The notes below the pieces were generated by a model. That model did no database searches, was not told the origin of the DNA, and saw only the letters and a program-made list of their open reading frames with translations. The position numbers and the translations under genes were made by a program. Of a stretch of DNA of 47,755 bases, positions 1 through 47,755 are shown piece after piece. Source of the DNA: a virus; IMG/VR virus record IMGVR_UViG_3300009136_000009, positions 1-47,755 of that record. One strand, written 5' to 3'. Position 1 is the first letter of the stretch, and every line of letters begins with the position of its first letter.

Positions 1-64
1 GGAGCATGAGGTTCTCATGGCGTTGGCTGATCTCTTCCTTCCAGCTCATCCAGTCAACCTTCAT
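1..64 (-). CDS. 5' fragment of the 94-aa membrane protein gene (copy of 46749-47033)
   Basis: This is the start and first 21 codons of the gene at 46749-47033, repeated because the contig overlaps itself. The start at 64 is preceded by an AGGAGG Shine-Dalgarno that is complete in this shortened junction form. It is an effect of circular assembly and not a second gene. Confidence 0.85.
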   Translation of the reverse strand, partial: MKVDWMSWKEEISQRHENLML

Positions 65-110
65 CTATCTCCTCCTGAGGTCTAGGACCTATGGGCATTC
101 TGATGCTCAT
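54..110 (-). CDS. 18-aa junction peptide of the shortened genome form
   Basis: ATG at 110 overlaps the stop of the upstream gene (ATGA). The frame reads MSIRMPIGPRPQEEIDEG and stops at 54. Its first 12 codons match the start of the 30-aa ORF at 47623-47715, and its last codons match the C-terminus of the 66-aa gene at 47023-47223. The 636-bp difference therefore fuses two reading frames in register. Whether it is made or useful is unknown. Confidence 0.35.
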   Translation of the reverse strand: MSIRMPIGPRPQEEIDEG

Positions 111-463
111 GTATCGTCTTCCTCATGTAGGTCTACACCTACGAATCGCTTACCCATATAATTCCGATTATCTTCAAAGTCTGGATCAAGACCAAGAGTT
201 ACCTGCATTCCAACCCATTTCCAGCTTGGACAAGAGGGAGCCACCACTCGATTGAGCCAATCTACTAGGGGCTCATCCTCTTCCCATTTGCGCACCATAC
301 CACGACCTAGGCGCTTGGTAAGGGCGTCGATCTGCTCTTTGGTATAGAGTTCCTCGGGCATGACGTTGAGGCGTAGCCAGCTCAGGAACACGTCCATAGG
401 ACCGTTCCAAAAGTCGAGAGCTATCTGAGGATATGGGTCTCTGCTAAACCTGAATTTAGACAT
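107..463 (-). CDS. Conserved-looking hypothetical protein, 118 aa
   Basis: Unrecognised acidic protein rich in Trp and Asp/Glu, with no signal or membrane segment. I chose ATG at 463, not the GTG three bases upstream, because the sequence reads GGAGGAGTGATG: the Shine-Dalgarno lies in the last two Glu codons of the upstream gene, whose TGA overlaps this ATG. The 3' end (107-150) is repeated at 47712-47755 by the contig overlap. Confidence 0.7.
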   Translation of the reverse strand: MSKFRFSRDPYPQIALDFWNGPMDVFLSWLRLNVMPEELYTKEQIDALTKRLGRGMVRKWEEDEPLVDWLNRVVAPSCPSWKWVGMQVTLGLDPDFEDNRNYMGKRFVGVDLHEEDDT

Positions 464-837
464 CACTCCTCCGTGTGGATTTTCTCGGTAGGGTCTCCAT
501 GACCTTCCTTGGGTATGTCTCGTCCAGTACCCATAAAGTACGCTCTGGCAATTGCGCGAAACCTATTTTCATCTGACCGTGTGTCTCCATGGTAGTCAAT
601 CCACAATGTCACACCATCATATTTCATGGTGCTTGGATCAGCGTACACCTCTTCCAACCACAAACGAGAAAGAGCCAAAGCTTCTCGCTCTGTGCATTGG
701 ATGGAAAAGGTCCAACTGTACTCAGGAGGCCCTGTTTCGGGTGCGCGGGCTCGCCACCATTCACGGATCTCATCATCACTGTACCAATCCCAGTAAATGT
801 GTTGGCGGCCATCTAGTGAGAGCATCTTCTTGGGCAT
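463..837 (-). CDS. Hypothetical protein, 124 aa
   Basis: Begins MPKKMLSLDG. It contains several Trp residues and an amphipathic central helix but no motif I recognise. The start at 837 follows GGAGGAG and overlaps the TGA of the gene upstream. The longer open frame to 873 lacks such a signal and would run deep into that gene. It ends in Glu-Glu, whose codons serve as Shine-Dalgarno for the next gene. Confidence 0.7.
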   Translation of the reverse strand: MPKKMLSLDGRQHIYWDWYSDDEIREWWRARAPETGPPEYSWTFSIQCTEREALALSRLWLEEVYADPSTMKYDGVTLWIDYHGDTRSDENRFRAIARAYFMGTGRDIPKEGHGDPTEKIHTEE

Positions 838-1019
838 CACTCCTCCGGTATTCTTGGTGACTCGAACCACCAAGGGAACAAGTCTGGGTTGTTCCTCACG
901 TTCTCGCAGTGTACACCGTCAAGCCATCCTCCTTCGATGACTTCCCAAGCAATCACCCAATGCTCTCCAGTCGGGGGAGGATCTGTCGTAGAGTTACGAG
1001 GAATAACTTCGCTAGACAT
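837..1019 (-). CDS. Hypothetical protein, 60 aa
   Basis: Small soluble acidic protein with an internal run of Pro and Trp; no known motif. ATG at 1019 overlaps the upstream TGA in a GGAGGAGTGATG arrangement. The C-terminus (PEE) encodes the Shine-Dalgarno for the next gene, so translation is likely coupled along the series. Confidence 0.65.
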   Translation of the reverse strand: MSSEVIPRNSTTDPPPTGEHWVIAWEVIEGGWLDGVHCENVRNNPDLFPWWFESPRIPEE

Positions 1020-1237
1020 CACTCCTCCGTAGGGCTCTCAAGGCTATCTGGGAATTCCTCTCCCAAACCATCCGTAGTCTCAGGATTATCACACGCTGAA
1101 GCTCCAACAGACTCATCTCTGCCTACAGGCGACGTGGGTGTAGGCTCATCTCTTGTGCAGTCCATACCAAGTACAACTGCAAACAGCAACAGCAACAGAA
1201 ACCATACTGCTAATAGAACTAAAATCTTCTTAGGCAT
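1019..1237 (-). CDS. Small membrane-anchored protein, 72 aa
   Basis: MPKKILVLL followed by a hydrophobic stretch to about residue 24 forms one N-terminal membrane segment or uncleaved signal anchor. Cys27 follows, but the sequence before it (LGMDC) is a poor lipobox. The remaining 45 residues are acidic and Pro/Ser/Thr-rich, probably outside the membrane. A lysis-related (spanin-like) role is possible but only a guess. The start overlaps the upstream TAA (GGAGGAGTAATG). Confidence 0.65.
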   Translation of the reverse strand: MPKKILVLLAVWFLLLLLFAVVLGMDCTRDEPTPTSPVGRDESVGASACDNPETTDGLGEEFPDSLESPTEE

Positions 1238-1458
1238 TACTCCTCCAAAACTAATCTAGCATGAGTACATCGGTAGCCACTCCTATACAAGTCTCTCCAG
1301 GATGGTGAATTACCACCTGCGGCACGAGACTCTCTCGCAGCCCACGTAATGAATGTTGTAATACAGCGGTGGCGTGTATTTGCATGTGTGCCCTCGATAA
1401 CACCTATACCAGGTAGTTCAATTACCCATACCTGCGCTGATTTGGCTGTGTTGCCCAT
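1237..1458 (-). CDS. Hypothetical protein, 73 aa
   Basis: Basic protein with three Cys and several His/Arg residues; no recognised family. Two adjacent ATGs exist (1461 and 1458). The second is better spaced from GGAGG and overlaps the TGA of the RuvC-like gene upstream. It ends LVLEE, again encoding the next ribosome site. Confidence 0.6.
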   Translation of the reverse strand: MGNTAKSAQVWVIELPGIGVIEGTHANTRHRCITTFITWAARESRAAGGNSPSWRDLYRSGYRCTHARLVLEE

Positions 1459-1979
1459 CATTCCTCCAGAAAGACACCCACGAGGGCAATACCAATAGCA
1501 TCACAGACAGCCTCTCGGTTCACCTTGATATCGTCAGCCAAGAAGTCTGGATCACCCACACGATCTCGCACAGCCTTTACCACCAATCTCTTGTCAGTCT
1601 TCTGACCTTTAGGTGTCTTGGGGATACCCAGCAAGGCTTTCACTTGCATCGGATGAACGTACATCGGCCTGATCCCTTCCAGGTTCAGTCGCACCGACAC
1701 ACCCCCAATGAGAAAGCCTTGCTGGATGAGCACTCCTGCATTTCTGCCATGGATAGGTACCTCGAGATAGACAGGCAACACTTTCCCGGCTAGAAGCTCC
1801 AGAAGTTGCTCGTGTACTGCCGTGACAATGTCGAGGATATCCGTGTCCTTGTCACTCTCAACGATAGCACACTCCAAGACGTTTAGGATCCTTGGCTGAC
1901 TACCGTTTAGAGACCTTGCGACCTCTAGCTTTGCGAGACCGCTTCTTCGCGGGCTTGGATCGACGCCGATCACATACAT
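1458..1979 (-). CDS. RuvC-like Holliday junction resolvase
   Basis: A 173-aa protein of the RNase H-like fold. It opens with MYVIGVDPSPRRSG (Asp7 as first metal ligand), has a Glu in YLEVP (about residue 73) and a late acidic position in AVCDAIGIAL (about 160), the usual RuvC catalytic spacing. Such enzymes cut branched DNA during recombination or before packaging. The start at 1979 places the IGVD strand at the N-terminus and overlaps the upstream XRE-like gene by about 80 nt. An upstream frame to 2018 has no ribosome site. Confidence 0.75.
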   Translation of the reverse strand: MYVIGVDPSPRRSGLAKLEVARSLNGSQPRILNVLECAIVESDKDTDILDIVTAVHEQLLELLAGKVLPVYLEVPIHGRNAGVLIQQGFLIGGVSVRLNLEGIRPMYVHPMQVKALLGIPKTPKGQKTDKRLVVKAVRDRVGDPDFLADDIKVNREAVCDAIGIALVGVFLEE

Positions 1980-2238
1980 CAGCCACCGCCTTTTCCAGAT
2001 CCAGGATACCCTCAGCAACCAGGATAGCTATGAATGGGAGAAACTCCAGACCCTGTCCTCTCAACTCGATAGCCGAGATATCCCACGGTGCGACACTTGA
2101 CAGGAACTTTCGCCTTGGGTAGTGCCCATTCAGCTCTTGGACAAACTCAGGACCTGACAGTCCTCGAGCTTCCCTTGCCTGACGAATCAAGTTTCCTACC
2201 GCGACCCTTTGCTCTTTGTCTAACTTTGGAATCGACAT
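1900..2238 (-). CDS. XRE/cro-like helix-turn-helix protein
   Basis: A 112-aa protein. Residues of about 10-60 (VGNLIRQAREARGLSGPEF and following) match the pattern of an XRE/lambda-repressor-type HTH. The last 20 residues are very basic (repeated Lys/Arg), which would help DNA binding. ATG at 2238 has GGAGG five bases upstream. It overlaps the helicase gene by 92 nt and the RuvC-like gene by 80 nt. It is the only HTH regulator I see in the window and a candidate ligand for the CTTGACAAG sites. Confidence 0.6.
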   Translation of the reverse strand: MSIPKLDKEQRVAVGNLIRQAREARGLSGPEFVQELNGHYPRRKFLSSVAPWDISAIELRGQGLEFLPFIAILVAEGILDLEKAVADVCDRRRSKPAKKRSRKARGRKVSKR

Positions 2239-3634
2239 TTGTGCCTCCAGCCTTTTCCTTAGTAACATCCGACAACGTCATTCGCTCATAATCATACCGC
2301 ACAGTGACCACGGGATTCCAGGGATTTTCTCTACCCTTGTCGAGCTTCCATCGCTGGATCCCACGCTCTTTCTCCTCCGCGGTCTGCATGATGCAAACGA
2401 CGACATCCCCTGTATGGATCTTACTGATATCTTCAGCAACATCCTCCTTGCCAAACTCTTCAGCACCAATGGTGATACGAGTTCCTTGCGAGGCAGTCCA
2501 GCCTGGTACATCATAAGCAGAGAGCTGTCGCCTAAACTCCCAGTAGATATCTCCAAGAACAACTCTAGGATCGGCCTTCCACTTACGCTGACCTCTTCCA
2601 AGGAGGTCAGCGTAGTCCAGTGTGACGAGATCTAAGGGACTGTGCTTAGCGATGAGCCCTTCAATTCGCTGCATCGACACTTTCTCGTGACTCAAGTCCT
2701 GGATTAGGAGCTGGCCACCCGTCTTCTTTGCACGAGCCATCGCCTGACGAATCAACTTAGGGTTTGCCCGAATCTCCTGCTTCGTCTTCCCCAGCAGTTC
2801 CATAGTGATGCGTTCTGCCACCTGTCGAGTACGGATCTCTAGGGTTACGTGTAGTGCTCGTTTACCCAAGAGAGTAGCTCTGACTGCTCGTCCGAGGAGA
2901 GCTGCCGTCTTACCACCACCGGAAGGGGCAATGAATATACCAAGCTCTCCAGGCCCAAGGCCTCCATCAAGGGCATCATCGAGACGCGCAACTCCAATAG
3001 GAACACGGCCAGACTGATCTCCTGGACGGAATAGTTCGGAGGGATCACCTTCAGCAAAGTCGAGTAGGCGCTTGTCCTCCGGGGTAAGCGCAAAAGCTGT
3101 GTACTTTTCCAAGCGCTGCTTAGTCTCCCAGGGATCCAGCTCCTGAGGCCGGAAGTCATGCTTCTGCATGATGTCTTCAGCCAGTGCCAAGAGGCCCTCT
3201 CGGATGACAAATCGCTCGAGGACCTCCAACTCGACCTTGCTGTCAGGAGGAGCCGTGGCTTCCCAGCGGTCAACAAGGATACTGACACGCTCTTCCCAGA
3301 GCTGCTTGGGGCAAACCTTCTTTGCCAGAATACGCAGCGTCCGCATGGGTATGTCCGCTGATCGCTGTTTCTCGCTCGAATAAACGGACTCGAGGGATTT
3401 GTAGAGGTAGAGGTAATCACCTCGAAACATCTCCGGCTCCAAATGGCTTACCAGCTGCCGGTACCTGTCTGGAATCCGCAGAGCTGCCAGCAGGACGAGT
3501 ACGAGATCCCCGTGGCTGCTTAGCTTTGGCTTGCTCTTTCTTCCAGTCTTCTTCCCAGCAGTGCCTGTGGTAGAAGCACCCGCGGCACTGCCAGTCTGGC
3601 TTTTGGTAGAACTTTTCCGGGACTTGGCCATCAT
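2147..3634 (-). CDS. DnaB-like replicative helicase
   Basis: A 495-aa RecA-fold ATPase. The first 40 residues are a Ser/Thr/Lys/Gly-rich tail. An N-terminal DnaB-like helical domain follows (HGDLVLVLLAALRIPD). Walker A is APSGGGKT (about 236-243), a Glu follows the next strand (HVTLE, 266), and Walker B is LVTLDYADLL (about 335-345). It should unwind DNA ahead of the family A polymerase. The start at 3634 or 3631 (two ATGs) follows AAAGGAG and lies 218 nt inside the upstream nuclease gene. A perfect 12-bp hairpin lies in its coding region at 2584-2614. Confidence 0.85.
   Translation of the reverse strand: MMAKSRKSSTKSQTGSAAGASTTGTAGKKTGRKSKPKLSSHGDLVLVLLAALRIPDRYRQLVSHLEPEMFRGDYLYLYKSLESVYSSEKQRSADIPMRTLRILAKKVCPKQLWEERVSILVDRWEATAPPDSKVELEVLERFVIREGLLALAEDIMQKHDFRPQELDPWETKQRLEKYTAFALTPEDKRLLDFAEGDPSELFRPGDQSGRVPIGVARLDDALDGGLGPGELGIFIAPSGGGKTAALLGRAVRATLLGKRALHVTLEIRTRQVAERITMELLGKTKQEIRANPKLIRQAMARAKKTGGQLLIQDLSHEKVSMQRIEGLIAKHSPLDLVTLDYADLLGRGQRKWKADPRVVLGDIYWEFRRQLSAYDVPGWTASQGTRITIGAEEFGKEDVAEDISKIHTGDVVVCIMQTAEEKERGIQRWKLDKGRENPWNPVVTVRYDYERMTLSDVTKEKAGGTNVDSKVRQRAKGRGRKLDSSGKGSSRTVRS
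2584..2614. repeat. Perfect intragenic hairpin, 12-bp arms, 7-nt loop
   Basis: TACGCTGACCTC and GAGGTCAGCGTA surround TTCCAAG. It lies just after the Walker B region of the helicase gene. One of a genome-wide set of long hairpins. Confidence 0.9.
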
Positions 3635-4334
3635 GGATACTCCTTTCAATGATTGCCAGCCGGCGAAGATCTGCAGCAAACGCCTCCTTACTCAGCTTGA
3701 ACCAGTAGTCTCGCCAAGGAAGTCCAGTGATCTTGTCCTCATCACCATTCACATTGTATACCAGCACACACAGAGCAGGTACCTTCTTATCGGGATGAAG
3801 CATGTTCCACATATTGCCATAGCGGTTGCCTTGGACTAGGTAAGACTTAGACCAATGCGTAGGGTCTTGGAAGGCGAGACCAGTAGTCTTGCGGTAAGAG
3901 AAGGTGTTAGTGGTCTTGACCTCGAACATAGCTTGGGGCTTTCGTAGCCTCTGACGCCAAAGTTGCCCATCAGGATGCCCCTGTAGAGTGACCTTGATGA
4001 TCTCACCATCCAGTTCAACGTCATAAGTCACTTCCAAGAGCTGTTCAGGGTTCCAGTTCTTGACATACCATGGAGTATATTGAGGAATGAGTACTCCACG
4101 GATATGATCGTGAAGCAAGTTTCCTAGCTCCATTTTCTCTCGGGTACGCGGGGTGAATGGCGTCCAGACTTTCGTGCCAGTGCGTCCGTAGTAGAGCTTA
4201 CGATCACATTCGTAGGTACTACTTACTCGGAAGAAATGGGAGCCCTCTCGTTGATCAGTAGCCCGGCCCGTGCGATTTCTTGTGCGGTGAACGGCTCGAG
4301 CCAGCTGGTTGTGAGCCCGTGCTCTTACTAGCAT
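3417..4334 (-). CDS. Cas4/RecB-like PD-(D/E)XK nuclease with Fe-S cysteines
   Basis: A 305-aa protein with the catalytic order of this superfamily: His in LLHDH (about 75), Asp in GHPDG (about 122), FEVKTT (Glu138, Lys140) and the QGNRYG helix (about 168). Four Cys sit as in AddB/Cas4 clusters: Cys43 (YECDRK) and C-x2-C-x5-C near residues 250-259. It probably acts as an exonuclease in recombination or replication. The start is uncertain: ATG at 4334 has AGAGGAA upstream, and GTG at 4415 would overlap the thioredoxin stop. The C-terminal 72 codons, including the cysteine cluster, overlap the helicase start. Confidence 0.75.
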   Translation of the reverse strand: MLVRARAHNQLARAVHRTRNRTGRATDQREGSHFFRVSSTYECDRKLYYGRTGTKVWTPFTPRTREKMELGNLLHDHIRGVLIPQYTPWYVKNWNPEQLLEVTYDVELDGEIIKVTLQGHPDGQLWRQRLRKPQAMFEVKTTNTFSYRKTTGLAFQDPTHWSKSYLVQGNRYGNMWNMLHPDKKVPALCVLVYNVNGDEDKITGLPWRDYWFKLSKEAFAADLRRLAIIERSIHDGQVPEKFYQKPDWQCRGCFYHRHCWEEDWKKEQAKAKQPRGSRTRPAGSSADSRQVPAAGKPFGAGDVSR

Positions 4335-4411
4335 CTGATTGTTTCCTCTCTCGGGAGGGACGCCAGCCATGTCTGCGCAGAGTGCCATAGATGTAGGCGT
4401 TCTGTCGCTCC

Positions 4412-4747
4412 TCACTCCCTGGGAACATCGCTAGTGCTCTCTTCCGTAGTTGTGCTTCTAGTACTTTGGGCATCGAAGGACATCCTTTCCTCCAGCCATT
4501 GGATGATTTGATCCTCACGGGCATTAGGACTGAATTGGATAAGGATATCCTTAGCCTCATCGAGCACGACAACCGTGGGAATCGCATCAATACGAAACTT
4601 CGCAGCCTCATGTCTAGCTGCAGGCTCCTCTAATCGGATGATCTCAAGGTCCAAATCATGTTTGACACAGAGGTCCTCGATAAGCTCTCCGCGAGACTTG
4701 CAGGTAGGACACCACTGACCAGTGAATAGTTTGAATGTTAGTGCCAT
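4412..4747 (-). CDS. Thioredoxin-like protein
   Basis: A 111-aa protein with the redox motif WCPTC at residues 12-16 and a cis-Pro region DAIPTVVV near residue 57, followed by an acidic Ser/Thr-rich tail. Family role: disulfide reduction, or a processivity factor as for T7 polymerase; either is possible beside replication genes. ATG at 4747 has AAGGG seven bases upstream. The upstream gene stops at 4750. Confidence 0.85.
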   Translation of the reverse strand: MALTFKLFTGQWCPTCKSRGELIEDLCVKHDLDLEIIRLEEPAARHEAAKFRIDAIPTVVVLDEAKDILIQFSPNAREDQIIQWLEERMSFDAQSTRSTTTEESTSDVPRE

Positions 4748-4749
4748 TG

Positions 4750-4929
4750 TCAACCCTTCTCATCCCGTAGCCAACCAATCAACTCTGAAGCCTCTCGACG
4801 CGTGAGTTGGTGCAGCTCACCTCGGTTGAATAGACCCTCCGACAAAGCGAAACGAGTGGAGTACCCAAGCTCTGCACATAGACTCTCGATGTATTCCTTC
4901 TGAGACTGGGTGATTACTAGCTGTCCCAT
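4750..4929 (-). CDS. Small protein with an EAS-x-LI helical motif, 59 aa
   Basis: Begins MGQLVITQSQKEYI and ends in LTRREASELIGWL. This resembles the short TKxEASxLIxxL domain seen as a stand-alone or appended module in phage and plasmid replication proteins. Its function is not established. ATG at 4929 overlaps the TGA of the 33-aa gene upstream (TGATG). An in-frame ATG at 4950 lies inside that gene. Confidence 0.6.
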   Translation of the reverse strand: MGQLVITQSQKEYIESLCAELGYSTRFALSEGLFNRGELHQLTRREASELIGWLRDEKG

Positions 4930-5030
4930 CAATATCCCTTTGGTGGCCATCGAGGCTCTCTACTTATCCAACAACCCCAAAGGGCTCCGGCTAGAGCAAC
5001 TACTGACAAAATGATCTTATCTACCAGCAT
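4929..5030 (-). CDS. 33-aa membrane peptide directly after the endolysin (holin/spanin candidate)
   Basis: Short gene. ATG at 5030 overlaps the endolysin stop (TGATG), and its own TGA at 4929 overlaps the next ATG (TGATG), so both ends are coupled. The peptide starts MLVDKIILSVVALAGALWGC and continues with a polar, Pro-rich tail. Residues 5-22 form one hydrophobic segment. Cys20 after LWG resembles a weak lipobox. Position and topology suit a pinholin, small spanin or lysis regulator; none is proven. Confidence 0.6.
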   Translation of the reverse strand: MLVDKIILSVVALAGALWGCWISREPRWPPKGY

Positions 5031-5476
5031 CAATATGTCCAGACTCGAGGACGATCTCTTCGTATCGTGTCCAGGTGTAGCATACCCTCGCCAATACCTA
5101 CACCAAAAATTCTAGGGTGTGAGAATGCCATACGCAGGATGACCCAACGCTTCCTCGCGTCCAGTACTGCAATGTCAATGCAACAGCCCGTCGGGTGGAG
5201 GCCCATGCCTCCAACCCGCGGGCTGCTGTCGTAAGTAGGACATCGGTAGCCAGATGTAACGATGAAAGGGAGATCCGCACCCCATCGCTGGGTTGCCTGG
5301 TAACGCAAGAGGTCAAAGACCTCCACGGCATCGTCATCCATCGCGCAGACACCACAACCACACTTACATCTCAGCGCATCTTCAGTATAGTAGCTCCATT
5401 CAGATGGAGTAGGCCGTGAACTAACAGGAGGGATTTGTACCCCATGCTGCGTTCCAGATTGAAGGTCTGCGTTCAC
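5030..5476 (-). CDS. M15-family zinc peptidase, likely endolysin
   Basis: A 148-aa protein with the D-Ala-D-Ala carboxypeptidase/L-Ala-D-Glu peptidase signature. FIVTSGYRCPTYD is followed by GGMGLHPTGCCIDIAV, giving His94 and Asp101, then LHLD, giving His134 as third zinc ligand and nearby Asp136. The N-terminal region has a Cys-rich segment (RCKCGCGVC). It would cleave host peptidoglycan peptides at lysis. There is no signal peptide, so it needs a holin. GTG start at 5476 after GAGGG. It sits among replication genes, not with the virion genes. Confidence 0.8.
   Translation of the reverse strand: MNADLQSGTQHGVQIPPVSSRPTPSEWSYYTEDALRCKCGCGVCAMDDDAVEVFDLLRYQATQRWGADLPFIVTSGYRCPTYDSSPRVGGMGLHPTGCCIDIAVLDARKRWVILRMAFSHPRIFGVGIGEGMLHLDTIRRDRPRVWTY
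5192..5219. repeat. Near-perfect intragenic hairpin in the endolysin gene
   Basis: CGGGTGGAGGC and GCCTCCAACCCG pair over 11 bp with a one-base bulge around loop CCAT. Confidence 0.7.
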
Positions 5477-5625
5477 GACCTACCCTCTCGTGTACCTATC
5501 TAAATAATAGGCTTGGTGGGATGCGACAAACTCTTGCTATGTCCTTTTGCGTCCGTTGGAGAGTCGCTCTGTAGAGAGCATCTAAGCTACCATAGGAAGG
5601 GAGATCAAAGATCCCCAAGACAGCA
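5477..5625. other. 149-bp gap upstream of the endolysin gene
   Basis: I see only two very short frames coupled by stop/start overlaps (ATGATG at the end of the 249-aa gene, then TAGATG), 15 and 13 codons, without a strong ribosome site. An AT-rich stretch near 5500-5512 (read TATTATTTAGAT on the minus strand) could be part of a promoter for the endolysin, but no clear -35 box is present. Confidence 0.3.
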
Positions 5626-6375
5626 TCATGCGCAAAAGGGACGTATCAGCACCTCCAGTCTAGCAGGGTCTACATCGGGGACCTTGACAGCGGCGGCCCA
5701 CAAAGCCTTCTTAGCAGCTGCAGCGTCCTTAGCCACGATAGTCCGAGATGCCATGACCACCTTGGGAAGCTGGAACAGCTCACCAGGAATTGCCTTGACC
5801 TGCTCCCACTGCTCAGGAGTCTCCAGGACCATACCATCGAACACGAATTGGGAAGCCTTCATCATAGAATTCATTTCAGTATCCTCCTTCTCATCATGTA
5901 ACTCTGAGAGATATTCCTCCAGCCTTGGTAGGTACACTTTCAGAGTAGTTCGCAACATAATCTCGTAGATATCATTATCTACAATCAGACCAGCACAAGA
6001 CTGGATTCCTCTATGAGCACCTTCCTCCGTCCAGAAAGGACCCATGACGTACCGCATCTTTTCCTTGAAGATCTCAATTTCCTTTGGCATCCGTTTATGT
6101 ACGATGTCCCTCTCCCGGCGGATAAGATCCAGTGGAAAGCATACCTTAGTCTGCAGAGTCTTCCACTCATAGTCATCTTCCTGAATTGTGCAGTTCCATG
6201 TCGTCAAGCCAGTCTCCATAGCTGCACGCTCATCCTCTGTCCTGGGTACTATGAGCCCTGTAGGAAACATAGTCTTCCCATCTGTTGTAGATGACGGGAG
6301 TGTATCGAAGTACAAATCGTGCCGATCTGTTGTAGGTGCCCAGAAGCTAGTAGCGTACTCCGTGCAAATAGACAT
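5626..6375 (-). CDS. Hypothetical protein, 249 aa
   Basis: Soluble protein with no motif I recognise. The middle (about 95-175) is rich in charged helices, and residues of about 215-235 form an Ala/Lys-rich helix. The start at 6375 is supported by AGGAGA with a 6-nt spacer. It lies between the ssDNA-binding protein and the endolysin, so it may belong to replication or host takeover; the sequence gives no direct clue. Confidence 0.65.
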   Translation of the reverse strand: MSICTEYATSFWAPTTDRHDLYFDTLPSSTTDGKTMFPTGLIVPRTEDERAAMETGLTTWNCTIQEDDYEWKTLQTKVCFPLDLIRRERDIVHKRMPKEIEIFKEKMRYVMGPFWTEEGAHRGIQSCAGLIVDNDIYEIMLRTTLKVYLPRLEEYLSELHDEKEDTEMNSMMKASQFVFDGMVLETPEQWEQVKAIPGELFQLPKVVMASRTIVAKDAAAAKKALWAAAVKVPDVDPARLEVLIRPFCA

Positions 6376-6457
6376 CCTAGCTCTCCTAAGAATTTCAGGT
6401 GAGTGGGAGCAAGCATCTTCGATGTCCTCCCACCCACCCTACCGATAGTAACCCTAA

Positions 6458-7363
6458 CTACCGGCTTCTACGCTTAGAGACCTTCCTTTTCGTCACCCCT
6501 TTTTTAGACACTTTGGATCTAGGTCCAAAGCGAGGCTTCTTCTTGACGACCTTGGTCTTTCTAGCAGGTGCTTTCCTTCTGCTAGTAGGAGGTCTTCGCC
6601 GTGGTGGTCCTGGTTGTGCTGTAGGCATGGAAGCTATCTCACGCAGCTCCTCGCGGAAACACTCACGCACAGGCAGCATATCCCCTACTTGAGCCTCGAG
6701 TACCTGAATGACCAGCGCACGCTCATAGTGCTTGACGAAGCTCGAGAGTGTTTGCACTTTCGACTCCCAATCAGGCACGACAATTGCCGAGGGATCGCAA
6801 TGCACAATCTCGTAGCTAATGCTACTTAGATCCTCTGGATTGCCCGTACGAATGATCTCCATGTCTCTACCGAGTACAGGATCAAAGATAGCCTCGCCAA
6901 ATCTGGTGTTGTGGTAGAGTTCCTTCAGCTTCTTGATGACCGTGACTGGCGTGGCTCCCCAGACCTTGACTTGGTTGTCAACGACGACGTTCGTAAGCCA
7001 TTGCACTTTAGGAGCAATGGCTTTGACTTCCTGCCCGCGCTTCTCGCAATAGGCAATCAGGTCACACACGGGGCAAGGTGTATCCAGATGATACTCTGAG
7101 CAAGTGATTGCCCTGTTTTTACCAGATCCATCGAGGCCTGGCCAAGCACTAGGTTTGTTGCCAACCCGTCGGTAGTGGCAACAGTGTCCAGTCCAGGGTT
7201 CCCGAGCATCCTCCCATGGACCGAGGAATCTGACACGATGCCAATTCCCATAGTCGGGCCAGTTGAACCAGAAGCCCCTATCACCGCCACGACCACCACG
7301 TACGGGAAACTTCAAGTTCTCGCCCATAGCAGCAGGATCAATTCTGCGCAGTTTTCCAGCCAT
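6458..7363 (-). CDS. gp32-like single-stranded DNA-binding protein
   Basis: A 301-aa protein. The core has a zinc-knuckle-like cluster (HCCHYRR, then CSEYHLDTPCPVCDL at about residues 63-103), similar in arrangement to T4 gp32-type proteins, with nearby aromatic residues. Unlike typical SSBs with acidic tails, the last 60 residues are strongly basic (Lys/Arg/Pro repeats). It would coat ssDNA during replication. The ATG at 7363 overlaps the polymerase TAA (TAATG) with GGAGG upstream; the longer frame into the polymerase gene is not needed. Confidence 0.7.
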   Translation of the reverse strand: MAGKLRRIDPAAMGENLKFPVRGGRGGDRGFWFNWPDYGNWHRVRFLGPWEDAREPWTGHCCHYRRVGNKPSAWPGLDGSGKNRAITCSEYHLDTPCPVCDLIAYCEKRGQEVKAIAPKVQWLTNVVVDNQVKVWGATPVTVIKKLKELYHNTRFGEAIFDPVLGRDMEIIRTGNPEDLSSISYEIVHCDPSAIVVPDWESKVQTLSSFVKHYERALVIQVLEAQVGDMLPVRECFREELREIASMPTAQPGPPRRRPPTSRRKAPARKTKVVKKKPRFGPRSKVSKKGVTKRKVSKRRSR

Positions 7364-9711
7364 TAGATTTCCTCCATTTCTGCCCAACAACGGCCAATAG
7401 TAACATCAACTGGGGTAGGTACGTCAATACCTATCTTGTGACCAAATGCCTGAACCACAGAATTGACATCCTCCATTACCTGGCGCATGACATTACCTAC
7501 TCGCTTGCGATCCTTCCACTTACACTCCACCAACACTGAGTCGTGAACTGCGCCATAGACCCAATCATCTGGTAATAATTCTCGTAATTTCTCATCCACG
7601 AGCACCATAGCCATGTTGCAGATCTCTCCAGCAGTCCCCTGGATAGGATGATTACAAGCTTGGCGAAGCATCTTATCGTAGCTCTGTGGACCAGCAGCAA
7701 AATTGAGAGCCAGGCGTCGCCGACGCCCAAAAGCGTTGGCGACCCAACCCTGGCTCAGTAGATCTTCTTTGATTTGTCGCTTCCAATCAAGGATGCCTGG
7801 GTACGTGGCCTGCCAATCTCGCATGTAACGCTGCGCCCAGGTCTCCGTGTTACCTGTGAGTCTCGCTAGTCGCCGAGCACCACCACCGTAGAGTACCATG
7901 AAGTTCACGGTCTTTGCGTGGGATCTCTCCTCGTCCGTGGGATCCCGCTTGAGTATGGTTCGAGCAGTCTCAGTATGCAGATCGCGCCCACGGGAATAGA
8001 CATCCAGCATCGCTGTATCCCTCGATGCCCATGCCATGACGCGCAGTTCAATCTGGGAGTAGTCTGCATGTACCAAGGCACGTCCGCGAGGTGCAACATA
8101 GATCTGTTTGATAGGAGCTGTCTTCTCTCTGGGTATATTTTGTTGATTCGGATCACTGGACGATAACCTCCCAGTCTTTGTGCCTGTGGGATTGTACGAA
8201 GGATGCACACGTTCATTGACATCGAGATTCTTTTGCACACCCTTGATATAGGTCCCTAATAGTTTACTTAGTTTACGATGCTCAATGATATTACTAATAA
8301 GATTACGAGACCTACGCTCAGTGAGACCTACAGCCACATCATCTTCAATAAACTCGAGCGCTTCTTTATCCACTGAGAGACCACCAGCTTTGGTACGCTT
8401 CTTACAGACGTAGCCTAAGTTTTCATATAAGGCAGCAGCGAGCTGTTTATTGGAACTGACCACTACATCTTTAGGTACACAGCGATGGATTGCTCTCTCC
8501 AGCTTGCGCTGTTGAGCTGTCAACTCGAGTTCCATAGCACCAATACGACTGAGATCGAGTTGGAAGCCACGAGATTGGATGTTCACCAGAGCAGAGACAA
8601 TACGCATCTGCTGCGCGTAGAGTGTCATCAGACCCTGGTCCTTGACCTTCTGTAACAGATACGGAAGAAGTATCCAACAAACAGCAGAGTCATAGGCACA
8701 GTACTCGAAGAGCTGTTCCTCTGGCAGCTCTCCGAGCTTCTCATTGTTGCGGTAGCTGATCACGTCTCGAGCATAGTCGCCATAGCCCGTATAGTGTGAA
8801 GCCAGCCATTTGAGAGCAAGAGGTTGGTTCTCATTCTCGATATGCGCTGCAACCATAGTGTCATCAACGGTCCCCGCATGTACATATCCATGCTTTTCCC
8901 GCAACCAGCTCAAATCGAACTTTACATTGTGTCCGACAAGTGCGGGCCTCCTTGCACCCAATGAAGTAATGAACCCATCGACATCTCGGGACACCCGTGA
9001 GACATGATCTTTCCCGCACCAAGATACACACAGGATGCGTCCACCCGGTTTGTAGGGTGAGAGTTGGGAAGTCTCGAGGTCGAAGGCCATCGAAGAGTAG
9101 AGTAGCTTCGGAGTCACCTTTTTGTGATAAGTCCACTTCACCAGCTCGGGCTTCACGTATTCTCTCTCCACCAGACGATTCAGATCGTCGCACAGAGGAG
9201 CTAGGTACTTCTTGTTGTAGAGCACAGCAGCTGGGTGATAGGTAGCAATCACGGGGACACCCATGTACTCCCAGGAGCGTATGCCTCTCTTGGCAGAGAC
9301 GCTGACACGCTCTTCCCCGGTAAGAGCACGAATTGCGAAGGTCCCCAGAACTATTAGGTGCTTGGGCTTGATTCTCGTGATCTCTGCCACTAGGTAGCGA
9401 TTGCATATCCGCATTTCCTTGGCTGTGGGGTTTCTATTTTCCGGTGGACGACAGCGCACAGCATTCGTGATGTAGCAGTCATCCTGAAGACCCATCTCCT
9501 CGATGAGCTGGCGAAGCAGCTTGCCCGAATCACCCACGAAGGGTTTACCCTGAGCATCCTCATGGCCACCAGGAGCCTCGCCAATAAACATGGCGTAGGG
9601 CTTCTTTGCCTTGCCCTCGCCATCAATGCGCACGCTCTTGCAGGTCTTCCACAAGGAGCAGCCTACTCCGTCTGAACAGCGTTCAGGTCTGTGACCTCTA
9701 GTCTTCGACAT
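7363..9711 (-). CDS. polA: Family A DNA polymerase with N-terminal uracil-DNA glycosylase-like domain
   Basis: A 782-aa fusion. Residues 1-190 form a family 4 UDG-like domain: cysteines near 12, 18 and 24, GEAPG (44-48), GKPFVGDSG, CRPPENRNP with Cys87 and Cys103, and YHPAA (about 158). Then a 3'-5' exonuclease: FDLET (Asp211, Glu213), GHNVKFDL (Asp266) and YCAYDSA (Asp341). The polymerase has motif A DYSQIELRVMA (Asp550), motif B with Lys600 and Phe604 (the Klenow Phe762 position) and motif C VHDS. Main replicative enzyme. Two ATGs (9714, 9711) follow GGAAGAGGG. A UDG-polymerase fusion is known from SPO1-type phages. Confidence 0.93.
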   Translation of the reverse strand: MSKTRGHRPERCSDGVGCSLWKTCKSVRIDGEGKAKKPYAMFIGEAPGGHEDAQGKPFVGDSGKLLRQLIEEMGLQDDCYITNAVRCRPPENRNPTAKEMRICNRYLVAEITRIKPKHLIVLGTFAIRALTGEERVSVSAKRGIRSWEYMGVPVIATYHPAAVLYNKKYLAPLCDDLNRLVEREYVKPELVKWTYHKKVTPKLLYSSMAFDLETSQLSPYKPGGRILCVSWCGKDHVSRVSRDVDGFITSLGARRPALVGHNVKFDLSWLREKHGYVHAGTVDDTMVAAHIENENQPLALKWLASHYTGYGDYARDVISYRNNEKLGELPEEQLFEYCAYDSAVCWILLPYLLQKVKDQGLMTLYAQQMRIVSALVNIQSRGFQLDLSRIGAMELELTAQQRKLERAIHRCVPKDVVVSSNKQLAAALYENLGYVCKKRTKAGGLSVDKEALEFIEDDVAVGLTERRSRNLISNIIEHRKLSKLLGTYIKGVQKNLDVNERVHPSYNPTGTKTGRLSSSDPNQQNIPREKTAPIKQIYVAPRGRALVHADYSQIELRVMAWASRDTAMLDVYSRGRDLHTETARTILKRDPTDEERSHAKTVNFMVLYGGGARRLARLTGNTETWAQRYMRDWQATYPGILDWKRQIKEDLLSQGWVANAFGRRRRLALNFAAGPQSYDKMLRQACNHPIQGTAGEICNMAMVLVDEKLRELLPDDWVYGAVHDSVLVECKWKDRKRVGNVMRQVMEDVNSVVQAFGHKIGIDVPTPVDVTIGRCWAEMEEI
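9665..9702. repeat. Direct repeat copy 1 (38 bp), at the polymerase 5' end
   Basis: 34 of 38 bases match 9939-9976. This copy encodes the HRPERC region at the start of the UDG-like domain. The two copies flank the 74-aa gene. Confidence 0.85.
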
Positions 9712-9922
9712 CATCCCTCTTCCAGTAAATGGAACTAGCACTCAGACGGATTCCATTTGGATAGATCCTCAATATCAGCTCCTTCACTGACATCTTAGTC
9801 AATTCTGTGGTAGAGAATTTACCTCCACCTGAGATGACGATTAGCGCACACAATTCCTCCAAGAATCTAGTAGACTCAGGATGGTACTCACGCGGGTGCG
9901 GAACCTTTTTCTTCTGCGGCAT
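9698..9922 (-). CDS. Hypothetical protein, 74 aa, in a repeat-flanked cassette
   Basis: Begins MPQKKKVPHPREYHP; a basic N-terminus followed by a helical region, no known motif. ATG at 9922 has GGAGGGG with good spacing. The open frame continues upstream without a stop but that part is a repeat of the polymerase gene start, so I exclude it. It overlaps the polymerase start by 14 nt. The gene lies between two 38-bp direct repeats, which suggests insertion or duplication. Confidence 0.6.
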   Translation of the reverse strand: MPQKKKVPHPREYHPESTRFLEELCALIVISGGGKFSTTELTKMSVKELILRIYPNGIRLSASSIYWKRDDVED

Positions 9923-9938
9923 TACCCCTCCACCAGTC

Positions 9939-9976
9939 ACTCCGTCCAAACAGCGCTCAGGTCTGTGATCTCTAGT
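9939..9976. repeat. Direct repeat copy 2 (38 bp), degenerate polymerase start
   Basis: Matches 9665-9702 at 34 of 38 bases. In one frame it still reads RDHRPERCLDGV, against RGHRPERCSDGV in the polymerase. It overlaps the stop of the 66-aa gene upstream. Confidence 0.85.
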
Positions 9977-10172
9977 GCCCATCGAGCCAGCTCGCAATCG
10001 ATTGGAAGAACCTTCTCGATCTCGGTTGTCCACGACTAAGAATCATGTAGTTCTCCTGAGCAGTGTCTGCGTACATCTTCCAGACAGTTTCCACGATGCT
10101 GATCAGCTGTTCCTTCGAGTAGCTCTCGAGAGATTTACCCTTGTAGGTAGACATAGGAACTTTGACAATCAT
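9972..10172 (-). CDS. Hypothetical protein, 66 aa
   Basis: Starts MIVKVPMSTYKGKSLESYS. Predominantly helical, without Cys or membrane segments; not recognised. ATG at 10172 follows AAGGAG with a 6-nt spacer. Its last codons run into the repeat copy at 9939-9976. Confidence 0.6.
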   Translation of the reverse strand: MIVKVPMSTYKGKSLESYSKEQLISIVETVWKMYADTAQENYMILSRGQPRSRRFFQSIASWLDGH

Positions 10173-10193
10173 GTATTCTCCTTACCCGATGAG

Positions 10194-10490
10194 TTACGTC
10201 GTGTCCTCTTCACATCTAGCCAACTGTCGTTCTAGTTCTAGGATCTCATCCTGTTTCTGAGATACCTCAGACTCCAACTCACAAATACGAGACTCTAAAT
10301 CTCCTATCTGACTGCTTGCACAATCACAGACAGAGACTACCACAATCAAATCCATCTCAGAATCTACAGTCTCAGTGTAATCAAGGTCTTTGGAGCAGTT
10401 AGCGCAAGAGCAGCTATAAGGTTGCTCATTCATATGCTCTGCGACACGTACCTTGATCAGTTCAGGGATACCACGCAAATCAATTCCCAT
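10194..10490 (-). CDS. Zinc-finger-like and coiled-coil protein, 98 aa
   Basis: The N-terminal half has a Cys cluster (SCSCANC, later VCDC) that could bind one metal. Residues 60-95 form a regular Glu/Leu/Gln heptad coiled coil. ATG at 10490 follows AAGGGAG. Function unknown; a dimeric adaptor or DNA-binding role would fit. It lies in the primase-polymerase interval. Confidence 0.6.
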   Translation of the reverse strand: MGIDLRGIPELIKVRVAEHMNEQPYSCSCANCSKDLDYTETVDSEMDLIVVVSVCDCASSQIGDLESRICELESEVSQKQDEILELERQLARCEEDTT

Positions 10491-10491
10491 G

Positions 10492-10707
10492 CTACTCTCC
10501 CTTCAATCTATCCACTATTAGTACAAGCTTACGCTTTTCTTCATGCGCTTTTGCAACGTATCCAGAGGTACCAAGAAGCTGCAGGAACTTTTCCATTGGG
10601 AGAAACATTATGTCACCAAAAGGCTGACCTGTTTCTTGATCAATCAGCCTGATTGCTACTTGAATAAGCACAGGGCGGTCTTTCGATTTGTGTCCTATAA
10701 TAGACAC
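10492..10707 (-). CDS. Hypothetical protein, 71 aa
   Basis: Alternating hydrophobic segments (VLIQVAIRLID, KLVLIVDRL) suggest a small alpha/beta or beta protein. GTG start at 10707 after AAAGGAGAG, abutting the primase stop. No recognised family. Confidence 0.55.
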   Translation of the reverse strand: MSIIGHKSKDRPVLIQVAIRLIDQETGQPFGDIMFLPMEKFLQLLGTSGYVAKAHEEKRKLVLIVDRLKGE

Positions 10708-11577
10708 CTACTCTCCTTTCAATGTCATAACCCAGAACTTCCTAGCCCACGACGCATCGGCTTTGAAGATGTCATCCCAATCCTTACCAAAGGCACTGGG
10801 AGGTAGAGCTACGTGGACGTTCCGGTACGGTCTGAGTAAATTATATAGCTTGACAGCGGCAGTGAGCTTGTCGTTATCGAAAGCGATGTAGATCCAGGCG
10901 TCTTCTGGCACACGTCCTAGAATCTCAGAAATTTGAGCTGGGGAGGTTGAACTGCCACAGGTACAAAGAACAAATCGAGTGTGGCGTCTCCACTGATCAT
11001 GCAACACTTCCCAAATCTTGAAGGCATCGAACATACCCTCGGCAATGACCACATGGGTACAGGTACCCTCGATATCATCACCAGCAATGCCACGCTCACC
11101 TTCGTTTTTATACTTGAGAGACTCTGAGGGACGCCAACTCTGGTACCCACACGGTTGACCACCCAGGTACATCGGCATAGCGAGCCTGTCCGCCTCTTTG
11201 AAGCGGGCAGGCTCGAAGCTGAGACGGAAAGGCTCGATCACTTCCTTGCTAATACCACGCTTGGCAAGCAGAGTAGCAAGGGAGGGCTGATCCGTGTCTG
11301 CGTCAGCTTGTCTGAGCATCTTCTCATAAGTGTCGGCATGGATAGCAACAGTCTGCTGCCTATGAATAGTAAAGACTGGAAAGGTAGTACCAGACCTATC
11401 TATACCACTCATACCACAGTGCCAACAGTGATATAACCCCTTCTTACCGCCATCCTCAAGACCTTGGTTCACGCTGAGTTTGTTATACCCGCAGGAAAGG
11501 CACTGATGGATAGCCTCATCACCGTTCTTCTCAATACGGACAAAATCTCCAATGACCTCATCACTTTTTCTTTGCAC
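10708..11577 (-). CDS. DNA primase (zinc finger plus TOPRIM)
   Basis: A 289-aa protein. An N-terminal zinc ribbon has C-x2-C near residues 26-29 and C-x2-C near 51-54. The TOPRIM core has VVIAEGMFDAF (Glu180) and IYIAFDNDK (Asp234, Asp236). It should make RNA primers for the family A polymerase with the separate DnaB-like helicase, unlike fused T7 gp4. GTG at 11577 has AAGGAAG seven bases upstream. A longer start at 11625 (ATG) lacks a ribosome site and would deepen the overlap with the upstream gene. A long hairpin lies at 11181-11215. Confidence 0.85.
   Translation of the reverse strand: MQRKSDEVIGDFVRIEKNGDEAIHQCLSCGYNKLSVNQGLEDGGKKGLYHCWHCGMSGIDRSGTTFPVFTIHRQQTVAIHADTYEKMLRQADADTDQPSLATLLAKRGISKEVIEPFRLSFEPARFKEADRLAMPMYLGGQPCGYQSWRPSESLKYKNEGERGIAGDDIEGTCTHVVIAEGMFDAFKIWEVLHDQWRRHTRFVLCTCGSSTSPAQISEILGRVPEDAWIYIAFDNDKLTAAVKLYNLLRPYRNVHVALPPSAFGKDWDDIFKADASWARKFWVMTLKGE
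11181..11215. repeat. Intragenic hairpin, 13-bp arms with one G-T pair, 9-nt loop
   Basis: CGAGCCTGTCCGC pairs with GCGGGCAGGCTCG, with one wobble pair. Inside the primase gene upstream of the TOPRIM motif. Confidence 0.85.
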
Positions 11578-12103
11578 GACGGTACTTCCTTCCAGTGAAT
11601 AAGGATCGCGCGTTACCCGGAACATAGGTGGACCAACGCAGACCTTGTTTCATTAGTAGATGACGAGAACTCTCATTACGATGAGCTAAGTAGCGCACTA
11701 AATGTCTCTGAGTAGCTCCACTATAAGTATTGAAGTCGCGGATAGGAACACGTTTGAACACAGCAAGAATCTCTTTGTGGGAGAAGTGCTTGCTGACAAG
11801 TGTAGCAATCTTCCTGCGCTTCGCCAGGAGCTGCTTGGGGTCAACATCTGGAGGTAAGTCTAGTTTGGTCTTTCGCATAGCCTCACGCAACTCGGTGCGT
11901 AGCCGCGTGCGCTCAGGTTTAGATAGATCCTCAGATTTGAAGTGTGACACCAATCGCTCGAGAGTTGCCTCGTAAGATACTGGGGAAGTGAAGGATCTAG
12001 ACAAGTAAGTCTTGACCAGGTTCCCGCTCTTACCTCGAGCTGCACATAGCTCGATCCGAATGCGGACATAAGGTGGTGAACGACCTGGGTAGCGAAGGCT
12101 CAC
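11561..12103 (-). CDS. Hypothetical basic protein, 180 aa
   Basis: Highly basic (Arg/Lys throughout, ending RRAKKK) with a central charged helical region (about 45-95). Likely nucleic-acid associated, but no motif identifies it. GTG start at 12103 with GGAG ten bases upstream, just after the TGA of the gene before. It overlaps the primase start by 17 nt. Confidence 0.6.
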   Translation of the reverse strand: MSLRYPGRSPPYVRIRIELCAARGKSGNLVKTYLSRSFTSPVSYEATLERLVSHFKSEDLSKPERTRLRTELREAMRKTKLDLPPDVDPKQLLAKRRKIATLVSKHFSHKEILAVFKRVPIRDFNTYSGATQRHLVRYLAHRNESSRHLLMKQGLRWSTYVPGNARSLFTGRKYRRAKKK

Positions 12104-12106
12104 AGA

Positions 12107-12340
12107 TCAAGTCTCCTGCTGCTCGGATGTAATGACACATCGGAAGTCATTCAAATCCTTGAGAGATTTACGGAGTTCTCGCAATAGATAGAAACGATCC
12201 TGCTCACTAGGTGGACGCACACTAGAGAAGTCACAAGCCAAGCCCCTGACCTGACGCACCTTCTCTTCTAGGACAGCGCGTGCTTTGTCGCTGTCCACCA
12301 TCCGAATTTGAATACATTCAACATCTTGCTTGTCTGACAT
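12107..12340 (-). CDS. Hypothetical protein, 77 aa
   Basis: Begins MSDKQDVECIQIRMVD; a short beta start then charged helices. ATG at 12340 follows AAGGAG. In-frame ATGs at 12379 and 12409 have no ribosome site. It is the first gene below the non-coding block 12410-12935. Confidence 0.6.
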   Translation of the reverse strand: MSDKQDVECIQIRMVDSDKARAVLEEKVRQVRGLACDFSSVRPPSEQDRFYLLRELRKSLKDLNDFRCVITSEQQET

Positions 12341-12397
12341 GATAGCTTTCTCCTTGCGAAAGTAGTCCTCTGGTCTCATGGAGGAGAGTCTAACGTA

Positions 12398-12406
12398 CTT
12401 GTCAAG
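12398..12406. promoter_or_regulatory. CTTGACAAG palindromic site B
   Basis: The 9-base palindrome CTTGaCAAG contains a TTGACA box on the minus strand, but no convincing -10 box lies 16-19 bases downstream. It sits between a hairpin (12461-12486) and the 77-aa gene. More likely an operator than a promoter. Confidence 0.4.
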
Positions 12407-12460
12407 CAACCTGCAAGAGAAATTTTCACAAACGTCTAAGCACGATAGCTACAAACCCTT

Positions 12461-12486
12461 GGAGCCCCCCATTTCTGAGGGGCTCC
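12461..12486 (-). terminator. GC-rich hairpin after the 21-aa gene
   Basis: GGAGCCCC and GGGGCTCC pair perfectly around a 10-nt loop. On the minus strand it follows the 21-aa membrane peptide stop by 25 bases. Only a short T-rich stretch follows, so termination strength is uncertain. Confidence 0.5.
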
Positions 12487-12511
12487 TCTTCATCTTCCGA
12501 TCAGCCCGCCA

Positions 12512-12577
12512 TCAACGACGTAGAAACCAGAAGATGTCAACTAGGATCACCGAAACCAAGGAAAGCAGCGCAAGCAT
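12512..12577 (-). CDS. 21-aa hydrophobic membrane peptide
   Basis: ATG at 12577 has a perfect AAAGGAGG six bases upstream. The peptide begins MLALLSLVSVILVDIFWF, continues Leu-Arg-Arg and stops at 12512. It is one membrane-spanning helix with a basic end, typical of phage micro-proteins or leader peptides. A hairpin follows. No homology can be judged at this length. Confidence 0.55.
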   Translation of the reverse strand: MLALLSLVSVILVDIFWFLRR

Positions 12578-12640
12578 ATCGTGCCTCCTTTCGAGTGAAT
12601 TCTAGCTTCTGCGAATAAGCTCTCTGGACCGAACTTGACT

Positions 12641-12691
12641 TTACATATTGATTGCTAAGAACGGTGGCTTGCTGCCGTCTGCACTCAGCAC
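12641..12691 (-). CDS. 16-aa putative leader peptide
   Basis: GTG at 12691 lies five bases after AAAGGAGGT, the best anti-Shine-Dalgarno match in the window. It encodes MLSADGSKPPFLAINM and stops at 12641. Too short for a family call. Its strong ribosome site inside a long untranslated region suggests a regulatory leader ORF. Confidence 0.4.
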   Translation of the reverse strand: MLSADGSKPPFLAINM

Positions 12692-12708
12692 CGCGGTACC
12701 TCCTTTCA

Positions 12709-12792
12709 TCAGATTTTATATAGGGGTGCAGAGATCCACTCCGAGTAGGTCCGGTACAGCCCTACAAAGAAAAGAGACTGGTGCATTGCCAT
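12709..12792 (-). CDS. 27-aa possible leader ORF
   Basis: ATG at 12792 (or 12786), with only a weak AAGAGAG upstream. The frame begins MAMHQSLFFVGLYR and stops just before the strong Shine-Dalgarno of the 16-aa ORF. Real status uncertain. Confidence 0.25.
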   Translation of the reverse strand: MAMHQSLFFVGLYRTYSEWISAPLYKI

Positions 12793-12819
12793 ATTAGCTA
12801 TACTCTCTTACTTCTAATT

Positions 12820-12850
12820 GGCAGCCAGCCCTCTAGGGAGGCTGGCTGCC
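12820..12850. promoter_or_regulatory. Perfect hairpin, 11-bp arms, 9-nt loop, at the head of a leader
   Basis: GGCAGCCAGCC and GGCTGGCTGCC surround a 9-base loop, flanked by partly complementary AT-rich arms. It begins about 11 bases after the predicted start of the transcript from promoter A, so it could act as attenuator, RNA stabiliser or bidirectional terminator. Confidence 0.65.
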
Positions 12851-12867
12851 TTAGTAAGAATAAGAGA

Positions 12868-12898
12868 AGAGTAAGGGATACTCGAGTACCTTGTCAAG
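12868..12898 (-). promoter_or_regulatory. Leftward promoter A with overlapping CTTGACAAG site
   Basis: TTGACA (12897-12892), 18-base spacer, TACTCT (12873-12868). The -35 box is inside the palindrome CTTGACAAG, as at promoter C (17036-17066). It would drive the leader, the 21-aa gene and the replication genes. Confidence 0.5.
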
Positions 12899-12935
12899 CA
12901 TATTCTTCGTATGTATCTAAGTACCTAGAGATATG

Positions 12936-13244
12936 CTAGATACCGGCAGTGCTCTTCTTGACATGCTTGCGTTTCGGTTTGTCGGTCTTTCTATGGAAAC
13001 CACTTTTGGCCTGTGAGTATTTCATATCGGAAGTGTCTGTCACCTGCCAGGGTTCCGCTCCCCAGTTCTCATACTTTGTTTTGAGTATGGGGATAGCTCT
13101 GGTAACACTGTCTACATTGGTCTGGATTGAGCAGGCTACGCAGCGCTCGGTCTTTTTTATTGCCTTGGTCAATCCATGACAATGACCTCGAGTGATAGAT
13201 CCATCAGGCCAGATGGCAGCCCACCAGTATTCCGGCTCATTCAT
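12936..13244 (-). CDS. Hypothetical protein, 102 aa
   Basis: Begins MNEPEYWWAAIWPDGS. It contains HCHG and C-x2-C-type residues (RCVAC) that may bind metal, and a very basic C-terminus. ATG at 13244 has GAGG upstream and lies inside the end of the preceding gene. The open frame continues to 13313 without a ribosome site. Last gene before the 12410-12935 non-coding block. Confidence 0.6.
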   Translation of the reverse strand: MNEPEYWWAAIWPDGSITRGHCHGLTKAIKKTERCVACSIQTNVDSVTRAIPILKTKYENWGAEPWQVTDTSDMKYSQAKSGFHRKTDKPKRKHVKKSTAGI

Positions 13245-13521
13245 GGGGATCCTCTGGTTTACGAAAATGCATCTTATTGGTGCGTCCAGTTGAATCAGGC
13301 CAATAGTCATCAAGGTCCTTCTTCTCGTGATCTTCTAAGCCTTTGACATACTCCTTCACCATTTTGAGCAGGTACTCTTGGCCAATACTCATCGCGATGA
13401 GCAATCCAACTCGTGGATTACCCTCGCAACGTATGCGTATCTCCCAGCAATTGGAGCATTCACCACCTGGACGTGCGTATTCCTCCAGTTCACAGAGACA
13501 CCATTTACAGTTTGTGTGCAT
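13237..13521 (-). CDS. Zinc-ribbon-like protein, 94 aa
   Basis: The N-terminus has Cys pairs (NCKWCLC, then ECSNCWE at about residues 5-26), a probable treble-clef or zinc ribbon. Helical and charged residues follow. ATG at 13521 follows GGAGG with a 7-nt spacer. No further function evident. Confidence 0.6.
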   Translation of the reverse strand: MHTNCKWCLCELEEYARPGGECSNCWEIRIRCEGNPRVGLLIAMSIGQEYLLKMVKEYVKGLEDHEKKDLDDYWPDSTGRTNKMHFRKPEDPHE

Positions 13522-13566
13522 TAGTTTTCCTCCTTAGCATTTCCTGCGCTACCATTCGTGCTTCAG

Positions 13567-13902
13567 CTAGATGTCCCTGGCCCTCTCTTCGTAACACTTG
13601 GGGCACAGGAACACCTGCACCTCTTTGTCATGGATATCCTGGGCATAGGGACAGAACGTATCCATGACCATTGGCCCAGTCTTCCCGCAGTCTTGGCATG
13701 CTCTGTGAGGTGGCCCAGGCTCCTCGACTTCCACTTTATCCTGTACCAACAATCTAAGCTTGGCAGCTGCTGTTCCTGTGGATATAGGCAACAAAGAGGG
13801 TAGCTTTCCTTCGTAAGCATAGACTACTGCAGTTATAATGGCTGCTATCTCCTCACTTGTGAGCTTCACAGACCGAGTTCCAATAGTGAACTTACCTTGC
13901 AT
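13567..13902 (-). CDS. Protein with C-terminal zinc ribbon, 111 aa
   Basis: The N-terminal half is helical with Ala/Val-rich segments. The C-terminal half carries C-x2-C (ACQDCGK), a lone Cys (FCPYA) and C-x2-C (LCPKCYE). ATG at 13902 follows GAGGAGG and overlaps the TAA of the gene upstream. A 10-bp inverted repeat with a 22-nt loop lies at 13627-13668. Confidence 0.6.
   Translation of the reverse strand: MQGKFTIGTRSVKLTSEEIAAIITAVVYAYEGKLPSLLPISTGTAAAKLRLLVQDKVEVEEPGPPHRACQDCGKTGPMVMDTFCPYAQDIHDKEVQVFLCPKCYEERARDI
13627..13668. repeat. Intragenic inverted repeat, 10-bp arms, 22-nt spacer
   Basis: GTCATGGATA and TATCCATGAC pair perfectly across 22 bases, inside the zinc-ribbon gene. Confidence 0.8.
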
Positions 13903-14117
13903 TAGTCCTCCTCTGCATACTCTGCAGGTAGGTCGGTACGTCCGCCGTGCCGTTCTTTTCGTAAAGCATACTTCAAGGTTAGGTCCATTTCGTTGGTGAG
14001 CATTCGCAGAAGTTCCACGTCAGTTAGGTCTGCGTGGTTTCTGAGAAACTCAGCTATCACTAGCTCGAACTCTGCACGAGCTGCAGCCACTGGTTTGGTT
14101 CTTGAGTGTAGCTTCAC
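13902..14117 (-). CDS. Hypothetical helical protein, 71 aa
   Basis: Mostly helical (AARAEFELVIAEF, LTDVELLRML). GTG start at 14117 after GGGAGG. It ends EYAEED, whose codons contain the ribosome site for the following gene. Confidence 0.55.
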   Translation of the reverse strand: MKLHSRTKPVAAARAEFELVIAEFLRNHADLTDVELLRMLTNEMDLTLKYALRKERHGGRTDLPAEYAEED

Positions 14118-14135
14118 TGAATCTACCTCCCATGC

Positions 14136-14402
14136 CTATCCCATTATCCATCCAATGATGTGCCAGAGTATCAGGCACACGTAAAGCAACGCAGCTATCC
14201 TAGCCGCTTTGGGATTGTGCCTAAGCACCAAGCCGGCCATAAAACCAAGTATCCCTTTGCCTGCAACAAATCCACAAGTAGAATATGTAATCATCACAGC
14301 CATTAGTGGGTTAGCTTCAGATGCCATGCCTAAGTGAAGCATACCAATAGTTGACGCAGCATCGGCAAGCATTAGGAGTGCTAGGGCAATTGGGTAGCGC
14401 AT
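14136..14402 (-). CDS. Three-helix membrane protein, 88 aa (DUF5658-like)
   Basis: Three hydrophobic segments (about 4-20, 32-58, 66-86). The first carries LADAASTIGMLHLG and then EANPLM, a pattern seen in the small DUF5658-type membrane proteins of unknown function. A holin role is conceivable, but it sits far from the endolysin. ATG at 14402 after AAGGGAAGG, overlapping the stop of the next gene upstream. Confidence 0.6.
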   Translation of the reverse strand: MRYPIALALLMLADAASTIGMLHLGMASEANPLMAVMITYSTCGFVAGKGILGFMAGLVLRHNPKAARIAALLYVCLILWHIIGWIMG

Positions 14403-14605
14403 TAGCCTTCCCTTACTATCTCATAGGTGGTTATCTTCCTCGCTAACATTAGTGGATGTTCGCAACACTTCAAAACTGTCTCAGGAGCACTTATGAAGTA
14501 ATCCTCGGGGCTTGCGCTGTAGTCTCCACCGCAATGCGGGCAATGGAGCAAGACACGCTCCTGGGGATTGTCTCGTACGTAGTCTTTCAGATCTTGTAAT
14601 CTCAT
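14402..14605 (-). CDS. Zinc-finger-like protein, 67 aa
   Basis: Begins MRLQDLKDYVRDN. It has CPHCGG at about residues 22-27 and CC near 46-47, a likely single zinc site. ATG at 14605 has GGGAGG seven bases upstream, encoded in the last codons of the 28-aa gene. Confidence 0.6.
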   Translation of the reverse strand: MRLQDLKDYVRDNPQERVLLHCPHCGGDYSASPEDYFISAPETVLKCCEHPLMLARKITTYEIVREG

Positions 14606-14607
14606 GT

Positions 14608-14694
14608 CTACCTCCCACAGGTAGGACATACCTGCAAACTTACGTGGTCTTCAGTTACCACGTAGATATGACAGTGGCCGATACCACGAGCCAA
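14608..14694 (-). CDS. 28-aa cysteine-knuckle peptide
   Basis: Short gene. TTG at 14694 has GAGGA seven bases upstream; stop at 14608, three bases from the next start. It contains GHCHIYVVTEDH and ends VCPTCGR, so one Cys-His pair and one C-x2-C could bind a metal. The phased Cys pattern and tight spacing support coding. An 8-bp hairpin (14641-14664) lies within it. Confidence 0.4.
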   Translation of the reverse strand: MARGIGHCHIYVVTEDHVSLQVCPTCGR

Positions 14695-14759
14695 GTGTGA
14701 GTCCTCTTCTGCGCTTCTGTGCGATCATCAACCAGTCGTCCTCCTTGGCTTGTCACCAC

Positions 14760-15095
14760 CTAATGCAGTAGATCGCCAAGCCCCAATGCCTCGAATCTGG
14801 CCCGGATTGTCTCGCCTAGACCAGGGTCAATCCCGTGGAACGTCCACCCATGCTCCTCATTCCAAGCCTTGAGGTACCGTAGAGCATCCTCAAATTCATC
14901 TGCCGAATCAGCGGTCTGCATGGTTACGTCGCCTTCGCAATAATTCACAATCTTCAGAGTCTCGGGATTCGCCCACGTGCCGAAGTAGAAGGCATCCTGA
15001 CTCGTATCTACCTGAGCCCAACCCTTCTCTATTGAGCACACCTCAAAATCGTACGCGTACCGATCGCCTGACCGGAATGTCCGTTTGGTTTTCAT
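14760..15095 (-). CDS. Conserved-type hypothetical protein, 111 aa
   Basis: Contains FYFGTWANPETLKIV, YCEGDVT and HGWTFHGIDPGLG near the end. I recall this pattern from small hypothetical proteins of phages and plasmids of unknown function. ATG at 15095 follows AAGGAGG. A second usable ATG at 15122 with GAGGT upstream would add nine residues. Confidence 0.65.
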   Translation of the reverse strand: MKTKRTFRSGDRYAYDFEVCSIEKGWAQVDTSQDAFYFGTWANPETLKIVNYCEGDVTMQTADSADEFEDALRYLKAWNEEHGWTFHGIDPGLGETIRARFEALGLGDLLH

Positions 15096-15130
15096 CTCGT
15101 CCTCCTTTTTGCCTGCTTTCATGGTTTACC

Positions 15131-15853
15131 TCATTGTGAGCTTTGCAGCGTTGAGATCTTCGCAGCGACAGCCTCTCGCATCTCATCAGCATCCATTGGC
15201 ATCCTTAGGGGCATGATCAGACCGAGGAAGGTCGGGTCTTCCGTGTCCAAGAACACAGTTGTGGATAGGGCATCCGTGAACACCGACGGCACGAACGTGC
15301 CACCGCGTGAGCTTTTGTTCCCGTAGCGTACCGTGAAGTAGGGAGCCATCAGCTGCAAGTTATAGCCTATTGCTTCAGTCGGCCTGCAGTCTTTGTCCAG
15401 GTTGGGGAACACTCTCCTCCAGTCTGGGAAGGTGTGCAACTCAGACTCCCAGGAGGTCTGAGTTGCATTGGCAGTGTTGCAGAGCGTGTACTTTGTTGGC
15501 CATTGCTTCTCGTTATCATACTCATAGGTGAGTACGATAGGACATCCATAGTAGCCTTTGAAGAGAGCCTTCAATGCAGTAGCTGCCTTCCGCACAGAGG
15601 GACCGAAGACTGTCCAAGGAATGAATAGGTTGTGAGAGACCTCAATCTCAGTACCCACTGGAGTGAGTAGCTCCAGGGTACCAAGCGCGGATCCGCTGGT
15701 AGCGACCGCTCGGACAGTAGTTGCTTTTGGACGGACTTCGAGTAGGATGCCGCATAGCTCTGATCGCGTTTCATCCTTAGAGGCAAAGGTCAGAAGTCCA
15801 GTGATCTGTTTGTCTTGCTCAGATGCAAAGTGGATCTTGTGTTCAGTGATCAT
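15131..15853 (-). CDS. DnaN-like sliding clamp, short form
   Basis: A 240-aa protein. FPDWRRVFP at about 142-150 matches the YPDYRRV-type motif of bacterial beta clamps, and GLIMPLRM at about 211-218 matches their MPMRL segment. Length suggests two clamp domains and not three. It would hold a polymerase on DNA or act as a decoy. ATG at 15853 follows GGGAGG. A perfect 12-bp hairpin lies at 15435-15467. The family call is moderate because the rest is divergent. Confidence 0.6.
   Translation of the reverse strand: MITEHKIHFASEQDKQITGLLTFASKDETRSELCGILLEVRPKATTVRAVATSGSALGTLELLTPVGTEIEVSHNLFIPWTVFGPSVRKAATALKALFKGYYGCPIVLTYEYDNEKQWPTKYTLCNTANATQTSWESELHTFPDWRRVFPNLDKDCRPTEAIGYNLQLMAPYFTVRYGNKSSRGGTFVPSVFTDALSTTVFLDTEDPTFLGLIMPLRMPMDADEMREAVAAKISTLQSSQ
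15435..15467. repeat. Perfect intragenic hairpin, 12-bp arms, 9-nt loop
   Basis: TGCAACTCAGAC and GTCTGAGTTGCA surround TCCCAGGAG, in the clamp gene just before the region encoding the FPDWRR motif (plus-strand order). Confidence 0.9.
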
Positions 15854-16061
15854 AGCATCCTCCCTTGATCGTGAAGCCGTGTCTTTCCAGGTAAGCCTTA
15901 GCTCCATACAAGCCAACAAACACACGGCTAAGGTATCCGCAGGGAAGCCTCTTCCAAGGCTTGTCCGTGTAGGCTAGGTTCCATTCAGAGGGACCTAGCC
16001 TTGATAGTTCGAGGTTTCGCCAACGGTATAGGGTCTCTGTTTCCTTGTGTAGTTGTTTCAT
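15843..16061 (-). CDS. Hypothetical protein, 72 aa
   Basis: Begins MKQLHKETETLYRW; charged, with RHGFTIKGGCYDH at the end. ATG at 16061 has GAGG upstream. The longer frame to 16100 starts inside the neighbouring gene without a ribosome site. It overlaps the clamp start by 11 nt. Confidence 0.55.
   Translation of the reverse strand: MKQLHKETETLYRWRNLELSRLGPSEWNLAYTDKPWKRLPCGYLSRVFVGLYGAKAYLERHGFTIKGGCYDH
15971..16001. repeat. Intragenic hairpin, 12-bp arms with one G-T pair, 7-nt loop
   Basis: AGGCTAGGTTCC pairs with GGGACCTAGCCT around ATTCAGA, within the 72-aa gene. Confidence 0.85.
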
Positions 16062-16074
16062 GGTATCCTCAGTG

Positions 16075-16377
16075 TCAGGGGAATAGTGCATCGGGATCAT
16101 CTGTAGTCAAGATGAGGTCTCCAGCATCCCAGATCCAAACTAGTCCCTCAGCAGTGTACTCGTTCAGTAAATCTGTGCCTGCATCCGTTTCCCAGTCATC
16201 ATCGGACATGGACTTAGTCAACTGCTCACAGATCTCATCAATTGTCCGTTGCGTATCGAGTGGAGCATACGCTCTGCACTCTTTCAACATGTCAGCTAGT
16301 TTGTCCCTGGCATGTTCTGGACCGTAGGCGCAGTCGATCCAGCATCCGCAATCATTCGCAGTATAGACTTTCTCCAT
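16075..16377 (-). CDS. Hypothetical acidic protein, 100 aa
   Basis: Begins MEKVYTANDCGCWIDC, then a helical region and an acidic C-terminus. ATG at 16377 follows AGGGAGGG; the frame open to 16443 overlaps the 50-aa gene and has no better signal. Unrecognised. Confidence 0.6.
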   Translation of the reverse strand: MEKVYTANDCGCWIDCAYGPEHARDKLADMLKECRAYAPLDTQRTIDEICEQLTKSMSDDDWETDAGTDLLNEYTAEGLVWIWDAGDLILTTDDPDALFP

Positions 16378-16417
16378 AGGTCCCTCCCTAGGTCGTTTCC
16401 TGTCTGAGTACTGGCTT

Positions 16418-16570
16418 TTAGCCCAGATCTTTTCCCTCATCATTCATCCAATGGGTGGGTCCATCCGAGGAATGGATCCATATCTTCCAATAGAGTCCGT
16501 CTATTTTACGGACCATGTAAACACCTTGCCAGACCTCACTGGCGCGTTGCTGTGCTTGCTCTTGAGTCAT
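16418..16570 (-). CDS. 50-aa hypothetical protein
   Basis: ATG at 16570 preceded by AGGGAGAAGACACT; stop at 16418. Begins MTQEQAQQRASEVW and contains LYWKIWIHSSDGPTHW, an aromatic-rich beta-like stretch. The ribosome site is nearly identical to that of the 39-aa gene upstream (GGAGAAGACACTATG), suggesting copied start regions. Confidence 0.6.
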   Translation of the reverse strand: MTQEQAQQRASEVWQGVYMVRKIDGLYWKIWIHSSDGPTHWMNDEGKDLG

Positions 16571-16582
16571 AGTGTCTTCTCC

Positions 16583-16702
16583 CTACACTTCTCGAGGTTC
16601 AATATCAGTCCCATTGCACTTAGGGCAACTGGGGAGCATGCTACTGGTGGAGAACTTGCAGCCACATTCTAAGCACACTACCTTGATTCTGATCTTGGCC
16701 AT
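16583..16702 (-). CDS. 39-aa zinc-ribbon protein
   Basis: ATG at 16702 follows GGAGAAGACACT. The 39 residues contain CLECGC and SCPKCNG, two C-x2-C knuckles spaced as in a minimal zinc ribbon. Open frame to 16771 has no ribosome site. It overlaps the stop of the preceding gene by 25 nt. Confidence 0.6.
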   Translation of the reverse strand: MAKIRIKVVCLECGCKFSTSSMLPSCPKCNGTDIEPREV

Positions 16703-16923
16703 AGTGTCTTCTCCAAAGGTGGCATAACCTTGAAAGGCATCATCCAGGCTGAGTGTTCCCAGGCTACCCAAACCAAGCCGGACTCGTCTGCCTGAATTCG
16801 AGTGTAGTCACAGAGAGAGGGGTTTCGCTGGCGAAAGGTTGCGATAGCTTGTTCCTCATAGGTTGCGAAATCCATGTGTCCCTCCTCTGTCACTCTCTGG
16901 TACTCGGTGCGCGTGTCTGTCAT
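16678..16923 (-). CDS. Hypothetical protein, 81 aa
   Basis: ATG at 16923 overlaps the TGA of the 29-aa gene (ATGA) and has AAGGA upstream. A second in-frame ATG at 16875 has the stronger GAGGAGGG and may be a second or the main start. The core includes DESGLVWVAWEHSAW. Function unknown. Confidence 0.6.
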   Translation of the reverse strand: MTDTRTEYQRVTEEGHMDFATYEEQAIATFRQRNPSLCDYTRIQADESGLVWVAWEHSAWMMPFKVMPPLEKTLWPRSESR

Positions 16924-17009
16924 GGCAGCATCCTTCCCATGAGGTACAGGCATGTCAGTAGACTTGCCAGGCCCATTAGGAAGCCTAGTACTGACTCAAG
17001 TAGTCTCAC
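16920..17009 (-). CDS. 29-aa membrane peptide, first leftward gene
   Basis: GTG at 17009 with AGGAGG four bases upstream, about 20 bases after the predicted start of transcript C. Begins MRLLESVLGFLMGLASLL and ends in a short basic tail; one membrane helix. Its TGA overlaps the next ATG. As the first product of the leftward operon it may be a leader peptide or an early host-membrane effector. Confidence 0.6.
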   Translation of the reverse strand: MRLLESVLGFLMGLASLLTCLYLMGRMLP

Positions 17010-17035
17010 AGGATCCTCCTAGGTTGGTGTCCTCG

Positions 17036-17066
17036 AGTGTACCACGTTGGCACCTTGCTTGTCAAG
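17036..17066 (-). promoter_or_regulatory. Leftward promoter C with CTTGACAAG operator-like site
   Basis: TTGACA (17065-17060), 18-base spacer, TACACT (17041-17036). The -35 box lies within CTTGACAAG. The first leftward gene starts about 20 bases after the expected transcript start. Confidence 0.6.
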
Positions 17067-17208
17067 TCGGGTGTCGCGCCACGGTACCTGCTAGTAGCGT
17101 GCCACTAGCGATGAAAGTGTTGGAGAGAATGCTAAGCGTGAGCATGTGTTGAGTATGGAGTGGTGGAGAGTGTGGAGGGATATCGTATACTTTCACATCA
17201 TCGTGCAA

Positions 17209-17223
17209 GCTGCATCATGCAGC
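17209..17223. promoter_or_regulatory. Inverted repeat in control region
   Basis: GCTGCAT, C, ATGCAGC: perfect 7-bp arms, typical of a dimeric protein-binding site. Confidence 0.45.
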
Positions 17224-17241
17224 CTGCACTCCTGCACTGTA

Positions 17242-17265
17242 CTCACAATGTAATTACATTATGAG
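17242..17265. promoter_or_regulatory. 24-base near-perfect palindrome, operator candidate
   Basis: The core AATGTAATTACATT (17247-17260) is a perfect 14-base palindrome, extended by CTCA and TGAG. One mismatched pair in 24 bases. It lies midway between the divergent promoters. Confidence 0.55.
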
Positions 17266-17463
17266 TCCATGGCTGGTGTGAGCCAGCGAGGGATAGGGGG
17301 GACGGAGCCCTTGGCGAAGGGCGACGTACACCCCCCGAGCGTACCTCTCTCCCCCTATATATATACCCCCTACCTCCCATCTCTATCGCACGTTGCACAT
17401 TCCCACTGTGAGACTTTTACATATACCATGGTAAATTTTCTGGGAGACTGGACAAGATAGTTA

Positions 17464-17494
17464 TTGACAGCTTCCCCAGTTCTACCCTTATAAT
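17464..17494 (+). promoter_or_regulatory. Rightward late-operon promoter
   Basis: TTGACA (17464-17469) and TATAAT (17489-17494), both perfect sigma-70-type hexamers, separated by a slightly long 19-base spacer. It points at the terminase-capsid operon. Confidence 0.6.
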
Positions 17495-17500
17495 CAGTTC

Positions 17501-17517
17501 TCCCCTCTTAGAGGGGA
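17501..17517. promoter_or_regulatory. Palindrome at the predicted rightward start site
   Basis: TCCCCTCT, T, AGAGGGGA: perfect 8-bp arms with one central base, beginning seven bases after the -10 box. It fits an operator or a 5' stabilising hairpin. Confidence 0.5.
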
Positions 17518-17534
17518 CTCTGGAGGCCTTGGCA

Positions 17535-17612
17535 ATGGCCGACAGAGGACCCGACCAGGGGGTTGCGAGGGGGATGCTAATCCCCCTGGCATGTGACGCC
17601 ACTGGCCTTTAG
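17535..17612 (+). CDS. 25-aa putative leader peptide of the late operon
   Basis: ATG at 17535 with GGAGG eight bases upstream. Encodes MADRGPDQGVARGMLIPL plus seven residues, stop at 17612. A hairpin (17569-17586, GGGGGAT/ATCCCCC) lies within it, and its stop codon falls in the loop of the next hairpin (17595-17624). This layout resembles a ribosome-controlled attenuator; function inferred only. Confidence 0.35.
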   Translation: MADRGPDQGVARGMLIPLACDATGL

Positions 17613-17624
17613 GGCCGTGGCGCC
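17595..17624 (+). promoter_or_regulatory. Leader hairpin at the end of the leader ORF
   Basis: GCCAC and GGCC segments pair with GGCC and GTGGC across a short loop, with one bulge and one mismatch. The leader-ORF stop codon is in the loop. Confidence 0.4.
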
Positions 17625-17637
17625 ACCCAGGGATAGA

Positions 17638-17671
17638 GGGTAGAGAGGGGGGGTTGTTAGGGGGGGATGGG
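17638..17671 (+). other. G-tract cluster, quadruplex-capable
   Basis: Four G runs (3, 7, 7 and 3) separated by 6, 6 and 2 bases in the rightward leader. The pattern allows an RNA or DNA G-quadruplex. Confidence 0.45.
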
Positions 17672-17740
17672 ATTGGATTAGAGCTTGACTATCTTGACTC
17701 CTTACAATAGGATGGTCTCTGTTGCGTTTCTCCTGTCCAC

Positions 17741-17784
17741 ACAGCCGAGACACCGGGCCTTAGGGCTTGAGGTGTCTCGGCTGT
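17741..17784 (+). promoter_or_regulatory. Large leader hairpin just before the first late gene
   Basis: ACAGCCGAGACACC and GGTGTCTCGGCTGT pair over 14 perfect base pairs around a 16-nt loop; the longest perfect stem found. It ends 19 bases before the first start codon, with no T-tract, so attenuation, RNase processing or protein binding are all possible. Confidence 0.6.
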
Positions 17785-17802
17785 TGTGGTATTGGAGGTA
17801 CT

Positions 17803-18036
17803 ATGGAACGGCTCACTGACAAAGAGCTGCAAGAGCTTGAAATGTTGATTGAGTACACTGGCTGCGACTCTGAATTAGCGATCAAAGCGCATGATGAAAT
17901 CATCGCTCTCCGAGATGTGGTAAACGCAGCTGTTGAGTGGCGTAAGGCTTGTGCCTTTGACTGCGGGTGCCGTTACTGCAGAGCAATCGTTATTGCGTTG
18001 GAGGAGTACCGGAATGCCACGACAGAGGAACACTAA
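17803..18036 (+). CDS. Hypothetical protein, 77 aa, first late gene
   Basis: Begins MERLTDKELQELEML; helical N-terminus and a Cys cluster (CAFDCGCRYC) near residues 50-59 that may bind zinc. ATG at 17803 follows TTGGAGG. It overlaps the terminase small-subunit start by 23 nt and so may help set its expression. Confidence 0.65.
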   Translation: MERLTDKELQELEMLIEYTGCDSELAIKAHDEIIALRDVVNAAVEWRKACAFDCGCRYCRAIVIALEEYRNATTEEH

Positions 18037-18670
18037 GATTCCTGCGAAGAGCAGTAGCACTCGAAAGAAAGCTCGGCAGCGCGTCCTTCGAGACAAGAGC
18101 ATTCCCGTTGCGGTCATAGATCTCAAGGCGGCTAAGGCTCGTTTCCTCCAGATCTACAGTGACCCCCAAGACCTCCGCGATGAGCAAGACATCGCGGAGG
18201 AACTTGGTGTCCTTCCCTCTCAATTGGTTGAATGGCGGATGCAACCAGCTTTCTATGAACCTGGCACCCAGGCTTTTGACCGCGCTTTTCGCAGCAGCCT
18301 TGTTCCTCTCAGGAAGATACTTCTCAGGCAGGCCTTCAAGGGATCTCACGGAGCTATCAGCAAGCTCCTCGAGATGGCTGGCGTCTTGGAGGGTAAAGGC
18401 ACCAAGATCAACATCCTGAACATGGGGGGCAGTACCCCAGCGGATGCGTTTCTCAACAAGCTCACGGACGAGGAATTGGATGGGGAGATTGCTCTCAGGC
18501 TGCACGCCACTTCTCAAGGTGATGTAGTTCTCCAAGACGGTGCAATCGTTCCAGCCTCTGAAATTCAGGAAACAGACTATGTCGAACTCGATTGTCTCGA
18601 CCACGGTGTTGGCCGACGCAGAGTGGACTCCAAGAGATCGAAGAGAGAGGTTGGCACAGTGTCTGACTGA
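18014..18670 (+). CDS. terS: Terminase small subunit
   Basis: A 218-aa protein. Basic N-terminus, then a segment at about 45-80 (FLQIYSDPQDLRDEQDIAEE, then LGVLPSQLVEWR) that reads as an HTH, and a region resembling phage terminase small subunits (LLRQAFKGSHGAISKLLEMA). It would recognise packaging DNA and present it to the large subunit next door. ATG at 18014 after GGAGGAG. Contains a perfect 11-bp hairpin at 18172-18200. Overlaps the large subunit by 92 nt. Confidence 0.65.
   Translation: MPRQRNTKIPAKSSSTRKKARQRVLRDKSIPVAVIDLKAAKARFLQIYSDPQDLRDEQDIAEELGVLPSQLVEWRMQPAFYEPGTQAFDRAFRSSLVPLRKILLRQAFKGSHGAISKLLEMAGVLEGKGTKINILNMGGSTPADAFLNKLTDEELDGEIALRLHATSQGDVVLQDGAIVPASEIQETDYVELDCLDHGVGRRRVDSKRSKREVGTVSD
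18172..18200. repeat. Perfect hairpin inside terS, 11-bp arms, 7-nt loop
   Basis: CCTCCGCGATG and CATCGCGGAGG surround AGCAAGA. A packaging (pac) site is often inside terS, so this is a candidate. Confidence 0.85.
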
Positions 18671-20246
18671 GAAACAGCGCCGCATGGCGTTTCGATCTCT
18701 CTACTACTACTGTAAATACCTTCTTGAGTTTACAGAAATGGAGCTGCGGCCTCACTGGGAGCTATGCCAGTTCATCCAGAAGAACCTCGGCCTGGACATG
18801 CTCATCTTGCTTCCTCGTGGCAATTTCAAGTCCAGTATTATTTCAATTGCTTTGCCCATGTGGCTCCATTGGCGGGCTCGCAACTTGCGTATCCTCCTCT
18901 CCAGCTACGAGCTTCAGAATACCAAGAACTTCCTGGGACTCATCCGTGCGCACATTGAGCGTAACGACCTCTTCAGACGCATCTGTGGCAACTGGGAGAA
19001 CCCCGGGGAGGCTTGGCACACGACAGCGCTTTCCCTGGGCGGCCGCACCAAGTTCAAGGCAGAGCAGTCCCTCACCGCCAGCTCTATCAGAGTTACCAAG
19101 GTCTCTCAGCACTATGACTTGGCTATCCTTGATGATCTCCAGACTGACAAGAACATCAGCAGCAAGGAAATGATCGACCAGGTCCAGGACTACTTGGACC
19201 TCCTGCTTCCCATTCTCGATCCTCAAACCGAGGGACCCTTGGCACGGAAAAACCTGGTAAAACATGGACCTCGAATCATTGTAGGTACGCGTTGGCTCTT
19301 TGATGACATCTACGGTCGCATGATCTCAAAAGAGCTGAAGCGCCGGCGGGAAGGCAAGCCTCCAGCTCTTCAAATGCTGGTGCGGCGTGCCTACAACAAG
19401 AAGCGGACGAAGGTCTACTTTCCCACCAGGTTTCCCGTGGCGTATTTGGACTCCTTGCAGGAGGAGTCCAACATGAGTAAGTCTCACTTCTCTGCCCAGT
19501 TCTTGAATGACCCTTTGCCTGAGGTTGACCAGGTATTCAAGCTCTCAAACTTGGGTTTCTACCACTCAACTCATCGGGTAATGAAGGGTATCGTTAGACC
19601 GATGCCCAAATTGTTCCACAAGTTTACCGTACTTGACCCTAGTCGTGGAGAGTCGGACGATTCTGACTGGTCTGCGTTCGTAACCACTGCTGTAGACACA
19701 GATTGGAACATTTATAGCTGGGATGTCTTTCGTGACCGTATGATTGGGAACGAGCCGATCATCGAGAAGATGTTTGAGATCCACGAACTGCATAAGCCAC
19801 TGCGGTTTGGCGTGGAATCAGTGCTATTTCAGAAAAGTATCTATTGGGGCTTCAAACGAGCGTGTCGTGTCAAAGGTAAGTGGTTCCATGTACAACCTTT
19901 AGATACAGATAACAAGATTTCCAAGGACTGGAGGATCTCTGGTTTCGAGCCTTTTGTGACTGGGAATACGGTTTATTTGCGTGTAGAGGAAGAAACTGAC
20001 TTGACTCTTTCTAATGAGGAGCTTTATTATGCCCTCGTTGAAGGACAGGATACCTTGGCAGATGAGATGCTGCGGTTTCCCAGGGCTCAGACAAAGGACT
20101 GTCTCGATGCTCTAGCATACATGCCCCAGCTGATTCATCCTGCGAGAGACACTGCTCCTCAGGATCCCCCGGATGCGATGACATTCGACATGCTGAAGGA
20201 GAGGCTGGCCAGGAGAAACTCGGGGCTGTTGTCAGTTGGGCACTAA
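18579..20246 (+). CDS. terL: Terminase large subunit
   Basis: A 555-aa packaging motor. ATPase: Walker A-like LLPRGNFKSS (about 77-86), Walker B LAILDDLQT (about 181-189). Nuclease: VLDPSRG (Asp353), FGVES (Glu413) and TKDCLDA (Asp507/Asp510). It translocates and cuts DNA at the portal. ATG at 18579 with AGGAAACAG upstream; it starts inside terS. A perfect 10-bp hairpin lies at 19446-19471. Confidence 0.93.
   Translation: MSNSIVSTTVLADAEWTPRDRRERLAQCLTEKQRRMAFRSLYYYCKYLLEFTEMELRPHWELCQFIQKNLGLDMLILLPRGNFKSSIISIALPMWLHWRARNLRILLSSYELQNTKNFLGLIRAHIERNDLFRRICGNWENPGEAWHTTALSLGGRTKFKAEQSLTASSIRVTKVSQHYDLAILDDLQTDKNISSKEMIDQVQDYLDLLLPILDPQTEGPLARKNLVKHGPRIIVGTRWLFDDIYGRMISKELKRRREGKPPALQMLVRRAYNKKRTKVYFPTRFPVAYLDSLQEESNMSKSHFSAQFLNDPLPEVDQVFKLSNLGFYHSTHRVMKGIVRPMPKLFHKFTVLDPSRGESDDSDWSAFVTTAVDTDWNIYSWDVFRDRMIGNEPIIEKMFEIHELHKPLRFGVESVLFQKSIYWGFKRACRVKGKWFHVQPLDTDNKISKDWRISGFEPFVTGNTVYLRVEEETDLTLSNEELYYALVEGQDTLADEMLRFPRAQTKDCLDALAYMPQLIHPARDTAPQDPPDAMTFDMLKERLARRNSGLLSVGH
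19446..19471. repeat. Perfect intragenic hairpin, 10-bp arms, 6-nt loop
   Basis: TTGGACTCCT and AGGAGTCCAA surround TGCAGG in the terL gene. Confidence 0.85.
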
Positions 20247-20274
20247 GGGCCTCTAGTCTCAGGGAAGGGACTCC

Positions 20275-22194
20275 ATGGCGGGGAAGTCTGAGGAAGAGCG
20301 GTACCAGAAATGGATTGATCGCATCAAGGAGCGGGAAGCTTTCTTGAAGGCGAAGATCCAGGACTGGAATCGGTACATGCGTCTATACCGTATGGCGCTG
20401 AGCCGCGAGGAGCTGTTAGGTGCTTCTGGTTCGGGTGGCGATACAGTCTGGTTGAACTACCACTTCGCTCTCAGTCGTATCATCCTGCCCTCCATCTACT
20501 TTCGGAACCCGGATGTTCTCATATCCCCACTGCAGAGTACTCCCCTTACCTACTGTGTGCTTCTTGAGAAGCTGATCAACAAGCAGCTGACTGACATCGA
20601 CTTTGATCTCGAGATGCGTAAAGTCATCTTTGATACTCTGTTTTGCGGTATCGGTATTATGAAGTTCGGGTATGCCCCGGCCCTTGACGGAACGATTGCA
20701 AAGACCACTCAGGATGAGTTTGCTGATGTGGCCATGACTCTCTTTGAGGAAGATCTCTGGGAGAAGCCCAAGGGGGTCTCATCCAAGACTGGCATCCTGG
20801 AGATCGACCAGCGTATTCCGCGGACATCTCCCTTCAGTATCAGAATTTCTCCTCGGCACTGGCTCTTTGATCCCATGGCGGCCACGGACAAAGAAGGTCG
20901 GTGGATGATTCATAAGATCTTGAAGCCCGTGGAGGATGTAAAGAAGTCCAAGTTCTATCCACGAGGACTGACCTCGGGGATCGAGGGAAATATAAGTCTG
21001 CGTGATGCCGCGGCTCTCAATGAAGTTCCTGGTGGCTACGCTTCGATGCAGGCTGGCTATGCCAAGATGCACGCCGACTTTGTGTATGTCTACGAGGTTT
21101 GGGATCGAGAAACTGACAAGCTGCTAGTACTCGATTCTTACAATATGGACCAGGGTACGAAGAAATTCATTCGAGAGGAAGATAATCCTTACGATATTGA
21201 TGGATTTCCGTTTGAAGTGCTTTGCTTCAATCCTGATCCAGAGACACCCTACGGTATTCCCGATGCCGAGACCTGGGAAAATCCTACTAACGCTCTGAAT
21301 CTCCTCAATACCATGCAGTATGAGCACGCTAAGCGGGCACTGCCCAAAACGCTGGCGCGTAAGATGGTTTTGACTCCTGAGGAGATGGCAAAGATGACAT
21401 CTGCTCGTCTGGATGCAGTGGTTGAAGTGGATGGAGAGATTTCGGATGTGGGTCCATTGCAGATGAGCACCATGAGTCCTGATCTCTATGGTTTGCGAGA
21501 AGTGTTGCGCAACGAACTGACTTTTCTCACTGGGGTGACTGAACAACGCAAGGGTGGTTCCCAGAAGTCTCAGACTGCTACTGAGGCAAGTATCATTGAG
21601 CAGCAAAGTCGTATTCGCGATTCTGACCGGCTGAGTGCTGTGAGTAAGTTTGTGACGCGGGCCGCACGAAAGATCCTCATGCTAGACAGGCAATTTCTTG
21701 AGCCAGATGAGATCGCGTTCGTGGTTGGTCCCGAAGCGATGAGCTTCTGGCAGGAGGCCGGCCCTGACGTTATCAAAGCTGAAGTAGACGTAAAAGTTCG
21801 GGTTGGATCTTCGGCTTTTATGAGTCGGGAAGTGCGTGCTAAGCAGCTTCTCGACTTTTTGAATCTCACGAGCGGTCTCCCAGATCCTCAGACTGGGGGG
21901 CCTTTGGTGGATGTCAAGGAGGTTGTGCGTCGAGTAGCCGAGGCTTTGGATATCGAGGACTACGAGCGCTTGTTGATCACACCTCCTACGGCTCCAGGAG
22001 TCTTGTCTACACGGATGCTTGGACCTACGGTGACGGCTGGCCAGGGGGGTCAGGGTGGTCCTCAGCAGTCTATGGCCAGGCGGGGTGGGGGCACCAACCT
22101 GGGCGACCAGCTCTCCGGTATTCAGAACCTGGGAGTGCGTCGTGCGCCTGGACGGCAAGCGCCCAATCCCACAGACCAGGGGGCTCCCGTATGA
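20275..22194 (+). CDS. Portal protein
   Basis: A 639-aa protein whose length and pattern fit large podovirus-like portals. N-terminal helical region, a central segment with SPRHWLFDPMA and GFPFEVLCFNPDPETPYGIP, and a C-terminal helical domain with TATEASIIEQQSRIRDSDR. The last 60 residues are Gly/Pro/Gln-rich. Forms the dodecameric head vertex ring. ATG at 20275 after AAGGGA. Directly follows terL. Confidence 0.85.
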   Translation: MAGKSEEERYQKWIDRIKEREAFLKAKIQDWNRYMRLYRMALSREELLGASGSGGDTVWLNYHFALSRIILPSIYFRNPDVLISPLQSTPLTYCVLLEKLINKQLTDIDFDLEMRKVIFDTLFCGIGIMKFGYAPALDGTIAKTTQDEFADVAMTLFEEDLWEKPKGVSSKTGILEIDQRIPRTSPFSIRISPRHWLFDPMAATDKEGRWMIHKILKPVEDVKKSKFYPRGLTSGIEGNISLRDAAALNEVPGGYASMQAGYAKMHADFVYVYEVWDRETDKLLVLDSYNMDQGTKKFIREEDNPYDIDGFPFEVLCFNPDPETPYGIPDAETWENPTNALNLLNTMQYEHAKRALPKTLARKMVLTPEEMAKMTSARLDAVVEVDGEISDVGPLQMSTMSPDLYGLREVLRNELTFLTGVTEQRKGGSQKSQTATEASIIEQQSRIRDSDRLSAVSKFVTRAARKILMLDRQFLEPDEIAFVVGPEAMSFWQEAGPDVIKAEVDVKVRVGSSAFMSREVRAKQLLDFLNLTSGLPDPQTGGPLVDVKEVVRRVAEALDIEDYERLLITPPTAPGVLSTRMLGPTVTAGQGGQGGPQQSMARRGGGTNLGDQLSGIQNLGVRRAPGRQAPNPTDQGAPV

Positions 22195-22397
22195 GTGTAC
22201 TGACCGACGCATCTGTGTCTGAGCTTCTTGATGGTCTGGTGGATCTTATCTCAGCTGCTGAGTGGGATGGCAGGGATTCTGCATCTGATTTGAGATTGCA
22301 CGGACAAATGGTTGCTACGTTGGAGGAATTGGTAACGGTATGGAGAAAGTCACTGGTTCCAAGACAGGAACCTACAAGGTTGTCGATGGAAAGATGA
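22191..22397 (+). CDS. Small hypothetical protein, 68 aa
   Basis: ATG overlaps the portal stop (ATGA). Acidic helical protein (LLDGLVDLISAAEWDG). Located in the head module, so a small head or assembly role is possible. Confidence 0.6.
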   Translation: MSVLTDASVSELLDGLVDLISAAEWDGRDSASDLRLHGQMVATLEELVTVWRKSLVPRQEPTRLSMER

Positions 22398-22549
22398 CTA
22401 AGGTTTCAGACAGGGTGGGTAGTAGACGTTTTCTTACTTGCACCTGTCCGAGTGGAGGATACTGCTCAGAGAACTTAGGCTGCTTTGTCAAGAGCCGCAC
22501 GCATAAGCGTGCGCTGCTCGATGCGCAGGGACTGGAGGAGACAGGGTAA
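22340..22549 (+). CDS. Small Cys-containing protein, 69 aa
   Basis: Has FLTCTCPSGGYCSENLGCF, four Cys able to form a metal site. ATG at 22340 lies in the end of the previous gene with GGAGG rather far upstream. Its TAA overlaps the next ATG, which supports coding. Confidence 0.5.
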   Translation: MEKVTGSKTGTYKVVDGKMTKVSDRVGSRRFLTCTCPSGGYCSENLGCFVKSRTHKRALLDAQGLEETG

Positions 22550-22779
22550 TGGCTGATACGTTGACACTGACTGGCAGTGCTTACGAGAAGCTTCAGCGTA
22601 TGGGTGCTTCTCCAGGCGAGCATGTGGTTCTTGAAGTAATGGGGTCAGTGGTGTCTCAGGCATCTGACTCTTTTACTCTTGAAATAATGGATGTGCGTCT
22701 ATTGAGTATCCCGAAGAATTTCAAGGACGCAGCCCATCGAAGCTACGTGGCGCTGCGGATTGAACCGTCAGTTGGGTAA
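22549..22779 (+). CDS. Hypothetical protein, 76 aa
   Basis: Beta-rich small protein (VVLEVMGSVV, FTLEIMDVRLLSI). ATG at 22549 with GGAGGAG upstream, TAATG overlap. Its stop codon falls in the loop of a perfect 11-bp hairpin. Confidence 0.55.
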   Translation: MADTLTLTGSAYEKLQRMGASPGEHVVLEVMGSVVSQASDSFTLEIMDVRLLSIPKNFKDAAHRSYVALRIEPSVG

Positions 22780-22792
22780 AGCAACTGACGGT
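22764..22792 (+). terminator. Perfect hairpin spanning the stop codon, 11-bp arms, 7-nt loop
   Basis: ACCGTCAGTTG and CAACTGACGGT surround GGTAAAG, which contains the TAA of the 76-aa gene. No T-tract follows, so it may be a processing or attenuation signal ahead of scaffold and capsid genes. Confidence 0.55.
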
Positions 22793-22842
22793 CCACCTTC
22801 GGATGAATCATTGGTTGGTAGGGAAACACAAGGAGGTGCTAG

Positions 22843-23658
22843 ATGGGCACGGATGCCCAACCTCTCGGCGAAGTCGGTATGGAAGAAGTTATCCAAGCTG
22901 ACACCGAGGTCGTAGGTGATGCGTCTGCAGAGAAGCCCGTTTCTGGGGAAGGTTCTGCAGATGAGGGAGACAAAGGTAGAACGGCTCCTGTTGACCAGGA
23001 AGTGACGTTCTACAATGTCGATGATGTCCCCGAAGAGCTTCGCCCAACCTTCAAAGAGATGAAGAAGGCGTTCACTCAGAAGACTCAGAAGCTTGCTGCC
23101 GATGTGAAGCAGGCAGAGTCTTCCCAGTACCATGCTAAGCTATTTCGTGAGCTGATGAGTGATCAGCGCGTCATCACGTTCCTTGAGGGACTGGAGACCA
23201 CGGGTGGTGGCGTGGGACCGCAGAGAGAAGGTCAGGCTTCAGGAGGGTATAGTTCTGAGGATTCGGAGGTGGATCCACAGGTGGCTGAATTGGGCCGCCA
23301 AGTCCAACAACTCCAGGCGTCGATGAACCAAACTCGGCAGAGGATGCAGCTATCCGACGATACGTCGGCGTTTGTTGCGTCTCATCCTGACTGGAAGAAG
23401 TATCAGGATGGAATGGAAAAGGCGTGGGATGAGGACAAGAGTAGAAGCCATACGGATGCCTACAACTGGGCTTTTCGTCAGTCGTATCTTACGAGGAAGG
23501 CAGCCTTGGAGCGCCAGAGAAGTCGTGCCCAGGCCGGCGTTGAGAAACCCGGATCCGCGGTAGAGACTACGAAGACGCACAGGATTGGCTCCTTCCACGA
23601 TGCAGCTCGGGCTGCGTTGGATGAACTTGGCATGAATCGTGCTACGTTCGGAGTCTAG
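22843..23658 (+). CDS. Scaffolding protein
   Basis: A 271-aa protein placed just before the major capsid gene. Acidic N-terminus, long charged helical region (about 60-175, with EELRPTFKEMKKAFTQKTQK), disordered Gly/Ser linker and a basic C-terminus. This composition and position are typical of scaffolds that guide procapsid assembly. ATG at 22843 after GGAGGTG. Confidence 0.65.
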   Translation: MGTDAQPLGEVGMEEVIQADTEVVGDASAEKPVSGEGSADEGDKGRTAPVDQEVTFYNVDDVPEELRPTFKEMKKAFTQKTQKLAADVKQAESSQYHAKLFRELMSDQRVITFLEGLETTGGGVGPQREGQASGGYSSEDSEVDPQVAELGRQVQQLQASMNQTRQRMQLSDDTSAFVASHPDWKKYQDGMEKAWDEDKSRSHTDAYNWAFRQSYLTRKAALERQRSRAQAGVEKPGSAVETTKTHRIGSFHDAARAALDELGMNRATFGV

Positions 23659-23675
23659 ACACGGAGGTTTACTCT

Positions 23676-24971
23676 ATGAGTGTAGCCAATTTGTCGATGA
23701 CTGACGAGTATGATGCCTTACTTTCTACTACCCTTCGGAATTACAAGCCGAAGCTTGAGGACAATATCTTTCGCCAGTTGCCTCTGCTGTATTGGCTGAA
23801 CGACAAGGGTAGGAAGCGTACTCTGGATGGTGGTCTCTATATTCATGTTCCTTTGCTCTACGGTGAGAACACCACTGTTCAGAGCTACAAGGGCTATGAC
23901 CTGTTGGATGTCACTCCCCAGGAAGGTATCACACACGCGGTCTATCATTGGAAGAATGCTTCGGTGTCCATCGCGATCTCCCGTGAAGAGGAGCGGAAGA
24001 ACTCGGGGGCTCACCGGCTTATTGATCTCTTGGGAGCCAAGACGATGCAAGCGGAGAAGTCTCTGCAGTGGTGGTTGAATGATCTACTTCATGGGGTCTA
24101 TAGTTCCCATGAAAAGACCTTTGCCGGCTCTGATGTCAACACGAGAGACTCTGTGGGCGGTACGCGCATAGACTCGGCTGATGGCACGGGGGATGGTTTT
24201 ACCTCGCTGGACCACATGGTTCGGTCGGGTTGGGGTCTTGCTGACAATACAGCAACTACTGCTACTTCGCACATTGTTGGTGGTATTACCACTACGACTA
24301 AGTTCTCTGGCACTGTTGGTGTTGGCTACGTGGACTGGTCTAATGGTGATGCTGTCGAGATTACTGTCGATACTGACAACTTCGTGAATCCCTGGTGGTT
24401 GAACTACTCTAACCCAGGTTTCTCGCGTCTTCAGCGCGGTGCGGATGGTGGTCGTATACTCAATACGGTGCCGATCACTGAGTTGGACAACGCGTGCTCA
24501 TTTGGGACGGATAACGCGAACGTCGTCGCTGCAATGCGTTCGATGTACAATCGTCTTTCGGATGGTTCTGACACGCCGGACCTCATTCTTACGGGTCAGG
24601 GCCTGTACGAGGCCTACGAAGGCGCGCTTTCTCCGTTGGAGCGGTTCACCGACACCAAGCTTGGGGATGCTGGTTTCCAGAACCTCAAGTTCAAGGGTGC
24701 CACGATGATCTTTGACCACGGTATTTCGAGTGGTCTTCCGGCTATTCCGACAGCGACAGCTCCGGCGCAGCCGATGTACTTCCTCAACTCGGATTACCTG
24801 GAGTGGACCGTGGATTCCCAGTCGGATTTCATGCCCACTCCGTTCTATCGGCCTCATAAGCAGGCGGCTCGGGTGGCGCAGATTCTGCTCATGGCTCAGC
24901 TGACTACGAGTAATCGTAGCAAGCATGGAGTCATTAGCTTCAGCACCGCCGGTGTCTATACCCCAGCATAG
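23676..24971 (+). CDS. Major capsid protein
   Basis: A 431-aa protein with the pattern of a phage coat: LEDNIFRQLPLLYWLNDKGR at about 28-47, then GGLYIHVPLLYGENTTVQ and AVYHWKNASVSIAIS, later LYEAYEGALSPLERF. Position after scaffold and before small head proteins fits. Assumed HK97-type fold. ATG at 23676 with GGAGG. Confidence 0.8.
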   Translation: MSVANLSMTDEYDALLSTTLRNYKPKLEDNIFRQLPLLYWLNDKGRKRTLDGGLYIHVPLLYGENTTVQSYKGYDLLDVTPQEGITHAVYHWKNASVSIAISREEERKNSGAHRLIDLLGAKTMQAEKSLQWWLNDLLHGVYSSHEKTFAGSDVNTRDSVGGTRIDSADGTGDGFTSLDHMVRSGWGLADNTATTATSHIVGGITTTTKFSGTVGVGYVDWSNGDAVEITVDTDNFVNPWWLNYSNPGFSRLQRGADGGRILNTVPITELDNACSFGTDNANVVAAMRSMYNRLSDGSDTPDLILTGQGLYEAYEGALSPLERFTDTKLGDAGFQNLKFKGATMIFDHGISSGLPAIPTATAPAQPMYFLNSDYLEWTVDSQSDFMPTPFYRPHKQAARVAQILLMAQLTTSNRSKHGVISFSTAGVYTPA

Positions 24972-24986
24972 GGAGGGTGGCGAGTC

Positions 24987-25598
24987 ATGGCTTTTGAATT
25001 CGTATCCGTCTCTGGTGGGGACGGCATAGGGAAAATGAAGGAAAGAGCGTTCATCACGGCGAAGAACGCTTACACCGCGAAGGCTACCTACGGCCAGCAC
25101 GTCCAGTGGAAGTACGACATCGAGGCGGCTTTCACTACGACTGGTAATGGGTGGGACTTTACTGTTACGGATGGTGCTGATGCTTCCATGAACAACAATC
25201 CAGGACTCTCGATTGGTCTCGTTTGGCCTCCTTTGGGCATCGTGATGAATGCGTGGGGTCGTATTCTTGTTTATGGAGAGCATCCAGCGGCTGCGATCTA
25301 CTCGGCAGCGAATGCTCCGTTTACGGATTTCTACGATGACGGAGAGAAGACGGGTGCTGAGATGGAGGCAGGTGTTCTGCGTGCCATTGGTGCGTATGTC
25401 GATACTGCTTCTCGAGTGGGTTACCTGGGATTTGCTTTGTGGTCGTCTCAGGCTGTCGATGAAAATGGAACTGGCACGTATACCATCACAAGCAAGATGG
25501 AGGCACCGGGTGGCTACGGTGTTCCCATCGCTAACTCGGGTACGGGCTTTACTGGTGCTGCTGGTACGGCGCGTGTCTTCTGGAAGGGTATCGGCTAG
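24987..25598 (+). CDS. Putative head decoration or capsid-associated protein, 203 aa
   Basis: Gly/Ala/Thr-rich protein of probable beta structure, ATG at 24987 after GGGAGGG, 15 bases after the capsid gene. Ends in small-residue repeats (GTGFTGAAGTARVFWKG). Not recognised; assigned by position. A strong hairpin follows the gene. Confidence 0.5.
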   Translation: MAFEFVSVSGGDGIGKMKERAFITAKNAYTAKATYGQHVQWKYDIEAAFTTTGNGWDFTVTDGADASMNNNPGLSIGLVWPPLGIVMNAWGRILVYGEHPAAAIYSAANAPFTDFYDDGEKTGAEMEAGVLRAIGAYVDTASRVGYLGFALWSSQAVDENGTGTYTITSKMEAPGGYGVPIANSGTGFTGAAGTARVFWKGIG

Positions 25599-25620
25599 GC
25601 TTACCCTGCTGGATAGTAAG

Positions 25621-25652
25621 CTGGGAGGCCCCCTAGAGAAGGGGCCTCCCAG
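25621..25652 (+). terminator. Perfect hairpin after the capsid module, 12-bp arms, 8-nt loop
   Basis: CTGGGAGGCCCC and GGGGCCTCCCAG surround CTAGAGAA, between two genes. GC-rich like an intrinsic terminator but followed by ACTTTGG and not a T-run, so partial termination or RNA stabilisation is likelier. Confidence 0.65.
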
Positions 25653-25667
25653 ACTTTGGAGGTATGG

Positions 25668-26027
25668 GTGTTTGGTTGGAAGAATGGGTGGACCTGGAAG
25701 AAGCCGGTAATCGTGGACCCCCCGGATCCAGAGACGGGTAAGGTCTACAGTCATCAGCTGGAGTGCTTGCGCTGTGACAAGTGCAATTGGTTCTGTACTG
25801 AGTACCAGCTTGACCGCAATGGGTATTGTGCTGGGTGTGGTTATCCAACAAGGAAGTTCTGGAGCGCGTACCCGACGCGTTGGCAGATGCTGGTCTTGCG
25901 CTTCTGGGATCTGCTGCGCAATTGGAGGATATATGGCCAGAGTGGTACAGGGTGGCGAGATCCCTGGACAACAATTAGTCGGTGGGAGGTGGCAGCACCC
26001 GAACGCTGTTCCCCAGGTGAAAGATAA
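25668..26027 (+). CDS. Zinc-ribbon protein, 119 aa
   Basis: Begins MFGWKNGWTWKK. A rubredoxin-like knuckle, ECLRCDKCNWFC then YCAGCGY at about 32-59. Trp-rich C-terminus. GTG at 25668 follows GGAGG by five bases; an in-frame TTG at 25656 has no ribosome site. Function in the virion module unknown. Confidence 0.55.
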   Translation: MFGWKNGWTWKKPVIVDPPDPETGKVYSHQLECLRCDKCNWFCTEYQLDRNGYCAGCGYPTRKFWSAYPTRWQMLVLRFWDLLRNWRIYGQSGTGWRDPWTTISRWEVAAPERCSPGER

Positions 26028-26244
26028 GCGTTGGTCTCAGGACAAGCGTTGGAGGCATGTGGCGGGTGGTGGTCCTAAGATAGACACTGCCGCGCTGGAA
26101 GCTGCGGCTGAGGTAAAGGCTAAGGAACGTGTCAAGAGAAAGCGAGATGACCTGCTCCCGCGGGATAGGAAGAAATTCTATGGTTCCAATGCTGGTCGCC
26201 GTGATATGCGCCGGTACAATCGTACTGCAAGGAGTACTACGTAA
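25933..26244 (+). CDS. Hypothetical basic protein, 103 aa
   Basis: Begins MARVVQGGEIPGQQLVGG; strongly basic with Lys/Arg clusters. ATG at 25933 with GGAGG four bases upstream, overlapping the previous gene by 95 nt. The open frame to 25774 is a shadow. Stop overlaps the next ATG (TAATG). Confidence 0.55.
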   Translation: MARVVQGGEIPGQQLVGGRWQHPNAVPQVKDKRWSQDKRWRHVAGGGPKIDTAALEAAAEVKAKERVKRKRDDLLPRDRKKFYGSNAGRRDMRRYNRTARSTT

Positions 26245-26540
26245 TGCGTAAGGTCAATCTTCAGTTCGGTGGACAGGTTGCAGTGACTTGGCAGACATTG
26301 TCTGTGGCTATTGAGACGTATCGGGACATCGCTGCTCAGTATGATTTGGTCATGCCGCGTGGCGCATTTCTTCCGGTGTTTGAGCACAACACTGATGACC
26401 TTATTGGACTTCAGGTTCGGTGGGAGAAGCGTGGTCTGGATGAGTCCGCCATTCAAGTGTTCAATGAGACTTGGTATGAGATCTCTGTTCAGTATGAGAT
26501 CATTCGGTTTGATACCGTGGTGTCTTACTATGAGGAGTAG
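26244..26540 (+). CDS. Hypothetical protein, 98 aa
   Basis: Beta/alpha small protein (VNLQFGGQVAVTW). ATG at 26244 after AAGGAG. Ends YYEE, whose codons form the GAGGAG ribosome site of the next GTG start. Might be a head-tail joining component by position. Confidence 0.55.
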   Translation: MRKVNLQFGGQVAVTWQTLSVAIETYRDIAAQYDLVMPRGAFLPVFEHNTDDLIGLQVRWEKRGLDESAIQVFNETWYEISVQYEIIRFDTVVSYYEE

Positions 26541-27140
26541 GTGCCTACTTTCGTAAAGACATATTATCCAGACACTGTGATGTCTGGCTACATTCAGTAC
26601 ACAATGGGTTTTCCTGGGACCTACGATGTACATGCTGGGGTCAACGCACTAGTTGGCAATAGTTATCTCGCTAATCCTGATTACTTCAGGAGGGGATATT
26701 TCAGCTATGATACATCTAACATTCCTAATACTGCGACGATCACAGGACTTCGATGGGATCTCAGCTTTTACGGGCTAGTGTCGTATGAGGGTCCTTCGGA
26801 TTGGATGAATAGGCTTCACATTGGTACGTGGATTGGCAGCTCGTTGGATTCTTCAGATTGGGGTGGGGGGACTCTTGACCAAGTAATCAATTGGCCTGGC
26901 ATGCCTGGTGCGCCTGCACTTGGTTGGATTCAAATGAAGACAGGCAGCTATGCTCTAGTCAACAAAATGGGGTATACGGATATTGCTCTTTGGGATGTGT
27001 CAGATGAGGATTTGCCCTATGGATATTGGCAGATTGCTTGCTACATTATGACATCTAGGGCTTGCAGGCTTGAGGTAACTTATGACTATGAGCCGACCAT
27101 ATCTACTCAAAACAAGGTCGCATCGAACTGGGGAAGATAG
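26541..27140 (+). CDS. Beta-rich virion protein, 199 aa
   Basis: GTG start at 26541 immediately after TAG, with GAGGAG just upstream. The segment RGYFSYDTSNIPNTATITG resembles the DNRLRE-type surface beta-sandwich seen in secreted and phage proteins. Probably a decoration or appendage protein. Not certain. Confidence 0.5.
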   Translation: MPTFVKTYYPDTVMSGYIQYTMGFPGTYDVHAGVNALVGNSYLANPDYFRRGYFSYDTSNIPNTATITGLRWDLSFYGLVSYEGPSDWMNRLHIGTWIGSSLDSSDWGGGTLDQVINWPGMPGAPALGWIQMKTGSYALVNKMGYTDIALWDVSDEDLPYGYWQIACYIMTSRACRLEVTYDYEPTISTQNKVASNWGR

Positions 27141-27502
27141 TGTCGATACACACACACATTGAAAGAGGTGAGTTAGCTGCTAGGCCTCGTGTTCCTTTGA
27201 AGGCACAGGCATCTATTACTACTACTGCCCCGGAGACATTGGTTGCGGCAGTTACAGATCAGCGCAATGTAGTTTATCACATAACATTGTCTAACGGCGA
27301 TTCAAGCTTGGCTACGGTTACTGTCAAGTTTGGATCCTCCACGGTATTTGTGTTCTACGTGCCCGCTGATGGAGGGAATGTTCTCTGTAACTTTTATGGA
27401 ACGGAGCTGAGTACGGACTTCAATGAGGCTATCACTGTGACACTGGGTGCATCCGGCGTGCTCTCTGTTACTATTTGCTATATTCAGAGTGGAAATACCT
27501 AG
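27140..27502 (+). CDS. Small beta-sandwich virion protein, paralogue 1, 120 aa
   Basis: Contains VVYHITLSNGDSSLATVTV then VFVFYVPADGG and a final beta pair ending ICYIQ. The layout is shared with the genes at 30139 and 30571. GTG start at 27140 overlapping the previous stop. Likely a small exposed or joining protein. Confidence 0.5.
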   Translation: MSIHTHIERGELAARPRVPLKAQASITTTAPETLVAAVTDQRNVVYHITLSNGDSSLATVTVKFGSSTVFVFYVPADGGNVLCNFYGTELSTDFNEAITVTLGASGVLSVTICYIQSGNT

Positions 27503-27514
27503 GAGGAGAGTGCC

Positions 27515-28240
27515 ATGGCTTGGGATGTTGCTGAATTTCAGGACCAGGTACAGGTCGCTACAGGTAATACGGGTCTCAATGATCGTGTGCTGGGGTGGCT
27601 AAACCGTGTTCTGATGGAGCTTGCGAAGAAAGCGTACTGGACGAAGCAGACCAGGTACGACACAACCTTAGCTGTGCCTGTTACGGCTAATACACTTGAT
27701 GGTGTGTGGCTCGATGGGGATGCTCTCGGCCAGGACAATATCATCTCCTTGCACCGCTTGGAGTGTACTTACGCGGGGAGCGAGCGCTTGCTGACCCATG
27801 TGCCCACTCAGGACCTTTACACAAGGTACCATGGGTCACTGGTGTCTCACACCATTGGAAACGATATCACTCATTACTGTACTCCTATTTGGTCTGAAGG
27901 TGGTAGTGGCGCTGTTAGATATATGAACCCCGAGTTTGGTGTGTTCCCCTGTGGCACTGCGGCTACTACTACGTTGAAGGCCTTCTACTCCGCAGCTCCA
28001 GATAAGCTCGTAGGAAGCGCGAGTACCCATTGGATGATGACTAAGTATCCAAAGACGTTCCTGGCCGGAGTGTTGCGCTACGCGTTTCTGTATCTTGGTG
28101 ATCTGCAATCCTACATGTTGTGGAAGCAGGGTTTTGTCAATGGGATCAAGGATATGGTTCTCAGCGAGGAGTCTGTGGTGGCTAACACTCCAGCCTTTGG
28201 TGGGATGTTTCCTGAGGTACTGACGAGGGGGGTTGGCTAA
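27515..28240 (+). CDS. Putative head-tail adaptor protein, 241 aa
   Basis: An alpha/beta protein with LNDRVLGWLNRVLMELAKKA at the start and YPKTFLAGVLRYAFLYLGD near the C-terminus, a pattern common in podovirus adaptor or tail-tube-A-like proteins. ATG at 27515 after AGGAGGAG. Stop overlaps the next ATG. Confidence 0.5.
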   Translation: MAWDVAEFQDQVQVATGNTGLNDRVLGWLNRVLMELAKKAYWTKQTRYDTTLAVPVTANTLDGVWLDGDALGQDNIISLHRLECTYAGSERLLTHVPTQDLYTRYHGSLVSHTIGNDITHYCTPIWSEGGSGAVRYMNPEFGVFPCGTAATTTLKAFYSAAPDKLVGSASTHWMMTKYPKTFLAGVLRYAFLYLGDLQSYMLWKQGFVNGIKDMVLSEESVVANTPAFGGMFPEVLTRGVG

Positions 28241-28959
28241 TGGCTACAAACTACAAGAGTACGGTCAGCACGATTGCTGAGGAGGTAGCGGCTCTCTTGC
28301 GCCACGACAACATTGATGCCAGGATTTACTCTTGGATTGGCATGACCTATGCTGATGTGCTCCAGCGATTGCCTTTGGAGTTCTTTCAGGAATTGGTAAC
28401 AGAGACGGTTGCTACTGGTACCGCTGTAGTGCCCTTTACAGTTCAAGATACGATGGGCACACCAATGGCCGTGATTCTGAAGAACGCTACGCATTACCTC
28501 TATGTGCCTCATTATGTATCGCCTGGGGACTACTCGAGGGTTACAGTGGATTCGTCCGAGGCTGACTCAACTGTTCCGCGGTTGTGGACGATCATGCAGG
28601 ATGCTACGCCAGAGGATGCTTTCTTCATCTGGCCTGGTGCTAGTGGCGAGATGACTGCTTACGTATTTCATATCGCTCCCGGGTTGACGGCGGTACCGGC
28701 TGGTGGGGACTACCTGCCAAATATCCCGTACCATTTCGAGGACGTGATTATTTGGGGTGCTGCGGCGCTTGGAGCATCTATCCTCCGCACTCAAGCTTAC
28801 CCTGTTTACCAGCAGGAGTACGAGGAAGCACTCTTGGCGATGGGTAGTATCCTGGGGTACAAGCCGGACGCTACTCCCACGTTTCGGTCGATTACTGGTC
28901 CTTATGCTGATGCTGCAGCGATGCAGACAGGGGCACGCTTCCCGGAGACGATTAGCTGA
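28240..28959 (+). CDS. Putative adaptor protein, 239 aa
   Basis: Similar size and layout to the preceding gene: an N-terminal helical segment (VAALLRHDNIDARIYSWIG) and a C-terminal pair of helices (HFEDVIIWGAAALGASILR). The two may be diverged duplicates forming successive rings of a short tail. Starts with TAATG and ends with TGATG overlap. Confidence 0.5.
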   Translation: MATNYKSTVSTIAEEVAALLRHDNIDARIYSWIGMTYADVLQRLPLEFFQELVTETVATGTAVVPFTVQDTMGTPMAVILKNATHYLYVPHYVSPGDYSRVTVDSSEADSTVPRLWTIMQDATPEDAFFIWPGASGEMTAYVFHIAPGLTAVPAGGDYLPNIPYHFEDVIIWGAAALGASILRTQAYPVYQQEYEEALLAMGSILGYKPDATPTFRSITGPYADAAAMQTGARFPETIS

Positions 28960-30128
28960 TGGCTGTCAAGTGGTTCACAGGTTTTGAAGCAGGTGCTAAT
29001 GCCGAGGCCTTTAGTGCGGTGACTACCGCCGGCAGCAGCACGGTTGCCTTGGCAACTGGTGCTGCTGCGCGGTCGGGTACATATGGTTGTACGATTACTA
29101 TAGTGGCTAACGCGGATGACAAGGCTTATGGGCATCTGAACTCCACGAATAACGCCAATGCTAATATCTCTGGTGGATTTGGGACGGACACGCGTCTTCA
29201 CGCTTGGTTCAAGATTAGCGCTGTACCCTTTACTATGGGTGCCATGGTCGAGGAGATGCTTCTTCACTTCGTGCGTCCTGCTACTTACTGGGGTGGGACG
29301 TTGACATTGGACTCTGATGGGAAGATTGCCTGTTACATGGTGAAAGCTGATGCTGCGGATACTGAGCTTATGGGGCGCACTGCTAGTGCTTACAATGACG
29401 GGGAATGGCACTCGCTTCAGTTTAGGGAAACGCGTGGGGCTCCTTCTACGTTGGAAGTTATTATTGACGAGGAGCAGGTAATTTCCAACACTACGTCTAA
29501 CGTGGCTGCGGGTAGCGTGTCTACTGTTTATCTCGGCAAGTACATAGATAAGTTCGACTCGAAAAGTTATGGTATCCACTGGGATGATATTGCTCTTACG
29601 ACGGATTCCTGGTTGCTCTATCCGTACTCCGTATCAAGCTTTGTTCCGGCTGCAGATGGCAACTACACGGCCTGGACTGGTACCTACGTGGATGTAGATG
29701 AAATTCCGCCGGATGGTGTTGCCTTTGTCTACACCAGCACGGCTACCCACAAAGAGAGTTTTACTTGTGAGAATTGTTCCAGCGCATCTTTGGGCAAGCC
29801 CATTGCCGGTCTCAAGACGAACTACTTGGCCAAGCGTGATGCGTATGCTGTGTCTTGTCATTTCTTCATGCGTGATTCGGGGGGCACTGACAGAAGTACT
29901 AGTTCCGCCCAGAGTCTTCCTGTGCCTTGGACGAACTACGCTATGCTCTGGGAGTTGAATCCAGAGACGAGTGCTTCGTGGAAAGCTGCTGAAGTCAACC
30001 TGTCTGAGATTGGTATGGAACATACGGCGGGTGCCCAGGCTGATTGGGATGCTGGGCAGATACATTTACTGTATGCCGGATTGGCTGGTAGGCGGGTGAT
30101 TGCGAGCGATCTATGCTGTACTGTTTAG
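28959..30128 (+). CDS. LamG-like structural protein, 389 aa
   Basis: Begins MAVKWFTGFEAGAN. The N-terminal 220 residues read like a concanavalin/LamG jelly roll (YNDGEWHSLQFRETRGAPST, GIHWDDIALTTDSW), followed by a second beta-rich half. Probably a surface or receptor-contact virion protein. TGATG coupled to the gene before. Confidence 0.55.
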   Translation: MAVKWFTGFEAGANAEAFSAVTTAGSSTVALATGAAARSGTYGCTITIVANADDKAYGHLNSTNNANANISGGFGTDTRLHAWFKISAVPFTMGAMVEEMLLHFVRPATYWGGTLTLDSDGKIACYMVKADAADTELMGRTASAYNDGEWHSLQFRETRGAPSTLEVIIDEEQVISNTTSNVAAGSVSTVYLGKYIDKFDSKSYGIHWDDIALTTDSWLLYPYSVSSFVPAADGNYTAWTGTYVDVDEIPPDGVAFVYTSTATHKESFTCENCSSASLGKPIAGLKTNYLAKRDAYAVSCHFFMRDSGGTDRSTSSAQSLPVPWTNYAMLWELNPETSASWKAAEVNLSEIGMEHTAGAQADWDAGQIHLLYAGLAGRRVIASDLCCTV

Positions 30129-30138
30129 GGGATACTCG

Positions 30139-30561
30139 ATGTCTGATATCAGATCCAATATGCCGCGTGGGACATCAATCAAGATTCGTCCTACACCGCA
30201 TAGAGCGTTTGCCCTAACATCCGCGGGTGCTACGGGCACACCAGCTAACTCGCTGCTGTTGTCTGGGCGTGTTGGGTTTAGACTCGTGCTGTATCACATT
30301 GGGTTCTCCAATAGTGATGCCTCCTACAATAATATCGCAATGCACTTTGTAGCCTCTGGAGCAGCTCCAGTGGATCCTGATGTGAATATGACTCCGATGT
30401 TCCTTCGTGAATCCCTGCCCAGTCTGGGTGTCACTCTGAGGAACCTGGGCTTCATGGAGGTGGAGAGCACCGAGAACCAGGATCTCCACGGTTGGTTGGA
30501 AAGCAATTCGTCTGGTTGGTTTGTGAATTTGGGATATGCGTATATCCCAGTTCCTTCGTAG
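30139..30561 (+). CDS. Small beta-sandwich virion protein, paralogue 2, 140 aa
   Basis: Shares the pattern RLVLYHIGFSNSDAS with FVNLGYAYIPV near the end, like the genes at 27140 and 30571. ATG at 30139 after AGGGGA. Frame upstream to 30100 overlaps the previous gene and is not needed. Confidence 0.5.
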   Translation: MSDIRSNMPRGTSIKIRPTPHRAFALTSAGATGTPANSLLLSGRVGFRLVLYHIGFSNSDASYNNIAMHFVASGAAPVDPDVNMTPMFLRESLPSLGVTLRNLGFMEVESTENQDLHGWLESNSSGWFVNLGYAYIPVPS

Positions 30562-30570
30562 GGAGGGGTT

Positions 30571-30948
30571 ATGGCTGACTTGCTTGTGCAACAGATGCTG
30601 CCAATGGCCAGGTTTCGTTATCCGAACACTTGGAAAATGACAGCTGTTGCTGGGGCTTCTCCACAGGCTAACCAGGTAATTGCCACGGGTGTGGCGTCCA
30701 AGCACAACGTGATTGGGAAATTGGTAGTTAGCAATAATGGTGCTGCCAAGGCTACGGTAGCGCTCAATTGGGAAGATGGTTCTGTCTTTCTGAGGTTTAC
30801 TGTTCCGGCAGAGGGTGTAACTCTCGAGAACTTCATTGGTATTGAGCCTGTATCGGCGGCAGCTGACAAGGATCTGCATGCAGATGTTACGTCTGATGAG
30901 ACGATTGCTGTAGACATTAGCTGTGGTTACTTTGAGGTGCCAGTCTAA
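30571..30948 (+). CDS. Small beta-sandwich virion protein, paralogue 3, 125 aa
   Basis: Contains NVIGKLVVSNNGAAKATVAL, VFLRFTVPAEG, and VDISCGYFEV, the same strand order as the genes at 27140 and 30139. ATG at 30571 after AGGGAGGGG. Stop overlaps the next ATG (TAATG). Confidence 0.5.
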   Translation: MADLLVQQMLPMARFRYPNTWKMTAVAGASPQANQVIATGVASKHNVIGKLVVSNNGAAKATVALNWEDGSVFLRFTVPAEGVTLENFIGIEPVSAAADKDLHADVTSDETIAVDISCGYFEVPV

Positions 30949-32594
30949 TGGACTTTGGTGGTAGATCAGAAAATGTCTTCTCCATCCAGGACTTTGGTGG
31001 TTACACCACAAAGACTTCTGGCGAAGCTGGGATGCTTGTAGATCGAGGAGAGGAGTACTCCCCCTATCGTAGTCGTGGTTTTTTCGTGGATAGCTTCGGG
31101 AAGCTGCTGCGCGCTCGTGGGTGGAGCCAGATTTGCCAGCTCTTTGGCCACACGGAGATGTCCCAGGTTCATGGGATGCACTATTGGCGCGGCGGTGGTG
31201 TGGGTAGTACGGTTGTCTTAGCTGGCACATTTGGTTTGAAGCACGGGCGGGTGGCTCGTATTGATGATCTCGCTGCTGATGCCTGCTACTATAAGTGGAT
31301 TGCCATGACTCAGATTGGTCCTACTTGGATGAGTCAGCCGTCTACTGATCCTGGTACGAATGAGGGACCTGCGTACCTCTACGGATGTTTTGCGGAGTTT
31401 CGTGATCGGCTCTACTACTGTAATGGTATTGACTGGCCTGTCAGGATTGATGGGCTGCACCACTTGTTTGCTAAGTCTACTTTTGAGCATTCTGGACAGA
31501 CTGGTCCTGTTTATTCGGCTATGGGTGTGTTCATGCCTACATTGACTACTGATGCTACGGCTTTTGCTGCCGTGCGAACGAAGCTCCAGGGTCTTCGTGC
31601 TGATTCCAGCCAGGTCAATGTATACGGTAGAGCAACTTATGGTGTCTCGGTACTCTCAAAATACGGAGAGAGTCCTGCTACCATGCTTCCCCCGCCGGCA
31701 CAGCCTGCTTCGGGCGGTGCTCCAGAAGGCACAGCACCGATTTTCTATGTAGCGGATTGGACGAAGTATGCTGACTATATTACAGCTGTTCGGATCTATC
31801 GTTTGCCTGCAGTAGGCACAGTAATGCAGTATGTCGGAGAGATTCCTCGAGGTGACTACTCTTTCATGGACACCATGGCTGATGGCGAGTTGGGTTACTC
31901 TGTTCCGACGGACACGGGACTTCCCTCGAATTTCCGTTTGCTGGCTACGTTTGAAGATAGGATGTTTGCCGTGGGCGGGTTTGGGAATCCTAACAGGGTA
32001 GCCTGTTCCAAGGCAGGCTACCCTGATGTGTGGCCAGCACTCTTTGAGATTCAATTAGCAGCATCTCTGGGTACTCGCATGGTTACTCAAATGAAGGTGC
32101 TCAATGGCGCTCTTTACTTGTTTCTGGACGAGGGTATCCTCAGGATGTACGGCTCGAGCCCGGAGAACTATGGCTTTAGCCCGGTCTCTGAGTTTATTGG
32201 GTGCATTGCTCCTAAAACTATGGTGTCTCATACAGATGGTGTTGTCTTTCTTAGCAAGGATGGTCCCCACTTCTTCAATGGATCCCAGCTTCGCAAGATC
32301 ACTGAGCACCTGGATAATGTGCTGGATGGTGCTACCCCAGGTTCCATGGATTGGTATCGGGCATGTGGGGTAGCTTCCAGAGAGTACTACTACATTAGCT
32401 ACAGGGATGATGGTCCTCGGAAATGGCTGGATGCAGCGAATCCTCCTGTAGCGGGAGATGAGCCTAATCGTACTTATAAAGTCAATATGAACAATGGTCG
32501 AGTGGGTGTGATAGATGACTGGGCTTTCAGTTTGAGTACGTCGTATGAGGGTACCGAGTCTTTGGTGATTGGACACAATAAGTTGAGTGCCTGA
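30948..32594 (+). CDS. Tail hub or stabilisation protein with beta-propeller-like repeats, 548 aa
   Basis: Position and repeated motifs (GTFGLKHGRVARIDD, FEDRMFAVGG, LNGALYLFLDEGILRMYG, DGVVFLSKDGPHFFNGSQL) suggest a propeller similar in role to P22 gp10 or T7 gp12. It would close the short tail. Contains a perfect 12-bp hairpin at 31994-32025. TAATG coupled. Confidence 0.55.
   Translation: MDFGGRSENVFSIQDFGGYTTKTSGEAGMLVDRGEEYSPYRSRGFFVDSFGKLLRARGWSQICQLFGHTEMSQVHGMHYWRGGGVGSTVVLAGTFGLKHGRVARIDDLAADACYYKWIAMTQIGPTWMSQPSTDPGTNEGPAYLYGCFAEFRDRLYYCNGIDWPVRIDGLHHLFAKSTFEHSGQTGPVYSAMGVFMPTLTTDATAFAAVRTKLQGLRADSSQVNVYGRATYGVSVLSKYGESPATMLPPPAQPASGGAPEGTAPIFYVADWTKYADYITAVRIYRLPAVGTVMQYVGEIPRGDYSFMDTMADGELGYSVPTDTGLPSNFRLLATFEDRMFAVGGFGNPNRVACSKAGYPDVWPALFEIQLAASLGTRMVTQMKVLNGALYLFLDEGILRMYGSSPENYGFSPVSEFIGCIAPKTMVSHTDGVVFLSKDGPHFFNGSQLRKITEHLDNVLDGATPGSMDWYRACGVASREYYYISYRDDGPRKWLDAANPPVAGDEPNRTYKVNMNNGRVGVIDDWAFSLSTSYEGTESLVIGHNKLSA
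31994..32025. repeat. Perfect intragenic hairpin, 12-bp arms, 8-nt loop
   Basis: CAGGGTAGCCTG and CAGGCTACCCTG surround TTCCAAGG. Same 12-8-12 geometry as 25621-25652 and 42289-42320. Confidence 0.9.
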
Positions 32595-33103
32595 TGGATG
32601 CTACAGTCAATCCAATTATGTGGTTGGTCGCCGACCATTTGAGTCCTGACACTGGAGGTGCTGGGGGGTACGATGCTGACATGCGTTTTCTACTCCCGGA
32701 TCTGGACTTTGGTGAGCCTGATAGGATCAAGGTAGTCAACGAGATTGAGGTGGTCTATGAATCACTACGGGAAATACCTATCACCATTGAGATCTTCAGG
32801 CGTACACCCCTTACTGATCCAGGTACTACCTCTGAATCTGTGTCTCTTGCGACACAAGCCGTGCAGGCCACGGAGCCGGGTGTCTGGTGGGGCAACGCGG
32901 CCCCTGTCTGGGGTACGGCCAGCTTTGCGACTTATAAAATCTACTCTGCCAAAGGGCAGTTTGAGTTTTCGCAAGGGAAGAGCTTCAACATAGGGTTTAG
33001 AGCCACCTGTGATCTGACTCCTATGCGGCTCTTGAACATCTTGATCAAGTTCCACCAGGAGAGGACGCCCTGGAAGGGTTCCGGCACGGAGTTTCAGCCA
33101 TGA
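32594..33103 (+). CDS. Tail-associated protein, 169 aa
   Basis: Beta-rich; contains EPDRIKVVNEIEVVYESLRE and KSFNIGFRATCDLTPMRLL. Coupled to the propeller gene by TGATG and may be its split C-terminal partner. Stop overlaps the next start (ATGA). Confidence 0.5.
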   Translation: MDATVNPIMWLVADHLSPDTGGAGGYDADMRFLLPDLDFGEPDRIKVVNEIEVVYESLREIPITIEIFRRTPLTDPGTTSESVSLATQAVQATEPGVWWGNAAPVWGTASFATYKIYSAKGQFEFSQGKSFNIGFRATCDLTPMRLLNILIKFHQERTPWKGSGTEFQP

Positions 33104-33852
33104 GTTGTGTGTTTATCAGACCAGTACTGCCGCATGGATACTTACCCAGTACCGATTGGAGCTATCCGTTAGCAACAAATTATGATAGTTGTGGTACTTG
33201 GAACACGAGCGATATTGTGGATGCGGATCAGCTGCAGAAGAACTGGGCGATTCTGTTCTCCAAGGTCAATGGCATGCTCGATGGAACAGACTTCAGTGAA
33301 ACCAGTTCTCAGTTTGCTGAGGAGCAGGCACTGGTGGACTATGAAGGCGGTGTTACTGGGTCTTGGCCTACTGCTGGTCAGCGTCATTCACATGATGGAA
33401 TTGACTCGGCCAAGTTAGCTACGCATGCTCTGCACCAGAGTGTCCTTGGTGTGGGTGCCAGTTCATGGGGCTCCTTTGGGTTGTTGCGCCATCCGTCAGA
33501 GGCCTTTTACGGAGTGCTGGAGACCTTCTGGGTAGCTTATGACCAGCCTTCTCCCAGTAAGGGTCTCGCTTACTCGGTGGATGTGGCGGTACCTCATAAT
33601 CACCAGCGCTGGGGTCGTGACCTCCAGCGCTCTGGTGCCAATGGTCGTATGGCTTTGCTTACAGCTCCCTTGATGAGTGGGTACAATGGATGGACGCAGA
33701 ATCAGAAGTGCGCTCCCAGTATGTTGTGTGGTGCCACTACGGGTGCTCCCGGTGTCACGGCTGTAACTGCCAAGATGCACGATTTGATGGGGGAAAGGGT
33801 AGCTTCAAACTGGTCCTACGGAGTAATGGTTTTGGCTTGTATCGCTATATGA
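33100..33852 (+). CDS. Fibre or spike-like protein, 250 aa
   Basis: Contains GQRHSHDGIDSAKLAT, an HxHDG motif frequent in phage fibres (metal- or ion-coordinating in trimers). The N-terminal part could attach to the tail; beta-rich C-terminus. ATGA overlap with the preceding gene. Confidence 0.5.
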   Translation: MSCVFIRPVLPHGYLPSTDWSYPLATNYDSCGTWNTSDIVDADQLQKNWAILFSKVNGMLDGTDFSETSSQFAEEQALVDYEGGVTGSWPTAGQRHSHDGIDSAKLATHALHQSVLGVGASSWGSFGLLRHPSEAFYGVLETFWVAYDQPSPSKGLAYSVDVAVPHNHQRWGRDLQRSGANGRMALLTAPLMSGYNGWTQNQKCAPSMLCGATTGAPGVTAVTAKMHDLMGERVASNWSYGVMVLACIAI

Positions 33853-33859
33853 GGTAGTC

Positions 33860-34510
33860 ATGGCTATCGTCAGCATGCCGCCGTTTGGGCGAGGTGCGGT
33901 ATCCAGTATAGCAACTTACATTGATAACATCTATGATGTGTTGCGGACTGCCACGCTCGACTGGCGGAATCTACATCCACAGGCGGGAATCCATGAATCC
34001 TTTGTCGGTTGGCATACTGGAGCTGGCGGCCATTGGCATCTAGATGGGTCTCTTGGGAACTTTGTTCTGACAGATAAGCACTTTGATGATACTAGTACTT
34101 CTGCGAATGCCGAGGTTCTGTTTACCAACTCTCCCAAGACGTTGGTGTTGTTTGGACACAAGGATGTGACGTGGGGAGACCTGGGCAATGATGATCCAAT
34201 TTACATTAGTTTCATAGCTACGAGTGAGGCTCAGCAAGCCTTCGCTCCAGGTACTGTGCCGTTGGTTTTTGCCATGTTGCGCAGAACAGCGGTATACATC
34301 TCAGCCACGGAGTATCCCTTTATGATCAAGGTGGTGGATAGCTCCAGTCATAATTTTGCTGTGGATGGCACCTTCTTGGTGGATCCCACGGATGACGAAG
34401 AGTACGGCTTGCCGGCTGAACCTCTAACTACGAAGGGCTCTATTATTGGAGAGATCTTTTACGTGGCCGTGGGTGTTGCCCCGGGCTTGCTTGATTGGCC
34501 GGAGGATTAG
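33860..34510 (+). CDS. Structural or fibre-related protein, 216 aa
   Basis: Contains GGHWHLDGSLGNFVL, related in pattern to the HxH fibre motifs of its neighbours, and a beta-rich second half. ATG at 33860, shortly after the preceding stop. Ends just before the next gene. Confidence 0.5.
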   Translation: MAIVSMPPFGRGAVSSIATYIDNIYDVLRTATLDWRNLHPQAGIHESFVGWHTGAGGHWHLDGSLGNFVLTDKHFDDTSTSANAEVLFTNSPKTLVLFGHKDVTWGDLGNDDPIYISFIATSEAQQAFAPGTVPLVFAMLRRTAVYISATEYPFMIKVVDSSSHNFAVDGTFLVDPTDDEEYGLPAEPLTTKGSIIGEIFYVAVGVAPGLLDWPED

Positions 34511-34512
34511 CG

Positions 34513-35166
34513 ATGGCGATGCAAGACTATAATTCAGCTGATCCCCCTACCAGGGTGCAGACTTGGAAGATGCTCAATGAGGGCTGGGGCTACGTTACTG
34601 GTAGGTTGACATCATCGGACTTTGCCGTGGATGCGAAGATCCAGGAGAATCATCTCAAGTTCGTGGAATCTGGGCATGACCATAATGGATCTACCAGTCA
34701 CGCACTTTCCCGGGAGTCCTTGAGGAAAAAGAACTTTGACCTGCAAACGTGCAGTGTTGCTTGGGGTGTGTATTTTCAAGATCGTGTTAGCGAGGATAAC
34801 TCTAATAGACATACCTACATGTTACTGGGTGGAACTGGTGCGATTACCTTGTCTTCAGGGGGTGGTGCTCCCGCGGTTATTGCCGGTATCGTTTCCGGCG
34901 AGCAGGACATTGACCATACAGGTACTGCCAGGCTCCACCTTGGTACGGGTCAGCTTGCTAATCTGGATGGGAGCTGGTCTTACGTTACACTGCTTGGAGC
35001 TATTGCGTCTCCGATCTACGTTGCTGATGAGTCTGCCTGCTACATGATGGAGGTGGATATGACCAATGACCGATTTGTAGCGTATGCCTTGGACCATACG
35101 AGTCCTACTACAATCAACTTCGACTATGTCGTTGTGATAAAGGTGGCTGGTGGTGTCCCAGCTTAG
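34513..35166 (+). CDS. Fibre-like protein, 217 aa
   Basis: Contains SGHDHNGSTSHALS, an HDHNG fibre motif parallel to HSHDG in the gene at 33100, so these two may be paralogous parts of one fibre system. ATG at 34513 with GGAGGATTAGCG upstream. The frame to 34495 adds no signal. Confidence 0.5.
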   Translation: MAMQDYNSADPPTRVQTWKMLNEGWGYVTGRLTSSDFAVDAKIQENHLKFVESGHDHNGSTSHALSRESLRKKNFDLQTCSVAWGVYFQDRVSEDNSNRHTYMLLGGTGAITLSSGGGAPAVIAGIVSGEQDIDHTGTARLHLGTGQLANLDGSWSYVTLLGAIASPIYVADESACYMMEVDMTNDRFVAYALDHTSPTTINFDYVVVIKVAGGVPA

Positions 35167-36022
35167 TGGCCTGCCTAGAAGGCACGGGGTACGTCTTGGT
35201 AGGATCAGCCTCGGTAATATGGGGGATAGTTTGAAATGGGATCTTATCGAAAGGTACTTGAACGAACTGCGCGAGGTGATTCAGCAACCGTCTATAGTGC
35301 TTCCCCCTATGACACAATCCGCAATGCCGCAGGATGGGGAACTACTCTTTACGGGTACAGCCTTGTTCTTGTGCGTCGGCGGCCAATATCGACAAGTTTG
35401 GCCTACTGGGGCAGCACCGGCAATGGCAGGGGGTGAGTTGGTGAGTACGACAGTTGCTGGTTTGATACACCCAAATCCAAGAAGAACTCTAAAGTGGTCC
35501 TACCGAGACGACATTACTCCTGATGATCCAAGCGGGACACAGAACAAGTTTGACTTGATTGAAGCTGTCTATGTCGATGGTTCTTACAGTACCACGAGAC
35601 ACATCTGTGTCATGTATTTGTCCATTGCGAACTTGGATTGCTATGATCACACGATCAGGTTCTTTTTCGAGGGAGATGACGTGGATGATGACCCGGATTT
35701 CCCGCGGCCTCATCTGACTACGAACGTCAAGGCGATGACCACATTTATCCATCCGCTTGGCGACAATGGACTGATTGGTCCCCTTGGCGGTTCGAGTGAC
35801 CAGGGTCGTTTCTACTGTACTTCGGATGATGATGGTGGTATGGACAACATGGTTGGCCTGACACGGAAAGACTTGGTGGTCCACGTCGGATACATTGAGC
35901 TTGAGCAGCATTGGGCTGCTTTCAAGGATACCAAGGTGCGGGATGAGGAACAAGGCAATGACTGCCGAGATGACTGGACAGACGGTGTGCCTCCACCGTG
36001 GACACCACCTACTGGCCAGTAA
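35150..36022 (+). CDS. Fibre or base protein, 290 aa
   Basis: GTG start at 35150 or 35153, overlapping the previous gene by 17 nt; ATG at 35219 is an alternative. The middle has DGELLFTGTALFLCVGGQYR, a pattern used at attachment regions of phage fibres, followed by an acidic beta-rich domain. Pro-rich end. Confidence 0.45.
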   Translation: MVSQLSGLPRRHGVRLGRISLGNMGDSLKWDLIERYLNELREVIQQPSIVLPPMTQSAMPQDGELLFTGTALFLCVGGQYRQVWPTGAAPAMAGGELVSTTVAGLIHPNPRRTLKWSYRDDITPDDPSGTQNKFDLIEAVYVDGSYSTTRHICVMYLSIANLDCYDHTIRFFFEGDDVDDDPDFPRPHLTTNVKAMTTFIHPLGDNGLIGPLGGSSDQGRFYCTSDDDGGMDNMVGLTRKDLVVHVGYIELEQHWAAFKDTKVRDEEQGNDCRDDWTDGVPPPWTPPTGQ

Positions 36023-36032
36023 GGGGTGAGAG

Positions 36033-36932
36033 ATGCCTGAAGGAAACAATGGGTGGCAGGACTGGACTGCTGAGGGCTATGCCGAGACTGACGAATGGCA
36101 ACGCTACATAGACGAGCAGAAGGCTATTTCGGAGGAACAGCAGAGGACACACCCGGCGTTTGGTCGTGTCAATGAGGAAATGATACGTAAGCTGAACGCT
36201 TCTTGGGAAAGGATGCGCACGTCTGGACCTTCTGCTACTCAGCTCAGTGGAATCAATCGTCAGGGTCGGGCAGCTTGGGAAAGCTCTCCCCAACGGGCTT
36301 TGGAGGAATATGGAGAGCTGGGGGATGTCCCCGATGTGGCAGCTCCTTCCATGGAGATGCTCCGTCGATACCAGTTGGGAGCTATGGACGTACCCGCTCG
36401 CGGCGCTGCTATCCAGGCTGGGGCCGCATCCCAGCGCTTAGGAGGACTCAATCCTTCTGCTCGTGCGCAAGCATTGAGTGAGATTTCCCGCGGTGGTGCT
36501 GGGATGGTTGGTGCTGGAGGGGGTGGAGGTGGCGGTGGTGGCGCGATGGCGCAGCAGGCTGCTCTGGCTTCCTATCAGGGGCAGATGCAGAACCGGGGGA
36601 TGTTGGGTAATGCGATTCAACAGTCCCTTGGTCAGGGCTACGCCATGAGCCAGATAAGCCAGCAACATCGAAACGCTCAAGAGATGTTGCGGATGCAGCA
36701 GGAGATGCAGCGGCGTCAGCAACAGCGAAGTGGTGGCTTCTGGGGTGCTATGGGTGGCATTGCTGGAACGGCTCTTGGTGGTCCTTTTGGTGGATGGCTT
36801 GGTGGCGTTGCTGGAACGGCTCTTGGGGGAAAGCTCTTTGGTGGTGGTGGTGGTGGTAGAGGTCAGTATGATTATTCTCCTCCAATGGGTGGCCAACAAA
36901 ATCAGTATGCTTCTCCGGGGTATGGTTGGTAG
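36033..36932 (+). CDS. Internal virion protein with glycine-zipper repeats, 299 aa
   Basis: Gln/Arg-rich helices at the N-terminus and centre, a poly-Gly run at about 159-168, and two copies of the segment IAGTALGG/VAGTALGG near residues 243-268 joined by Gly/Phe/Trp, a glycine-zipper-like membrane-inserting pattern. Suits an ejection protein that helps form a channel across the host membrane. ATG at 36033 shortly after the upstream gene. Confidence 0.5.
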   Translation: MPEGNNGWQDWTAEGYAETDEWQRYIDEQKAISEEQQRTHPAFGRVNEEMIRKLNASWERMRTSGPSATQLSGINRQGRAAWESSPQRALEEYGELGDVPDVAAPSMEMLRRYQLGAMDVPARGAAIQAGAASQRLGGLNPSARAQALSEISRGGAGMVGAGGGGGGGGGAMAQQAALASYQGQMQNRGMLGNAIQQSLGQGYAMSQISQQHRNAQEMLRMQQEMQRRQQQRSGGFWGAMGGIAGTALGGPFGGWLGGVAGTALGGKLFGGGGGGRGQYDYSPPMGGQQNQYASPGYGW

Positions 36933-36942
36933 GAGGTAAGTC

Positions 36943-38163
36943 ATGGCGTGGATCAGCGAGGATTGGGACAAGCTAGGCAGCTTCTTCTCTCGTGGTCTCA
37001 GTGCCTATACCAGTGAGCGTCAGCGCAGGCAGGAAAGCCGCTGGCGTCAGGGACAGATGGATCGTGAGTCCCAGCGTGCCGAGGCCTACATTGCCACACT
37101 CAATGAGCAGATGGAAGCTAGTCAGCAGCGCCGGGCTGCTGATGCCCGCGCTGCTGAGCGTTTGCGCACACCCGTGGGTGAGGCTTGGGGTGGTGGTCCC
37201 GAGGATGTGCCCATGGGAGAGATGGGTGCGTACAGCCGGTGGATGGAGGAGCAGGAACCTGAGCGTGGACAGATGCCTGTTAGTGCTACTGTTCGAGAGT
37301 TTTTTGAGGAGGGGCTTCCTACTGGGATTACCTATGAGGACTTTGAAGAGTTGAAGCCTTTTCTTATGGAGAAGCGTCGTGCTGATCGCAAAGCTGCGCT
37401 TGAGGCTGGTAGAGGTGGTGAGGGTGGTGCAGGTGCTGGAGGTGGGTACAGCGGAATGCCTGCTGCTATGCTTGGCCAGATCCAGGATGTTGAGGAACGC
37501 TCTAGGATGCAGGCTCTAATGAGCTTTGCTCAGCAGGATCCTGAGCTGATGGCTATTGTTGAATCAGCGACGAACATCAAGACAGGTGAATTCGATTGGC
37601 GTAGGGTGGCGCGTGCTCTGGGTGAGGAAGGTTGGCAAGAGCTGGAAGAGGCTGCTCAGTACAGTACGGATGAGTGGCTCCTTGGTAAGGGTATCGTTAC
37701 ACCAGGTATACAACAGCGGTACGAGCAGAGACACTACAGAGGTCTTGGGGGTGTTGAATCTCCTGATGAGGAAGAGGATCGTAGAGCTGGTACGCCGTCG
37801 GAACGGAAGGGTATGGTGCCAACTGGTGTTGGAGAAGGTGAACGTGCTATGACGACCGCAGAGCGCAAGGCTTACTATCTTGCAGAGCATCCTGGTCTTC
37901 AGCAGCCTGCCATGGCTGGTCTGCTTGCTGATCCCCAGGCGATAGATGTTCTAGCTCTGAAGGAGTTGTATAGCGATCAACCAGCTACTGGTTTCTCAGC
38001 TTTAGAGACGATGGATTGGAAGAATCTTGATCCTTCGAGACAGTGGGCTGGGTGGTCTGGCGACATCCGAGAAGAGCAGACTCGCCAAATGCAAGCTGCG
38101 CGTCGTAAGGAACTCGAGCGCTCACGAGGTAGACCCCCTCGTAGGAATGCTCCTCGTAGGTAG
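36943..38163 (+). CDS. Internal or ejection protein, 406 aa
   Basis: Long helical Arg/Gln/Glu-rich N-terminus (QRRQESRWRQGQMDRESQRA), a poly-Gly linker near residue 160 and a charged C-terminus. ATG at 36943 with TAGGAGG. Composition and position match podovirus ejection proteins; no enzymatic motif seen. Confidence 0.45.
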   Translation: MAWISEDWDKLGSFFSRGLSAYTSERQRRQESRWRQGQMDRESQRAEAYIATLNEQMEASQQRRAADARAAERLRTPVGEAWGGGPEDVPMGEMGAYSRWMEEQEPERGQMPVSATVREFFEEGLPTGITYEDFEELKPFLMEKRRADRKAALEAGRGGEGGAGAGGGYSGMPAAMLGQIQDVEERSRMQALMSFAQQDPELMAIVESATNIKTGEFDWRRVARALGEEGWQELEEAAQYSTDEWLLGKGIVTPGIQQRYEQRHYRGLGGVESPDEEEDRRAGTPSERKGMVPTGVGEGERAMTTAERKAYYLAEHPGLQQPAMAGLLADPQAIDVLALKELYSDQPATGFSALETMDWKNLDPSRQWAGWSGDIREEQTRQMQAARRKELERSRGRPPRRNAPRR

Positions 38164-38172
38164 GAGGTCCTG

Positions 38173-39924
38173 ATGCCTCAGTATCGGATGCCTTGGGAAG
38201 CTATGCCTCCACCCCAGGAAGAGGTGCCCGCTCCTAACTTGCTGAGAGAGGCAGGTAAGTGGTTTGTTGGGCAGAGTGGTGAGGATCTTGACCGTGCAAT
38301 GGCTATGCAGGAATTACGGGCCATTGAGCCGGATCTCCAAGATCTCTATGAAATTCAGGAGAAGCATGCTGGCAAAAAGAGATCTGCCCAGGAGCTGTAC
38401 ACGGATCTGCGCCAGCTCAGGAGTCCAGGATGGTCAGGTCCCAGTGGGGGAGACAAGGCTCTAGGCTTGGGTCTCTTTGCAGGTCAGTACCCGGTGGCTG
38501 GTGCGCTGGGTGCTGTAGTCCCGGGTCTTGGTCATGTGGGTGGTTGGGGAGCCATGCGCCATGCGGCTCACCTAGCCAACCCCGAGATGGCTGGAGCCTC
38601 CTTGGCTTGGGATGTCGGCGGTGCCGTGGGAACAAAGGTTCTGGGTACCGCGGGATCCATGCTCTATCGCTCGAAAGTCATGCCCGAGCTTGCCAAGAGA
38701 GGGCTTACGTCTAAGGAGCTTCATCCAGTCGCATCTCGCGTGTTGGACTGGGCCGAGGGTGCCATGGATCCCCTGGTTGGTCCCAAGGCGCGCAACTTCG
38801 GGTTGCCCCGGTGGCTGAATAGGAAGCTTCAGAAAGTGGGTCGGCGGGATATAGTGCCTGAGCCTTCTAAGACCCATCTGCCGGCAGGCCAGCAAGAGCT
38901 TGGCCTGCCCGGCCAGCAGACTATTCCAGGAGTGCGTCCTAGGGCAGAGGGTGAAGCCTTCAAGCCCACACGTCCCACGCAGCCTGTCGATTACCTGGCG
39001 TATAAGGCTGATAGGTACCTGATACCCGCCTGGGAGAAGCCCGCGACCACGGGTAAGAGGCAGGAGAGCCTGTTTCGCACAGCCCTCGAGGAGCTGCCTC
39101 CTGAGCCTGAGCAGCTGACTACCCTATCTGAGGTAGCGCAAGGTGCTGCGGCTGTGCCGTGGCCTCCTGAGCAGCCTCAGGCTGCCGGGCGGGCTCTGAT
39201 AGGTAGGGCTGCTGAGCAGGTAGCCTCCGTGGTCAAGCCTGGAGAGACTCTGACCTGGAAGGGGTATGCTCAAGGGCTTCAGAAGGCCACAGGGTTGCCT
39301 AGGAAGGAGATGACGGGGGTCCTCAGGATCCATAAGGCCTTGGCGTCTTCCTATGGAGAGACCCCGGATGAGATGGTTGGGAGGATGTTTAGGGGTGTGA
39401 TGACCCAGGAGGAGCATGCTACAGCTTTTCCAGGAGTCTCCAAATGGGCTGAGGGTGCTCGAGGTCCTGCTGGTGTGGCTCACTGGATGGAGGATGGTCG
39501 GGCAGTCCTGGCCTTCTCGGACAGGGTTAGGATGGGCCAGGTCAAGACTGCTGCGCAATTGGAGGTAGCCCTGCATGAACCACTCCACGTCTTCTATCGT
39601 TGGATGCCTGAGCGGGAGAAGGCAGTCCTCTCCAAGGCTCTTGGGACGGAGGTTGGCCAGGCCTGGTCGTCTGCGCAGGAGCACCAGGCAATCACCTGGG
39701 CGCTGGAGTATATGCGGAGCGGGCAAGCGCCCACGAAGACCTTGGCGAAGACGTTTGAGCGCTTCAAGACGTGGCTCTCCAAACTCTTGACCAAGGGCAA
39801 GAAGGGCAGGGGTCCCAAAGAGGTCGAAGAAGTCCTGGCCAGAATGCTTACCCCTGGAGGGTATCGAGAGCGTACGAAGTTTGGGGCTGCCCTGAGAGAG
39901 GTGAAAAAGCGCCGTGCCAGCTGA
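38173..39924 (+). CDS. Ejection protein with HExxH zinc-metallopeptidase motif, 583 aa
   Basis: Residues 100-165 are Gly/Ala-rich and hydrophobic, possibly membrane-interacting. Around residue 468 the sequence ALHEPLHVFYRW contains HEPLH, an HExxH zinc site, with a later Glu in SAQEHQAITW (about 503) as possible third ligand. This resembles polyvalent phage virion proteins carrying a zincin domain. It may process host envelope or virion proteins after entry. ATG at 38173 after AGGAGG. Confidence 0.55.
   Translation: MPQYRMPWEAMPPPQEEVPAPNLLREAGKWFVGQSGEDLDRAMAMQELRAIEPDLQDLYEIQEKHAGKKRSAQELYTDLRQLRSPGWSGPSGGDKALGLGLFAGQYPVAGALGAVVPGLGHVGGWGAMRHAAHLANPEMAGASLAWDVGGAVGTKVLGTAGSMLYRSKVMPELAKRGLTSKELHPVASRVLDWAEGAMDPLVGPKARNFGLPRWLNRKLQKVGRRDIVPEPSKTHLPAGQQELGLPGQQTIPGVRPRAEGEAFKPTRPTQPVDYLAYKADRYLIPAWEKPATTGKRQESLFRTALEELPPEPEQLTTLSEVAQGAAAVPWPPEQPQAAGRALIGRAAEQVASVVKPGETLTWKGYAQGLQKATGLPRKEMTGVLRIHKALASSYGETPDEMVGRMFRGVMTQEEHATAFPGVSKWAEGARGPAGVAHWMEDGRAVLAFSDRVRMGQVKTAAQLEVALHEPLHVFYRWMPEREKAVLSKALGTEVGQAWSSAQEHQAITWALEYMRSGQAPTKTLAKTFERFKTWLSKLLTKGKKGRGPKEVEEVLARMLTPGGYRERTKFGAALREVKKRRAS
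38883..38909. repeat. Perfect intragenic hairpin, 9-bp arms, 9-nt loop
   Basis: GGCAGGCCA and TGGCCTGCC in the metallopeptidase-motif gene. Confidence 0.75.
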
Positions 39925-42900
39925 TACCCAAGGACAGTGGGAGTACTCGCCCATAGGTAGAGCCCTTGCGGCTATTGGTTGGGGAGAGCGCTTGGGTGTC
40001 AAGCACATACTGCGTCCCATAGCCGAGGCAATCAATCCCGCGATTAGGGCTGAGCTGGAACAACGCGGCGGGGATATTTACGGTGGGGATGTCTTCAACG
40101 TGATGTTTCCACCTACTGAGAAGTACCCTTCACCCTTGGAGAAGGCTGGACGTTTCGTGGCCGGAGCTGCCATGGGTGCCCCGTTCGATCCGTTGACCTA
40201 TATCACGGGCGGGGGCATTGGAGCAAAGGCTCTGCGGAAGTATGTGGCCAAGAGCGCTGTTGGTCGGACTATGCATGCTGGGGGCCGGGCCTTGCAACGT
40301 GGGCATGCCGCTGAAGACTTGGCTAGGCGAGCTGCCGCCAAGGTCCCGGTCCTCGATGCCGTCAAGTTGCCTGAGATGGCTAGATGGTGGGACACGGCGA
40401 CAATAAATGTATCACAAAAATTCGGGTTCAATGTCGGGGCAGATCCGTGGCTCATGCGGTCTCATCAAGAACTCTTCTCCGAGATCACTGGTGCTGGGAA
40501 TATCAGGGCAGGGGAGGTCATCGACTCGATGGAACCTGCTCTCGAGAGAGCGGCACGCAAGTTCGCCGTGCGTCTCGATATCTCGGAGGAAGAGGCTCTT
40601 GTGAAGTTGAGGTCTGCGGTCACTGAGGCCTCTGATATGCACCCCTACATCGAGTTGGCCAGGGATGCCAAGCGTAGCCAACTCTATGTGGATGTGGGCG
40701 AGACAAAGACTGAATGGGATATGTCTCGTAGAGCTATTCAAAACAACTTCGGCTTGCCCCCCTCATGGGGAGGGCCGGCTGAAGCTAGTGATACTGACCT
40801 GGTCAGGCAAGTGCGCGAGATCGCCATAGGGAAGAGACGCGAGTTCAATAATGCTGTCTTGGATCAGGAGCGTGAGCGTTTGGGTCACGATATTATGATG
40901 CACACTCATCCTGATGCTGGGTACTCGGCTGGGATCCAGAGTCCAGAAGCTAAGAAGTGGATCGAGAAGCACAAGTTTGAGGAGTTGGCGGGTACAGTGA
41001 TAGGGGGGCAGAAGAAGCGCGCTCGTCCCCACGCCAGTCCGCCATCTAGCCATATTGCGCATGAGATTGCCCGAACCATGCGAGTGGTGGATCCTGTAGC
41101 CTATGAGGAAATGCGGAATGCTGGTGTCTTCAAGCCTTTCAAAGTACGCGTGATCAGGCGGGGCAAGAAAGTCATCAAGACGGTGGACCCTGCGCGGTTG
41201 TTGGAGAACGAAGTTGGTGGGCTGATAAGTAAGCGAACGCTGCGCCTGGTCAATAAATTGGCCGACACGGGTGTCTTGAGTTACGATAGGACAGCACCTA
41301 ACTACGTGGGTAAGCTGATTCCTTCCATGAGTACCATGGACAAGAATAGGTGGATCTGGGAGAATGGCCATGGAGTCATTCCACCCAATACTATTCGCAA
41401 TTTCTTTGAAGTGGACCCTACAGTTATAGATGTCTCTAGAGGTATGGCTGCTGATAGAGCGATGCTATCGAAGGAGTGGTTCGATGCAGTCAAAACGAGG
41501 ACGGATCTTGTGCGTCCGGTGGATACCCCGGATACACCGCACGAGTGGATTGAAGTCAAGGGTATCCCCGAACTCCAGGGATACAACATGGCACCGGATG
41601 AGGCTAAGTACATCGCAAATATGTACGAGGCGGATGTCAATCTTGGACCGGCGCTACGGAAGTTTATGAAGGTTGTGAGCCAGGGTAACCAGAGCTTCAA
41701 GGCTTGGACGCTCTCGCCCTTTCCAGCTTACCACTCACGAAACTTCATTGGTGCGATGTGGAATTACTATCTGGGAATGGATGATCCCATTCGAGGAGCT
41801 ACCAATCTCAGAAGATCAGCCAGTGCTTGGAAGGCAATTCGTAAAGGTGGACAGTCTGCTAAGAACTGGAAGCTCAAAGGTACAGACTACACAGCCCAGG
41901 ATATCTGGACAGAAGTGGAGAAGCGCAATGGTTGGGGTGTTGGATTCATCAGCCAAGAAAACACCGATGACATCAGACGACACGTCCAGTATGTCAAACG
42001 CTGGGGAGTTGACGATCCAGCGGCAGAGCTTCTCAGGGGGGCTCGTGCTGATTGGAAAGCCATCGGAAAGAAGGGTAAGCCCTACATTGGACCTCCAGAA
42101 GAGACACTTGCTGAGAAGATCAAACTGGGCTTCCTCGGGCAGACTCCCTTCATCGAACGTGGGTTTCGTGTCGGAAGTTACGTCGACGACCGTATACGCA
42201 TGGCACATATCATCCAAAAGCTCAAAGTTGGGGAGACCATGGATGACGCTATTCGGTCGATGAAGAAGCACTTCTTCGACTACCATCAGCTTAGCCCATT
42301 TGAGAAACAATGGGCTAAGCAGGTGATTCCATTCTACGCCTGGTCGAGGAAGAACATTCCATTTCAATTAGAGATGATGGTGCGCAGACCTGATAGGTTG
42401 CAGCGGTTTCATGGCGGCCTGCAAGCGTGGGAAGGCAGCGAAGAGACTCCGTACGATGAACGGTATCTGAATGAGTGGATGAGAAAGAACTTCGCTCTTC
42501 GGGTGCGCAAGAACAGAAACGGCCAGTCAGAGTACTTCGCTTTCAAGAACTGGCTGCCCCTGGTAGATATCAGTGAACTGTTTCACGGTTGGGAATGGTT
42601 GACCCAGGGACTGACACCCTGGGCCAGGGTACCTATTGAGCTAATGACCAACTATAATTGGTTCACAGACAGAAGCATTGACCATCTGAATTCCGTGCTT
42701 AGCGGAGAGCGCACTAGGTTCGGCACTTTCAGGGGGATACTTGGTGAGAAGTACAAGCGCCGTGGCGCGGCTCTTCCCAATAAGCTGGCGCACATCATAA
42801 AGAGTATCAGGCTACCCAGCACTATGCACGCTATCCTGGATAACCCGCAGGAACTGGACTTCTATTCCCAGTTGGGCAAGGTTGCCATGGGTCGCCTGTA

Positions 42901-43087
42901 CCCGTTAGACGTGGGCCGGTCGCGGTACCATTTCGCTCTCGAGTTGCGGAAGCTGGAGAAACAGACCAGGAAGGCTATTAGCTCTGCTATGTTCAAGGGG
43001 GAGGACCAGGAAGCCATAGATCGCTTGGTGGAACTCTACTTGAAGAAGCGTAAGAAAGTCTACACCAGGAGAGGTATGGTAGGATGA
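39914..43087 (+). CDS. Large polyvalent internal/ejection protein, 1057 aa
   Basis: The largest gene. N-terminal Gly/Ala-rich part (GRFVAGAAMGAPFDPLTYI), long helical middle, and a C-terminal segment HFFDYHQLSPFEKQW then VIPFYAWSRKNIPFQLEM (about 782-820), a pattern I know from large phage virion proteins predicted to be ejected. GTG start at 39914 overlapping the previous stop. Contains hairpins at 42289-42320 and 42603-42623. Confidence 0.55.
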   Translation: MPADTQGQWEYSPIGRALAAIGWGERLGVKHILRPIAEAINPAIRAELEQRGGDIYGGDVFNVMFPPTEKYPSPLEKAGRFVAGAAMGAPFDPLTYITGGGIGAKALRKYVAKSAVGRTMHAGGRALQRGHAAEDLARRAAAKVPVLDAVKLPEMARWWDTATINVSQKFGFNVGADPWLMRSHQELFSEITGAGNIRAGEVIDSMEPALERAARKFAVRLDISEEEALVKLRSAVTEASDMHPYIELARDAKRSQLYVDVGETKTEWDMSRRAIQNNFGLPPSWGGPAEASDTDLVRQVREIAIGKRREFNNAVLDQERERLGHDIMMHTHPDAGYSAGIQSPEAKKWIEKHKFEELAGTVIGGQKKRARPHASPPSSHIAHEIARTMRVVDPVAYEEMRNAGVFKPFKVRVIRRGKKVIKTVDPARLLENEVGGLISKRTLRLVNKLADTGVLSYDRTAPNYVGKLIPSMSTMDKNRWIWENGHGVIPPNTIRNFFEVDPTVIDVSRGMAADRAMLSKEWFDAVKTRTDLVRPVDTPDTPHEWIEVKGIPELQGYNMAPDEAKYIANMYEADVNLGPALRKFMKVVSQGNQSFKAWTLSPFPAYHSRNFIGAMWNYYLGMDDPIRGATNLRRSASAWKAIRKGGQSAKNWKLKGTDYTAQDIWTEVEKRNGWGVGFISQENTDDIRRHVQYVKRWGVDDPAAELLRGARADWKAIGKKGKPYIGPPEETLAEKIKLGFLGQTPFIERGFRVGSYVDDRIRMAHIIQKLKVGETMDDAIRSMKKHFFDYHQLSPFEKQWAKQVIPFYAWSRKNIPFQLEMMVRRPDRLQRFHGGLQAWEGSEETPYDERYLNEWMRKNFALRVRKNRNGQSEYFAFKNWLPLVDISELFHGWEWLTQGLTPWARVPIELMTNYNWFTDRSIDHLNSVLSGERTRFGTFRGILGEKYKRRGAALPNKLAHIIKSIRLPSTMHAILDNPQELDFYSQLGKVAMGRLYPLDVGRSRYHFALELRKLEKQTRKAISSAMFKGEDQEAIDRLVELYLKKRKKVYTRRGMVG
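42289..42320. repeat. Perfect intragenic hairpin, 12-bp arms, 8-nt loop
   Basis: GCTTAGCCCATT and AATGGGCTAAGC surround TGAGAAAC, inside the conserved LSPFEKQWAK segment of the 1057-aa gene. Confidence 0.9.
42603..42623. repeat. Perfect intragenic hairpin, 7-bp arms, 7-nt loop
   Basis: CCCAGGG and CCCTGGG surround ACTGACA. Confidence 0.6.
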
Positions 43088-43320
43088 CTCCAGAGGTTGT
43101 AGCTATTATGATCAAGACATTTGGTGGCGGTACCACTACGGGTATTTTGGTACTTGCTGCGCTGTGGTTGTACAACAGGAAAAACGGAAATACTAAGTAT
43201 GTGCCTGAGGGAATCTGTAAACTGCACCAGGAGGCTCTGCGGAAAGACATTACTCATGTGAAAGAGAGTGTGGATAGAGTGGAGCAGCTAGTACGTGAGG
43301 GGCAGAAAAGCAAGGAATAG
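43084..43320 (+). CDS. Membrane-anchored coiled-coil protein, 78 aa (lysis candidate)
   Basis: One N-terminal membrane segment (about 10-29, TTTGILVLAALWLYN), then a polar linker with one Cys and a charged coiled coil (DITHVKESVDRVEQLVREG). ATGA overlap with the gene before. Topology suits a small holin or an inner-membrane spanin-like protein at the end of the late operon. Confidence 0.5.
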   Translation: MTPEVVAIMIKTFGGGTTTGILVLAALWLYNRKNGNTKYVPEGICKLHQEALRKDITHVKESVDRVEQLVREGQKSKE

Positions 43321-43334
43321 GTGAGGAGGTACAG

Positions 43335-43529
43335 ATGGCGGTCACATGGGTAGAAATTGACGAGTTGACCCACTACTACACAGCAGAGGATAAGACCTAC
43401 CTGGTGCGTGTAGTGACACTCATCGACAAGACAACTCAACGTCCGGTCACTGCGACCACACCATCGAGAGACATCGAGGCACACGTTACGATTTCACAGC
43501 TGAACACAATCGCATCCTGGGTACCCTAG
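43335..43529 (+). CDS. Hypothetical protein, 64 aa
   Basis: Small beta-rich protein (KTYLVRVVTLIDKTT). ATG at 43335 after GAGGAGG. No recognised family. Confidence 0.5.
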   Translation: MAVTWVEIDELTHYYTAEDKTYLVRVVTLIDKTTQRPVTATTPSRDIEAHVTISQLNTIASWVP

Positions 43530-43531
43530 AC

Positions 43532-44122
43532 GTGCCGCGTAGGAAGAGAAGGCCCAAGCCGTCAGAGATCAGGCCAGGGGATGAGCTGGTAGCCAAGTTG
43601 CGCAAGAAGTTGCCAAAGAAGGGGGGCTCGTACGTCGCTTCAGAAGCACTGCGGGGTTATCCAGCCATCCCGCGGATGCTCGAGGAAGAGGAGTCGAGCC
43701 CTTCATTTGTTGCTCCTAGGCCCAGAGTACTTTGCCATCCTCCGGCCAGGCCTGTGCCAATGCCGAGAAGCGTTCCCTCTTATCAGTTAGAGCCTTCGGT
43801 AAAGCAGGCACCCCCACGTCCCAAGACAGTGGGGGTGCCTCAGCTGGAGGATACTCAAAGGGCTGTAGCGACACCCCCAAGCATCCCCCAGGTTTTGCTG
43901 CCAGAGGGCGCACCTAGACCCTCTGCAGAAGAGACATCACCTACACCTGATGCCCCTATCTGCCCGCTACTCGGCAGCAAGTGCTTGCACGAGTGGTGTG
44001 AGTGGTGGGACGGCATCAGCTCTTGCCAGTTGGTGAGTCTAGCTGTGACTCAGGGTCATCTCTCTGGACGGCTTCAGGCACTTCAGGACTGGCTGACGTA
44101 TCGTCTGGGTGAGCATCCTTAG
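43532..44122 (+). CDS. Pro-rich protein with C-terminal Cys/Trp domain, 196 aa
   Basis: Basic start, then a long Pro/Ser/Glu-rich disordered segment and a compact end with CPLLGSKCLHEWCEWWDG and a later Cys, likely a metal site. GTG at 43532. A perfect 12-bp hairpin lies at 43806-43840 in the disordered part. Its last 107 bases overlap, on the opposite strand, the convergent gene. Confidence 0.55.
   Translation: MPRRKRRPKPSEIRPGDELVAKLRKKLPKKGGSYVASEALRGYPAIPRMLEEEESSPSFVAPRPRVLCHPPARPVPMPRSVPSYQLEPSVKQAPPRPKTVGVPQLEDTQRAVATPPSIPQVLLPEGAPRPSAEETSPTPDAPICPLLGSKCLHEWCEWWDGISSCQLVSLAVTQGHLSGRLQALQDWLTYRLGEHP
43806..43840. repeat. Perfect intragenic hairpin, 12-bp arms, 11-nt loop
   Basis: AGGCACCCCCAC and GTGGGGGTGCCT. 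GC-rich stem in the disordered coding segment of the last rightward gene. Confidence 0.85.
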
Positions 44123-44555
44123 TAGCGTCCTTTGGACGCTTATCCTCAGTGCCGTGACACTTTATTTCGTGATTGTGTATGGCTCCATCTATCTGCTTCA
44201 TGGTGTACGATACCAGGCGTATCAGCTCAGAAGACATCTCTCGGTAAAAGAACGGCATCTTCACAGTAAGCTGTGCCCAATTGAGTAGATCGAAGGTGGG
44301 ACCTGGACCAAGGTCAGCGTCATTGAGGTAGACTTTACCGTCCTCTGTGCGCCAAATCTTGATGACCTTAGCACCTTCAGGCGGTTCAGGCGGGGGAGGA
44401 GAAGTCGAGCCCTTCACTTGTGGGTCCTGCTCTTCAGTAGCAGCTTTTGCTGCATTGACAGTGTCTCTAATTGGTTGGTGCTTCTCTTCACCTACGGCCT
44501 TGTTGGCTCCGACAGGAAAATCATCAGGTCTGCTGACAGGATCTCTGTCTCTCAT
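44016..44555 (-). CDS. Hypothetical acidic protein, 179 aa, convergent with the late operon
   Basis: Begins MRDRDPVSRPDDFPVG. A folded-looking middle (GAKVIKIWRTEDGKVYLNDA, then NWAQLTVKMPFFYREM) between disordered ends. ATG at 44555 has GAGAGGT upstream, which lies in the 28-bp repeat copy. Its disordered C-terminus overlaps the end of the rightward gene by 107 bp. Confidence 0.55.
   Translation of the reverse strand: MRDRDPVSRPDDFPVGANKAVGEEKHQPIRDTVNAAKAATEEQDPQVKGSTSPPPPEPPEGAKVIKIWRTEDGKVYLNDADLGPGPTFDLLNWAQLTVKMPFFYREMSSELIRLVSYTMKQIDGAIHNHEIKCHGTEDKRPKDATKDAHPDDTSASPEVPEAVQRDDPESQLDSPTGKS
44124..44140. terminator. Short perfect hairpin at the convergence point
   Basis: AGCGTCC, TTT, GGACGCT directly after the last rightward stop codon. 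No clear T-tract; a weak terminator candidate for the rightward unit. It is inside the leftward 179-aa gene. Confidence 0.35.
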
Positions 44556-44560
44556 TGCTC

Positions 44561-44588
44561 TTACCTCTCTGCCTTCTTGAAGGCGGTT
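44561..44588. repeat. 28-bp direct repeat, copy 1
   Basis: Identical to 45201-45228. Contains GCCTTCTTGAAGGC, a 6-bp hairpin, and the GAGAGGTAA used as ribosome site. In the frame of copy 2 it still reads TAFKKAER plus stop, a fossil gene end. Confidence 0.9.
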
Positions 44589-45075
44589 ACAACTGCGTTC
44601 CACCAAACAGGAACATTCTATGATACATGACCAAGCTTCCAGCGATTGCTACGTTATAAGAGGCAGTCCTGCAGAACTCTACTGAGATGACCTGATCGCA
44701 TTGTGCTAGAACAAAAGAAGGGAGTCCTACATTCTCCCTACCTAATAAGTAGATAGCTTGTTGTGGATGAGCACAAGACGACAAGGGGATGCCCTCTGTT
44801 TCAATGCCGATGAGGACAACCTCCTTTGGTTTACATTCTAGCAAGTCCACGATTGTGCCGTAGTGTCTGAGAGGGATGTGCCGGGGAGTTTTCAGTGTAT
44901 CGCTGCGCTGGTCTTTATACTTCTCTCCAATGGTAAAAATACCAACAGCTCCCAGCTGATAGGCTGATCTCCAGAGGGTGCCGACGTTTTGTTTGGACAT
45001 GGGATGGTAGATTCCAATCTCAAAGAAGCCCCGCTTCATCGCTTCTGCGCTCCCTGGATCGGATTGTCCGGGCAT
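44587..45075 (-). CDS. SpoU/TrmH-family RNA methyltransferase
   Basis: A 162-aa SPOUT-fold enzyme. Motif 1 QNVGTLWRSAYQLGA (about 28-42), motif 2 IYLLGRENVGLP, and motif 3 SYNVAIAGSLVMYH near the C-terminus. The family 2'-O-methylates tRNA or rRNA using SAM. ATG at 45075 follows AAAGGAT and overlaps the stop of the 41-aa gene (TGATG). Lies in a segment bracketed by 28-bp direct repeats, which suggests acquisition as a cassette. Confidence 0.8.
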   Translation of the reverse strand: MPGQSDPGSAEAMKRGFFEIGIYHPMSKQNVGTLWRSAYQLGAVGIFTIGEKYKDQRSDTLKTPRHIPLRHYGTIVDLLECKPKEVVLIGIETEGIPLSSCAHPQQAIYLLGRENVGLPSFVLAQCDQVISVEFCRTASYNVAIAGSLVMYHRMFLFGGTQL

Positions 45076-45200
45076 CACGGCGATCCTTTCACTTTATCCG
45101 CACCTTGTTTGCGTGCTCCCTGGGTCGCATTGCACGAACTTTTGCACGGTGCAGGTAAGTACGTAAGTCGGAGGTCGCACCGCCAAGGAGCACAAGTCAT
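45075..45200 (-). CDS. 41-aa Cys-containing peptide
   Basis: ATG at 45200 directly follows the TAA of the upstream gene (GAGAGGTAAATG). TGA at 45075 overlaps the methyltransferase ATG. Starts MTCAPWRCDLRLTYLP with four Cys in total and a basic end. Not recognised; coupling on both sides supports it. Confidence 0.45.
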   Translation of the reverse strand: MTCAPWRCDLRLTYLPAPCKSSCNATQGARKQGADKVKGSP

Positions 45201-45228
45201 TTACCTCTCTGCCTTCTTGAAGGCGGTT
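45201..45228. repeat. 28-bp direct repeat, copy 2
   Basis: Identical to 44561-44588. Here it encodes the C-terminus TAFKKAER and stop of the 116-aa gene. Confidence 0.9.
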
Positions 45229-45551
45229 TCCATTGCAAGTTGTTCCTCCTCTGTGCGCAATGTACTTTCAGGCTCAAAACAATCATGGTTCACTGACTCA
45301 TAGAAAAAGATTTCTCCTTCCGGGGTGCGTCCACCACCTACGTAGTCAACCTCACCACAATCATTGAAGATCATAATGTGCCAGTCCCCACAGTGAAATA
45401 TAGGAGTAGCATTCCAGGTGTCGTCCCAGCAGGTGTGTGGTTCACCAATTGGTCCATGGCTAATGAGTCGTGGGGTTATCTTGCCCAGTGCTACCTCGAG
45501 TAGCACAAGACCAACACGAGCACATAGTAGCCTGTCAAAGGTCTTAGACAT
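45201..45551 (-). CDS. Hypothetical protein, 116 aa
   Basis: Contains WHIMIFNDCGEVDYVGGGRT, a pattern like small uncharacterised DUF proteins with a conserved NDC/DY core. ATG at 45551 with GAGG upstream, inside the end of the 83-aa gene. Its 3' end is duplicated at 44561-44588. Confidence 0.6.
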   Translation of the reverse strand: MSKTFDRLLCARVGLVLLEVALGKITPRLISHGPIGEPHTCWDDTWNATPIFHCGDWHIMIFNDCGEVDYVGGGRTPEGEIFFYESVNHDCFEPESTLRTEEEQLAMETAFKKAER

Positions 45552-45553
45552 CG

Positions 45554-45805
45554 TCAAGCCTCGTAAATCCAAAAGTGCAACTCATCTTGTAGTCTCTGCA
45601 CTTCCTTGCACAGGTTCGGGATATCCTCACGGGCGTGGGCGATAAATATCCTGTCTGCCATAGCTTGATCTGGAGATAACGAAGCTGGGCCAGCAGGGTA
45701 GTACAATTGATCATCCCTGCATTGAACGACCGACGCTTCCCATTCTTCTGCTGGCATTGCTTCTGCTTCCCGGTCCTCGATCTCGCGCAGTTCTTGCTCG
45801 GTCAT
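45554..45805 (-). CDS. Hypothetical protein, 83 aa, MTEQE-type
   Basis: Begins MTEQELREIEDREAEAM and ends with helices IAHAREDIPNLCKEVQRLQ. Small proteins with this start and the AR.DIP..EV.RL ending are common in phage genomes; role unknown. ATG overlaps the upstream TGA. Similar starts occur in the next two upstream genes. Confidence 0.65.
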   Translation of the reverse strand: MTEQELREIEDREAEAMPAEEWEASVVQCRDDQLYYPAGPASLSPDQAMADRIFIAHAREDIPNLCKEVQRLQDELHFWIYEA

Positions 45806-46341
45806 TCGCCTTCCTCCTCCGTACTCCAGAGCGCCGTGAAGACTTCGGGATAATCAGTTTTCAGGGTATGAAACGCCGATGACCACCGCTCTATTTCCGC
45901 CCGCAGCTCTAGGAGCTCTTCAGCCATCAACCTATCCTCTCGCAATCGAGGCGGGTCAATGGATGGATTTGCCTCTATCTCACGCAGCCTGTCATCACTC
46001 AACCACTCAGGCTCCTCAGGTTCCTTGTTCCACACTTCCTGAACCTCTTCCATACGCTTCTGCGTTAGGCCCCATCCTGACCAGCAGGCAGTGTCTTCAC
46101 GCCCAAACATCTTTCGGAACGCCTCTTCAACAACATTTCTGAAAGGACTGTCAGCCCCACCCGGCAACTCCGCTTTGTCAACTGGTCCGATAATACACAT
46201 CCAATATCTGGTCTTACTCATTTTCAACCTTCCATCGGACGGCCTCCGCTTCAGAATGTCCTCACAAGCGCGACCATAGAATCCATACGACATGTATTTC
46301 TTCGCCCGTTTCTCAATTGCGTGGATCTCTTGCTCGGTCAT
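45802..46341 (-). CDS. MTEQE-type composite protein, 179 aa
   Basis: Residues 1-40 resemble a small MTEQE protein. From MSKTRYWMCIIGPVD on (about residue 41) a different domain follows, with SGWGLTQKRMEEVQ, and then a helical tail. An internal ATG there has GGAAGG upstream, so the gene may be a fusion with a second start. Start at 46341 (ATGA overlap). Confidence 0.6.
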   Translation of the reverse strand: MTEQEIHAIEKRAKKYMSYGFYGRACEDILKRRPSDGRLKMSKTRYWMCIIGPVDKAELPGGADSPFRNVVEEAFRKMFGREDTACWSGWGLTQKRMEEVQEVWNKEPEEPEWLSDDRLREIEANPSIDPPRLREDRLMAEELLELRAEIERWSSAFHTLKTDYPEVFTALWSTEEEGE

Positions 46342-46547
46342 TCGTCTGCCTCTTTTTTCGGACGGCCTCCGCATTCGTCACGCGATATGTTGCACCCCGC
46401 GCACGGATCTTCACCCTTCACTGTTAGTAAGAACACTAGTTGTCCATCTAGTTTGCAGTCCTTGGGAACATATCCTTGGTAAATGCAGATTTCCAGCATT
46501 ATATCAGACTCGCGGAGAAGTAGATTACGAATCTCTTGGTCGGTCAT
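46338..46547 (-). CDS. Small Cys-containing MTDQE-type protein, 69 aa
   Basis: Begins MTDQEIRNLLLRESD; four Cys near the end (DPCAGCNISRDEC). ATG at 46547 overlaps the stop of the membrane gene, with GAGAGG upstream. Open frame to 46667 is a shadow. Confidence 0.6.
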   Translation of the reverse strand: MTDQEIRNLLLRESDIMLEICIYQGYVPKDCKLDGQLVFLLTVKGEDPCAGCNISRDECGGRPKKEADE

Positions 46548-46747
46548 GGTTTCCAGCCTCTCGAAGGACCCTGTGCTCTTCTTTTGACTGCTATCTCGAT
46601 TGTTCTCTTTATGATTGCCCCTGCAATGGATAGGTACAAGGGCCAAATAATAAGTGGCCAGGACCAATCGAGAAGTCCAGACAGCTTGAAATGCACCATG
46701 AAGCAGAGACAGATAGTAGCCTCAAGACGGGATGTATCAAGAAACAT
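46544..46747 (-). CDS. Small membrane protein, 67 aa
   Basis: Begins MFLDTSRLEATICLCFMV. Two hydrophobic segments (about 10-24 and 29-47) and a basic tail. ATG at 46747 follows GGGAGG, four bases past the TAA start of the neighbouring gene. With the next gene it makes a pair of membrane proteins, possibly holin and antiholin; inference only. Confidence 0.6.
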   Translation of the reverse strand: MFLDTSRLEATICLCFMVHFKLSGLLDWSWPLIIWPLYLSIAGAIIKRTIEIAVKRRAQGPSRGWKP

Positions 46748-46748
46748 C

Positions 46749-47033
46749 TTAGCCTCCCATTGACCGTACAGCTCCGGCAGCGAGCGCGCCTGCTGGATAG
46801 GTGAGTGCTCCAAGCAAGGAAGCCTTCCAGGGCTTCCTTGACTTCTTCCTGAGCAGATTGCCACCGATCTCCCAGATAAAACCCCAGGCTGTTGCTGAAG
46901 CTACAGCTACTAGTGGGCTCATACCATTGTTCACAGCTATGTAGCCACCCGCCATGCCTTGAAAGCCGTGGAGCATGAGGTTCTCATGGCGTTGGCTGAT
47001 CTCTTCCTTCCAGCTCATCCAGTCAACCTTCAT
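46749..47033 (-). CDS. Small membrane protein, 94 aa (holin-like candidate)
   Basis: Begins MKVDWMSWKEEISQ. Hydrophobic, Gly/Ala-rich segments at about 23-56 and 72-90 separated by a basic turn (LLRKKSRKPWK). ATG at 47033 after AGGAGG. Contains a perfect 10-bp hairpin at 46815-46840. Its 5' part is repeated at 1-64. Two-helix topology suits a holin, not proven. Confidence 0.6.
   Translation of the reverse strand: MKVDWMSWKEEISQRHENLMLHGFQGMAGGYIAVNNGMSPLVAVASATAWGFIWEIGGNLLRKKSRKPWKASLLGALTYPAGALAAGAVRSMGG
46815..46840. repeat. Perfect intragenic hairpin, 10-bp arms, 6-nt loop
   Basis: CAAGGAAGCC and GGCTTCCTTG surround TTCCAG in the 94-aa membrane protein gene. Confidence 0.85.
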
Positions 47034-47223
47034 CTATCTCCTCCTGTGGTATGTCTGGGAGACGTATCCAATAGTCAGGACTGGGATCGTACCCTCCCTT
47101 TGCATTGCGTACCATCTTGTGCGTACCATACCAGACAGTCCCATCGTTGCACAATGCGATGTAACCATGTGAGTGATAGGGATCAAAATGCACACGTACG
47201 ATTCTTCTGGGATGGTGTGTCAT
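47023..47223 (-). CDS. Hypothetical protein, 66 aa, in the variable segment
   Basis: Begins MTHHPRRIVRVHFDPY; beta-like with GYIALCNDGTVWYG. ATG overlaps the stop of the duplicated-repeat gene (ATGA). All but the last seven codons are missing in the shortened genome form. Confidence 0.6.
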   Translation of the reverse strand: MTHHPRRIVRVHFDPYHSHGYIALCNDGTVWYGTHKMVRNAKGGYDPSPDYWIRLPDIPQEEIDEG

Positions 47224-47630
47224 GGCTTCTCTAATTCCTTTTTGATCATTGCATCTACTTCAGCTTTGGTGTAGCTGAAGTCACTGTCGTACACATGATA
47301 GAGCATCTTTCTCAATGTGGTGCATTCTTTCTGCAGAAGTACGAGCGCACGTAATAGATCAATTCGCTCAAACTCAGCAAAGGTTTCAGCAAGCCCCTTC
47401 AGCTTAGATAGACTGGTCATGGGAGGTCCCTTCTTCAATTCCTTTTCGATCATTGCATCTACTTCAGCTTTGGTGTAGTCGTATCTACATTTACTAGCAC
47501 ATACTATGTAGAGCATCTCTCTCACCACAAAGCACTCTTTTCGTACTAGCAAGAGCATACGCAAGAAGTCGGTTCGGTCAAACTCGGCGAAGTCTTCAGC
47601 AAGCTTCTTTAGTTCAGATGGACTAATCAT
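47220..47630 (-). CDS. Two-repeat helical protein, 136 aa
   Basis: Two tandem 68-residue units, each with LAE.FAEF.R.D.LR, KEC, and YTKAEVDAMI.KEL. Nucleotide identity is high (42-bp stretch 47233-47274 versus 47437-47478 with one mismatch). It came from a recent in-frame duplication of 204 bp. The second unit has its own ATG. Lies within the variable segment. Confidence 0.65.
   Translation of the reverse strand: MISPSELKKLAEDFAEFDRTDFLRMLLLVRKECFVVREMLYIVCASKCRYDYTKAEVDAMIEKELKKGPPMTSLSKLKGLAETFAEFERIDLLRALVLLQKECTTLRKMLYHVYDSDFSYTKAEVDAMIKKELEKP
47233..47478. repeat. Tandem duplication, 204-bp period
   Basis: The 42-base segment at 47233-47274 recurs at 47437-47478 with one mismatch, and the flanking codons are clearly related. 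Confidence 0.85.
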
Positions 47631-47715
47631 GGGAACTACATCTTTTCCTTCTCAGAGAGATAACTAAACCCTTGAGCATCTGAGGTCTAGGACCTATGGG
47701 CATTCTGATGCTCAT
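47623..47715 (-). CDS. 30-aa coupled ORF of the full-length form
   Basis: ATG at 47715 corresponds to 110 in the contig start and overlaps the stop of the 118-aa gene. It reads MSIRMPIGPRPQMLKGLV and a basic tail, ending eight bases inside the 136-aa gene. It could couple translation of these two genes. In the shortened form it becomes the 18-aa fusion. Confidence 0.35.
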   Translation of the reverse strand: MSIRMPIGPRPQMLKGLVISLRRKRCSSHD

Positions 47716-47755
47716 GTATCGTCTTCCTCATGTAGGTCTACACCTACGAATCGCT
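47680..47755. repeat. Contig-end repeat of bases 75-150
   Basis: Exact 76-base match that closes the circle in the full-length form. Confidence 0.9.

Follow-up and report, generated by a model that had tools for sequence, protein, structure and literature searches.

Why do the two ends of a virus record classed as linear repeat each other in two blocks, and why does one end contain 636 bp that the other lacks? The window, i.e., the whole stretch of DNA analyzed here, is the complete virus record IMGVR_UViG_3300009136_000009 (47,755 bp), which IMG/VR classes as linear. Positions 1-77 are identical to 46970-47046, and the next base differs (A at 78, T at 47047). Positions 75-150 are identical to 47680-47755, and the preceding base differs (C at 74, T at 47679). 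The 3 bp CTG stand at the joint of both copies; only the right copy contains the additional 636 bp (47047-47682). Because CTG is shared, the difference has four equivalent placements, from 47044-47679 to 47047-47682. The original prediction that the first 150 bases join 46970-47046 to 47680-47755 at CTG, skipping 636 bp, was confirmed as exact by a script check and by blastn. When the first 400 bases were compared with the window by blastn, these end matches were their only long matches elsewhere, with E values of 1e-34 to 1e-36 that exclude chance. An 81-bp match at 98.8% in the blastn output corresponds to the 77-bp match followed by one mismatch and three chance matches. The short junction was absent from every other record searched.

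The source of the record is a tailed phage (Table 1), possibly podovirus-like as judged from its match to internal virion proteins. One of its predicted proteins, encoded at 7363-9741 (-), combines an N-terminal domain of the uracil-DNA glycosylase superfamily (PF03167, E 6e-32) with a 3'-5' exonuclease domain and a family A DNA polymerase. Known relatives are distant, with identities of about 20-35% for the terminase and capsid matches among 50,697 phage records. A scan of IMG/VR with short exact peptide patterns, which reach close relatives only, revealed no relative of the record. Patterns for the terminase, the DNA polymerase, the capsid and genes A, B, C and D found nothing close among viral contigs, nor did the capsid pattern in bacterial genomes. 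As no close relative was found, the long and short alleles could not be polarized by comparison with relatives.

To account for the geometry of the ends, we built in silico de Bruijn graphs from both implied circles (47,605 and 46,969 bp), with k from 70 to 83. At k = 77, the fork falls at the 77-mer 1-77, and the branches meet again at the 77-mer 75-151. A contig consisting of the short branch, the common genome and the long branch is then predicted to start at 1 and end at 47756, compared with the observed 1 and 47755. At k = 76, the predicted start is 2 and the predicted end 47755. None of the simulated values of k fits both ends exactly, and k = 76 or 77 fits them to within one base. The k-length end matches beside the indel that characterize a k = 77 bubble were found, the left one measuring 77 bp and the right one 76, one base short. 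A k-mer of 77 is a common largest k-mer of assemblers.

The coexistence of a full and a deleted form is thus the best-supported reading of the contig ends. Probably, the contig covers slightly over one turn of a tailed-phage assembly that closes into a circle, from a population with two alleles at one locus that are one illegitimate deletion apart. Most likely, the sample contained two near-identical strains, both of which the assembler traversed. The long allele would carry genes C and B on a 47,605-bp circle, the short allele would lack the 636 bp and form a 46,969-bp circle, and together they would create a bubble in the assembly graph. The contig would start with the short branch, cross the remaining genome and finish with the long branch, and its two ends would therefore display both alleles of one place. 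Both alleles would be real molecules. Of the two possibilities raised by the original prediction, a full and a deleted form or a mobile segment, the former is favored by bubble-length matches corresponding to a k of about 77 and by flanking genes that are intact in the short allele.

Table 1. Coordinates of the features discussed, in the numbering of the 47,755-bp window.
Feature	Position	Strand	Remarks
Left-end copy of pre-indel sequence, fork k-mer of assembly graph	1-77		Identical to 46970-47046; exactly the fork 77-mer in simulation
Left-end copy of post-indel sequence	75-150		Identical to 47680-47755; 76 of 77 bases of the join k-mer; short-form junction at 77/78
Gene D, 119 aa, upstream neighbor	107-466	-	Intact in both forms
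RuvC-like resolvase	1458-2018	-	
DnaB-like helicase	2147-3679	-	
Family A DNA polymerase with N-terminal uracil-DNA glycosylase domain	7363-9741	-	
Primase	10708-11625	-	
Large terminase subunit	18540-20246	+	
Portal	20275-22194	+	
Major capsid protein	23676-24971	+	
Protein matching internal virion proteins	30948-32594	+	
Tail-fiber-like protein	39914-43087	+	
SpoU-type RNA methylase	44587-45078	-	PF00588 E 3e-17; no PHROG match at E 0.01
Gene A, 94 aa, no family match	46749-47033	-	Start codon and AGGAGG site kept in both forms
Right-end copy of pre-indel sequence	46970-47046		Contains gene A start and ribosome-binding site
Gene B, 66 aa, phrog_16915 (function not assigned)	47023-47223	-	Short form retains only the last 8 codons, stop included
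Segment in long form only, 636 bp	47047-47682		G+C 44.7%, in lowest 0.6% of 636-bp windows
Gene C, 136 aa, two in-frame units of about 66 aa each	47220-47630	-	Wholly missing from short form
Hairpin between genes D and C, long form, 10/11 pairs	47673-47714	-	One arm crosses breakpoint, cut in short form
Right-end copy of post-indel sequence	47680-47755		

The genes at the locus all point leftward, in the long-form order D (continuing from the right end), C, B, A. Genes C and B overlap by 4 bp and genes B and A by 11 bp; in the short form, 42 nt separate the end of gene D from gene A. Gene C consists of a small gene duplicated in tandem and in frame, its two units being 72% alike in DNA and each terminating in YTKAEVDAMI. 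A similar motif, YTKEQIDAL, is found in gene D. The second half of gene C starts with its own ATG, so the loss of a stop codon may have joined two genes into one. It has no Pfam match and weak PHROG matches only, including one to a scaffolding protein, and when folded alone it yielded a helical model of low confidence (pLDDT 52).

Gene B was assigned to its PHROG family at E 5e-7, and Pasteurella phage Pm86 encodes a relative (E 4e-3). Weaker look-alikes in Mesyanzhinovviridae phages, each non-significant, align at the same positions. Five viral loci with a gene B match have only the 10-residue stretch ALCNDGTVWY in common with it; four of the five also weakly match (24-27%) the window frame 4415-4759 (-), and the gene order around gene B is not shared. 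A promoter scan returned no more sites than were obtained with shuffled sequences.

How would the two alleles have arisen? Most likely, a single illegitimate deletion by microhomology or replication slippage separates them, and it would have taken out the whole of gene C and almost all of gene B, leaving gene D on one side and the ribosome-binding site of gene A on the other. The 3-bp microhomology is weak by itself, as at least 3 bp are found in 5.9% of random 636-bp deletions in the window. Three features weakly favor derivation of the short allele from a long ancestor. The similarity between ORF18 of Pm86 (LPDIPQDE) and gene B (LPDIPQEE) passes the breakpoint, by only two residues, into sequence common to both forms, which weakly favors a deletion. 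The overlap between genes B and A also favors a deletion, because an insertion would have had to create it by chance. Similarly, the arm of the hairpin that lies over the other breakpoint is lost in the short form, which argues weakly in the same direction. The hairpin is only suggestive, since 5.8% of random points equal its statistic, and its folding z is about -1.5. It appears decidedly unlikely that the two forms represent a maintained polymorphism, or a recurrent deletion prompted by the hairpin, with genes C and B under opposing selection, e.g., for host-dependent functions, so that both alleles persist.

We also considered that the short junction might be a laboratory chimera, generated by template switching at CTG during amplification or PCR, that survived the assembly of a sample containing the long phage only. 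This is unlikely, as assemblers normally prune a singleton chimera for its low coverage, and the breakpoints spare both neighboring genes and the ribosome-binding site of gene A. The 3-bp microhomology and the short distance are also found in amplification chimeras, and in a study of multiple displacement amplification (MDA), complementarity of 2-21 nt occurred at over 70% of the chimeric junctions (PMC1855051). However, the same study reports direct joins under 10 kb in only 11 of 475 chimeras, 85% being inverted, and a short-range direct join would therefore be an uncommon kind of chimera (PMC1855051).

Alternatively, the 636-bp segment might be a mobile element that some of the phages carry, with CTG as its target duplication. 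This second possibility of the original prediction has become highly improbable. In its favor are the presence or absence of the segment, the possible 3-bp duplication, a low G+C content (44.7%; Table 1) and the precedent of very small phage elements, e.g., the 439-bp MPME1 (PMC3029335). On the other hand, the two ends match as inverted repeats no better than expected by chance, the best 15-mer end match comprising 5-6 of 15 positions compared with mostly 6-8 in random 636-bp windows. The segment encodes no recognized transposase, integrase or endonuclease, as Pfam searches gave nothing and PHROG searches gave only families with no assigned function and the weak scaffolding-protein match to gene C. 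An encoded mobile protein is not required of elements mobilized in trans. The segment is also single copy in the record, relatives of gene C were found neither in IMG/VR viral contigs by pattern scan nor in phage records by tblastn, and the coding end of gene B lies outside the segment, overlapping the neighboring gene. With inverted repeats, a mobile protein and extra copies all missing, we rejected the mobile segment on its anatomy. Still less probable is a truly linear molecule with unequal terminal repeats, the right one carrying the additional 636 bp. Flanking sequences do occur at both ends, as in direct terminal repeats, but a single molecule normally has two identical terminal repeats, and the record ends inside a run of leftward genes. 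Moreover, matches of 77 and 76 bases beside an indel have the geometry of k-mers, unlike that of a packaging site, and unequal repeats leave the one-k-mer length of the matches unexplained.

Three known systems come close to the present case. In the assembly-graph branches of viral metagenomes that constitute the COBRA problem (PMC10914622), contig ends share about one k-mer at the branch point, as they do here. In the present case, strain differences would cause the branch, and both branches of the bubble would lie on the two ends of a single contig, which is why it looks linear rather than circular. In the mycobacteriophages Island3 and Brujita, small genes annotated without a function were gained or lost between syntenic neighbors that were left functional (PMC3029335). 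The present locus is similar, except that both states are inferred to occur in a single sample and that only 3 bp are shared at the breakpoints, compared with about 50 bp for Island3 gene 68 (PMC3029335). The MPME elements likewise measure a few hundred bp and are present or absent in near-identical phages (PMC3029335); in contrast to them, our segment has neither inverted repeats nor an extra copy, and one of its genes runs out into the neighbor.

The record contains other repeats. A 28-bp exact direct repeat (44561-44588 and 45201-45228, 640 bp apart) flanks a cassette with the SpoU-type RNA methylase gene and encodes the end of the upstream gene. This arrangement resembles the case of Island3 gene 68 (PMC3029335), and the cassette is a possible second site of gene gain or loss. 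In two leftward genes, the ribosome-binding site and the start both fall within an 18-bp exact repeat, TAGACATCACTCCTCCGT, at 457-474 and 1013-1030.

Most likely, then, the 636-bp difference is ordinary micro-variation between phage strains seen through a quirk of assembly, rather than a new element, and the phage genome, of about 47.6 kb, is probably complete. Our observations suggest that some of the contigs listed as linear in IMG/VR are circular maps, one full turn long, with two alleles of a single locus at their ends. Such records would be recognizable automatically by one-k-mer end matches separated by one indel. They could be reclassified as complete genomes and could provide information on gene gain and loss within populations.
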